From a virus, in the IMG/VR virus record IMGVR_UViG_3300012931_000012, positions 1-37,288 of that record: a DNA stretch of 37,288 nucleotides, one strand, 5' to 3'. The notes beneath the pieces are model-generated. The model saw only the letters and a program-made list of their open reading frames with translations, had not been told where the DNA came from and did not search any database. Shown piece after piece: positions 1 through 37,288 of the stretch (the stretch's first letter is position 1; every line of letters begins with the position of its first letter). The translations under genes were made by a program, and so were the position numbers.

Positions 1-71
1 TATATTATATATGCGGCCGAATTAGGACTTCCGACGTACAATAAAATATATCCTAACGACTCCCGTATACA
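1..71. repeat. Terminal redundancy (left copy), circular contig
   Basis: These 71 bases are identical to the last 71 bases of the window (37218..37288). A reading frame crosses the joint without a break, so the repeat is either an assembly overlap of a circular molecule or a very short true terminal repeat. An overlap of one k-mer length is the simpler explanation. P22-like phages package headful and have circularly permuted DNA, which also gives circular assemblies. Confidence 0.9.
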
Positions 72-255
72 TGATTGCATACAGGCGATAAAGGATTTTA
101 GAGATGGAAAAATTACGAAGAAGGAATTACTAGTTGCGGCCGATATTGCCTTCGCAACTTACACTATTGCCAGTACTTTTGTTTCTGATAAAAACGTGAT
201 GGTAATTAAGATTTTGGAATACGGTATCACTTTACTGGAGAAAAAAAATGCGTGA
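1..255 (+). CDS. Ala-repeat family protein, copy A (3' part; starts at 37023)
   Basis: This is the C-terminal part of the family copy whose ATG is at 37023. Bases 37023..37217 are 65 whole codons, so the frame enters at base 1. It carries the conserved block with YIIYAAELGLP and IQAIKDFRDGKITKKE, then a short degenerate variable tract (VAADIAFATYTIASTF) in place of clean Ala repeats, then SDKNVMVIKILEYGITLLE. The TGA stop (253..255) overlaps the next ATG at 248, and the ACTGGAG encoding the end of TLLE lies just upstream as its ribosome site. The family is widespread in phages and some bacteria, where members are sometimes labelled putative immunity proteins; I know of no proven function. Confidence 0.85.
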   Translation, partial: YIIYAAELGLPTYNKIYPNDSRIHDCIQAIKDFRDGKITKKELLVAADIAFATYTIASTFVSDKNVMVIKILEYGITLLEKKNA

Positions 256-610
256 ACAAATATTCCAGATCGCAGGTTGTATAGCAGAGGCCAAAATTAC
301 TCAAAAAAATTCAATCAAACTAAAAATAGAATCGCAAGAGAATGTGTCTCCAGAAGCCATGAAAAGAATGTGTGAATTGGTAAACCAATTGGGGTACTTT
401 ACTTTTAATGTCCACGAAATAGAACCACAGGATATTATTGATTTACCTCCATTGCGCCCCACGGATGCACCTAAAACTAAATCACAAATTATGCGAGGAG
501 TGCTGTATTTATTGTGGCAAAAAGACTCTGAGGGGATAAAAGACAGAGAAGAATATTATAACATAAAAATGGATAAATTTATAAATCACCTTAAAGGGAT
601 GTTAGACTAA
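248..610 (+). CDS. Hypothetical phage protein in the recombination cluster
   Basis: A 120-residue soluble protein with no membrane segment, not recognised with confidence. The first half looks like an alternating beta segment (IKLKIESQENVSPEAM). The middle has LVNQLGYFTFNVHEIEPQDI, then a Pro-rich linker (LPPLRPTDAP) and a charged C-terminal helix. It overlaps copy A by 8 nt upstream and the NinG-like gene by 1 nt downstream, so it is translationally coupled in a cassette of recombination and ssDNA-binding genes. A helper role in recombination or replication is an inference from position only. Confidence 0.75.
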   Translation: MREQIFQIAGCIAEAKITQKNSIKLKIESQENVSPEAMKRMCELVNQLGYFTFNVHEIEPQDIIDLPPLRPTDAPKTKSQIMRGVLYLLWQKDSEGIKDREEYYNIKMDKFINHLKGMLD

Positions 611-984
611 TGAAATTAGAAAACATGACACATAAACAATTAGTAAAAAAACTTGATACAGTTTTCAGCCTGTACATCCGGAAACGTGACGATTATAAAT
701 GTTGTGTATGTGGAGCGAAAACAGATTTTGCGGTAATACAATGTGGCCATTTGATCACACGGTCTAATTTTGCGACAAGATGGGACGAAAAAAATTGTCA
801 TGCACAATGTTCAGGGTGTAATATGGCGCACGAATACCACCCAGAGAGCATGACTCGATTTTTTATAAACAAATTTGGGGCAAAAGAATACGACAAACTT
901 GTGATCAAATCTCAAAAACCACCTAAATTTTCGCATGAAGATTTAATAAATATGATCAAATTTTATCAGGAGAAAATAAAATGA
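610..984 (+). CDS. ninG: NinG-like (Rap) recombination protein, Cys4 zinc site
   Basis: 124 residues resembling the lambda NinG/Rap family, a structure-directed endonuclease that acts on branched recombination intermediates. A CxxC pair at residues 31/34 (CCVCG) and a second at 67/70 (CSGC) form a likely structural zinc site. They flank an HNH-like segment with GHLITR at 46-51 and the downstream NMAHEYHPES. It is shorter than lambda NinG (about 200 aa) and lacks its N-terminal part. Start and stop codons overlap both neighbours, and SSB follows directly, which fits joint action on recombination substrates. Family assignment is fairly confident; activity is inferred. Confidence 0.82.
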   Translation: MKLENMTHKQLVKKLDTVFSLYIRKRDDYKCCVCGAKTDFAVIQCGHLITRSNFATRWDEKNCHAQCSGCNMAHEYHPESMTRFFINKFGAKEYDKLVIKSQKPPKFSHEDLINMIKFYQEKIK

Positions 985-1355
985 ATGATTTAAATGTAAT
1001 AACAATTATCGGGCGATTAACGAAAAAACCAGAAATTAAACAAGTCGCAGGAGATTTGAGAATTGTAAATTTTTCTATCGCTTGCAATGGACGTAAAAAA
1101 GAGGAGACATATTTTTTTGACTGTGTCTGTTTTGGGAAGGTTGCAGAAGTTGTAGACCAATATTGCGATAAGGGAAGCAAGGTAGCCATCGAGGGAAGAC
1201 TACAGCAGCAGAGGTGGGAAAAGGACGGAATTAAAAAATCTAAGGTTGAAATTGTGGTTAATAATTTACAATTTTTAGATACAAAGGTATCTACTGTGAA
1301 AAATACACCAACCGAAAATAATAATCCATTTTCTAACGAAAATATCCCATTCTAA
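981..1355 (+). CDS. ssb: Single-stranded DNA-binding protein
   Basis: A 124-residue OB-fold SSB. N-terminal LNVITIIGRLTKKPEIK, the central FFDCVCFGKVAE and the KGSKVAIEGRLQQQRWE block match the usual SSB strands. A short hydrophilic linker leads to ENIPF, the canonical C-terminal tip that docks partner proteins in bacterial SSBs. It coats ssDNA during replication and recombination. The ATGA overlap with the NinG-like gene indicates coupling. Shorter than typical bacterial SSB (160-180 aa) because the linker is short. Confidence 0.95.
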   Translation: MNDLNVITIIGRLTKKPEIKQVAGDLRIVNFSIACNGRKKEETYFFDCVCFGKVAEVVDQYCDKGSKVAIEGRLQQQRWEKDGIKKSKVEIVVNNLQFLDTKVSTVKNTPTENNNPFSNENIPF

Positions 1356-1370
1356 AAAGGAGAAAAAAAA

Positions 1371-1895
1371 ATGAAAATAACAGTTAAAAAATTAAAAGAA
1401 CTAAACGCTTGCGATTCCGGAATCGAGTATTTTAAATCTAAGCATTCTAAGGGCGTAGAACTTACAGACTTAATTTGTGAGGATATCGAAACTAATGATT
1501 GGACGATACTCAAGCATGCTAATTGGCTAATAGCACATTGTATGACATATAAACAATGTGTGGATTATGCATTATATGCATCCGAGTTGGCTTTACCGGA
1601 GTATGAAGAAAAGTATCCTAATGACTCCAGTGTACATGATTGCATACAGGCGATAAAGGATTTCAGAGATGGGGGAATTACGAGGAAGCAATTGCTGGAT
1701 GCTGTCGATAATATCTATGTTAATCCTTGTGTGGGTTATGCCGCTTATATTATTTCTAAAGTAGCCTATGGCATTGCTGGTACTACCTATGCTGCCGATG
1801 TTGCCTATGCTACTGCCTATGCTACTGCCGATAAAAAGGCAACGATGATTAAGATTTTAGAATATGGCGTTACTCTACTGGAGGGCAAAAAATGA
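1371..1895 (+). CDS. Ala-repeat family protein, copy B
   Basis: 174 residues. It begins MKITVKKLKELNACDSGIEY and has the full conserved N-terminal region to about residue 108 (IKDFRDGGITRKQLLDA). The following variable tract is partly decayed (KVAYGIAGTTYAADVAYATAYATA), then ADKKATMIKILEYGVTLLEGKK closes the protein. A strong AAAAAGGAG site precedes the ATG. The stop overlaps the start of copy C as ATGA, so B and C are a coupled tandem pair. Soluble, no signal peptide. Function unknown. Confidence 0.9.
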   Translation: MKITVKKLKELNACDSGIEYFKSKHSKGVELTDLICEDIETNDWTILKHANWLIAHCMTYKQCVDYALYASELALPEYEEKYPNDSSVHDCIQAIKDFRDGGITRKQLLDAVDNIYVNPCVGYAAYIISKVAYGIAGTTYAADVAYATAYATADKKATMIKILEYGVTLLEGKK

Positions 1896-2329
1896 AAATA
1901 ACGGTTGAAAAATTAAGAGAGTTAAACGCTTGCGATTCCGGTATAGAGTATTTTAAATCCAAACATTCGGATGCCGTAGAACTTATAGATCTAATACGTG
2001 AGGATATCGCTACTAATTATTGGAGAATATTAAACTATGCCAGTTGGCTGATACAACGTTGTATGACGCACGAACAACATATAGATTATATTATATATTC
2101 GGCAGAATTAGCTTTACCGGAGTATGAAGAAAAGTACCCTAATGAACCCCATGTATATAATTGTAGACGGGCAATAAAGGATTTTAGAGATGGGAAAATT
2201 ACGAAGGAAGAATTACTGGTTGCTGTTTATGGTATAGAGCAGACTGCTGATGATATTACTGGTATAAATGCAACGATAATTAAAATCCTGCAATACGGGA
2301 TTACTCTACTGGAGGCGGAAAATGAATGA
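1892..2329 (+). CDS. Ala-repeat family protein, copy C (tract nearly lost)
   Basis: 145 residues with the family N-terminus (MKITVEKLRELNACDSGIEY) and C-terminus (IIKILQYGITLLEAENE). The variable tract is almost gone: after KEELLVA comes VYGIEQTADDITGIN rather than AAx units. It is translated from an ATGA overlap with copy B and itself overlaps the metallophosphoesterase start at 2322. The codons for its LLEA tail (CTACTGGAGGCG) give the ribosome site for that gene. The 3' boundary of the family therefore abuts an unrelated gene. Confidence 0.9.
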   Translation: MKITVEKLRELNACDSGIEYFKSKHSDAVELIDLIREDIATNYWRILNYASWLIQRCMTHEQHIDYIIYSAELALPEYEEKYPNEPHVYNCRRAIKDFRDGKITKEELLVAVYGIEQTADDITGINATIIKILQYGITLLEAENE

Positions 2330-3308
2330 ACAACAAGAAATAGTAGAAAAATATTTGTCAGAATATCCTAATTTGGGAAATTTAACTATTGCAAAAAAAA
2401 TATATTCCACCCACCCATTATATTTTAAAAATGTAGATTCGGTTCGCAATATGATCAGATACCGCAAAGGCTCTAACGGAAAACTAAAATTAAAAAAAAT
2501 ATCAAATGAAAAATTTTTAACACAGGAGAACAGATTGAAAAAATATAATATCCCCGAATCAATTGAAACTGAATATAAACCATTTAATTTAATAGGGAAC
2601 AAAGGTTTAATATTTTCAGATGTTCATGTTCCATTTCATTCCATTTCCGCATTAGAGACAATGTTCCGTTATACCGATCAATTAGATCTTGATTTTGTTT
2701 TAATTAACGGGGATTTCATGGATTGCTTCATGGAAAGTAAATTTTGCAAAGATCCCACTTTAATCGATTTTCCCAAAGAACGTGACCGGGCGAAAGCATT
2801 ACTTAAAGAAATAAAATCAGTATATTCCAAAGCTAAAATATATTACAAATTCGGGAATCATGAGAAACGGCATGAAATGTACATGCAAGATAAGGCTACT
2901 ATTCTTTATGGGATGCCGGAATTCAGACTAGAAGTTTTATTGGATTTATATAATATGGGAATCACCTATGTCCCCGAAGATAAATATATAAATCTTTCGG
3001 GGTTATCTTTTCTGCACGGGCATGAATATCGTGGGGGAGTTACTAGCCCGGCTGTCCCAGCAAGAACATTGTATTTACGTACTAAAGATTCCGCTGTTAT
3101 GGGTCATTACCACCAGAGTTCCGAATACACAGAATCGAGTATAAATGGGAAAATAATTACTTGTTGGTCACTCGGCTGTATGTGCGAGTTGCACCCAAAA
3201 TATATGCCGTTGAATAAATGGAACCATGCATTCGCAATTTACAACCGTGAGGATAATAAATTTTGGACTATGCAAAATAAAAAAATTATTGAAGGAAGGG
3301 TTGTATAA
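2322..3308 (+). CDS. Metallophosphoesterase with N-terminal HTH-like region
   Basis: 328 residues of the calcineurin-like phosphoesterase superfamily, which uses two metal ions to hydrolyse phosphoester bonds in nucleotides or nucleic acids. All signature motifs are present: DVH at 100-102, GDFMD at 130-134, GNHE at 178-181, HGH near 232-234 and GHYH at 261-264. Residues 1-60 are predicted helical and Lys-rich (IAKKIYSTHP, VRNMIRYRKG) and may bind DNA. It overlaps copy C and the next gene (TAATG at 3308). Relatives sit among phage replication genes. The true substrate is unknown; processing of DNA ends or a mononucleotide is possible. Confidence 0.88.
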   Translation: MNEQQEIVEKYLSEYPNLGNLTIAKKIYSTHPLYFKNVDSVRNMIRYRKGSNGKLKLKKISNEKFLTQENRLKKYNIPESIETEYKPFNLIGNKGLIFSDVHVPFHSISALETMFRYTDQLDLDFVLINGDFMDCFMESKFCKDPTLIDFPKERDRAKALLKEIKSVYSKAKIYYKFGNHEKRHEMYMQDKATILYGMPEFRLEVLLDLYNMGITYVPEDKYINLSGLSFLHGHEYRGGVTSPAVPARTLYLRTKDSAVMGHYHQSSEYTESSINGKIITCWSLGCMCELHPKYMPLNKWNHAFAIYNREDNKFWTMQNKKIIEGRVV

Positions 3309-3775
3309 TGAGCCGTATAATGAGTTGTATAGAAAATAAACAAGAGATAAGAGAAATATTAAAAGACAACCGTATGAAGGCGGCTTGGGATATATGCAAA
3401 GAAAAAGGTTTGTACAATAAATCTCTAAAATCATTTTATAATTTTGCAAAGGTAAATGATGTACAATACAAACAAAATTGCAAATATGATTTTGCCACCT
3501 TGAATGCTATAAAAGATTCTTTGGTCGGGTGTGAAAAATATTCTCAGGTAATAGAAAAATTACAAGAAAATTATGGGATATATCTATCCTATTGGCAACT
3601 AAAGGGCGCTCTGGTACGATTTAAAATAAAATATCCACCTATGGTGTCTGGGCCGATAAAGAAAAAAAACGATAAATCAAAAATAAATTTCAAAGATTTG
3701 GTTAAAGAATGTGAAAGAATACAAACCGAACGCAAACCACCAGTGTATCTTTTAAAAAAGCCTATATTTGAATAA
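3308..3775 (+). CDS. Hypothetical protein, possible DNA-binding helices
   Basis: 155 residues, Lys-rich, with two repeated helical stretches of similar shape: LYNKSLKSFYNFAKVNDVQYK (about 37-57) and YLSYWQLKGALVRFKIKYPP (about 98-117), each resembling a helix-turn-helix unit. The basic tail ends KKPIFE. It overlaps the stop of the metallophosphoesterase (TAATG), so the two are coupled. No family was recognised. A second in-frame ATG lies 5 codons downstream; the first was kept because it overlaps the upstream stop. Confidence 0.7.
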   Translation: MSRIMSCIENKQEIREILKDNRMKAAWDICKEKGLYNKSLKSFYNFAKVNDVQYKQNCKYDFATLNAIKDSLVGCEKYSQVIEKLQENYGIYLSYWQLKGALVRFKIKYPPMVSGPIKKKNDKSKINFKDLVKECERIQTERKPPVYLLKKPIFE

Positions 3776-3778
3776 AAC

Positions 3779-3976
3779 ATGGAGAATAATATGATTTTAA
3801 AATTGATAAAATATTTAGTGATATTAAAAATAAAAAGTATGAATTATATGGACGTAAAAAGACACCCATATGAAGTAATAAAAGACGAAATCGACGAATT
3901 GATTTACTTAAAACATTTAGAAAAAAAATATCCGGAATTTCATAAATCAAAACAGGAGAAAAGAAATAATGATTAA
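3779..3976 (+). CDS. Hypothetical small protein
   Basis: 65 residues, highly charged, not recognised. The N-terminal third is mildly hydrophobic (MILKLIKYLVILKI) and the rest is amphipathic and acidic/basic (EVIKDEIDELIYLKHLEKKYPEFHK). It lies 3 nt after the preceding gene. A second ATG at 3791 with GGAGAAT ahead of it (about 3781..3787) is an equally good start and gives a protein 4 residues shorter. Confidence 0.55.
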   Translation: MENNMILKLIKYLVILKIKSMNYMDVKRHPYEVIKDEIDELIYLKHLEKKYPEFHKSKQEKRNND

Positions 3977-3998
3977 GGTATATGTAGCGGGAGCATAA
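3969..3998 (+). other. Nine-codon ORF, possible remnant of a DUF4406-type gene
   Basis: Directly after the previous gene, with AGGAGAAAAGAAATA ahead of it, an ATG opens a frame reading MIKVYVAGA and then stops at TAA. This is how nucleoside deoxyribosyltransferase-like phage proteins (DUF4406 type) usually begin, so it may be the stub of a deleted gene. Nothing like the rest of such a gene follows. It may also be chance. Confidence 0.25.
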
Positions 3999-4038
3999 TT
4001 TTATTTAAAAAAAAAAATAGAAATAGAAGAAAAAAAGC

Positions 4039-4067
4039 TTGACAAATAATATCAAGTATATTATCTT
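4039..4067 (+). promoter_or_regulatory. Candidate sigma-70 promoter before 4086
   Basis: TTGACA (4039..4044, perfect -35) and TTATCT (4061..4066, weak -10) are separated by 16 bp in an 88-bp gap. A weak CAAG-N8-CTTG inverted repeat overlaps the -10. GGAGAGGTGA (4071..4080) is the ribosome site for the ATG at 4086. It is the only gap in this part of the unit large enough for an internal promoter. Confidence 0.5.
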
Positions 4068-4085
4068 GTTGGAGAGGTGATACAG

Positions 4086-4247
4086 ATGACAATAACAGAA
4101 ATAAAAAAAGACGGAGTAAAATTTTGCAGATCACAACAATGCGAAAGACATGTTATACATAATAATGGGAAATATAATGTGATATGCAAGGATTGCCCCT
4201 CTGGATGCGACCCAAGAATATGTAGTAAAGCGATGGTATCTGAATGA
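4086..4247 (+). CDS. Small Cys-rich protein (probable zinc binder)
   Basis: 53 residues with six cysteines: two near the N-terminus (CRSQQC, 14 and 19) and four in ICKDCPSGCDPRIC (34, 37, 41, 46). The spacing fits a compact zinc-binding knuckle. Ribosome site GGAGAGGTGA precedes the ATG, and the TGA overlaps the next ATG at 4244. First gene behind a candidate promoter. No family recognised. Confidence 0.7.
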   Translation: MTITEIKKDGVKFCRSQQCERHVIHNNGKYNVICKDCPSGCDPRICSKAMVSE

Positions 4248-4429
4248 GAGTAATGGAGTATAATGATTATTTTAAAAATAGAAAGAAATATTTGGATCAA
4301 TTATGGCATGAACTCAATGGCTTCACAGATAATAAAGTTTATTTTTCAAAACCAGAAATTATTGAACGCCATAAAAGATTAGATAAATTGGAATTGAAAA
4401 TTAAAAGCAAAAAAAATATTTGGGAGTAG
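4244..4429 (+). CDS. Hypothetical small helical protein
   Basis: 61 residues, predicted almost wholly helical and coiled-coil-like (YFKNRKKYLDQLWHELNGF and EIIERHKRLDKLELKIKSKK). It starts in an ATGA overlap with the upstream Cys-rich gene and stops at TAG. An alternative ATG three codons downstream has a better spaced GAGTAATGGAG. Unknown function. Confidence 0.6.
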   Translation: MRVMEYNDYFKNRKKYLDQLWHELNGFTDNKVYFSKPEIIERHKRLDKLELKIKSKKNIWE

Positions 4430-4433
4430 CGGA

Positions 4434-4637
4434 GTGTTAAAAGGGGAAGTCTTAAAAAATAAAGAAAAAATTAAATCTGATATAGAAGATAGAATAACCA
4501 AAAATGGGATGGTTTATATAATATATCATAAAACGAAAACAATAATTAAAAGATATGAAAATCCAATTTATGCATTAGATTTTATCAAAAGAAATTGGAC
4601 AGGGAATTTTTATATTTCAGAAAAAAAATATATATAG
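4434..4637 (+). CDS. Hypothetical small protein, GTG start
   Basis: 67 residues, Lys/Ile-rich: charged N-terminal helix (VLKNKEKIKSDIEDRITKNG), then beta-like segments (MVYIIYHKTKTIIKRY) and YALDFIKRNWTGNFYI. The GTG start has GCGGAG only 2-3 nt away, so the start is uncertain; an ATG in frame lies after KNG. Its 3' end shares TAGCAGGGTAGAAAA with the leaders of family copies A and J, so its last codons may have been replaced when copy D arrived. Confidence 0.5.
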   Translation: MLKGEVLKNKEKIKSDIEDRITKNGMVYIIYHKTKTIIKRYENPIYALDFIKRNWTGNFYISEKKYI

Positions 4638-4649
4638 CAGGGTAGAAAA

Positions 4650-5417
4650 ATGAAAATAACGGTTGAAAAATTAAAAGAATTGGGCGCTTGCGATTCCGGG
4701 ATAGAATATTTTAAGTCCAAACATACTAAGGCCGTAGAACTCACGGATTTAATACGTGAAGATATCGCTACTAATGATTGGAGAATACTTGGGTATGCTG
4801 ATTGGTTAATGGTGCATTGTATGATAGATAAGCAATGTGTGGATTATGTATTATATGCATCCGAGTTGGCTTTACCGGAGTATGAGCGAGAATATCCTGG
4901 CGACTCACGTATACATAATTGCATACAAGTAATAAAGGATTTCAGAGATGGGGGAATTACGAAGAAGCAATTGCTGGATGCTGCCGATGCTGCCCATGCT
5001 GCTACCCATGCTGCTACCGATGCTGCCCATGCTGCTACTGCTGCTGTCCATGCTGCTACCCATGCTGCTACCGATGCTGCCGATGCTGCCGATGCTGCCT
5101 ATGCTGCTGCCGATGCTGCCGATGCTGCCTATGCTGCTGCCGATGCTGCCCATGCTGCTGCCCATGCTGCCTATGCTACTGCCCATGCTGCCCATGCTGC
5201 CTATTATGCTGCCGATGCTGCCTATGACTCCGCCCATGCTGCTGCCCATGCTGCCTATGCTGCCTATTATGCTGCCGATGCTGCCTATGACTCCGCCCAT
5301 GCTGCTACCGATGCTGCCTATGCTGCTGCCCATGCTGCCTATGCTGCTGCCGATAAAAAGGCAACGATGATTAAGATTTTAGAATATGGCGTTACTCTAC
5401 TGGAGGGCAAAAAATGA
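4650..5417 (+). CDS. Ala-repeat family protein, copy D (longest tract)
   Basis: 255 residues: conserved N-terminal region 1-109, then about 125 residues of AAx units where x is almost always Asp, His or Tyr, then ADKKATMIKILEYGVTLLEGKK. The repeats would form a regular Ala-rich helix or helical solenoid with one polar/aromatic residue per turn. It stops in an ATGA overlap with copy E. At DNA level nearly all Ala codons in the tract are GCT/GCC and the x codons are GAT/CAT/TAT, so variation is mainly at first codon positions. Function unknown. Confidence 0.9.
   Translation: MKITVEKLKELGACDSGIEYFKSKHTKAVELTDLIREDIATNDWRILGYADWLMVHCMIDKQCVDYVLYASELALPEYEREYPGDSRIHNCIQVIKDFRDGGITKKQLLDAADAAHAATHAATDAAHAATAAVHAATHAATDAADAADAAYAAADAADAAYAAADAAHAAAHAAYATAHAAHAAYYAADAAYDSAHAAAHAAYAAYYAADAAYDSAHAATDAAYAAAHAAYAAADKKATMIKILEYGVTLLEGKK
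4978..5352 (+). repeat. Hypervariable Ala-codon tandem repeat in copy D
   Basis: A degenerate 9/12-nt tandem repeat of GCT-GCC-NAT units. It contains a larger, nearly perfect 63-bp tandem duplication: the 45-nt block starting GCCTATTATGCTGCC occurs at 5199..5243 and again at 5262..5306. This points to growth by unequal recombination or slippage. Its regularity leaves the other frames open, giving long spurious ORFs on both strands. Confidence 0.9.
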
Positions 5418-5938
5418 AAATAACAGTTGATAAATTAAGAGAGTTAGATGCTTGCGATTCTGGTATTGAGTATTTTAAATCTAAGCATTCAGACGGCGTA
5501 GAACTTACGGATTTAATCCGTGAAGATATCGGGACTAATAATTGGACGATACTTGAATACGCTGATTGGCTGATAACGCATTGCATGACGCACGAACAAC
5601 GTATAGATTATGCGTTATATGCGGCTAGATTGGTTTTTCCGGCGTATCAGGAAAAATATCCTAATGACCCCCGTGTACGCAACTACATACAAGCAATAAA
5701 GGATTTTAGAGATGGGAAAATTATGAAGGGAGAATTACAGTATGCCGCTAATGCCGCCGCCGAAGCCGCCTATACCGCCCTTGCCCCCTATGCTGCCTAT
5801 GCCGCCTATGCCGCTGCCCATGCCGCCTATGCTGCCCATGCTGCCGCCGGTACTTTTGCCGATAAAAATGCGATGATGATTAAGATTTTGGAATATGGCG
5901 TTACTCTACTGGAGGCTGGAAATGAAAATAACAGTTGA
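5414..5938 (+). CDS. Ala-repeat family protein, copy E
   Basis: 174 residues: MKITVDKLRELDACDSGIEY at the start, IKDFRDGKIMKGELQY at about 95-110, then an Ala tract written mostly with GCC codons (AAYAAYAAAHAAYAAHAAAG) and FADKNAMMIKILEYGVTLLEAGNENNS. Codon choice in this tract (GCC-rich) differs from copy D (GCT/GCC alternating), so the tracts have separate recent histories. It shares an exact 54-nt block with copy J (5516..5569 = 33439..33492). It overlaps copy D by 4 nt and copy F by 17 nt. Confidence 0.9.
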   Translation: MKITVDKLRELDACDSGIEYFKSKHSDGVELTDLIREDIGTNNWTILEYADWLITHCMTHEQRIDYALYAARLVFPAYQEKYPNDPRVRNYIQAIKDFRDGKIMKGELQYAANAAAEAAYTALAPYAAYAAYAAAHAAYAAHAAAGTFADKNAMMIKILEYGVTLLEAGNENNS

Positions 5939-6494
5939 AAAATTAAAAAAATTGGGCGCTTGCGATTCTGGGATAGAGTATTTCCAATCTAAGCATTCGG
6001 ACGGCGTAGAACTCACGGATTTAATACGTGAAGATATTAAAACCAATGATTGGACGATACTTGAATACGCTGATTGGCTAATAGCACATTGTATGACATA
6101 TAAACAATGTGTGAATTATGCATTATATGCGGCTGAGTTAGTTTTCCCGGAGTATCAGGAAAAATATCCTAATGACCCCCGTGCGTACAATTGCATACAA
6201 GCAATAAAGGATTTCAGAGACGGTAAAATTACGAGGAAGCAATTGCTGGATGCTGTTGCCGATGCCCATGCTGCTGTCCATGCTGCCTATGCTACCGATG
6301 CTGCCTATGCTGCTGCCTATGCTGCCGCCCATGCTGCTGCCCATGCTGCCTATGCTGCTGTCGATGCTGCCTATGCTGCCCATGATGCTGATGCTGCTGC
6401 CCATGATGCTGCCCATACTGCTGCCGATAAAAATGCGATGATGATTAAAATCTTGCAATCCGGGATTACTTTACTGGAGGTGGGGAATGAATGA
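5922..6494 (+). CDS. Ala-repeat family protein, copy F
   Basis: 190 residues starting MKITVEKLKKLGACDSGIEY. The open frame extends 9 codons further upstream (to 5895), but homology to all other copies and the GGAGGCTGGAA site put the start at 5922. Ala tract of about 60 residues (DAHAAVHAAYATDAAYAAAY onward), then ADKNAMMIKILQSGITLLEVGNE. Third member of the tandem trio D-E-F. The TGA overlaps the next ATG at 6487, for which its TTACTGGAGG codons supply the ribosome site. Confidence 0.9.
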   Translation: MKITVEKLKKLGACDSGIEYFQSKHSDGVELTDLIREDIKTNDWTILEYADWLIAHCMTYKQCVNYALYAAELVFPEYQEKYPNDPRAYNCIQAIKDFRDGKITRKQLLDAVADAHAAVHAAYATDAAYAAAYAAAHAAAHAAYAAVDAAYAAHDADAAAHDAAHTAADKNAMMIKILQSGITLLEVGNE

Positions 6495-6645
6495 AATTTA
6501 TGAATTGAGAATTAGAGATACTGAAGACTGTTACAAGAAAATTTTTGTCGCCACAAATGATATTTTGCAATATATTGAAGACAAAGAATACAATTTAATA
6601 TCCATGAAAAAAATGGATCGATCAGATGTAAAAATTTATGATTAA
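6487..6645 (+). CDS. Hypothetical small protein
   Basis: 52 residues, acidic, not recognised (MNEIYELRIRDTEDCYKKIF at the start, ending RSDVKIYD). The pattern suggests beta strands: VATNDILQYIEDKEYNLISMKK resembles small phage proteins in which extracellular or tail-like motifs are absent. It starts in an overlap with copy F behind GGAGGTGGGGA, and its stop overlaps the start of the transglycosylase frame at 6638. Confidence 0.6.
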   Translation: MNEIYELRIRDTEDCYKKIFVATNDILQYIEDKEYNLISMKKMDRSDVKIYD

Positions 6646-7114
6646 AAAAATAATTTTATTAAGTATCATTTTTTTTGCTTGTATTAGTTTTGGGGATATT
6701 AACCCCAAATGTAACCCACTGTATGATCAGTACAAATGGCTGGATAAAGAATTGTATACTATTGTATAGAGATATGCTATAATTAATAAAATACCCTCAA
6801 AGATAATATGTGCATTTATCCAAGTTGAATCACAGGGGCGAAATATAATAAGTAAGCGCAATAAAAATAATACTCATGATTATGGTTATATGCAGATAAA
6901 CAGTGTCCACGCTAAAGATAACCCCAAAAAATTATTAAATCCTAATGACAACATCAAATTCGGAGCTTATTATTTATCGAAATGTTACAAAAAAGCACAG
7001 GGGGATTTAAAACTTACAGCGTATTATTATAATCATGGGATCAATAAAAACTTTAAACATTACAAAATTACAGATCAATATTCAAATAAAATTTACTTGG
7101 CGGTAAACAGATGA
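6638..7114 (+). pseudogene. Exported lytic transglycosylase (SLT), interrupted by in-frame TAG
   Basis: One frame of 158 codons encodes a signal peptide (MIKKIILLSIIFFACISFG), a short linker, a TAG at codon 44 (6767..6769), then a complete SLT/goose-lysozyme-like core: catalytic Glu in QVESQG (codon 64), GYMQIN (83-88) and the distal YYLSKCYKKAQGDLKLTAYYYNHG read in pieces. Only the single amber codon breaks it. No ATG, GTG or TTG occurs between the stop and the catalytic Glu, so restart cannot give an active enzyme; the first ATG after it (6890) is past the Glu. TAG ends other genes here, so recoding is unlikely. It may be inactivated, or depend on amber suppression. Confidence 0.8.
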
Positions 7115-7353
7115 ATTATTTAAAAATGATTTTAATTATATTATATGCGATGGGCGCAGGAGGATTAGCATTTTTTGTAATACAGGAGATTAAAAAAATG
7201 AGAGAAGAAACAAGATTTTGCAAATGTGGGGCGAAGGTGGTTTTTGAAACAGATATGCCGGTATCTGCAAAAATAAATTGTAGCAAATGTGCCGATAAAA
7301 AAATAGAGAAAAAAGAAGAAAAGCAAGGGGATTTATTTAGTGAAGGAGAATAA
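7111..7353 (+). CDS. One-TM membrane protein with cytoplasmic zinc ribbon
   Basis: 80 residues. An N-terminal membrane segment (YLKMILIILYAMGAGGLAFF) is followed by a basic stretch (KKMREE) and a four-Cys ribbon, CKCG near residue 38 and CSKC near 58, then a very charged tail. The positive residues after the helix suggest the ribbon stays inside the cell. It overlaps the broken transglycosylase by 4 nt (ATGA). Function unknown. Confidence 0.7.
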   Translation: MNYLKMILIILYAMGAGGLAFFVIQEIKKMREETRFCKCGAKVVFETDMPVSAKINCSKCADKKIEKKEEKQGDLFSEGE

Positions 7354-7355
7354 AA

Positions 7356-7526
7356 ATGTTAAAAAGATGTAAATATACTACGGTTAAAGAGACACCAGAA
7401 AATAATATTGTCTTCTGGTGCAAAAAATATGAGACTGCATATCCCGCTACGGAAGATGGGTGTTGGAATAATATAGGACGCTGTAAGGGATTGGAATGCA
7501 GGTCTAACGATAAGGACAAAAAATAA
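7356..7526 (+). CDS. Small Cys-rich protein
   Basis: 56 residues with five cysteines (RCKY, WCKKY, GCWNN, RCKGLEC), resembling small phage zinc or disulfide proteins. Ribosome site GAAGGAGAATAAAA precedes the ATG. The TAA overlaps the next ATG at 7526. No signal peptide, so zinc binding in the cytoplasm is more likely than disulfides. Confidence 0.65.
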   Translation: MLKRCKYTTVKETPENNIVFWCKKYETAYPATEDGCWNNIGRCKGLECRSNDKDKK

Positions 7527-7753
7527 TGTGTAGAAAATTAGGACAATCAGGCTATTGGACAAACATTAGAATTGATCAAGTGCGTGAAGTAGTGAGAAAT
7601 ATAAAATATTATCGAGAAGGGTCTCTGGTATTAAAGGAAAAATATAATATAATTATTAACGCACATAATTTAAAAAATATGGCATCAAAATACAAAATGG
7701 AAAGGAATATGGGATATGGCGGCAAAAGAGTTGCAGGACAATACTGCGAATAA
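7526..7753 (+). CDS. Hypothetical small basic protein
   Basis: 75 residues, basic. IDQVREVVRNIKYYREGSLV followed by LKEKYNIIINAHNLKNMASK looks like two helices of a small DNA-binding domain, with INAHNLKNMASKYK as a possible recognition helix. It starts in TAATG with the gene before. Its last 38 bases overlap the next frame, which opens at 7716 behind AAAGGAATATGGG. Confidence 0.6.
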   Translation: MCRKLGQSGYWTNIRIDQVREVVRNIKYYREGSLVLKEKYNIIINAHNLKNMASKYKMERNMGYGGKRVAGQYCE

Positions 7754-7874
7754 AGATATAAAAGAATGCTTGGATGAAATATGTGAATGGATGGGGACGA
7801 CACAATCTGTATTGTATCGAATACGGAAAGATATTAATTATTTAAAAAATAAATGTCGTGAAAAAAATGATTAA
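7716..7874 (+). CDS. Hypothetical small protein, HTH-like
   Basis: 52 residues (MAAKELQDNTANKDIKECLD at the start). IKECLDEICEWMGTTQSVLY followed by RIRKDINYLKNKCR is typical of a small helix-turn-helix: a helix, a GTTQS turn and a basic recognition helix. Ribosome site AAAGGAATATGGGAT. It overlaps the previous gene by 38 nt in another frame and the next by 8 nt. Confidence 0.6.
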   Translation: MAAKELQDNTANKDIKECLDEICEWMGTTQSVLYRIRKDINYLKNKCREKND

Positions 7875-7995
7875 ATATAAAATAAAATTAAAATATTGGA
7901 AGTTATGCTATTACATAAAATACTATGATAACACTATACTTCCAATATTATTTTTGGGTTTATGCCTGCTTATTTTGTTAACTTGTAAACGATAG
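7867..7995 (+). CDS. Small one-TM protein at the end of the rightward unit
   Basis: 42 residues: a basic, Tyr-rich N-terminus (MIKYKIKLKYWKLCYYIKYY) and one hydrophobic segment (ILPILFLGLCLLILLTC) ending CKR at a TAG stop. It overlaps the previous gene by 8 nt and, on the other strand, the last 26 nt of the gene ending at 7970. A 12-bp inverted repeat lies inside it, so it may be coding, terminator, or both. Confidence 0.45.
   Translation: MIKYKIKLKYWKLCYYIKYYDNTILPILFLGLCLLILLTCKR
7892..7957 (+). terminator. Candidate bidirectional terminator at the convergent junction
   Basis: AATATTGGAAGT (7892..7903) and ACTTCCAATATT (7938..7949) are perfect 12-bp inverted arms separated by 34 nt, themselves partly self-complementary. 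T-rich sequence follows on both strands (ATTTTTGGG on +, TTTTAATTTTATTTT on -). It lies where the two long transcription units meet. Confidence 0.5.
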
Positions 7996-8362
7996 TTCCA
8001 CCTAACAACGCTCCAACTGCTCCAAAACCTACATATATTTTCCAGTTCCCATGACTTTCTAATTCTACGTCAAGTCTGTTGCTTTTGCAGGCATCTTCTG
8101 CGGTTACTCTAATTATATTGTCTTTATAGGATTCGGCTTTCATATTTAACGGAGAATTTAAACAAGCTTTGAGTGCGTCGAAATTTTCCTGATTGTATTC
8201 CGGATCCTTGAGATTAGCGTATTTGTGTTCGGTTTTATATTCAGTCTGTTTTCCAATTTCAATCTTATCGGATGGTAAAAATTTTATTCCAACAAATATT
8301 CCGGAACCGAAAGCAATACATAATATAATTATCACCGCAATTATAGTTCTAATAGTTTTCAT
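7970..8362 (-). CDS. Two-TM envelope protein of the lysis block
   Basis: 130 residues. An N-terminal membrane anchor (IIAVIIILCIAFGSGIFVGI) is followed by a hydrophilic, probably periplasmic domain of about 75 residues with two cysteines (KACLNS, DACKS), and a C-terminal membrane segment (YVGFGAVGALLGGTIVYKL). It overlaps the holin-like gene by 4 nt and is last in the leftward unit. Position suggests a spanin-like or other lysis accessory role, but no spanin family was recognised. Confidence 0.7.
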   Translation of the reverse strand: MKTIRTIIAVIIILCIAFGSGIFVGIKFLPSDKIEIGKQTEYKTEHKYANLKDPEYNQENFDALKACLNSPLNMKAESYKDNIIRVTAEDACKSNRLDVELESHGNWKIYVGFGAVGALLGGTIVYKLTK

Positions 8363-8601
8363 ATTCCCGGCTTATCTGATATAGTAGGAGTGTCCGTTTT
8401 TTTACCTTCAAAAACTTTTCCCACTGTTTTAGTAATTGTTCCGCTTGCCAAAAACGACCCCACGAGAATAGAGAGACCGCCTAAATCTCTATTCATAAAG
8501 ACCCCATAAAAAGCAAGCCCCACACCTACAATAAATGAAAGAAAATGGATAAGTCTCGTCATTGACTGTGGGGAATCTTCCCTGAAAAATCCACTTAACA
8601 T
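8359..8601 (-). CDS. Holin-like membrane protein
   Basis: 80 residues with two membrane segments, LIHFLSFIVGVGLAFYGVF and LGGLSILVGSFLASGTITK. It has a short charged N-terminus (FFREDSPQSMTR) and a charged tail (GKVFEGKKTDT). This is the layout of small class II phage holins and of holin-like proteins with RDLGG..LVGSFLA. It sits in the lysis block with the amidase two genes upstream. Holin function is inferred from topology and position. Confidence 0.7.
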   Translation of the reverse strand: MLSGFFREDSPQSMTRLIHFLSFIVGVGLAFYGVFMNRDLGGLSILVGSFLASGTITKTVGKVFEGKKTDTPTISDKPGI

Positions 8602-8727
8602 TTATATATCCTCCGATTTTTTAAAACATTTTTTAACCCATAAAGCTATTATTAGATCAAGTTCTGAAAGTTTGTATACTACCTTGTTTAAAACAACTGC
8701 TAGAATTTTAAAAAATATTTTTTTCAT
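8602..8727 (-). CDS. 41-residue basic peptide in the lysis block
   Basis: MKKIFFKILAVVLNKVVYKL at the start, then LDLIIALWVKKCFKKSEDI: amphipathic and basic, with one weak hydrophobic stretch. The start overlaps the amidase stop (ATGA at 8724..8727) and the TAA abuts the holin-like ATG. Its last codons (TCGGAGGATATA) provide that gene's ribosome site. It may be a coupling peptide or a small membrane-active lysis factor. Confidence 0.55.
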   Translation of the reverse strand: MKKIFFKILAVVLNKVVYKLSELDLIIALWVKKCFKKSEDI

Positions 8728-9266
8728 GCGGCCACCTCATATATTTCATCATATATTTTTTTTGCGTTGAATCTGTTCTGTACAATATCCCAGTCAAAAA
8801 ATTCTCCCGGGCAATTTTTAGGCTTGTTACTATATTTATTCCCAGTAGCACCGTGACCTGCAATCACAGTAATTGGATATTTTTCTTTTAGTCCATTGAT
8901 CAAATTTAAAAGACTGACATATTGTTCGTCGGTGTACCCTCCGTGATTATCAACATAAGGATTAAGTAATTCTATTCCAATAGTTACCCGGTCATGAGCC
9001 CCCGAGGAAGAGTGATAAACAAAATAGTTATCAGGAATTATTTGAGTTACTGAACCATCTCTATCAATCGAATAATGGTATAGTGCAATTCCTTTTTTAT
9101 ACTCCGCCGCACGTTCTCCGGATAGCATCCAATTTATTATTGATTCTTCATTTTTCCCACCACCGGTTCCATGTATAATTATTTCTCGGATGCTGCCTAA
9201 AGGGCGTTCAAATGGTTTAGATATATCTTTGAAATACTTATTAAAAACCCTATTATCATATTTCAT
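8724..9266 (-). CDS. N-acetylmuramoyl-L-alanine amidase (endolysin)
   Basis: 180 residues, Amidase_2/PGRP fold, cleaving the bond between MurNAc and L-Ala in peptidoglycan. Visible features are IIIHGTGGG with zinc ligand H32, YHYSIDRDG (63-71), IGIELLNPY with E99, IAGHGATG with H138, and NCPGEFFDW with C152 as third zinc ligand. No signal peptide, so release depends on a holin, consistent with the holin-like gene just downstream. Single-domain, like T7 lysozyme, without a wall-binding module. Confidence 0.9.
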   Translation of the reverse strand: MKYDNRVFNKYFKDISKPFERPLGSIREIIIHGTGGGKNEESIINWMLSGERAAEYKKGIALYHYSIDRDGSVTQIIPDNYFVYHSSSGAHDRVTIGIELLNPYVDNHGGYTDEQYVSLLNLINGLKEKYPITVIAGHGATGNKYSNKPKNCPGEFFDWDIVQNRFNAKKIYDEIYEVAA

Positions 9267-9557
9267 TTAATCTTCTCCTCCTGTAATTTTTTTTCTATGG
9301 TCTTCGAATACTGGTTCGATCTTTCTCCGACGGTCGACAATTAGCAAGATCGTCTGCAAAAAACTAGTGTTTACCTTTTGCACCTCCTCTATTCCGTAAA
9401 GTCGTTTGTCGAGTTGTGTTATTGTATCAGTAAAAGCCTGTCTTCCTGCTAATGCATCATCTAATTTTTCTTTATTTTCCAAAAGGCTATCAATTTTTTT
9501 TGTGCGTTCTCGTCTTTTTTTAAAGAAAGATATTATCAAATAAATAATTCTATTCAT
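9267..9557 (-). CDS. Small coiled-coil protein with N-terminal hydrophobic segment
   Basis: 96 residues. It opens with a short hydrophobic stretch (MNRIIYLIISFFKKRR), then a long charged helix (KIDSLLENKEKLDDALAGRQ and following LDKRLYGIEEVQKV) and a second hydrophobic patch (FLQTILLIVDRR). It overlaps the upstream gene by 4 nt. The layout is compatible with an inner-membrane lysis accessory, but no family was recognised. Confidence 0.6.
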   Translation of the reverse strand: MNRIIYLIISFFKKRRERTKKIDSLLENKEKLDDALAGRQAFTDTITQLDKRLYGIEEVQKVNTSFLQTILLIVDRRRKIEPVFEDHRKKITGGED

Positions 9558-9781
9558 TCGTCCAACCTCTCTAAAAGATTTTTTATGTCAATATTCAAAA
9601 AATTTGTAAAACTTTTTAACCATTGTCTGCGATCTTTGGGAGAATATGCTTTTGGAAAAGTGAACCATAAGCCTTCTCTGATAGCCTTGCATACTGAATC
9701 TGCCGCATCTCTGCTTGAATCTTGATGTCTATAAAAAAGCATACTAAGCGCATGATCCAATAATATACTTTCTTTTTCCAT
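9554..9781 (-). CDS. Hypothetical small protein
   Basis: 75 residues, predicted helical, no membrane segment: ILLDHALSMLFYRHQDSSRD, AADSVCKAIREGLWFTFPKA, then PKDRRQWLKSFTNFLNIDIK and an acidic tail. Begins about 30 nt after the large ejection-protein gene. Unknown function; late expression is likely from its place in the unit. Confidence 0.6.
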   Translation of the reverse strand: MEKESILLDHALSMLFYRHQDSSRDAADSVCKAIREGLWFTFPKAYSPKDRRQWLKSFTNFLNIDIKNLLERLDE

Positions 9782-9810
9782 TTAAAAAACTCCATGATTT
9801 TACCTACTGA

Positions 9811-12621
9811 TTATTTTATATTCGAGATCTTCCCAATATTTAATATTCCTTTCTTTTTTTTAGGATAATTTCCCTTGATAATATCTTTCGTATTTCCACC
9901 CCGTTGGGAAATGTTATATCTTTTTACTATTTGTCCATATCCGGGGATTCCTCCTAATTTCCCAAGTTCCAATAACCCACCCAGCAGATCTAGATTTTTC
10001 CCTTTGTTTAATTTATCAAGGCTCTTTTCTATAGAATTTATTGCTGAACCTCCGATTGTTTTTCCATATTTAGCACTTCTCACCATAGGATAGATGGAAG
10101 CCATTGCCATTAAAGCATTAAATATAGCCTTAGAGTTGCTGTCTCCTTCAGCTTTCGATTTTTCTATTTCTTTGATAGGATTAGGAAATGCATCCATTCC
10201 AAAACCGTCTTGGTAAATTTTATTTAATAAAGCTGTAGCCACTATATATTTTGTTAGTTTAGAAGGGTTGAATTTATTATTCCCCCCAATTCCCAAAATA
10301 TCTTTCTTGAAATATTGATAATCCGAATTAGCGAAAGTTTGGAAAAGAGTTAATGCTTTCCCGGCTCCTGTTCTAGTTAATGGAGTTCTATCTATTTTAT
10401 TCGCAGATCCCTGTGTCCTTATGACCACATCGTCAGCATAATCAATAGCCTTTTTGGGTAACATTTTGTCTTTTATTGCTTTGCTGTAAGATGCAAGCCA
10501 AGTGGATCTAGCAGATTCTGCATCTAACATTTGTAATGGAGTAACCCCAATTTTCCCAAATTTAGATTTTATTTTCCCAAATTTAGATTTTATTTTCCCG
10601 GACCCATTTAAAGCTTCCTCAATCCCTGTTTCGAAAAAACGGGTGTTGAGAACTGCACTTTTATCAAAAGCAAATTTTCGCCATTCGGGAATTAAATTCA
10701 TCCTTATTCCATTAACTAAATTTTTCAATCCTACTTCGGGATATGTATTGCGTAATGATAAAAATTGTTTTGCAGCACTATCAAAATTAAAAGACAATAC
10801 ACTATAAATCAAATTTTTATTTACTTTTTCAGCTATATTATCAAGCCATTTTAATTTTTTACCACCGATGGAAGTATATACTTTTTTACCAGCAACATCG
10901 TTAATCCATTGGTTTATAGCTTCAAAAGCATATGGGTTTTCATTCATAAGCTTAAAACCCTTCTCTGTCCCATCTTCTAATTTCCGAGTTAAAGCTTGTG
11001 CTTTTGATATCTCTGGAGATAAATAAATATGTTGTAACGCCGAATGGTTATATTTGTTAAAAACATTAAAAGCATCCATTTCCACACCGATATCGTTTTT
11101 TAACCTTTTTTTAGCAAAAGCGAAAGGGGTAGATTTTGGATTGATAAAATCCGAAATAACATCCATTTTAGCGAGAACAGGATTTATGCCTTCTTTATTC
11201 ATCTCCTCCAGATTTTTAAAGAAAGTAAAATAATTATCTACCTTCGGGAATGGGTCTTTACCAGATAATTTTCTAGCTTCCTGCAGGCGGTCATATAAAG
11301 ATTCATATTTTGAACGCATTAAATTATATGCTTCTAATTCTTTATCTGTTAATTCTGGGGCAATCCGTTTCATTTTTGATAATATTTCCTTCCCCCCGGC
11401 CTGTTGCGCAACGGCGTGTTCCATTATTCTTTCGGAAGATTTTTTGGGTAAAGATTTTTTTAATTGCTCTATTTCTTTTTTATCAATTGCATATTCTATA
11501 TTTTTTAAGTGTTCTGCTTTCTGCATCGACCGGTATGTTAAGTCTTTAAAGGATTCCCCGAGTTTATCAATATACCTATTGGACGGTTCAAGCAATCCTT
11601 GCGGCTTTTCCATTAAAGGAAGGTCTTTCATTATATTCATTTCTGCTTCATATACCGGAACAGATTTAGAACCATCTGGAAAAATTTTTTGATGGTTTAC
11701 TATTTTAGTAATTGAACCATAATCACCAATATTTTCTTTTCTATAAATAGCATCACTTAAATTCTTTAAAAGCTTGTTCTCCCCCAACCGATTAACATCA
11801 GGAATGGAATCATTGATTATTACTTGTGCGTCATCCCCCAATCGTTCCGATAACTTATTTATGTATGGTGATATATTTTCTATTTTATTAGATGTTGTTT
11901 TATTCCCCAATAATTTTATAGTAGTTGAATCTAATTTATCTATATCGTTTATTGGTACAGATAAAATATCTTTATAAGTTGGAAGAGACTTAATTTCTTT
12001 AGCTGTTGCAGGTAAAGCGACTTCAGATATAGTGGGAATTTCTTTTTTTAATATATCTTCGGACACAGTTTCTCCCAAAATCCCTGCCAACTTCCTTCCT
12101 CCAATATTTTCTATTCCTTTGGATGCGATCTTTCCGGATATTTTCCCAACGCCCCTTACTGCTAGTTTCCCTAATCCATACCCCAAAGACATCAAATCTG
12201 TTGGGTCTTCTAGAGTGTCCTGCAGGGTTTGCTGCCCGTACATTGCTTTATTGCGTTCTTCTCCCTTTGGCATATTCTCAATACGTTTCCATTTTTCTGA
12301 ATCACTTTCGGAATCATTAAAGATATTATATAAATTTTCTGCTGTATTTAAAGCTTCTCCAACAACAGGAACATTGTGTAATTGTGTTCCTATCCCCTGC
12401 CATATTTTTTTAGGAATTTCAGATTTAGGAGAACTTGATTTAAAAACATCAGGTTCCATATTTTCAGTATCTTTATAAAAATCATTTTTTGCACGCTCTA
12501 TATATTCGGGTTCCAATTGTGGTGTAATAACCTCATTAAAGTATTGGTCACGAATTTCTTTTTTCTTTTCTGGAGACTGTGCTTTATATTGATCTTCTGA
12601 TATAACTTCTGACCATTTCAT
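9811..12621 (-). CDS. Large ejection/internal virion protein
   Basis: 936 residues. N-terminal MKWSEVISEDQYKAQSPEKK, then IRDQYFNEVITPQL and EYIERAKNDFYKD, is the charged helical opening often seen in podoviral internal proteins that leave the capsid with the DNA. Long charged helices fill the middle and the C-terminal quarter is Gly/Lys-rich. It contains a tandem KSKFGKI-KSKFGKI repeat. With the next two genes it occupies the place of the P22 ejection trio (gp7, gp20, gp16) downstream of the tail genes. No lysozyme or transglycosylase motif was seen. Confidence 0.7.
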   Translation of the reverse strand: MKWSEVISEDQYKAQSPEKKKEIRDQYFNEVITPQLEPEYIERAKNDFYKDTENMEPDVFKSSSPKSEIPKKIWQGIGTQLHNVPVVGEALNTAENLYNIFNDSESDSEKWKRIENMPKGEERNKAMYGQQTLQDTLEDPTDLMSLGYGLGKLAVRGVGKISGKIASKGIENIGGRKLAGILGETVSEDILKKEIPTISEVALPATAKEIKSLPTYKDILSVPINDIDKLDSTTIKLLGNKTTSNKIENISPYINKLSERLGDDAQVIINDSIPDVNRLGENKLLKNLSDAIYRKENIGDYGSITKIVNHQKIFPDGSKSVPVYEAEMNIMKDLPLMEKPQGLLEPSNRYIDKLGESFKDLTYRSMQKAEHLKNIEYAIDKKEIEQLKKSLPKKSSERIMEHAVAQQAGGKEILSKMKRIAPELTDKELEAYNLMRSKYESLYDRLQEARKLSGKDPFPKVDNYFTFFKNLEEMNKEGINPVLAKMDVISDFINPKSTPFAFAKKRLKNDIGVEMDAFNVFNKYNHSALQHIYLSPEISKAQALTRKLEDGTEKGFKLMNENPYAFEAINQWINDVAGKKVYTSIGGKKLKWLDNIAEKVNKNLIYSVLSFNFDSAAKQFLSLRNTYPEVGLKNLVNGIRMNLIPEWRKFAFDKSAVLNTRFFETGIEEALNGSGKIKSKFGKIKSKFGKIGVTPLQMLDAESARSTWLASYSKAIKDKMLPKKAIDYADDVVIRTQGSANKIDRTPLTRTGAGKALTLFQTFANSDYQYFKKDILGIGGNNKFNPSKLTKYIVATALLNKIYQDGFGMDAFPNPIKEIEKSKAEGDSNSKAIFNALMAMASIYPMVRSAKYGKTIGGSAINSIEKSLDKLNKGKNLDLLGGLLELGKLGGIPGYGQIVKRYNISQRGGNTKDIIKGNYPKKKKGILNIGKISNIK
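10551..10592 (-). repeat. 21-bp tandem duplication in the ejection-protein gene
   Basis: Two adjacent copies of a 21-nt unit (TTTTCCCAAATTTAGATTTTA on +) and a partial third encode KSKFGKI twice in frame. The reading frame is kept, so this is a simple in-frame expansion. Confidence 0.85.
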
Positions 12622-12625
12622 TTAA

Positions 12626-13678
12626 TTACCATGGTTTTTTATATTCTTTGGCACTAGAAGATTTCCCGACTTTTTTGTTTTCTTTTTTCGGAGGTTCTTC
12701 TTTCTTAAAAATAACCTTTGGTGGATTTTCTCCTCCAGTTAAAGAATTAAATATTCTTTTTGGGAAAGACGGTTGCTCTGGTTTTTCGGCTGATATTCCG
12801 GACTGTTCTAACCCCAATTGTGCGGCTTCCGGGTTCGAGTCATATAGTCCGGCAAGTTTAGCTTGTGATACTCCGGCGGATGCATTTTTTGAAGGGATAG
12901 AAGAGACGTCTTCTGCTTTCGATTCCACTACTTCATCTCCATTATTCATCCACTTTAAAGCGTCAGAATAAGTTCCGCTTTCTTTCGTCCTTTTGTTATA
13001 ATATATTTTAGGTTGTGCATTTCCTGAGCGACTTATTTTCTGTAATTGTCTTGCTTGATATTCTTTTACCCAAGCAGGATCAATGGATCTTAAATCTTCT
13101 AACATTTTTTCCCTTGCAGCTATTACCTGTCTTGTGCTATCATCAACATAATCCTTTTTTTCTATAATAGGATCTGTTTTTAACAATGCATCTTTTATCT
13201 GAACGGCATAGTCTTGGTCATACGAAGATTGTTGAGCTTGTGCTAAATTTAATTTCTGACGAATAGCTTTCCCGGCAGGGCTGTCGTCTCCACCTACTCT
13301 ATAAATTAAAGCTTTAAAGTCAGCATCAGAAGGATTACTTTTTCCGGTTATATTCTGTAAACTTTTCAAAGCATCATCAATATTTATATTACTTAAGTTT
13401 TGGATAACAGCTTTCCCAACTTCCGTTTTAGGGGAAAGCGATTTTAGTACTTCTCGTTGTAAATCTAATGGTAAATCCTTATTATCCTTTAAGGACTTTT
13501 GCATCAAAGAAAGATCGTCTAATTCGGGAGTGGCTAATTCTGCCGGATTTATAGACTGTCTTTGTGGCATAGTCAGAGAAATATTGGTTTTTTTAGTGGG
13601 ACTAAAACCGGGATTTAAACCATTCCAAGCATTTTGGTTTGTAGGGAAGTTTATTCCTACCATATAATCGCCTAACAT
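12626..13678 (-). CDS. Probable ejection/minor virion protein
   Basis: 350 residues, Ser/Lys/Gln-rich and low in aromatics, with disordered-looking ends: NQNAWNGLNPGFSPTKKTN near the start and KKEEPPKKENKKVGKSSSAK at the end. The central part is helical (LQREVLKSLSPKTEVGKAVI). It starts in TAATG with the gene upstream; a second ATG five codons on is an alternative start. Sits between the 250-residue and 936-residue virion proteins as a likely member of the DNA-ejection set. Confidence 0.6.
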   Translation of the reverse strand: MLGDYMVGINFPTNQNAWNGLNPGFSPTKKTNISLTMPQRQSINPAELATPELDDLSLMQKSLKDNKDLPLDLQREVLKSLSPKTEVGKAVIQNLSNINIDDALKSLQNITGKSNPSDADFKALIYRVGGDDSPAGKAIRQKLNLAQAQQSSYDQDYAVQIKDALLKTDPIIEKKDYVDDSTRQVIAAREKMLEDLRSIDPAWVKEYQARQLQKISRSGNAQPKIYYNKRTKESGTYSDALKWMNNGDEVVESKAEDVSSIPSKNASAGVSQAKLAGLYDSNPEAAQLGLEQSGISAEKPEQPSFPKRIFNSLTGGENPPKVIFKKEEPPKKENKKVGKSSSAKEYKKPW

Positions 13679-14430
13679 TATTTACTCCTGCTTTTTGCGG
13701 CTTCGACTGCATATTTCCCCTGTGTGTCCGCTATTTTATTGCCATATATCCCATTTACTACGGATGTGGCAAGATTTGTACCCAGACCAAATAAATTTCC
13801 GGCATTGGTAACATCGTTCTGATATCCTGCCATATTATAATTAGAGTATGGTCTCATTGCATTTTCCGCCGCTCCAGTTAAGGTCTGATAATTATTCATT
13901 AAACCGCTGTTGCTTCTTATCTGATTACCTATCATTACATTTTGCGCACCAGTATTTATTTGGTTCTGTTGTTCATTACTCTTTATTTCATCCCATCTTT
14001 TATTCGCAGCATTTATTTTCTGTATCCCGATAGTATCACCGGCTTTGGCATTCGCAAGGTTAGTCCCGTATATGCCGCTTTGCCCCTGCAAATTTTTAAA
14101 TTCATCCTGTTGTTGGTTCTTCAGGGATTCCGACAATGGCAGAGTCCCATTAAGAGCCTGTTGGTATCGGGTTAAGGAGCTTTTATAAATCTTGTCCTGA
14201 TCCTTCATTTCTTGAGTGGTTCGTGGATCGTCCTGCCATTGCTGATCTGTCATTTTATTCCATGTCCCATCAGATCCAATACTATAGTGATTTTGATGTG
14301 CAAATTCAGACATCATATTCCCTTGATATTGTTTATACTGTTGGGCTATTTGTTTTTCTTCCGCCGACATTGAAGGCGCTTCCGGTTTAGTCCCGGCAAC
14401 CTGGCCAATCCCTGTTAATAATCCTGACAT
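13678..14430 (-). CDS. Probable ejection/minor virion protein
   Basis: 250 residues, very rich in Gln, Asn and Gly (EEKQIAQQYKQYQGNMMSEF, RSNSGLMNNYQTLTG), ending in a Gly/Ala-rich hydrophobic stretch (FGLGTNLATSVVNGIYGNKI) and a basic tail. Such composition is common for podoviral ejection proteins that must cross the envelope. The stop overlaps the next gene, and its start abuts the acetyltransferase-like gene stop. Confidence 0.6.
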   Translation of the reverse strand: MSGLLTGIGQVAGTKPEAPSMSAEEKQIAQQYKQYQGNMMSEFAHQNHYSIGSDGTWNKMTDQQWQDDPRTTQEMKDQDKIYKSSLTRYQQALNGTLPLSESLKNQQQDEFKNLQGQSGIYGTNLANAKAGDTIGIQKINAANKRWDEIKSNEQQNQINTGAQNVMIGNQIRSNSGLMNNYQTLTGAAENAMRPYSNYNMAGYQNDVTNAGNLFGLGTNLATSVVNGIYGNKIADTQGKYAVEAAKSRSK

Positions 14431-14819
14431 TATTTTACCTCTACTAAATAACTAGAGTATCCCTTATCTTCCGAATATGGTTTTTTCTTAAATTTATATT
14501 CGATTAGTTTTTTTAAATATTCTTTATTTACAATTATAATAGTATATTTAAAATCTTTAATCAAGTTTGTATAATAATTTATTAAACATAATGCATTTTT
14601 TATATTTCTAAATTCAGGTTTAATAAATAGATGTCTCAAAGATGGAATTTCTTGTTCGATTATAAAATGGAAAAATCCCATTATTTTTTCATCATTTTTC
14701 ATCACATATGTATTGCAAGGAAGCATATTATTTAACTCCATAGTATATCCTTCAATAACCATATTATTGTTTAATTCCTCTATTTCTTCTCCGGTTAATT
14801 GATTTATAAATATGCACAT
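14430..14819 (-). CDS. GNAT-like acetyltransferase
   Basis: About 129 residues from the chosen start MCIFINQLTGEEIEELNNNM. The frame is open to 14906, but those codons are inside the tail gene, and starting at 14819 gives a 16-nt overlap like other gene joints here. The motif order fits the GNAT fold: YVMKNDEKIMGFFHF (strands 2-3), LRHLFIKPEFRN (strand 4 before the acetyl-CoA loop), then ALCLINYYTNLIK (helix) and YTIIIVN (strand 5). The usual Q/RxxGxG/A loop is not clear, so binding of acetyl-CoA is uncertain. Similar genes lie among virion genes of some podoviruses. Confidence 0.6.
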   Translation of the reverse strand: MCIFINQLTGEEIEELNNNMVIEGYTMELNNMLPCNTYVMKNDEKIMGFFHFIIEQEIPSLRHLFIKPEFRNIKNALCLINYYTNLIKDFKYTIIIVNKEYLKKLIEYKFKKKPYSEDKGYSSYLVEVK

Positions 14820-15733
14820 ATCGCCGTAAGTAAATAAGGAGTATGGGCTCCCCAAATATTGATTGTATATACATCGGAAGTAGACAATTTTTGGGTAGCT
14901 GCCCAAAATTTTGTCATTGCGGTAAGTGTTATTTCCGTATCTATATTTAATGAATATGGGGTTCGCCCAGTGTCATAATATAACATAAAAGGCAAAAATT
15001 TGCCTAATTTCGGATAAACAGAAAAATCACAAGCCAAGATTCTATTGGAAGTTGTTACCTCCGAAACAGTTGCAGCAGCAACTATTCCGATATATCCCTG
15101 ACCGCCGGAAGAGGTAGAAGCCCAAAAAGAAAATTCTCCCTTCGCAAGTATTCTCCACTTTCCTATCCCTAGAACTGTATTTAAAATAGGATAATTATAA
15201 CCATAATTGCTATATGTACCCGTAGGGATAGTATAATTTGCATCACTGGAATACGTTCTCTCTATACTCCAGATACTGGAATCTTGCCAAGGAAAATCAG
15301 TTGGTCTATAGCACATCGCATATTTTGGAGAAGTTATTGTCGAACTTGTAAGCAGATAACTGGTTCCACAAAATATCGTAATCTGTGTGGCTGACCCCGA
15401 ATATGTTCCGATTTCCACAATTATGGCATATTTAGTAGTGGAGTCTTGAACATATTTTATCTTTTGCCCTACGGTAAGAACTGCGGTTACATCTGCATTT
15501 ATGCTTATAACACCGGTATAAGTAGAATAAGTAGAATCAACGGACGCATAAGTCCATGCGTTAGATTCCTCCATCCACTCAAGATCAGTTAGACTTACAT
15601 TATCGGAATTTACTAAAGATAGGATCTGCGATGCTGTAAGTTTTTTTGTAACTCCACTTTGCATACAAAGTAAAGTGTCTGTATTGGCAGGGGTAGACAC
15701 CGCCGCATAATCTGTTATTATTTTATTGGACAT
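14804..15733 (-). CDS. Tail appendage/fiber protein
   Basis: 309 residues, rich in Thr, Ser, Tyr and beta-strand patterns. The N-terminus has the short attachment-like segment seen in phage appendage proteins (DYAAVSTPANTDTLLCMQSG, then KKLTASQILSLV), followed by repeated strands around YSTYTGVISINADVTAV, ending in a compact C-terminal domain (YTINIWGAHTPYLLTAICAYL in parts). Directly downstream of the tail-hub gene with no gap. Likely a fiber or needle-tip component; receptor role is inferred. Confidence 0.65.
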   Translation of the reverse strand: MSNKIITDYAAVSTPANTDTLLCMQSGVTKKLTASQILSLVNSDNVSLTDLEWMEESNAWTYASVDSTYSTYTGVISINADVTAVLTVGQKIKYVQDSTTKYAIIVEIGTYSGSATQITIFCGTSYLLTSSTITSPKYAMCYRPTDFPWQDSSIWSIERTYSSDANYTIPTGTYSNYGYNYPILNTVLGIGKWRILAKGEFSFWASTSSGGQGYIGIVAAATVSEVTTSNRILACDFSVYPKLGKFLPFMLYYDTGRTPYSLNIDTEITLTAMTKFWAATQKLSTSDVYTINIWGAHTPYLLTAICAYL

Positions 15734-18499
15734 TTAAGCCCCTCCTAAATTATCATGATCAAATAAAAATTGAGAAAGAAAATAATCTTTTCCATCAGAA
15801 CTAGTAAATTTTATTTGTATTCTTTGTCCCGTTGCCCCGATATAAAGACAATAATTTTTAATTAAATCTTGCGCCGCCGCCATTGTCAAAGTTTGCGACC
15901 CTAAGGATCTGCCATCTATATAAATTTCAAAAGTCAGAGTTTCTGTTCCTTTTGCTTTTAAAACAGCCCATAATTTATCATAAATTTTTTCACTTCTTAT
16001 ATCTTCAAAACTTATGGGGGAAGTAGTAAAACTGGATTCGTAAATTTCCCCATCGTCGGTCAATAAATCGGATTCCAATTTTAGAATATTCCCATTATCA
16101 TCACCAATATAAATAGACTGTTGGGATTCGGATTCTCTAATAAAATTACCTATCGTTAAATTTATTGCATAGGTATGTTTCGACCAAGTTCCTTTATCAA
16201 TAAAATATACTAAACATGCAGTAGGATAAGTATTGCCGTTGAGTACAACAAAAATTTTAATAGCTCTAATATTGGAATCATACATCATGAAAAAATTATC
16301 AAGTTTAGCAAGGTCAACATTTTCTTGTACCCAAGTATTTATATACTTTGGTTTAGTAATCGACCCAATTTCAAAATCACCATATTTTTGAGTAGTGGAA
16401 ATAGAATAAACATTCCCTTCGGGAGCCATGACAATTACATCATTTGGGGTTTTACATACTAACCGTTGGGATGCGGCTCCTCCAGACCATATAGCTTTAG
16501 TGACTCCCCATCCAGTAGTATCATCACTGGTATCATCAACTATATAAGCTTGATCTTTGCTGAAAACTATTAAATTTCCTCCATATTCAACACAGGCAGT
16601 TATCTTATCAGTTAGTATATTTATAATAGTAACATTTGTATCTGAAAAATCAGCAAGATTATTTAATGAAGCATATAGTCTACTAGGGTAACTAGGGACT
16701 CCATAAGCCCATAATCTTTTTGATGTTCCTCGTCCATGTGCTAAAAAATATTTAGGATAACTTTCGTACCAATCTGTTGGTAAAAAAGCTAAATTTTTAG
16801 TTTCAGGTTCGTCACCAAGGCTTGCATCTGCTATATTATCAAGATAAGATGTTGTTGTATTATCGGATAATGTGGCGAGAAATTTAAAAGTTGAGGAATT
16901 CGCCGCAGTTCTATATATTTTTCTGGAAGTTGTTCCATCATCCCCAATGGGGATATTAGTTAATTGTGTCTCTGAACAAGCTGTTGTATTAGTAACGGCA
17001 TCCGATACTGATCCAATTGTAGATTCTCCGCTTGCAGTGACATATGTAATGGCATAATAATGGTCTCCAGCAGTAACAAGTCCTCCGGTTACTGTAACTA
17101 ATGCTACCGTTGGTTTAGATGGGCATCCCATATCAATAGCGTACCCCAAAGATCCATCCCATACAATAGGCATATCTTTCCCATTGGATATATATAATTT
17201 ACTTAGAAAATTTTCAAAAAAACAAATTTCATCATATTTTAAAGTTTTAATTAAAGTGTTATAATTTTGGTATACTGATCCATTTTCCATGCAAGCTATC
17301 ATGTCCGCCCCTTCGGATACAATATAATTTCCCAATTCATCTACTATATAATTATCATTTTCGTCTATTAGATATGCTCCATTTATTTCTCCATTTAATC
17401 TTAAAAACTGGGAAATACCTTCTATGTTATTTTTTCCAATAGAAATTTTTAATGCATTATATCCGGCATAATTAAAACAAGCAAAAATATTCCCCCCGTA
17501 TTGTAAATTCCCGCAAGAAAAGGAATATGTCGTTTCATCGATATCCCATGTATATCCGTCTATGGATGTAGCTATCAATAAATATCCGTCATCATTTATC
17601 CCCAATAATACAAAAGTTCCATCTCCATAAGTTATATACCTCCAACCATCTCCGGATATCCCGGGTGTTGGTAATGCCAATATTTTGGTTGTCCAAGATA
17701 CTCCTAAATCAGTACTATACATTATTCTAAAATCAAAAGTCCCGACAATTATAAATATTCCATTTCCGTAAGTACAACTATTGGGATCGCTAATTACAGC
17801 ACTAGTAGAATATGTTGTAGTCGCCCATGTTATACCATCAAGACTTCGAGAAATATAAACATTAGTACTAAGCCACCCAACAGCTATAAATACTCCCCCT
17901 CCCCAAGCAACACTATTACAATTAGCAGTGCTAACTGCGACCCAAGTCAAAAGATCAGTGGAATATCTTATTCCGCTAGTAGAAACAATAACATATTTGG
18001 ATTCAGCATATACCCCCGAAACAGCAGTAAATGTTCCTATATTTACCGTTGCCCATGTTAACCCGTCATCTGTACTATATATAATATAATTTGGAAATAG
18101 AATAACAAAATTAGAGTTCCCATAAAAAGCCCCCGAACACACTAAAGCTCCTATTGTAGAACTTATTATTATAGATGCCCAAGTGTCTCCTCCGTCGGGT
18201 GATCTAAAAATAGTACCAGTAGTCCCTCCTGCGGATAAGGAAATAGCGATGATTGTCCCATTGTCACTTATTGCAGAATAACCAAATGTAGTGGTTCCGT
18301 TTGGAGTTATTAAATTTACATTATTATATGTATTTGGCAAAGTACCTTTTTTCTCGCATCCGCCTCTAGGCTGTATAGCCCCGTTGTGCAAATTTATATT
18401 ATCTATTTCAATGAAATCTGTATTATCGACAACATCATAATCGGGGTTTGCGTCCCATCCACCTTTTAGGGGTAATCTATAGGTCTTCCCAGTGTACAT
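15734..18499 (-). CDS. gp10-like tail hub protein with inserted Asp-box propeller
   Basis: 921 residues, about twice the length of P22 gp10. The N-terminus (YRLPLKGGWDANPDYDVVDN, then NINLHNGAIQPRGG) is the usual opening of podoviral tail-hub/packaged-DNA stabilisation proteins. Residues about 99-320 carry six Asp-box-like motifs (for example SPDGGDTW, STDDGLTW, SLDGITW, SIDGYTW), typical of sialidase-type beta-propellers, so a sugar-binding or structural propeller seems inserted. After YLIDENDNYIVDELGNY comes a fibronectin-like segment, then the hub core with WAYGVPSYPSRLYAS. Follows the gp4-like gene without a gap, as in P22. Confidence 0.75.
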   Translation of the reverse strand: MYTGKTYRLPLKGGWDANPDYDVVDNTDFIEIDNINLHNGAIQPRGGCEKKGTLPNTYNNVNLITPNGTTTFGYSAISDNGTIIAISLSAGGTTGTIFRSPDGGDTWASIIISSTIGALVCSGAFYGNSNFVILFPNYIIYSTDDGLTWATVNIGTFTAVSGVYAESKYVIVSTSGIRYSTDLLTWVAVSTANCNSVAWGGGVFIAVGWLSTNVYISRSLDGITWATTTYSTSAVISDPNSCTYGNGIFIIVGTFDFRIMYSTDLGVSWTTKILALPTPGISGDGWRYITYGDGTFVLLGINDDGYLLIATSIDGYTWDIDETTYSFSCGNLQYGGNIFACFNYAGYNALKISIGKNNIEGISQFLRLNGEINGAYLIDENDNYIVDELGNYIVSEGADMIACMENGSVYQNYNTLIKTLKYDEICFFENFLSKLYISNGKDMPIVWDGSLGYAIDMGCPSKPTVALVTVTGGLVTAGDHYYAITYVTASGESTIGSVSDAVTNTTACSETQLTNIPIGDDGTTSRKIYRTAANSSTFKFLATLSDNTTTSYLDNIADASLGDEPETKNLAFLPTDWYESYPKYFLAHGRGTSKRLWAYGVPSYPSRLYASLNNLADFSDTNVTIINILTDKITACVEYGGNLIVFSKDQAYIVDDTSDDTTGWGVTKAIWSGGAASQRLVCKTPNDVIVMAPEGNVYSISTTQKYGDFEIGSITKPKYINTWVQENVDLAKLDNFFMMYDSNIRAIKIFVVLNGNTYPTACLVYFIDKGTWSKHTYAINLTIGNFIRESESQQSIYIGDDNGNILKLESDLLTDDGEIYESSFTTSPISFEDIRSEKIYDKLWAVLKAKGTETLTFEIYIDGRSLGSQTLTMAAAQDLIKNYCLYIGATGQRIQIKFTSSDGKDYFLSQFLFDHDNLGGA

Positions 18500-19161
18500 T
18501 ATTTACACCTTAATATTGCTGTATCTATTTCCATAATTGGTACAATATTGGTATTTCTTGTTTCAATAATAGATTTTAAATTAACAGCTTGCTGTATAAC
18601 AGTGCGGGGAAGTTCGACCCCATATTCCGGAGCTATATCCACCGCAAGATTATAGATCATTGCTTTTTCGTATTCGATAGGCTGGAGTATTGTATCAGTG
18701 GTATAAATATATCCAGTAAAAGTTTTTTTACTCGTTAGAACTAGAGTATAAGAATCCTCTGGAATTGAATCAAAATATATATAAGCCAATGTATTACTTG
18801 CGTTATAAAAAAATCTAAGTGGTCTTGCAACATTAGTTTTATCACTTATCTTATTATAGTCCTCAATGGACATTTGTGTATTTATTGGATAACTTTGTCC
18901 GTCTGAAGAAAGTAAATATGCGCTTATTATATTTAATGGCCTTGCGGTATCAAAGTCACCTCCAGATCCAATAGAATACGAGGCTGTCCCTGCAGTAATA
19001 TCGAAAGATTCTGTTACAACGTAGTTTATTAAACTTTCTTCCCATGACATTATCATGTGATTTAAGGACAATAAAGCTTCATCCATTCTGGAAGCGTTAC
19101 TTGTATCTCTAATCCTGCAAAGACGCATTGCGCTTGTTACTATTTCATTAACTGTTGACAT
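18499..19161 (-). CDS. Head-to-tail connector, P22 gp4-like
   Basis: 220 residues. The helical N-terminus (VNEIVTSAMRLCRIRDTSNA, then DEALLSLNHMIMSW) and the middle strands (SFDITAGTASYSIGSGGDFD, ARPLNIISAYL) are characteristic of the P22 tail accessory factor gp4 family, which forms a dodecamer under the portal. The C-terminal part EKAMIYNLAVDIAPEYGVEL fits the connecting helices. P22 gp4 has muramidase activity in addition; that is not assumed here. Overlaps the glycosyltransferase-like gene by 14 nt. Confidence 0.85.
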   Translation of the reverse strand: MSTVNEIVTSAMRLCRIRDTSNASRMDEALLSLNHMIMSWEESLINYVVTESFDITAGTASYSIGSGGDFDTARPLNIISAYLLSSDGQSYPINTQMSIEDYNKISDKTNVARPLRFFYNASNTLAYIYFDSIPEDSYTLVLTSKKTFTGYIYTTDTILQPIEYEKAMIYNLAVDIAPEYGVELPRTVIQQAVNLKSIIETRNTNIVPIMEIDTAILRCK

Positions 19162-19816
19162 CTACTGTCCTCGACATTAAGTAGTTATGATAATTCCCCG
19201 AATATTCTTTTACTGCATAATGAGAAAAATTTATATCAGGAACAGACCATATTTTTTTACCCATATCTAAAAATCTTTTTAAAAAATATATATCTTCTCC
19301 ATACCATTTATTATCATTGAATCGCATTCCTGTATCAAAAAAATGGTACATCCCATCATTATCTGGATTCATTTTATAATATTCTATTGTATCCATAAAA
19401 ACACTTCTTTTAATTCTCATAAATCCAGTAGTTGTCATATCGACAGAAATTAACCCAGTTTCTTCGTCTTTGCAATTATCATTCTCATCGTAAATCAAAT
19501 TTACTGGGAAATCTAAAGGATCTCTTTTGTAAGGGTATATCCCAGTTACTATTTCCCTATCATGTTTTAATAATTTATAGATAGAATCATTGTCAAATTT
19601 TAAATCAGCATCTATAAAAATTAAATCTGTACAATCTGTTTCTAAGAATAATTTAACTGCCATATCTCTCGCAAGATCAATATAAGCCCCACTATTAAAA
19701 AGTGGAGTTATCGTATAACCTTTGTTTACTAAATCGATACTATTTTTAATTAAAGATTCAGCACATCCAGAAAATATCATATGGTTGTAAGGTAATACTG
19801 CAATAAATAAATTCAT
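19148..19816 (-). CDS. Glycosyltransferase-like protein (GT-A fold)
   Basis: 222 residues. FIAVLPYNHMIFSG opens a GT-A-like Rossmann domain, ARDMAVKLFLETDCTDLIF precedes the metal-binding DAD (69-71), and IVTGIYPYKRDP, MTTTGFMRIKRSVF and WYGEDIYFLKRF follow in the order seen in phage GT-A proteins, the last being the usual acceptor-side GED motif. Such genes lie in virion cassettes of many phages and may glycosylate a virion protein or host surface. It lies between the short decoration-like gene and the connector. Confidence 0.75.
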   Translation of the reverse strand: MNLFIAVLPYNHMIFSGCAESLIKNSIDLVNKGYTITPLFNSGAYIDLARDMAVKLFLETDCTDLIFIDADLKFDNDSIYKLLKHDREIVTGIYPYKRDPLDFPVNLIYDENDNCKDEETGLISVDMTTTGFMRIKRSVFMDTIEYYKMNPDNDGMYHFFDTGMRFNDNKWYGEDIYFLKRFLDMGKKIWSVPDINFSHYAVKEYSGNYHNYLMSRTVDVNS

Positions 19817-19828
19817 TTATAAGTCCTT

Positions 19829-19844
19829 TCCCCCTTTCGGGGGA
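19829..19844 (-). other. GC-rich hairpin between virion genes
   Basis: On the minus strand TCCCCC-GAAA-GGGGGA forms a 6-bp stem closed by a GNRA-type tetraloop, standing out in AT-rich sequence. No T-run follows; AAAGGACTTATAA-ATG, the ribosome site and start of the glycosyltransferase gene, comes next. Better read as an mRNA stabiliser or processing boundary than a terminator. Confidence 0.6.
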
Positions 19845-19848
19845 GTGT

Positions 19849-20058
19849 TTAAGCTATTAGGCCTAAAGTAACTAAAGCCGCCTTTAGTAATACTAAATCT
19901 GTTGCAATTACAGAAGCAACTGTGGTCGTTGAAGTTGTGATTAATGTAACCGTTGGTTTTACTATTGGAGTAGTTAAACCATAAAAACCAATTTTTCCAG
20001 AACTTCTTCCGAGTACTGCACCATCCGGGGAACCCGAACCAATATATTCATTGGCCAT
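19849..20058 (-). CDS. Small head decoration/fiber-like protein
   Basis: 69 residues: MANEYIGSGSPDGAVLGRSS, GKIGFYGLTTPIVKPTVT, then a Thr/Val/Ala/Leu-rich C-terminal helix (VASVIATDLVLLKAALVTLG). Short proteins with PDG..LGRS..KIGFYG followed by a hydrophobic heptad helix are common next to coat genes and are likely trimeric head fibers or decoration proteins. It comes after the coat terminator and before a GC hairpin. Confidence 0.65.
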   Translation of the reverse strand: MANEYIGSGSPDGAVLGRSSGKIGFYGLTTPIVKPTVTLITTSTTTVASVIATDLVLLKAALVTLGLIA

Positions 20059-20071
20059 TTTTTTACCTCTA

Positions 20072-20105
20072 TTGAAAAATTATGGGGAATAACCATCTAT
20101 TCCCC
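20072..20105 (-). terminator. Rho-independent terminator after the coat gene
   Basis: On the minus strand GGGGAATA-GATGGT-TATTCCCC is a perfect 8-bp stem with a 6-nt loop, followed by ATAATTTTTC. It starts 9 nt after the coat stop codon (TAG, 20115..20117). It probably reduces transcription from the coat gene into tail genes. Confidence 0.8.
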
Positions 20106-20114
20106 TAGATCAAA

Positions 20115-21332
20115 CTATCCTCTTACTCGGCAAGCCCATTCCGGACGAATAGTCTTATAACCAAATAGAACATCAATTCTTGTCGGATGAATATCGTTGA
20201 TGATATCTGAAGATTTCCACATTCTCATTGACACGCCATCAAAAACAGCCTTAACCGCTTTTCCGCTATCCGGCATTTCCAAGTCTGCTGTGACAAAAGT
20301 AAATGCATCTCTATGATATGCAAGATTCTGAACTGCTGTTAAACCTGCAGCACCAGAACCACCGGCTGCAACAAATACGAGAGCCTTAGAACCAGTCCAT
20401 GCAGAAGCATAAGCATTTTGTTTAGCTCCGGAAACATAAATTGCAGGAGAAATGGAAATTACGTCTGTACCATCACAAGTCATATCAGCAGTTACAACAA
20501 ACTGTTTCAAATATGAATACTGCTGTTTAGTTTCTCTATTCATTTCATATACATCTGCTATAGTGAAAACATCACCGGCCTTTAATGTAAGAGATCCCAT
20601 ACCTGTAGTAGTTATTGTAGTTGCTCCATTTGTAATAGTTGAAATATCACATACCGGAGTTGCGTCAGTTCTAGTACCGTTTGTATGAGAAGGAGTCATC
20701 GCACTTTCATACCAATCGAACCCCGAAGCCCTGCCCATAAAACCATCAGAAAAAGCTTTCTCGATTTCAGAAGCTTTCTGGAAATACGAACTTACGCTAG
20801 CTGTTACTGACGCCATAGCTGTTGGATCAAGGAGAAGCGCCCTACCTTCTCTAGGAGCTAAATTATTTGTAAGTTTTACACCTGCATTTAAAACAGCCGC
20901 AAGAGATGCAGGAGTAGTAGCCGGAGTACCACTATAATTAGCAACATCTTTATAAACATTAGAAAGAACAGTATATTCTACTTCAGCGGCAAGTCTAGAC
21001 ATTGCAGGGTCTATAAATCTTGCAGTAAAGTCATCAATAGAAAGTGTCCTTTCTGCTGAACTAAAACTCATAGCAACATTTTTCTGTGTTGCAAGAGTAA
21101 GGGTCTGTGTAGTTTCAGCCTGATCCTGTACGACCATTGTTGCACCAGTATTTACGGTATATTCGTTAGGATTCCTAATAAGTAGAGTCCCTCCGTTTTT
21201 GGCTCCTTCCTGCGCAAATCTGCTATCATACTGGCGGTTGATTGTTTTTAGAAATGTTAACTTGTTATGAAAACTGTCCAAACATTTTCTAACAATGTCA
21301 CCATCACTAAGGGTTTTTAATGCATTTGACAT
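20115..21332 (-). CDS. Major capsid (coat) protein, P22 gp5-like
   Basis: 405 residues; P22 gp5 is 430. The sequence follows the P22 coat family: IVRKCLDSFHNKLTFLKTIN, DSRFAQEGAKNGGTLLIRNP, then ATMVVQDQAETTQTLTLATQ and VAMSFSSAERTLSIDDF, with LAPREGRALLLDPTAMASV and the Gly/Thr-rich inserted domain in the second half. HK97-fold shell protein. It follows the scaffold gene by 3 nt. It ends in TAG just before a strong terminator, which shows that TAG is a working stop codon in this phage. Confidence 0.92.
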   Translation of the reverse strand: MSNALKTLSDGDIVRKCLDSFHNKLTFLKTINRQYDSRFAQEGAKNGGTLLIRNPNEYTVNTGATMVVQDQAETTQTLTLATQKNVAMSFSSAERTLSIDDFTARFIDPAMSRLAAEVEYTVLSNVYKDVANYSGTPATTPASLAAVLNAGVKLTNNLAPREGRALLLDPTAMASVTASVSSYFQKASEIEKAFSDGFMGRASGFDWYESAMTPSHTNGTRTDATPVCDISTITNGATTITTTGMGSLTLKAGDVFTIADVYEMNRETKQQYSYLKQFVVTADMTCDGTDVISISPAIYVSGAKQNAYASAWTGSKALVFVAAGGSGAAGLTAVQNLAYHRDAFTFVTADLEMPDSGKAVKAVFDGVSMRMWKSSDIINDIHPTRIDVLFGYKTIRPEWACRVRG

Positions 21333-21335
21333 ATT

Positions 21336-22169
21336 TTACCTTTTAAAATTTTTAATTTTTTCCATTCTTCTTTTTCTTTCGGCTTCAATCCATTCAGAAT
21401 CGGACATTTGCTCGGAAGATTTTGTTACAGTCCCGGAAGATCCCGAAACTGGTGTAATCGGGTCTAGAGCTTTAGAAACTTTCTTATTTAATCTTGAAAT
21501 TTTTTCTTCTAGTTTCCCGACTTCTTTCATCATTTTGTAAGGCGGCATATTATTCAAATCAGTTGCTACCGCTTTATTGTTACCTAAATAATAAGCTAAT
21601 TCGTCACCAACATCGCTGTCGACAACGGCTTCTCTTAATTCCTGACCAAATACCGGTCTGGAGACTACTTCATCAAAATCAGGATATTTTATTCTAGCGT
21701 TATCCGCTAAAATATTAAATTTTTCCAATTTAGATTCAGCTTCAGCTTTTTGTTTATACTCAGTATCAGAATTACGGGATTTGTTTTCTCTCCAATCGAA
21801 TAAAGAATCCTCATATTTTGCCATTGCATTTTCATAAGAAGTATGGTCTAATTCACCCATTTCATTTGTGAAAGACGCAATGTTCGGACGTGTTGGCCTA
21901 CCACCCGAATTAGATTCAAATTCTTTTAATCTCATTTCGAGTTCATTAGCTCTTTTTAGCGCCTCGTATTTTTCACGTGTTATTTTATCGATGCGCTTTT
22001 TTACACTTTTCGTGTATTCATCTTCACCGGGTTTTGGTTTAGGTTCCTCTTTCTCGGTTGTTTCCGGATTTTTTTCCGTATTCGATTCCACGGTGGTTTC
22101 CGCAGTATCATTATTTTCCGTCTCTTCAACGTTTTTTACTTCTTCCGTATCCTTTACGTTCTCTTCCAT
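21336..22169 (-). CDS. Scaffolding protein
   Basis: 277 residues (P22 gp8: 303), almost all charged and helical. The N-terminus is extremely acidic (MEENVKDTEEVKNVEETENN), the middle is a long coiled coil (KYEALKRANELEMRLKEFES), and the C-terminus is a compact basic hook (EWIEAERKRRMEKIKNFKR), as in P22 gp8, where such a helix-turn-helix docks on the coat protein. It lies immediately before the coat gene. Ribosome site AAGGAGTCTTCTAAC. Confidence 0.85.
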   Translation of the reverse strand: MEENVKDTEEVKNVEETENNDTAETTVESNTEKNPETTEKEEPKPKPGEDEYTKSVKKRIDKITREKYEALKRANELEMRLKEFESNSGGRPTRPNIASFTNEMGELDHTSYENAMAKYEDSLFDWRENKSRNSDTEYKQKAEAESKLEKFNILADNARIKYPDFDEVVSRPVFGQELREAVVDSDVGDELAYYLGNNKAVATDLNNMPPYKMMKEVGKLEEKISRLNKKVSKALDPITPVSGSSGTVTKSSEQMSDSEWIEAERKRRMEKIKNFKR

Positions 22170-22228
22170 GTTAGAAGACTCCTTAAAATTTCCGGTTCTT
22201 AGCCGTATATATATAAAAGCTTGTGCTC

Positions 22229-23185
22229 TTATTTTCCGAAAGCCAATAAAGCATTTACCACCATTGCGCTGAATCCAGTTGTACTAACTTCACTTGCTAT
22301 TTCAGTAATAGCAGCTGAACTTATAGTGGCGGAGACTGTCCCAGTGTGATCATCTGTCCCAGTTAAATAATCACTTGTAGGCAATTTATTGTATACCGCC
22401 ACAACATCGGTCTGTATTGTGTTTAAATCACTATTCGCCGTAATTGCCGCATCACATGCTGATTGAACTTGTGTGGATGAAATATTATTTAACGCAGAAA
22501 TCAATGTCTGTAATGCGCTAAGTCCATATGTAGCATTTGCGATATAATCCAAATATGCCGCTCTTGCCGCAGTAAAATTACTTGCTAAAGCTGGCGCTCC
22601 TGCGGATAAATTATCAAGATAAGTTGCTCTTACTTCAGAAAGTCTTGTAAGTAATGTAGTTATATCAGTAGATTGAGCGACCGCTCCTGCACTTAAATTA
22701 TCTAAATAACCAGCTCTTGTAGAACTTAATCTAGTCAATGTAGTTGCCATACTGGTAACAAGAGAATCGATATCATATCCCAGTGTCCCAGATGTAAGGT
22801 GGCCGCTTAAGGCTTCATCGAATACTTGATTTGGGATAGAAGTAAAAATATCAATATTAACTAGTTGTATTTCGCAAGCCAAAATTATCATTCCAGTGCA
22901 TACTCCGCCAACCCCTACGAAATTTACCCCAGTTGCAAAGGCCGCATCCGGAACATCAAGCCTATAATGCCCCGACCCTACATGGAACAGCCCTCCCGAA
23001 CTCCATGCAGAATCTATGGCCGACAAATCTGTTACTGTAATCACCGTAGATGATGTATTCTCCCGATAATATCTTAAGATTAAACCACTCGTAGAAGAAG
23101 TAACCCCAGTTTCCGGTGACCCATCGGTAGAATCTATTATCTTTATTATAACTGATTGGCTTGTAGAGCCTTTCTTTATTAGCAT
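22229..23185 (-). CDS. Virion-associated protein with LDNLSAG repeats
   Basis: 318 residues. The N-terminal 110 residues form a beta domain (KKGSTSQSVIIKIIDSTDGS, then FHVGSGHYRLDVPDAAF, a phrase common in phage accessory virion proteins). The second half is a helical repeat region with units such as RAGYLDNLSAG, RATYLDNLSAG and RAAYLDYIANA, typical of trimeric coiled-coil fibers. Position between portal and scaffold suggests a head-associated fiber. Exact role unknown. Confidence 0.65.
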   Translation of the reverse strand: MLIKKGSTSQSVIIKIIDSTDGSPETGVTSSTSGLILRYYRENTSSTVITVTDLSAIDSAWSSGGLFHVGSGHYRLDVPDAAFATGVNFVGVGGVCTGMIILACEIQLVNIDIFTSIPNQVFDEALSGHLTSGTLGYDIDSLVTSMATTLTRLSSTRAGYLDNLSAGAVAQSTDITTLLTRLSEVRATYLDNLSAGAPALASNFTAARAAYLDYIANATYGLSALQTLISALNNISSTQVQSACDAAITANSDLNTIQTDVVAVYNKLPTSDYLTGTDDHTGTVSATISSAAITEIASEVSTTGFSAMVVNALLAFGK

Positions 23186-23718
23186 TTAAAACCTTCGCTC
23201 TGTTGTAATATTATGGGAACATAAGACCCGGTTGCATCTGTAATATATGTTCTGAAATCTAATTGAGCAGTACTATCTTCAGTAATCCAACTTGTGGCAT
23301 TAGCGCTATATTTTACGGTTTGTCCTGTTACGGTTCCATAATATCCCATTCTGATATAATTTGTTGAACTATAACTGGATACATAAGCAACAATGTGATA
23401 TTTAGTGCCACTCGTAAGAGCTATTCCATCAAATAAAACTTCAAACCAACCATATGTACTTGTTGACAAGGTGCTAGAATCAATTGTTGTGGTAGAAGTC
23501 GCCAACAAAGAACTAGGACTTCCAGAACTATCAGAGTAAATATGAACTGTTATCAAAGAAGTTGGGGCACTAGTTTTTAATAAATACAAAGCTACTTTGG
23601 TTAAAGTATAACTCGAAGCCGGCGTAAAAGAACCGGCTACATATAGATAATTTGACCCGTATCCTAATCTTTCGTAAGAATCACTAGTTTCTTGTGAATC
23701 TTTTAATGTATAGCTCAT
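23179..23718 (-). CDS. Beta-sandwich (carbohydrate-binding-like) virion protein
   Basis: 179 residues, dominated by Ser/Thr/Tyr strands. YLYVAGSFTPASSYTLTKVA, LYLLKTSAPTSLITVHIYSD and WFEVLFDGIALTSGTKYHIV match the pattern of choice-of-anchor/discoidin-like sandwiches in bacterial and phage surface proteins: a strand, SSGSPSSLLATS, then SGTKYHIVAY. It overlaps the next gene by 7 nt. Likely a capsid decoration that binds sugars; inferred from pattern only. Confidence 0.6.
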   Translation of the reverse strand: MSYTLKDSQETSDSYERLGYGSNYLYVAGSFTPASSYTLTKVALYLLKTSAPTSLITVHIYSDSSGSPSSLLATSTTTIDSSTLSTSTYGWFEVLFDGIALTSGTKYHIVAYVSSYSSTNYIRMGYYGTVTGQTVKYSANATSWITEDSTAQLDFRTYITDATGSYVPIILQQSEGFKC

Positions 23719-23765
23719 ATTTCCTTAGAAATTTCCTGCCATTTTTGGACACTCGGTAAAAACAT

Positions 23766-23927
23766 TTAAATAGAATATTTATCTTTTTTATATTTTTTTA
23801 ATTTTTTGTGCCTAACTCTTCCAAAAGTGGTGACCATTATTTTATAAATTCCATTAACTTCGCCTTCTACTATCCCATTTTTCGAAAAAGTAAAAAATAA
23901 AAATTTCTTTTTAAGTAAAATCCCCAT
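23766..23927 (-). CDS. Hypothetical 53-residue basic protein
   Basis: MGILLKKKFLFFTFSKNGIV at the start, then EVNGIYKIMVTTFGRVRHKK and a Lys-rich tail. Strand-like and basic. The ATG has only a weak upstream GGG and no clear ribosome site, and the gap to its neighbours is otherwise empty. It may be a short decayed or accessory gene. Confidence 0.35.
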   Translation of the reverse strand: MGILLKKKFLFFTFSKNGIVEGEVNGIYKIMVTTFGRVRHKKLKKYKKDKYSI

Positions 23928-23962
23928 CCCAATCTGGAGTTTCTTTTTATTTATATCTAATG

Positions 23963-24151
23963 TTAAAATAATGAACTCCTGTTAGTCCAAGAACCTTCCG
24001 AAATTTGTATCATTACAACGGAGGTTCCCGAATAAGTGAATTTAGTTATAATAAAAAAGGGGTCATCTTCGGATGGATTAGTCTTCCAATGTTCTCCTTT
24101 ATAAATTACAGAACCACTACTATATTCGAATTTAGTACATTTAGATTCCAT
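23963..24151 (-). CDS. Small conserved-looking protein after portal
   Basis: 62 residues: FEYSSGSVIYKGEHWKTNPS, FFIITKFTYSGTSVVMIQIS and EGSWTNRSSL. Small beta proteins of this sort (ITKFTY...GSWxxR) are often found next to structural genes of tailed phages. The start overlaps the last 11 nt of the portal gene (ATGGAATCTAA). Function unknown. Confidence 0.6.
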   Translation of the reverse strand: MESKCTKFEYSSGSVIYKGEHWKTNPSEDDPFFIITKFTYSGTSVVMIQISEGSWTNRSSLF

Positions 24152-25880
24152 TCGGTACCTCTTCTATTTGTGGTGAGTTCTGTGCCGGTTGCGTTGGTAC
24201 TTGATTATTTTGTTGTGCTATTTGTTGTGTTCTTTGCTGTATTGCTTGGGTTATTTCTTCTGCTCCCGGAGCATCCGTATATTTAAAAACCAAAGTAAGA
24301 ATTAAATCAGCATAAGCAGGAGCATACTGCATCGCCGATAACATATTGTCCGCAATTTGCTGACGTCTAGACGGAGTTATATCACTCTTTACTCTTACAT
24401 CATAACGGACTTTAGACAAATCATTTATTATTATGGGTTCTCCATTATTCCCCATAACCTCCATATTAATTCTGACTAAATCATCACTTTTTCTTAGACG
24501 AATAACTCTTTCATTGTCATATATTTTAGGGATAAGATCAATTAACTGTTTTTTAGTTTCAGCTTTTGCTCGTCTTAGATTATCAGGGAAACTGGAAATA
24601 GCCTGATCACTTCTAGCGCTTCTTGCCAATATTGCCTTACCCGATCTTTCATTACTCACCTGCCCGACAGAAGCCTCGTACATCCCCAGACAATCCTTGA
24701 TATCATTGTCAGCTATTTGCAACATTTGTAAAGCGGCTGAATCGATTGGAGGAGCTACAACACGTTGTGGAGGGTTAACCCCATTATATATTAAATAAGG
24801 GAAATTTTTAATATTAGCTTCCTGCCATTGTTTTTCGTGTCCCTGTATCTGTGATTGAGTAACCATAAACGGAGCTTTCGGAGAAAGGGTCGCTTTTTCT
24901 GTTAAGGATGTAAGCCAAGTATTATACATCCTATTATTATCTTGTGCATCGTCAGTTAGTGATTTTTTGTAAGTCTTCCCTTCCAAGGAAATACTATGCC
25001 CGACAACTTCAATAATCGGAATATCTTTCCCCGGCCATTCTTTCTTATCGAGTATTTCAGACCCAGTTATTTTATACCACATAATCTTATGGGTTTTTAT
25101 TTTTCGTCTGCGAAGGACTCCAAGAGATTCAACTTGTAATTTATTTTCTTTAGTCAATTCGATAACTGCTGTTTCCCCAGTTAAGGAATCCATTATTTCC
25201 GCAATTTCTTTTTCACACGGTTCTTTGAGAAAGAATTCAGCAATCCATATTTTGTCATCTTCCCACCATAACTCGTAATTATCATATCCGGCATTCGATT
25301 CGAAATCTATTGCTGAGCTTTCAGGATATGTTTCTTTAAACTCATCTGTTGGCAGACATTCCCTTATGAATGCAAATCTGTTCCTTTTATCTTTATAAAC
25401 AAGTAATGGGTTTTCGATAGGTTTAATTTTTATTTCCTGATTAAAACTATCATCAGAATATTCCGTTAATATTCTCCAATATCCAAATCCACCGGCAACG
25501 GCGTATTCTCCGGCCATATTGTATGCAGATTCCGCATCGGAAGTATATTCTATATCTTCAATAATTTCATTTATCAATTTTGCTATTGCAGGATCCCCCT
25601 GATCGTCAACAGGGATTATATCTTCTAGGTTTTGCATCCCTCTTTCCGCATTAACTACCTGCGCAACAAATTTAGCCAATTTATTGGATGTTAGGCAGGG
25701 GCGTCTTTCGTTACTTCTATTTTCTCTATCAGTACTCCCCCATTGTCCCTCTTCAAGATTAAAAGTGAACTTCATACTTTTAACAAAGTTTTCCTGATTG
25801 GACTGCTGTTCATCGGAACATATTTTAAAATAAGTTTTAGCTTTATTTAATATTTCATTATCTGTCATGCGCTCTGCCAT
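24141..25880 (-). CDS. Portal protein, P22 gp1-like
   Basis: 579 residues (P22 gp1: 725). Motifs of the P22 portal family: FVKSMKFTFNLEEGQWGSTD, RPCLTSNKLAKFVAQVVNAE, then AYNMAGEYAVAGGFGYWRIL, ending in a Gln/Pro-rich region (QRTQQIAQQNNQVPTQPAQN) where the P22 barrel would start, so the C-terminal barrel is shortened. Forms the dodecameric DNA gate at one vertex. Overlaps the terminase gene by 16 nt, consistent with packaging genes made together. Confidence 0.9.
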   Translation of the reverse strand: MAERMTDNEILNKAKTYFKICSDEQQSNQENFVKSMKFTFNLEEGQWGSTDRENRSNERRPCLTSNKLAKFVAQVVNAERGMQNLEDIIPVDDQGDPAIAKLINEIIEDIEYTSDAESAYNMAGEYAVAGGFGYWRILTEYSDDSFNQEIKIKPIENPLLVYKDKRNRFAFIRECLPTDEFKETYPESSAIDFESNAGYDNYELWWEDDKIWIAEFFLKEPCEKEIAEIMDSLTGETAVIELTKENKLQVESLGVLRRRKIKTHKIMWYKITGSEILDKKEWPGKDIPIIEVVGHSISLEGKTYKKSLTDDAQDNNRMYNTWLTSLTEKATLSPKAPFMVTQSQIQGHEKQWQEANIKNFPYLIYNGVNPPQRVVAPPIDSAALQMLQIADNDIKDCLGMYEASVGQVSNERSGKAILARSARSDQAISSFPDNLRRAKAETKKQLIDLIPKIYDNERVIRLRKSDDLVRINMEVMGNNGEPIIINDLSKVRYDVRVKSDITPSRRQQIADNMLSAMQYAPAYADLILTLVFKYTDAPGAEEITQAIQQRTQQIAQQNNQVPTQPAQNSPQIEEVPNGI

Positions 25881-27346
25881 GTTCCCGAAGTTTCATAATC
25901 AAAATCAAAATTATATCTTTTTTTAGATTCTAAATTATCTTTATCAAAATAAAGCATTGCTAAAGCATCCATTTCATCTGGAGATTTCCCGATTTCTTTT
26001 CTTATTTTCTTCTTGTCTATAATTTGTATAAGACCATTTTTGGTTATTTCATATTTTATTGAAGCCAATTGATCCATCAGATCTTGATCTTTTGGAATAG
26101 ATATTCTGCCTTTCTCAAATTGTTCTCGAAGATTCCAATACATTTCAGCACGTTTATTGGCAAATTTTTCCGGAGAATCCGCACGCCGTCTACAGTCAGC
26201 AGATTCCACTACACTACCCTTTTTATCTCTAAGTATCCCCTCAACTGCCCATCCTATTCCTACAGTATCAACCTTAAAAGAATCCGGTTCCGATAAGTCT
26301 ATTTGCGCACCTGCCCAATTAGAAAGTTCCATTGAATCCGCAGTGGTATTTTTTAAAAATGGATAAATCTTCCCGCCTCTTCTCTTCCCTATGATAGATT
26401 TATCCCCCCCAGCTCCACAATCCATAGCCATTTTTAATGGCATTTCATTTGTGACAATTATTTCTCTTTCAAGAGCCGCAAGCACCCAGTCCCACTCAAT
26501 CAAAGTTTCCGTGTCAATTATAGGAGGAAGGCCAAGAACATTCATTCTAAAAGCGTTCGACTCTCTACCACAATCCTCTTCGAGTCTTTTAATGTTAGCT
26601 TTATTAGTTATGTCGGAATCTTCCGCACTCCATCTGAGATGCACCCATCTGTCTTTTTTTGAATACTGTGTATCTATGGCATAACCCTTAGAATGCATCG
26701 GGTTAAATACTATAAGCATTATATTACATTTCCCAGTTTGATTATTTTCCAGAGCTTCATAAACTGGTGTTAAAATACCTGAACCCTCATCAGCTATCTG
26801 TAACATATAATCAGCGTGGAGACCTTGCAGGGTTTCTACTTGTTCGTCCGCTGATGCTTTGGGATTAGCGGCTTTTTTAAAAGCAAACCACTCTTTGCCC
26901 CTTACACTATCATCAACATCTTTCCTGAATAACTTGTCGTTCTGCAAAGTAAAGTATGGTTTAACTTTTGAATTGTTTAACCATTTACTAATTTCAGACC
27001 AAAGAACTTTGTCCAACTGATCTAAAGAAACTGACACGCAGGGAACTTTAGGAAAAGGTAAACAAAACATGAACCAGAGTATAGCCCAAACAAGCCATGC
27101 GTCTTTCCCTAGACCCTTACCAGCCATTATTGAAATACCTAAAATGTCCTGCCGTTTCCCTGCGATTTTATCAGCCACCAGATTCTGAAGTTCTAACAGT
27201 CCCTCTTTTTGTTGTCCTGTAATAAAAAACTCCGATCCGGTTGCAACATTATACGGTTCAACTATAAACTCTTTCACAAAGAAAAGTATATCATTTCTTA
27301 CTTTAGTTATTAACCGTTGTTGTTGTTCTTGATTTATGTTTCCCAT
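25865..27346 (-). CDS. terL: Terminase large subunit
   Basis: 493 residues (P22 gp2: 499). ATPase: Walker A AGKGLGKD (75-82), Walker B YMLQIADE (180-187) with catalytic E187, and motif III VFNPMH (213-218). RNase-H-like nuclease: D309 in MAMDCGAGGDKS, D360 in KVDTVGIGWA and D457/D460 in SPDEMDALAM. The enzyme pumps DNA into the head and cuts it. GKxLGKD is a deviant Walker A like those of other P22-type terminases. It precedes the portal gene. Confidence 0.94.
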   Translation of the reverse strand: MGNINQEQQQRLITKVRNDILFFVKEFIVEPYNVATGSEFFITGQQKEGLLELQNLVADKIAGKRQDILGISIMAGKGLGKDAWLVWAILWFMFCLPFPKVPCVSVSLDQLDKVLWSEISKWLNNSKVKPYFTLQNDKLFRKDVDDSVRGKEWFAFKKAANPKASADEQVETLQGLHADYMLQIADEGSGILTPVYEALENNQTGKCNIMLIVFNPMHSKGYAIDTQYSKKDRWVHLRWSAEDSDITNKANIKRLEEDCGRESNAFRMNVLGLPPIIDTETLIEWDWVLAALEREIIVTNEMPLKMAMDCGAGGDKSIIGKRRGGKIYPFLKNTTADSMELSNWAGAQIDLSEPDSFKVDTVGIGWAVEGILRDKKGSVVESADCRRRADSPEKFANKRAEMYWNLREQFEKGRISIPKDQDLMDQLASIKYEITKNGLIQIIDKKKIRKEIGKSPDEMDALAMLYFDKDNLESKKRYNFDFDYETSGTWQSA

Positions 27347-27403
27347 ATTCCTATTATAAAAATATTTAAGTTTTAATAATAAGGCAAACTTCTAATAAAA
27401 AAA

Positions 27404-28288
27404 TTACATATAAGTGTCAATATATCCAATAGTTGCAATCCCGATATACATACTAGTTGAAGAACCCCTGATAGCTATATACCCGGTAGAGCTAACTGGA
27501 ATTTGCATTTCGGAATTTACTCTAGCACCTACGCTATAAACAGTTAAGGAATGGTTACTCACAGTAGCCGCAGAATTAGTAGATTCACTGGATTGAACGA
27601 TAGCGAAACATTCTTCCGCTGTTGTCCCGGGTAAGCTTCCGGTAACTCTAAAAATACCAATCATATATTTCGGGACAGTCACTGCTACTGATATTCTTGA
27701 TGTATATTCAAAAACGGTTAATGCTCTATTCACCTGATGTGCTAAAAAACAAAATCTATTCCCATGTTGGACGAAATTTATTATTTGGCTGGAGGAATTA
27801 GTAAATATTGATCCTATGTGTTTAAAATAAGAATATCCAGTTGGTAAAGTTGGGGAATTCACAGACAAACTTATCAGTATATCAGAAGCGGTATGGTCAG
27901 TACTAAGTATTGCGAAAACACTATACCCGGTGGATGCCGCTATAGTCCCAGTGTCTAAAGAACCTGCGGCAGAACCACTAGCCCAAGAGTCTAAAGTTTT
28001 AGTAATTGAAGTACTTCTGACTATACCCCTAGTTCTGCTATACGAAAGTACTTTACCAGTCCCTACGGCGAAGGAAGTAGCCGAAATATATGTCATACTG
28101 AAATTTCCGGTTCCCAATGGCTGGCATCCCAATACTGAAAAATCCTGCCCAGTAGATACAAGATATGGGCTAGATGTTGATAAATATGGAATCATCCTGG
28201 AGAATGAAGAAGATGCATTCTTTAGATAATCAGAAATGATATTCCATATTTCATGTTTAGATGCGGAATCTTTTAAATTTCTTAACAT
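27404..28288 (-). CDS. Tail fiber-like/receptor-binding candidate
   Basis: 294 residues. A short N-terminal helix (LRNLKDSASKHEIWNIISDY) is followed by beta-rich Ser/Thr sequence. The middle LPTGYSYFKHIGSIFTNSSS-QIINFVQHGNRF is a phrase recurrent in tail fibers and tailspikes of siphoviruses and podoviruses, and the C-terminus is beta-rich with STGYIAIRGSST. Its place upstream of terminase, away from other tail genes, is unusual. It overlaps the peptidase-like gene by 7 nt. Receptor binding is an inference. Confidence 0.6.
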   Translation of the reverse strand: MLRNLKDSASKHEIWNIISDYLKNASSSFSRMIPYLSTSSPYLVSTGQDFSVLGCQPLGTGNFSMTYISATSFAVGTGKVLSYSRTRGIVRSTSITKTLDSWASGSAAGSLDTGTIAASTGYSVFAILSTDHTASDILISLSVNSPTLPTGYSYFKHIGSIFTNSSSQIINFVQHGNRFCFLAHQVNRALTVFEYTSRISVAVTVPKYMIGIFRVTGSLPGTTAEECFAIVQSSESTNSAATVSNHSLTVYSVGARVNSEMQIPVSSTGYIAIRGSSTSMYIGIATIGYIDTYM

Positions 28289-28659
28289 AATGGCAATACC
28301 ACATTTTCCAGTATTCTAATAATTCTATGTCTCTCGGTGTCTATTTCTCTCTGCAATATATTATGCTCTCTATCTTCCGCAAAAGAATTTATTTTCCACA
28401 ATAGAGATTCCATTATTTCATGGAATACTACACGATTAATTTCTTCTTTGGTTGCATTCTTAATCCATTGTAAATTATATCCGATTGTAATTTGTTGCTG
28501 GTCTCCATCTACTTCAAATGGGTGTCTATATATCATTGTTCCCCTTGAAGTAATTTTGCTTCCATCATCTACACTAAATTCAAAATCTAAAAGATTAAAC
28601 ATCTTTTGGTATTTATAAACCTGTGCAGTAAAGTATTTTATTTTTTCTTTGGTTTCCAA
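28282..28659 (-). CDS. Zincin-like protein with HExxE motif, TTG start
   Basis: 125 residues starting at TTG 28659 with AAAAGG 8 nt upstream. The central helix has VVFHEIMESLLWKIN, so H80, E81 and E84 form an HExxE pattern like that of small metalloprotease-like phage proteins (the usual second His is replaced by Glu). A beta-rich N-terminal half (LLDFEFSVDDG, GTMIYRHPFEVDG) precedes it. Many tailed phages carry such a protein near terminase. Metal binding is possible, activity unproven. Start overlaps the 42-residue gene by 22 nt. Confidence 0.65.
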   Translation of the reverse strand: METKEKIKYFTAQVYKYQKMFNLLDFEFSVDDGSKITSRGTMIYRHPFEVDGDQQQITIGYNLQWIKNATKEEINRVVFHEIMESLLWKINSFAEDREHNILQREIDTERHRIIRILENVVLPLC

Positions 28660-28766
28660 TTGGTTGCCTTTTGCATAGTTCCATAAACATAAGCATTCTT
28701 GCGGTCACCGTTAAGACCTTTTTTCTTTGCTTCCTTTTCTAAAGCTTTTTCTAATTTCTTGGGCAT
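28638..28766 (-). CDS. Small conserved Lys-rich phage protein
   Basis: 42 residues: MPKKLEKALEKEAKKKGLNG, DRKNAYVYGTMQKATNW, PKKK. Proteins with KxLExALxxEAxKKGLxGDRxxAYVYGT are very common short genes next to terminase/structural genes of tailed phages; function unknown, perhaps nucleic-acid binding. AAGGAGATCG ribosome site 7 nt upstream. Recognised by pattern, not by search. Confidence 0.75.
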   Translation of the reverse strand: MPKKLEKALEKEAKKKGLNGDRKNAYVYGTMQKATNWKPKKK

Positions 28767-28770
28767 TGTT

Positions 28771-28858
28771 TTACGATCTCCTTATATGCGGAACGTCATC
28801 AAAAAAAGGATTATAGTCAAGCATATCCGACTTCAACCATGTGGCTTGTTTTTCTCAT
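28771..28858 (-). pseudogene. 28-residue ORF apparently frameshifted at an A5 run
   Basis: Behind a good ribosome site (AAAAGGACTTT), ATG at 28858 reads MRKTSHMVEVGYA and stops. Removing one A from the A5 run (T5 at 28849..28853 on +) restores MRKQATWLKSDMLDYNPFFD to a TAA at 28771, exactly before the next gene's AAGGAG site. The total length is 3n+1, as expected for a single inserted base. It may be a mutation, a sequencing/assembly error or slippage. Confidence 0.4.
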
Positions 28859-28916
28859 AAAGTCCTTTTATTTTATATGCGTATAAAAATGGCACTATAC
28901 CTACTGGGGCTTCCAT
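28833..28916 (-). CDS. Possible 27-residue peptide
   Basis: MEAPVGIVPFLYAYKIKGLY then EKNKPHG. A regular small frame, mildly hydrophobic, overlapping the previous entry in another frame. Weak GGGAC upstream. The frame may only be the leader of the entry downstream. Listed because the gap 28859..28934 holds nothing else. Confidence 0.25.
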   Translation of the reverse strand: MEAPVGIVPFLYAYKIKGLYEKNKPHG

Positions 28917-28934
28917 AAAGTCCCGAGCCCCCCC

Positions 28935-29144
28935 CTACCTAAGCTTGCGCTCTCCTAACTTAAATGATATCATGCGCCCCGCCTCGTCATGCGATATCCC
29001 AAACTGCTTGCCGCATGCACAAGTCTCACGTGTGTATCCCCATGTAGCCTTATCGGCTCTCCGTCGGAACTTGTCCTCGTCATCATAATACATCTTACCA
29101 CAATAAGGACATCCGAAGTCAATGCCCATCCAATCAATCTCCAT
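28935..29144 (-). CDS. Zinc-ribbon protein
   Basis: 69 residues. CPYCGK near residue 12 and CACGKQFGISHDE near 43 form a CxxC..CxC zinc ribbon, with charged linkers (YYDDEDKFRRRADKATWG). The TGGAGATTG near its start lies within the end of the membrane-protein gene upstream, with which it overlaps by 11 nt. Unlike the early genes, this stretch (28935..30500) is GC-richer and uses more C-ending codons. Confidence 0.65.
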   Translation of the reverse strand: MEIDWMGIDFGCPYCGKMYYDDEDKFRRRADKATWGYTRETCACGKQFGISHDEAGRMISFKLGERKLR

Positions 29145-29283
29145 CTGTTAACCTCCCGGCAATATAAAATATAACCAACCATATCGCCGCATATATAACC
29201 CACTTATATGCGCCTCTATCTATGCCAGACAACCCGACATATAATATATAGCTCATCATACCAGCACGCACCCAATCCATCAT
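29134..29283 (-). CDS. Small membrane protein
   Basis: 49 residues from the chosen start MMDWVRAGMMSYILYVGLSG, which overlaps the upstream stop as TTATGA. The frame is open further upstream, but that part lies inside two better genes. Two hydrophobic stretches, MMSYILYVGLSGI and KWVIYAAIWLVIFYIAG, suggest one or two membrane segments. Accessory, unknown function. Confidence 0.55.
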   Translation of the reverse strand: MMDWVRAGMMSYILYVGLSGIDRGAYKWVIYAAIWLVIFYIAGRLTDGD

Positions 29284-29399
29284 AACCACAGATCCCATAT
29301 CATCCACGCAATCCCCACTATAAGCACCATCACAATTGTCGTACAAAGGGCGGCTTTAAGGCACGCTATCCAGACTATATCCACAAGATTACTCCACAT
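29280..29399 (-). CDS. 39-residue one-TM peptide
   Basis: MWSNLVDIVWIACLKAALCT followed by TIVMVLIVGIAWMIWDLWL: almost entirely hydrophobic and Trp-rich, one or two membrane passes. Its ATG lies inside the last codons of the zinc-finger gene (GATGTGGAGTAA), which also provides GGAG. The stop overlaps the next gene. Too short for assignment. Confidence 0.55.
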   Translation of the reverse strand: MWSNLVDIVWIACLKAALCTTIVMVLIVGIAWMIWDLWL

Positions 29400-29553
29400 C
29401 AGATTTTTTGTCGCCGTCTACTTGTACCAGCCACGTATTTAAAACGCCGCCCGAGCCATCCTGAGCAGAGTAGCCGGGGCATTTGTCCCTGTCCTTGGGA
29501 CAATAGAACCAGTTGGGGCACTTATCACACTTACTTAGTCTTAGTCTCGACAT
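29389..29553 (-). CDS. Small zinc-finger protein
   Basis: 54 residues: KCDKCPNWFYCPKDRDKCPG carries a CxxC..C..C pattern, followed by YSAQDGSGGVLNTWLVQVDG and an acidic-basic tail. Strong GAGGAGTGCGCA ribosome site before ATG. Overlaps its upstream neighbour in another frame (29531..29553) and the next by 11 nt. Confidence 0.65.
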   Translation of the reverse strand: MSRLRLSKCDKCPNWFYCPKDRDKCPGYSAQDGSGGVLNTWLVQVDGDKKSDVE

Positions 29554-29659
29554 TGCGCACTCCTCTTAAAACCGCTACAGCATACCGGATGCGCCACAGG
29601 ATCGGCTTGCTAAGTACGCTGTACACATAATAGTCTATAATCTGTTTTGTACCCTGCAT
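29531..29659 (-). CDS. Hypothetical small basic protein
   Basis: 42 residues: MQGTKQIIDYYVYSVLSKPI, LWRIRYAVAVLRGVRNVETK. Basic, possibly membrane-associating. No clear ribosome site; the frame is open 12 codons upstream of the ATG in coherent charged sequence (KEAEKQAR), so a non-ATG start is possible. The TAA overlaps the next gene. Confidence 0.4.
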   Translation of the reverse strand: MQGTKQIIDYYVYSVLSKPILWRIRYAVAVLRGVRNVETKTK

Positions 29660-29902
29660 GCGGGCTTGTTTCTCTGCTTCCTTGTTTAATTTGTTTTATT
29701 TGTGCTTAAAGGACATATGACGTCTTACCTCTTTGTTATTGTTCAGAGGAGAGACGTATGACGTCTGTCCTCTTTTTGGGGGGAAGGGAAATGACTTGGG
29801 GTTGAGATTACTCTCCTCATCTCCCAATCTCCCAATCTATCTCTTCTCAACCCCTCAACCTCTTGACCCCTTGACCTCTCAGTCTCTCCCCTACAAACTC
29901 AC
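29660..29902. other. Noncoding structured region: hairpin, direct repeat, polypyrimidine tract
   Basis: No convincing gene in 243 bp. Seen: (1) hairpin AGAGGAGAGACG-TATGA-CGTCTGTCCTCT at 29745..29773 on +, 12-bp arms with one mismatch, followed by four Ts; (2) a 19-bp direct repeat TATGACGTCTNNCCTCTTT at 29716..29734 and 29757..29775, offset 41 bp; (3) a polypyrimidine/polypurine tract, about 29810..29900, with inverted repeat GGGGTTGAGA (29798..29807) / TCTCAACCCC (29845..29854). This might be a packaging site, replication origin or operator cluster. Confidence 0.6.
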
Positions 29903-30058
29903 CTATACTCTGTCTCTCTCACTCTCACTAATCTGCTCTATATTACTGATATCTCTTATCATCTCTATCATGCGGCTAGTAAACTGCTCCTGTAATCTCT
30001 TACCCCTTAACCTATCTTTGCTTACAACCCCCTCTGTTATCTCTTGTTTCTCCGGCAT
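29903..30058 (-). CDS. Hypothetical 51-residue charged protein
   Basis: MPEKQEITEGVVSKDRLRGK, RLQEQFTSRMIEMIRDISNI, EQISESERDRV. Highly charged and helical, likely a small nucleic-acid-binding or dimerising protein. Ends in TAG. AGAGGG lies 12 nt upstream of the ATG. The frame is coherent, while the overlapping + strand frame has composition typical of noncoding. Confidence 0.5.
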   Translation of the reverse strand: MPEKQEITEGVVSKDRLRGKRLQEQFTSRMIEMIRDISNIEQISESERDRV

Positions 30059-30119
30059 CTACTTATATTACCCTCTTAATTTAAAGCTCTCTACGTGCAT
30101 CCTGAGCAGAGTAAACCCA

Positions 30120-30350
30120 CTATTTCAGCGGATTATAGTAATTATAGAAGGTTATTTCTCTGCCGCTCATCTTAACTTTGTCCACCGGTTTATCTGTGTG
30201 AGAATCCGCCATCTTAATCACCCACTCTATAGCGTCTATATAGCCTAATTGATAAGCCTTGGTACATGCCTTATCGTCCCGTATCTGCTGTATTTTAGCG
30301 GTTATGTTAAGCGATCGAATAAACTCAAGTATGGGATTTATCCTACTCAT
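30120..30350 (-). CDS. Hypothetical small protein
   Basis: 76 residues: INPILEFIRSLNITAKIQQI, RDDKACTKAYQLGYIDAIEW, then VIKMADSHTDKPVDKVKMSG and ITFYNYYNPLK. Helical N-terminal half and beta C-terminus. Excellent AAGGAGGGG site and ATG overlapping the upstream TAG (ATGAGTAG). Unknown. Confidence 0.6.
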   Translation of the reverse strand: MSRINPILEFIRSLNITAKIQQIRDDKACTKAYQLGYIDAIEWVIKMADSHTDKPVDKVKMSGREITFYNYYNPLK

Positions 30351-30516
30351 CTGTCATCCCCTCCTTATGACTTTTGATGACCTCAGGGCGTAAAAAACAT
30401 TGCTTGTATTGTCTTGCCACAATCTTCCCATTGGCTATTATGGGTTGTATCCACAGCATAATGTTTGACCGATTGTCAAAAATAGGCGCAGAAAAATTAA
30501 ACTCATACTGTATCAT
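30343..30516 (-). CDS. Hypothetical small protein
   Basis: 57 residues: MIQYEFNFSAPIFDNRSNIM, LWIQPIIANGKIVARQYKQC, FLRPEVIKSHKEGMTDE. Two or three beta strands then a helix. The start overlaps the HTH gene stop (ATGA) behind GTAAGGGTGACAA, and it ends in TAG overlapping the next ATG. Its codons supply the AAGGAGGGG for the next gene. Confidence 0.6.
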   Translation of the reverse strand: MIQYEFNFSAPIFDNRSNIMLWIQPIIANGKIVARQYKQCFLRPEVIKSHKEGMTDE

Positions 30517-30884
30517 TTGTCACCCTTACCGCTTATCTCTTTATCAACTATCTGTACTATCATCGCCAATTCGAAATTTTGAGTCGATAGACCCCTCTCT
30601 AACCGCTCCTTATCATTCAGAATCCCGAAGCATACCACTTTGTCTCTTAACGAGACCTTACTAAGATCGTCAGTGTCTATACTCTCTATTAACTTACTCT
30701 GCACTCCCGCGAGTATATCGGCTCTCAATTGTTTGAACTCGTCCGTCTTATCCTGTGCCACCCCATACCGCTTGAGCACTCTACTGACATATGCTTGATC
30801 ACAATCGACAATTTGCCCAATCTGTTGTTGTGATAAATTGGGATTAATTTTTGCCAAACGCACTATTTCAGATTTTTTTTCCAT
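30513..30884 (-). CDS. HTH DNA-binding protein (small terminase or regulator)
   Basis: 123 residues from ATG 30884 (MEKKSEIVRLAKINPNLSQQ); the frame is open to an ATG at 30920, but the 12 extra residues look non-conserved and neither start has a strong ribosome site. Helix-turn-helix at residues 15-37 (NLSQQQIGQIVDCDQAYVSR) like many phage DNA-binding proteins. The rest is helical with LRDKVVCFGILNDKERLERG, a phrase typical of HTH proteins near terminase genes. It is the first gene of the leftward unit, so it may be the small terminase or a repressor acting on 30921..31095. Confidence 0.65.
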   Translation of the reverse strand: MEKKSEIVRLAKINPNLSQQQIGQIVDCDQAYVSRVLKRYGVAQDKTDEFKQLRADILAGVQSKLIESIDTDDLSKVSLRDKVVCFGILNDKERLERGLSTQNFELAMIVQIVDKEISGKGDK

Positions 30885-30920
30885 GCCTGCACATAATATA
30901 TGAGAACCAAAAATTGTCAT

Positions 30921-31095
30921 CTCTATTATGCTTTTATTGTTGTTTTTTACACCCTAATTTAACAAAAATAACAATAATTGTCTACTACCCCTTCTAAAAA
31001 TAGTAAAAAAAATTAAAAAAAATAAAAAAAATACTTGACTAAAATAATCAATAGAAATATATTGTTAGTAGAAATTAAAAAAAAGGAGAAAGATT
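30921..31095. promoter_or_regulatory. Divergent intergenic control region
   Basis: 175 bp, very AT-rich, with no gene; the largest noncoding gap besides 29660..29902. It holds the rightward promoter (separate entry), poly-A/T runs (30999..31032), a perfect 11-bp palindrome ACAATAATTGT at 30971..30981 suitable as an operator, and a weak leftward candidate (TTGTTA / TGTAAA, 17-bp spacing on -). The HTH protein at 30513..30884 is the obvious candidate to bind here. Confidence 0.6.
31035..31063 (+). promoter_or_regulatory. Early rightward sigma-70 promoter
   Basis: TTGACT at 31035..31040 and TATATT at 31058..31063, separated by 17 bp, the best promoter in the window (5/6 matches in each box). 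AAAAAGGAGAAAG, then ATG at 31096, follow about 30 nt downstream. It heads the whole + unit, whose first gene is the chimeric repeat-family member. Confidence 0.75.
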
Positions 31096-31422
31096 ATGAT
31101 TAACATCAATGCAAAAACAAAATCAATAACAACCGAGATCAACGGAGTTGCCTACACGGCAACCTATAAAAGTTCAGAAAAATTTTTACGAGCCATTAGC
31201 AAAATTCAGCGCTCAGAAAAGCCGGGAACTTGCAACCTGTCTCTGGTCGGATTAGAGGTTGATGCTGCCCATGCTGCTGCCCATGCTGCTGCCGATGCTG
31301 CTGCCTATGCTGCTGCCGATGCTGCTGCCGATAAAAATGCAACGATAATTAAAATCCTACAATCCGGTATTACTTTGCTGGAGGGGGAAATGAGATATTT
31401 TAAAAAAGGAGAAAAAAAATGA
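31096..31422 (+). CDS. Ala-repeat family chimera (unrelated N-terminus), copy H
   Basis: 108 residues. Residues 1-53 (MININAKTKSITTEINGVAY and following TATYKSSEKFLRAISK) do not resemble the family N-terminus and look like a small beta-rich protein of its own. After GLEV a clean Ala tract begins (DAAHAAAHAAADAAAYAAAD) and the family C-terminus follows (DKNATIIKILQSGITLLEGE). The tail MRYFKKGEKK resembles the start of the MKRYYKK genes at 32966 and 34333. So it is a fusion made of three pieces, placed first behind the early promoter. Overlaps copy G by 4 nt. Confidence 0.88.
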   Translation: MININAKTKSITTEINGVAYTATYKSSEKFLRAISKIQRSEKPGTCNLSLVGLEVDAAHAAAHAAADAAAYAAADAAADKNATIIKILQSGITLLEGEMRYFKKGEKK

Positions 31423-31847
31423 AAATAACGGTTGAAAAATTAAAAGGATTAAGCGCTTGCAATTCCGGAATAGAATATTTTGGATCTAAGCATTCAGACG
31501 GCGTAGAACTTACGGATTTAATACGTGAAGATATCGAAACCAGGGACTGGCGAATACTCGAGTATGCTAATTGGCTAATAGTACATTGTATGACATATAA
31601 ACAACTTACAGATTATGCATTATGTATGGCTGAATTAATTTTGCCAGAGTGCGAAAAAGAATATCCTTACGACTGCCGTTTACGCATTTACACACAAATG
31701 ATAAGGGATTTTAAAGACGAGAAATTTACGAGGGAGCAATTACTGGTTGCTGCCCATGTTGTTCTCTATTATAGCGATTTTTTTAAGGCAATAATGATTA
31801 AAATCCTACAATACGGCGTTACTCTGCTGGAGGTGAAAAATGAATAA
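31419..31847 (+). CDS. Ala-repeat family protein, copy G (tract lost)
   Basis: 142 residues: MKITVEKLKGLSACNSGIEY, conserved region to about residue 108, then AAHVVLYYSDFFK instead of repeats, then AIMIKILQYGVTLLEVKNE. An 86-nt block from codon 13 is identical to copy A (31455.. and 37059..), so they exchanged sequence recently. Start overlaps the chimera and its end overlaps the next ATG at 31840. Confidence 0.9.
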   Translation: MKITVEKLKGLSACNSGIEYFGSKHSDGVELTDLIREDIETRDWRILEYANWLIVHCMTYKQLTDYALCMAELILPECEKEYPYDCRLRIYTQMIRDFKDEKFTREQLLVAAHVVLYYSDFFKAIMIKILQYGVTLLEVKNE

Positions 31848-32019
31848 TATAATAACGAAAGCAATTGTTAAAAAAACGCCAGCTGGGTATCAGGGTAAAC
31901 TTTTTTGCAATGGGAAAAAAATTTTAACATCTTTTTACGAGTCCAAAAGAACGGCACTCATGCAGACAGAATATGCCGGGCGACAAATTGACCCTCATTT
32001 TTGCATTAAAATGAGGTGA
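31840..32019 (+). CDS. Hypothetical small basic protein
   Basis: 59 residues: MNNIITKAIVKKTPAGYQGK, LFCNGKKILTSFYESKRTAL, MQTEYAGRQIDPHFCIKMR. Looks like a small beta-beta-alpha fold (KxTPAGYQGKLFCNGK..TSFYESKRTALMQTEY), common in short phage proteins of unknown role. Ribosome site CTGGAGGTG, supplied by copy G; it overlaps that gene by 8 nt. Confidence 0.65.
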   Translation: MNNIITKAIVKKTPAGYQGKLFCNGKKILTSFYESKRTALMQTEYAGRQIDPHFCIKMR

Positions 32020-32023
32020 GAAT

Positions 32024-32113
32024 ATGAGAAATTTTTTCAAACTTTTTTTATTTTTTATCGGAATAATTGTAGCCGCTATTATAATGGCAATTGTTTGGTT
32101 GTTTAAAAAATAA
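32024..32113 (+). CDS. 29-residue one-TM peptide
   Basis: MRNFFKLFLFFIGIIVAAII followed by MAIVWLFKK. A single membrane segment flanked by basic residues. GAGGTGAG lies just before the ATG. Its TAA (32111..32113) directly touches the ribozyme. Such peptides may be membrane toxins, lysis regulators or superinfection factors; no evidence for a choice. Confidence 0.55.
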   Translation: MRNFFKLFLFFIGIIVAAIIMAIVWLFKK

Positions 32114-32165
32114 GTCCGAAACGGCCTCTGGGCCGTCTATCGGTTAAGCCGGTACTGATGAGGAT
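32114..32165 (+). ncRNA. Type II hammerhead ribozyme
   Basis: All core elements are present in the order expected of a type II (stem II open) hammerhead. Stem II 3' strand GUCC (32114..32117); GAAA (118..121); stem III CGGCC/GGCCG with loop UCUG (122..135), extended by the A15.1-U16.1 pair; GUC cleavage site with C at 32137; stem I UAUCGG/CCGGUA with loop UUAAG (138..154); CUGAUGA (155..161); stem II 5' strand GGAU (162..165). Every conserved core position is intact. Cleavage after 32137 would leave a 43-nt 5'-OH leader before the ATG at 32181. Confidence 0.93.
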
Positions 32166-32180
32166 GAGGAAGGGGAAAAT

Positions 32181-32687
32181 ATGAAATATATATTATATCT
32201 GGCAATATTACTAAGCGGTTGCGATAATTATATTACTGTTGAGAGCTTATACAACTATAATTTTATCAATGATATTGTTGTCAACAATATTGATGATGCC
32301 GCTAAGTATGTTGCTTGTATCCCCTACAAGCGAGACAGTTGGGAGTATTGGCAGACTCCGGAGGAGACTTATCGGCTACAGGCTGGCGACTGCGAAGACC
32401 ATGCAATTATGTTTGCCTATCTATGCGACCAATTGGGGATTGTTAATATTAACATAGTAATTGTTAAGACAATATCAGGGGCATATCACACTATCAATTA
32501 TATTGGCAATAATTTTTACGACCCCCTTATATACGAGTATTGCCCAAATGATAGTACCGTTTATAGTGCATATCAATTGACGGCCGATGATTTAAGCTAT
32601 TATGAGATATTATATATAATTCCATACGCGGAAGCTATTTGGATGGCGGTAAATTGGCATTCCGCAGTCGGAGAATATGAATTTTAA
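32181..32687 (+). CDS. Transglutaminase-like cysteine protease/lipoprotein
   Basis: 168 residues. An N-terminal signal with lipobox (ILYLAILLSGC, Cys14) suggests a lipoprotein. The core has QAGDCEDHAIMFAYLCDQLG with nucleophile C71, AYHTINYI with H103 and FYDPLIYE with D114, the Cys-His-Asp order of the transglutaminase/bacterial-cysteine-protease-like family. It would act in the periplasm or outer surface, perhaps on wall peptides or envelope proteins. Strong AGGAAGGGG site directly after a hammerhead ribozyme; no gene lies between them. Confidence 0.8.
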   Translation: MKYILYLAILLSGCDNYITVESLYNYNFINDIVVNNIDDAAKYVACIPYKRDSWEYWQTPEETYRLQAGDCEDHAIMFAYLCDQLGIVNINIVIVKTISGAYHTINYIGNNFYDPLIYEYCPNDSTVYSAYQLTADDLSYYEILYIIPYAEAIWMAVNWHSAVGEYEF

Positions 32688-32699
32688 AAAAGGAGAAAA

Positions 32700-32969
32700 A
32701 TGAAAATAACAGTTAAAAAATTAAAAGAATTGGGCACTTACGATTCCGGTATTGAGTATTTTGAGTCCAAGCATTCCGGGAGCGTAGAACTTACAAATAC
32801 TGTTGCCAAAGTAGCCTATGCCATCGCTAATACTGCCTATGCTACCAATGCAGTCTATTTTGCCTCCTATGCTGTCGCCGATGCTTTTGCCGATAAAAAT
32901 GCGATGATGATTAAAACCCTGCAATATGGGATTACTTTACTAAAAACAAAAAAAGGAGAAAAAAAATGA
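32700..32969 (+). CDS. Ala-repeat family protein, copy I (internal deletion)
   Basis: 89 residues. Residues 1-32 match the family (MKITVKKLKELGTYDSGIEY, ESKHSGSVELT). The next about 75 residues, which carry DLIREDI to LLDA in other copies, are missing: the frame goes straight to a degenerate tract (NTVAKVAYAIANTAYATNAV) and then FADKNAMMIKTLQYGITLL. The end was altered to KTKKGEKK with AAAGGAG. A deletion that keeps frame between the N-terminal start and the variable tract. Probably non-functional in the usual sense, or a short variant. Confidence 0.85.
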   Translation: MKITVKKLKELGTYDSGIEYFESKHSGSVELTNTVAKVAYAIANTAYATNAVYFASYAVADAFADKNAMMIKTLQYGITLLKTKKGEKK

Positions 32970-33148
32970 AAAGATATTATAAAAAAGTCCCAAAGGTAGG
33001 GGGGTCTTGTCTTATATGTGATTTATATTGGGTCGAAATAAAAAAAAATCATCATGATGAGGAATGTATGGAATGTAAGCCGGGATTTTATTACAAGGAA
33101 ATAACAGAGCAGGAATATAAAATAAGGAAAAGGGGGATAAAAAAATGA
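32966..33148 (+). CDS. Small Cys-rich protein, duplicated (paralog of 34333)
   Basis: 60 residues: MKRYYKKVPKVGGSCLICDL, YWVEIKKNHHDEECMECKPG, FYYKEITEQEYKIRKRGIKK. SCLIC and ECMEC give a four-Cys zinc site. The C-terminal YKEITEQEYKIRKR is almost identical to that of its paralog at 34333..34533. ATGA overlap with copy I. Confidence 0.75.
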   Translation: MKRYYKKVPKVGGSCLICDLYWVEIKKNHHDEECMECKPGFYYKEITEQEYKIRKRGIKK

Positions 33149-33306
33149 ACATATCGCCAATAATATTTCTTATCATAGTTGCTCTTTTGATGGGGAGTTG
33201 CATAAGAAGATTGGTTATACTTATAATCTTGATAATTACAATAATAAGGAGCAAAAATAAATGAAAAAGATTTTCGTAATAATATTTTTAGTATTAGTAA
33301 CTCCAG
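33108..33306 (+). repeat. Segmental duplication, left copy (mate 34493..34691)
   Basis: Near-identical sequence runs from the end of the Cys-rich gene through the one-TM gene to the signal peptide of the ClpP-like gene, ending exactly at ACTCCAG (33306 / 34691). Beyond it the two copies diverge completely. This left copy is joined to the leader of family copy J. Confidence 0.85.
33145..33264 (+). CDS. 39-residue one-TM protein, duplicated (paralog of 34530)
   Basis: MNISPIIFLIIVALLMGSCI followed by RRLVILIILIITIIRSKNK. Two hydrophobic stretches split by CIRR. Paralog of 34530..34649, same length and frame. Overlaps its upstream neighbour by 4 nt and downstream ATG of the clpP stub by 4 nt. 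Confidence 0.65.
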   Translation: MNISPIIFLIIVALLMGSCIRRLVILIILIITIIRSKNK

Positions 33307-33332
33307 TTATTATGAAAAATTTAGCAGGGTAG
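33261..33332 (+). pseudogene. Stub of a second ClpP-like gene (signal peptide only)
   Basis: The frame begins MKKIFVIIFLVLVTP, identical to the start of the intact ClpP-like gene at 34646, then changes at ACTCCAG to VIMKNLAG and TAG. The foreign part (33307..33336) matches 28 of 30 nt of the sequence upstream of family copy A (36993..37022), which is the 3' end of the replisome-organizer gene. The remnant is therefore a broken paralog interrupted by incoming sequence. Confidence 0.85.
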
Positions 33333-33336
33333 AAAA

Positions 33337-33822
33337 ATGAAAATAACAGTTGAAAAATTGAAAGAACTAAACGCTTGCAATTCCGGAATAGAATATTTTG
33401 GATCTAAGCATTCAGACGGCGTAGAACTTACGGATTTGATCCGTGAAGATATCGGGACTAATAATTGGACGATACTTGAATACGCTGATTGGTTAATGGT
33501 GCATTGTATGACATGTGAGCAGCGTACAGATTATATTATATATGTGACTGAATTAGGACTTCCGAAGTATAAAGAAAAGTACCCCGATAACCCCCGTATA
33601 CATAATTGCATACAGGCGATAAAGGATTTTAGAGATGGGAAAATTATGAAGAAAGAATTATTAGATATTACCTATGCTGCCGTCTATGTTGTCAATGCCG
33701 CCTATACTGTCGCCGATGTTGTCGCCGATAAAAATGCGATGATGATTAAAATCCTACAATACGGGATTACTTTACTGGAGGTAAAAAAAAATGGAAGTAT
33801 CAGAGATGAGACACTTATGTAA
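33337..33822 (+). CDS. Ala-repeat family protein, copy J (mosaic)
   Basis: 161 residues: MKITVEKLKELNACNSGIEY, conserved region to FRDGKIMKKELL, degenerate tract (DITYAAVYVVNAAYTVADVV), then ADKNAMMIKILQYGITLLEVKKNG and an unrelated run-on (SIRDETLM) into the next gene. Segments are exact copies of other loci: 65 nt with A and G from 33373, 54 nt with E (33439..33492), 28 nt with D (33484..33511). A recent product of recombination among copies, with 30 nt of flank from the A locus. Confidence 0.88.
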   Translation: MKITVEKLKELNACNSGIEYFGSKHSDGVELTDLIREDIGTNNWTILEYADWLMVHCMTCEQRTDYIIYVTELGLPKYKEKYPDNPRIHNCIQAIKDFRDGKIMKKELLDITYAAVYVVNAAYTVADVVADKNAMMIKILQYGITLLEVKKNGSIRDETLM

Positions 33823-33955
33823 TCATTGTAAAAAAAATTACCCAACATGTGACGGAGAAATATTTGAATTTGGATTTGATATTGACCCGGAGACGTTAAA
33901 CACGAAAGAAGCGGATAAAATTATCAATTGTAATGGATTTGAGGAGGACGAATGA
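33791..33955 (+). CDS. Small Cys-rich protein
   Basis: 54 residues: MEVSEMRHLCNHCKKNYPTC then DGEIFEFGFDIDPETLNTKE and ADKIINCNGFEEDE. HLCNHC, PTC and NCNGF suggest a zinc site of the kind seen in many small phage proteins (CxxC...C...C). It overlaps copy J by 32 nt in another frame and uses that gene's CTGGAGG as ribosome site. ATGA overlap with the next gene. Confidence 0.65.
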   Translation: MEVSEMRHLCNHCKKNYPTCDGEIFEFGFDIDPETLNTKEADKIINCNGFEEDE

Positions 33956-34164
33956 ATTTTTACGAACACGGTGGGACTTTGACCCCAGAAAAAATATATA
34001 TTGACAAACAAGAATTACAGGATATTTTGAAATTATGTAAGGAGGCTATGGGAAGGCTAAAAAAAGAAACTGATACGTTTGGGATGTTATATAAAACTAT
34101 AGATGTATTGCTGGAAATACAAATTAAGATCAACAAAATATTGCAGGAGGATATCAATGATTGA
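33952..34164 (+). CDS. Hypothetical small helical protein
   Basis: 70 residues: MNFYEHGGTLTPEKIYIDKQ, ELQDILKLCKEAMGRLKKET, then TFGMLYKTIDVLLEIQIKIN and an acidic end. Long amphipathic helices, probably a small coiled-coil. GAGGAGGACG ribosome site from the upstream gene. Unknown function. Confidence 0.6.
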   Translation: MNFYEHGGTLTPEKIYIDKQELQDILKLCKEAMGRLKKETDTFGMLYKTIDVLLEIQIKINKILQEDIND

Positions 34165-34336
34165 GCAATGTTGTGTATGTCGCCGGGTCAAAATCGGAGA
34201 AGAATTTCCAAACGCTATTTGGGTCGATAGTAAGATAATGGGATTTTTATTGCCTAATGATATTACACACGGATATTGCCCGGAATGTTATAAGGTAGCA
34301 TTGTCTGAAATAATTATTTCTGGAGAAAAAAAATGA
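34157..34336 (+). CDS. Zinc-finger protein, HGxCPxC type
   Basis: 59 residues from ATG 34157 behind GGAGGATATCA; the frame is open further upstream but the homologous-looking part starts here. MIEQCCVCRRVKIGEEFPNA and DITHGYCPECYKVALSEI form a CxxC...HGYCPEC four-Cys knuckle similar to zinc fingers found at the end of some signalling proteins (THGICPEC). It overlaps the neighbours by 8 and 4 nt. Confidence 0.7.
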   Translation: MIEQCCVCRRVKIGEEFPNAIWVDSKIMGFLLPNDITHGYCPECYKVALSEIIISGEKK

Positions 34337-34533
34337 AAAGATATTACAGAAAAGTCCTGGGAGAATACGGTACCTGTCTTATAAAAAATAAAGAATTTGA
34401 AATATGTGACTTATATTGGATTAGAAAAAAAAATTTCCCAAATATGGGTTGTGTAGAATGCGAACCCGAGTCTTGCTATAAGGAAATTACAGAGCAGGAA
34501 TATAAAATAAGAAAAAGGAGGATAAAAAAATGA
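34333..34533 (+). CDS. Small Cys-rich protein, duplicated (paralog of 32966)
   Basis: 66 residues: MKRYYRKVLGEYGTCLIKNK, EFEICDLYWIRKKNFPNMGC, VECEPESCYKEITEQEYKIR. Same gene as 32966..33148 with an insertion near residue 16 and a shifted Cys arrangement. Starts in ATGA behind TTTCTGGAGAAAA and is followed by the paralogous membrane peptide. Confidence 0.75.
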   Translation: MKRYYRKVLGEYGTCLIKNKEFEICDLYWIRKKNFPNMGCVECEPESCYKEITEQEYKIRKRRIKK

Positions 34534-34691
34534 CCATATCGCCAATAATATTTTTTGTTATAATTACTCTCTTTATAGGGGATTGTATAAGAAGATTAAT
34601 TGCGCTTATAATCTTAATAATTACAATAATAAGGAGCAAAAATAAATGAAAAAGATTTTCGTAATAATATTTTTAGTATTAGTAACTCCAG
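34493..34691 (+). repeat. Segmental duplication, right copy (mate 33108..33306)
   Basis: Intact counterpart of the left copy. After the shared boundary ACTCCAG it continues into a complete ClpP-like gene. Confidence 0.85.
34530..34649 (+). CDS. 39-residue one-TM protein, duplicated (paralog of 33145)
   Basis: MTISPIIFFVIITLFIGDCI followed by RRLIALIILIITIIRSKNK. One or two membrane passes. Its last bases (AAGGAGCAAAAATAAATGA) supply ribosome site and overlapping start of the ClpP-like gene. Confidence 0.65.
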   Translation: MTISPIIFFVIITLFIGDCIRRLIALIILIITIIRSKNK

Positions 34692-35182
34692 TGCTTGCGG
34701 AGGATATTTTTAAAACATCCCAAGAAAATGATAAAACAACATACACGGTTTTTCTGGACGGGGATATAGCTCTTCCCGCAGTATATAGAGATATAATTTT
34801 GACTCTTAACACGGCCAAAGAATCAGATACATTTGTTTTTATCATAAACACCCACGGTGGGATGGCCGACAGTTGTTTTGCAATTTGTAATGCAATCAAA
34901 AAAACCAAAGCAAATACAATAGCTGATCTATACACTGGATATTCCGCAGGGGCTTTTATCGCTTTATCCTGCGGGGAAATTAAAATTAACCCCAATACCA
35001 CAATGATGTTGCACGGGATGCAGGGAGGGAATGGAGAAGGATCAATATCCCAATTATTTACAAGAGCAGATTTTTTTAATCGTCTGAATAAAGAAGTTAT
35101 TTTATATTTTTGTAAAAATTTCTTGACGGAATTTGAAATTAACAAACTATTATCAGGCGAGGAAATCTGGTTAACTAGTTAA
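34646..35182 (+). CDS. Exported ClpP/S14-like serine protease
   Basis: 178 residues. An N-terminal signal peptide (MKKIFVIIFLVLVTPVLA, cleavage after LA likely) is unusual for a ClpP-fold protein. The core shows the fold order: FVFIINTHGG (oxyanion strand, 63-72), LYTGYSAGAFIALSCG with nucleophile S100, and TTMMLHGMQGG with H123, then RADFFNRLNKEV and a helical tail. No ATPase partner gene was seen; in the periplasm it would act as a stand-alone protease on short or unfolded substrates, or process envelope proteins. Its duplicated sibling at 33261 is broken. Confidence 0.82.
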   Translation: MKKIFVIIFLVLVTPVLAEDIFKTSQENDKTTYTVFLDGDIALPAVYRDIILTLNTAKESDTFVFIINTHGGMADSCFAICNAIKKTKANTIADLYTGYSAGAFIALSCGEIKINPNTTMMLHGMQGGNGEGSISQLFTRADFFNRLNKEVILYFCKNFLTEFEINKLLSGEEIWLTS

Positions 35183-35211
35183 GAAATAAAAATAAAAATA
35201 GAGGGTAAAAA

Positions 35212-35496
35212 ATGAAATATCATATAACCAAGGAAGATATAATATATATATCTAATCACACCATCAGAGACTCATATGATTATTTTCTCCAAAGGGGGGA
35301 ATTCAGAAAAATTGATGATTTGAAACATTATATCGCAGATCGTAAATTAAAATTTCGGTACGCTTGCCCAAAGAGAGCGGAATCGAGTAGAATTAGATGG
35401 TTAAATTATGAAAAAAATATTAAAGTAAAAAAAATAAATTATGAATATTATAAACAAGGGAAATCTTATTATAATTACGAAGTAGGAGGAAAATAA
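35212..35496 (+). CDS. Hypothetical basic protein
   Basis: 94 residues: MKYHITKEDIIYISNHTIRD, DYFLQRGEFRKIDDLKHYIA, then RKLKFRYACPKRAESSRIRW and a Tyr/Lys-rich end. Helical and basic, likely nucleic-acid binding (RYACPKRAESSRIRWLNYEK). It begins 29 nt after the ClpP-like gene behind GAGGGTAAAAA. Confidence 0.6.
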   Translation: MKYHITKEDIIYISNHTIRDSYDYFLQRGEFRKIDDLKHYIADRKLKFRYACPKRAESSRIRWLNYEKNIKVKKINYEYYKQGKSYYNYEVGGK

Positions 35497-35497
35497 A

Positions 35498-35719
35498 TTG
35501 ACTTATCTGGAGGAAGTAAATGCAGAAACCGAAATTTTGTTATTAGAAAAAAAATTACGTAAAGAAATTAAATCATATGGAATGACAAAAATATCAAAAG
35601 ATTTAAAAATAGCCATCGAGGAACTTAGTAGATTTTGTGCGGAAAAACAAAAATTCAGCGTTAAAAGATTATTTTTAATCGGGAAATATTTAATAAATAA
35701 AAAAGGAGTTATAAAATGA
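35498..35719 (+). CDS. Hypothetical small helical protein, TTG start
   Basis: 73 residues starting at TTG 35498 behind AGGAGGAAAATAAA. Acidic N-terminal helix (YLEEVNAETEILLLEKKLRK), then YGMTKISKDLKIAIEELSRF and a Lys-rich end. HTH-like spacing (MTKISKDLKIAIEELSRFCA). Last codons overlap the ERF start and carry its AAAGGAG. Confidence 0.6.
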   Translation: MTYLEEVNAETEILLLEKKLRKEIKSYGMTKISKDLKIAIEELSRFCAEKQKFSVKRLFLIGKYLINKKGVIK

Positions 35720-36324
35720 AACATGGTGAAAGTATAAAAAATTTAGCTATTGCATTACTTGCGGCACAAAAAGAACTTAAAAATACAAAACAAACAGCAG
35801 AAAATCCGTATTATCAGTCAACATATGCGCCGTTAAATGACATATTGGATGATGTACGCCCAGTGCTAAATAAACATGGAATAGTTCTTTTACAAAATCT
35901 TAGTTATATCGATACAGCGATAATTGTATCAGTTTGTTTATTGCATGAATCAGGTGAATGGATTGAGCAGGATGGGTTAAGAGTGCCGCTAGAGAAACAA
36001 ACGGCGCAAAGTGCTGGAATATCAGTAACTTATGGCCGTAGATATGTAGTGTCTGCAATGCTAGGTATTGCGAGTGATGAGGATACCGACGGGAACGGCG
36101 AAGAAAAAACTAAAAAATGCACTACAACAGAATCAATAAAAAAAGCATTCCACGGTACAGAGATAATCGACGAAGATAAAAAATTAAAAGCTCTTTCACA
36201 TAATATTCAAACAAAATTCAAGGAATTGAAATGGAATCGCAAACAAATTTTGGATAAATGCAATATGTATAATTGGGATGATATTAAAATTTTTGCAGAT
36301 ATAAATAAAATAGGGGAAAAATAA
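35716..36324 (+). CDS. erf: ERF-family single-strand annealing protein
   Basis: 202 residues: KNLAIALLAAQKELKNTKQT, NPYYQSTYAPLNDILDDVRP, VLNKHGIVLLQNLSYIDT, HESGEWIEQDGLRVPLEKQT and GISVTYGRRYVVSAMLGIAS, then DEDTDGNGE, the signature order of the P22 Erf family. It anneals complementary ssDNA and promotes circularisation and recombination of phage DNA. It needs little homology, which is relevant to the many recombined gene copies here. The C-terminal about 70 residues are family-variable. A replisome organizer follows. Confidence 0.9.
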   Translation: MKHGESIKNLAIALLAAQKELKNTKQTAENPYYQSTYAPLNDILDDVRPVLNKHGIVLLQNLSYIDTAIIVSVCLLHESGEWIEQDGLRVPLEKQTAQSAGISVTYGRRYVVSAMLGIASDEDTDGNGEEKTKKCTTTESIKKAFHGTEIIDEDKKLKALSHNIQTKFKELKWNRKQILDKCNMYNWDDIKIFADINKIGEK

Positions 36325-37026
36325 ATGTCGGATTCCAACAAATATTATTATCTCAAATTAAGAGATACTTTTTTTGATAGCGAGGATTTAAAATTACTAG
36401 AAAGTCAAAAAAATGGAGTTGAATATCAAAATTTGTATCTTAAATTATGCTTATTATCTCTAAAAAATAGCGGTGAACTAATATATAAAGACAAAATCCC
36501 TTATGATCTTAATATGTTAAGTACAATATTACGGATAAATATCGATACAGTCAAAACCGGGATAGAAATCCTCAGCAAATTAGGTATGATTGAGATACTG
36601 GAAACAGGTATTATGTTTATGACCGACATCCAGTCACTTATCGGGCATAATTCCAATGAATCTGAAAGAAAAGCAAAATACAGAGAGCAAATTCAGAGGC
36701 AACGGGACATTTCTGGGACATTGTACGGACATTGTCCACCAGAGATAGAGATAGAGATAGAGAGAGAGAGAAAGATAAAGAGAGAGATAGAAATAAAAAA
36801 TATAATTCCTCCTACTTTGGAAATGGTATCAAAATATTGTAAAGAGCGCAATAATAAAATTGACCCTCAAGCCTTTATCGATCACAATTCAGTACGAGGA
36901 TGGCGACCAAAGGGGAGTAATACAAGGATGAAAGATTGGCAAGCGGCGATTAGAACATGGGAACGGTTTAGTAAAAATAATAATTCGGACGATTATTATA
37001 AAAAATTTAGCAGGATAGAAAAATGA
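36325..37026 (+). CDS. Phage replisome organizer N-terminal family protein
   Basis: 233 residues. N-terminal winged-helix-like domain (YYYLKLRDTFFDSEDLKLLE, LKLCLLSLKNSGELIYKDKI, LNMLSTILRINIDTVKTGIE) as in the replisome-organizer family. After RQRDISGTLYGHCPP a GAGATA microsatellite (36740..36790) encodes EIEIEIERERKIKREIEIK, and the C-terminus (HNSVRGWRPKGSNTRMKDW and WQAAIRTWERF) matches DnaD-like primosome-loading domains. It probably binds the origin and recruits helicase. The stop overlaps copy A. Confidence 0.85.
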   Translation: MSDSNKYYYLKLRDTFFDSEDLKLLESQKNGVEYQNLYLKLCLLSLKNSGELIYKDKIPYDLNMLSTILRINIDTVKTGIEILSKLGMIEILETGIMFMTDIQSLIGHNSNESERKAKYREQIQRQRDISGTLYGHCPPEIEIEIERERKIKREIEIKNIIPPTLEMVSKYCKERNNKIDPQAFIDHNSVRGWRPKGSNTRMKDWQAAIRTWERFSKNNNSDDYYKKFSRIEK

Positions 37027-37288
37027 AAATAACAGTTAAGAAATTAAGAGAACTAAATGCTTGCAATTCCGGAATAGAATATTTTGGATCTAAGCATTCA
37101 GACGGCGTAGAACTTACGGATTTAATACGTGAAGATATCGAAACTAATAATTGGAGAATATTTGAGTATGCTAATTGGCTAATAGCACATTGTATGACAT
37201 ATGAACAACGTATAGATTATATTATATATGCGGCCGAATTAGGACTTCCGACGTACAATAAAATATATCCTAACGACTCCCGTATACA
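37023..37288 (+). CDS. Ala-repeat family protein, copy A (5' part; continues at 1)
   Basis: Start of the copy that crosses the contig joint: MKITVKKLRELNACNSGIEY, then GVELTDLIREDIETNNWRIF and AHCMTYEQRIDYIIYAAELG. The ATG overlaps the replisome-organizer stop (ATGA). The first 86 nt after codon 12 are identical to copy G. Bases 37218..37288 repeat 1..71. The 30 nt just upstream (36993..37022), which belong to the replisome-organizer gene, recur upstream of copy J, a sign that this locus donated sequence. Confidence 0.88.
   Translation, partial: MKITVKKLRELNACNSGIEYFGSKHSDGVELTDLIREDIETNNWRIFEYANWLIAHCMTYEQRIDYIIYAAELGLPTYNKIYPNDSRI
37218..37288. repeat. Terminal redundancy (right copy), circular contig
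   Basis: Exact copy of 1..71; see the left copy. Subtracting it gives a unit of about 37,217 bp. Confidence 0.9.

Follow-up and report, generated by a model that had tools for sequence, protein, structure and literature searches.

Type II hammerhead ribozymes, their frequency in phages and prophages and a pseudoknot between loop I and the 3′ tail, which is present in the majority of type II members without being universal, were described by Perreault et al. 2011 (PMC3088659). Prophage hammerheads that occur in multiples flank single genes or short gene blocks, and processing of long phage RNA was proposed (PMC3088659). In the haloviruses HF1/HF2, the hammerhead HHphage is intergenic and lies upstream of a helicase gene, and a message 5′ end maps within 3 nt of the hammerhead site. 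The phage-derived triple hammerhead at ardA of Agrobacterium tumefaciens is located between phage-derived operon genes, is active in vitro and cleaves in vivo once cloned in E. coli (PMC3088659).

The window, meaning the whole stretch of DNA analysed here, comprises 37,288 nucleotides (positions 1 to 37,288 of IMGVR_UViG_3300012931_000012) of a linear IMG/VR phage genome. The hammerhead at 32114–32165 on its plus strand is a genuine further example of the type II phage hammerheads already described, as the sequence-only reading had noted. It resembles the Rfam type II family RF02276 in permutation, core, three stems, GUC cut site and phage setting. However, the majority of RF02276 is pseudoknotted, whereas the window ribozyme has no pseudoknot; its loop measures 5 nt and its stem II 4 bp, and its score lies only just above the cut-off of the model. 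Like HHphage, it is positioned shortly before an early operon gene; the HF1/HF2 element has a variant core and belongs to hypersaline viruses, while the core in the window is standard. At ardA, several ribozymes surround one gene, whereas the window has one ribozyme.

Identity and fold of the window ribozyme

The sequence of 32114–32165 contains every part of a type II hammerhead ribozyme, for which self-cleavage is predicted. The elements follow one another in the order stem II, GAA, stem III hairpin, GUC, stem I hairpin, CUGAUGA and stem II. The features of the locus, all on the plus strand, are as follows.

32024..32113, plus strand: ORF of a 29-codon transmembrane peptide (MRNFFKLFLFFIGIIVAAIIMAIVWLFKK), preceded by the ribosome site GAGGTGA and ending with TAA at 32111–32113
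32113, plus strand: A directly 5′ of stem II, coming from the TAA stop codon
32114..32117, plus strand: 5′ strand of stem II, GUCC, pairing with GGAU at 32162–32165 with one G-U
32118..32120, plus strand: core GAA (G12 A13 A14), from sequence and covariance model
32121..32136, plus strand: stem III hairpin ACGGCC-UCUG-GGCCGU (−10.2 kcal/mol), predicted to form the 3′ end of the upstream product
32137, plus strand: cleavage-site nucleotide C17, with the cut predicted at 32137/32138 from homology to the hammerhead core
32138..32154, plus strand: stem I hairpin UAUCGG-UUAAG-CCGGUA with one U-G; the loop matches the subclass consensus G-UNANG-C
32155..32161, plus strand: core CUGAUGA, from sequence and covariance model
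32162..32165, plus strand: 3′ strand of stem II, GGAU, from sequence, covariation in relatives and covariance model
32138..32180, plus strand: predicted 43-nt 5′-OH leader of the downstream message, read from the sequence
32166–32175, plus strand: purine-rich ribosome site GAGGAAGGGG within the predicted leader
32181..32687, plus strand: 168-aa lipoprotein with lipobox LLSGC and a transglutaminase/LapG-like cysteine-peptidase motif (GDCEDHA, YHTIN, FYDP)

The invariant parts of the hammerhead core (CUGANGA, GAA and a UH cleavage triplet) were all found, as CUGAUGA at 32155–32161, GAA at 32118–32120 and GUC at 32135–32137. The type II topology was evident from the loops that close stems I and III and from the open end of stem II. 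Stem II pairs G32114-U32165, U32115-A32164, C32116-G32163 and C32117-G32162. Stem III extends from A32121-U32136 to C32126-G32131 around the loop UCUG, and stem I from U32138-A32154 to G32143-C32149 around the loop UUAAG. Altogether, 16 of 16 pairs were standard, two of them G-U. Coordinates, strand and permuted order were as first read from the sequence.

The covariance search that the sequence-only reading had named as a check returned RF02276 with 37.3 bits against a gathering cut-off of 37 (E 3.4e-4 with all Rfam models); in a single-genome search with RF02276, the E-value was 8.2e-8. A covariance model of the short-loop subclass described below (class A), trained on 29 other phage ribozymes of that class with the window left out, scored the element with 61.5 bits; in this search of 395 kb, the E-value was 3.5e-14. 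The core pattern did not occur in any of 100 dinucleotide shuffles of the window. A second hammerhead was not found in the window even at relaxed thresholds, and no stretch was complementary between loop I and the 3′ tail that could form the pseudoknot. The minimum-energy fold of the 52 nt was the three-stem hammerhead (−18.3 kcal/mol) with a shifted stem I loop. Stem II is weak, with one G-U among its 4 bp, and was absent from the minimum-energy structure of the 91-nt context.

The gene boundary was assessed by a stop codon at the ribozyme 5′ end and a ribosome site at most about 40 nt from the 3′ end. In the window, the flanking genes lie on the sense strand of the ribozyme, the TAA of the 29-codon ORF ends at 32113 and directly abuts stem II, and the ribosome site is followed by the next ATG at 32181. 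The contact between the peptide stop codon and the ribozyme was as first noticed, as was the length of 43 nt for the leader (32138–32180) expected from a cut after 32137. The description of the downstream product as a transglutaminase-like lipoprotein held for the lipobox and the ribosome site, whereas the family assignment is remote: the transglutaminase-like Pfam match was below cut-off, and similarity to the LapG-type cysteine protease chain 4u65 had an E-value of 3e-4. An AlphaFold model of the lipoprotein was of low confidence (mean pLDDT 52), and its fold matches were dismissed as meaningless. No relatives of the lipoprotein were found among the viral contigs and phage records searched.

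The phage and its relatives

The minus strand of the genome encodes a head-and-tail module with a P22-like portal, and the plus strand encodes early genes including an ERF recombinase and a replisome organiser. Phages related by their terminase (37–67% identity) have structural genes in common with the window but not the ribozyme region. Neither hammerheads nor other Rfam families scored above cut-off in these phages, and the class A model gave no match; three weak matches of 15–21 bits were rejected. The lipoprotein gene is absent from them, as is the ribozyme, and no conserved copy was found in the relatives. The window ribozyme sits within fast-changing accessory DNA.

Other features of the window include repeated sequences. 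At least eight paralogues starting with MKITVEKLKEL...GIEYF.SKH are encoded at 1371–6494 and 31419–33822, several of them with long low-complexity tails of Ala-Tyr/His/Asp. They show only weak similarity to phrog_38757 and a Methanosarcina virus protein. This family adjoins the lipoprotein gene, and an HMM search did not find it near the ribozymes of other phages. The regions 32966–33336 and 34333–35182 appear to be a segmental duplication of early genes and hold two MKRYY[KR]KV... paralogues. The early region also encodes, at 34646–35182 and not adjacent to the capsid genes, a ClpP/NfeD-like serine protease that appears to carry a signal peptide, and a truncated copy of the start of this gene (MKKIFVIIFLVLVTPVIMKNLAG) lies at about 33261–33332. 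Another short ORF, at 33145–33264, likewise encodes an N-terminus that resembles a lipobox (MNISPIIFLIIVALLMGSC...).

Two classes of type II hammerheads

Viral contigs were scanned with a pattern of 18 fixed bases, which returned at least 120 stretches. All three stems were formed by 118 of the 151 matches listed, the window included, although the pattern itself demanded only two stem III pairs. The 118 listed type II sites were split into class A with 48 members, among them the window ribozyme, and class B with 70. Class A typically combines a 5-nt loop (UNANG, closed by G-C) with a 4-bp stem II and lacks the pseudoknot. In class B, the stem I loop is long and able to pair with the tail that follows stem II, and stem II itself is mostly 2–3 bp long. 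Among the matches listed, at least four pairs between loop I and tail were possible in 63 of 70 class B sites but in 0 of 48 class A sites. The window ribozyme thus belongs to the short-loop, pseudoknot-free subclass. It shares with class B the permutation, the A before stem II, the stop contact and the downstream ribosome site; it differs in loop, tail pairing and stem II length and in being single-copy, whereas class B forms arrays, for example with 24 copies on one contig. On the 3′ side of stem II, the next base is G in the window and A in 72% of the subclass.

The class A alignment had a covariation score of 0.90 compared with 0.18 after shuffling, and the stem columns of the window ribozyme covary among 10 relatives of equal length; the 100% pairing of the stems is partly by construction because members were selected for having stems. 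Of 35 sites that the class A model found in five phages, RF02276 passed only 3. The Rfam type II model therefore misses most of class A, and phage hammerhead counts based on RF02276 are too low. On an unrelated phage contig (L192, 3347–3400, minus strand), a class A hammerhead was found that departs from the window ribozyme at one base within the 24 nt of stem I and core strand.

Stop codons at type II sites

The stop codon of a sense ORF was located within 3 nt of the ribozyme 5′ end at 95 of the 118 listed type II sites (81%), compared with 4% of random positions. This count considered only sense ORFs of at least 30 codons, and the window, with an ORF of 29 codons, was therefore scored as a miss. 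In a disjoint set with the core CUGACGA, contact was found at 51 of the 76 matches listed. Covariance models applied to six phages gave a nearby stop at 53 of 59 ribozymes, with offsets from −5 to +3. The base before stem II was A in about 90% of both classes among the matches listed; of the 18 sites that lack an abutting stop, 16 had it too. Since the A is kept even there, it looks like a base of the ribozyme that the stop codon supplies. Stops that end exactly before stem II were UAA or UGA in 28 of 28 cases, and those overlapping it by one base were mostly UAG (20 of 26), again among the matches listed.

On the other side of the ribozyme, a ribosome site and start codon followed type II ribozymes at a median distance of 23 nt among the matches listed. 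The distance of 15 nt to the start codon in the window is near the usual one. Gaps with a ribozyme had a median of 83 nt among the matches listed, versus 26 nt for other gaps of the same contigs. In searches of whole records, the highest number of type II hammerheads per contig was found in IMGVR_UViG_3300017605_000570 (9500–19500), with 24 in about 7.6 kb. Nearly every interval of this array holds a single small gene, which begins no more than about 20 nt from one ribozyme and runs up to the next.

Comparison of permutations

Equally strict patterns were used for the three permutations. Among the matches listed, stop contact was seen at 81% of type II sites, compared with about 50% for type I and about 3% for type III. 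The upstream product ends in a hairpin of the ribozyme itself for types I and II, but not for type III, where the stop lies about 23 nt upstream among the matches listed. At the listed type III loci, 51 of 59 spacers between stop and cut had a hairpin of −5 kcal/mol or lower (median z −3.2), in a test that was devised after the spacing had been seen. The control, 30 bases behind ordinary stops of the same contigs, reached this value in 33% of cases (z +0.3). The median of the spacers was −14.9 kcal/mol versus −7.6 kcal/mol after shuffling, and 39 of 46 were at −5 kcal/mol or lower after removal of similar spacers. A second viral set showed 10 of 11 type III spacers at −5 kcal/mol or lower, but this sample was small and its z-scores were weak; bacterial genomes yielded just 4 usable spacers.

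Leaders behind type I ribozymes were unstructured, with a median MFE of 0 among the matches listed. The idea that a hairpin is needed on both products was rejected for the downstream 5′ end on account of these leaders. Together, unstructured type I leaders and the hairpin in type III spacers suggest that the upstream 3′ end is the thing being made. At about 24 of 90 listed type I sites, the stop ended 6–10 nt inside the ribozyme; such internal stops are probably the UGA of the catalytic CUGAUGA.

Proposed function and alternatives

Bacterial exonucleases stall at 3′ hairpins, and 5′-OH ends escape 5′-monophosphate-dependent decay. The polycistronic RNA of the window would cut itself after C32137 during transcription. 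The message of the peptide would then end 24 nt past its stop codon, with the GC-rich stem III hairpin and a 2′,3′-cyclic phosphate, and the lipoprotein message would begin with a 5′-OH, followed by the stem I hairpin and a ribosome site of its own. We consider it probable, at roughly 0.6, that the window ribozyme serves to cap the 3′ end of the upstream mRNA with a hairpin right behind the stop and so to separate the fates of the two cistrons. A stable, hairpin-capped 3′ end and cistron separation, rather than ligand-controlled regulation of the lipoprotein, would be the main selected effect. A broader reading, which we hold more tentatively and at slightly less than even odds, is that hammerheads of phage operons are makers of mRNA 3′ ends behind stop codons, with a hairpin of their own in types I and II or a separate one in type III; some operons would be punctuated gene by gene, and the window would be a single-copy case.

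The sequence-only reading had placed the ribozyme in the service of one specific gene, which it would insulate or regulate. General separation of two cistrons remains the best reading; specificity for the lipoprotein gene is not supported. Under such specific control, the leader would be trimmed or freed and translation or stability raised or lowered, and both the start codon at near the usual distance and the defined 43-nt leader left by the cut would suit it. It is nevertheless unlikely, as no family is common to the genes that follow 91 phage type II hammerheads, nearly every small gene in the array phage has a ribozyme, type I leaders lack structure and nothing indicates that the leader sequesters the ribosome site. 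The tight constraint is on the upstream stop and not on the identity of the downstream gene. Genome compaction alone could also push ribozymes against stop codons. The stop touching stem II at most type II sites could further point to a regulated ribozyme, in which a ligand, a protein or ribosomes switch cleavage, for example when a terminating ribosome, which would cover the 5′ strand, masks stem II. We regard such a switch as improbable: loops of 4 and 5 nt in the short-loop subclass leave no room for an aptamer, and masking by ribosomes would be expected for almost every member and would postpone cleavage without deciding whether it occurs.

That the element is an inactive sequence, resembling a hammerhead by chance or left over from a decayed one, is very doubtful. 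In vitro, 4 of 18 hammerheads matching the consensus failed (PMC3088659), but the core bases and pairs of the window ribozyme are all intact, its 61.5 bits lie within the range of class members, and its placement against stop codon and ribosome site is that of the active-looking arrays. Hammerhead arrays in some phages would also be compatible with a ligation or circular-RNA pathway like that of viroids and retrozymes, in which the unit between two ribozymes is excised. This pathway is the least credible here, since a single hammerhead in the window leaves no unit to excise, and neither spliced nor circular products were seen by Perreault and colleagues (PMC3088659).

In the literature searched, the coverage of which was incomplete, we found no description of stop contact or of how it differs between permutations, nor of the hairpin in type III spacers or of gene-by-gene arrays of such size. 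The reason for hammerheads in phages and bacteria has been a standing question since 2011. Stop contact, together with its dependence on permutation and the type III hairpin, narrows the broad notion of RNA processing to a specific question that is cheap to test, namely whether the ribozyme matters because it caps the 3′ end of the upstream message.
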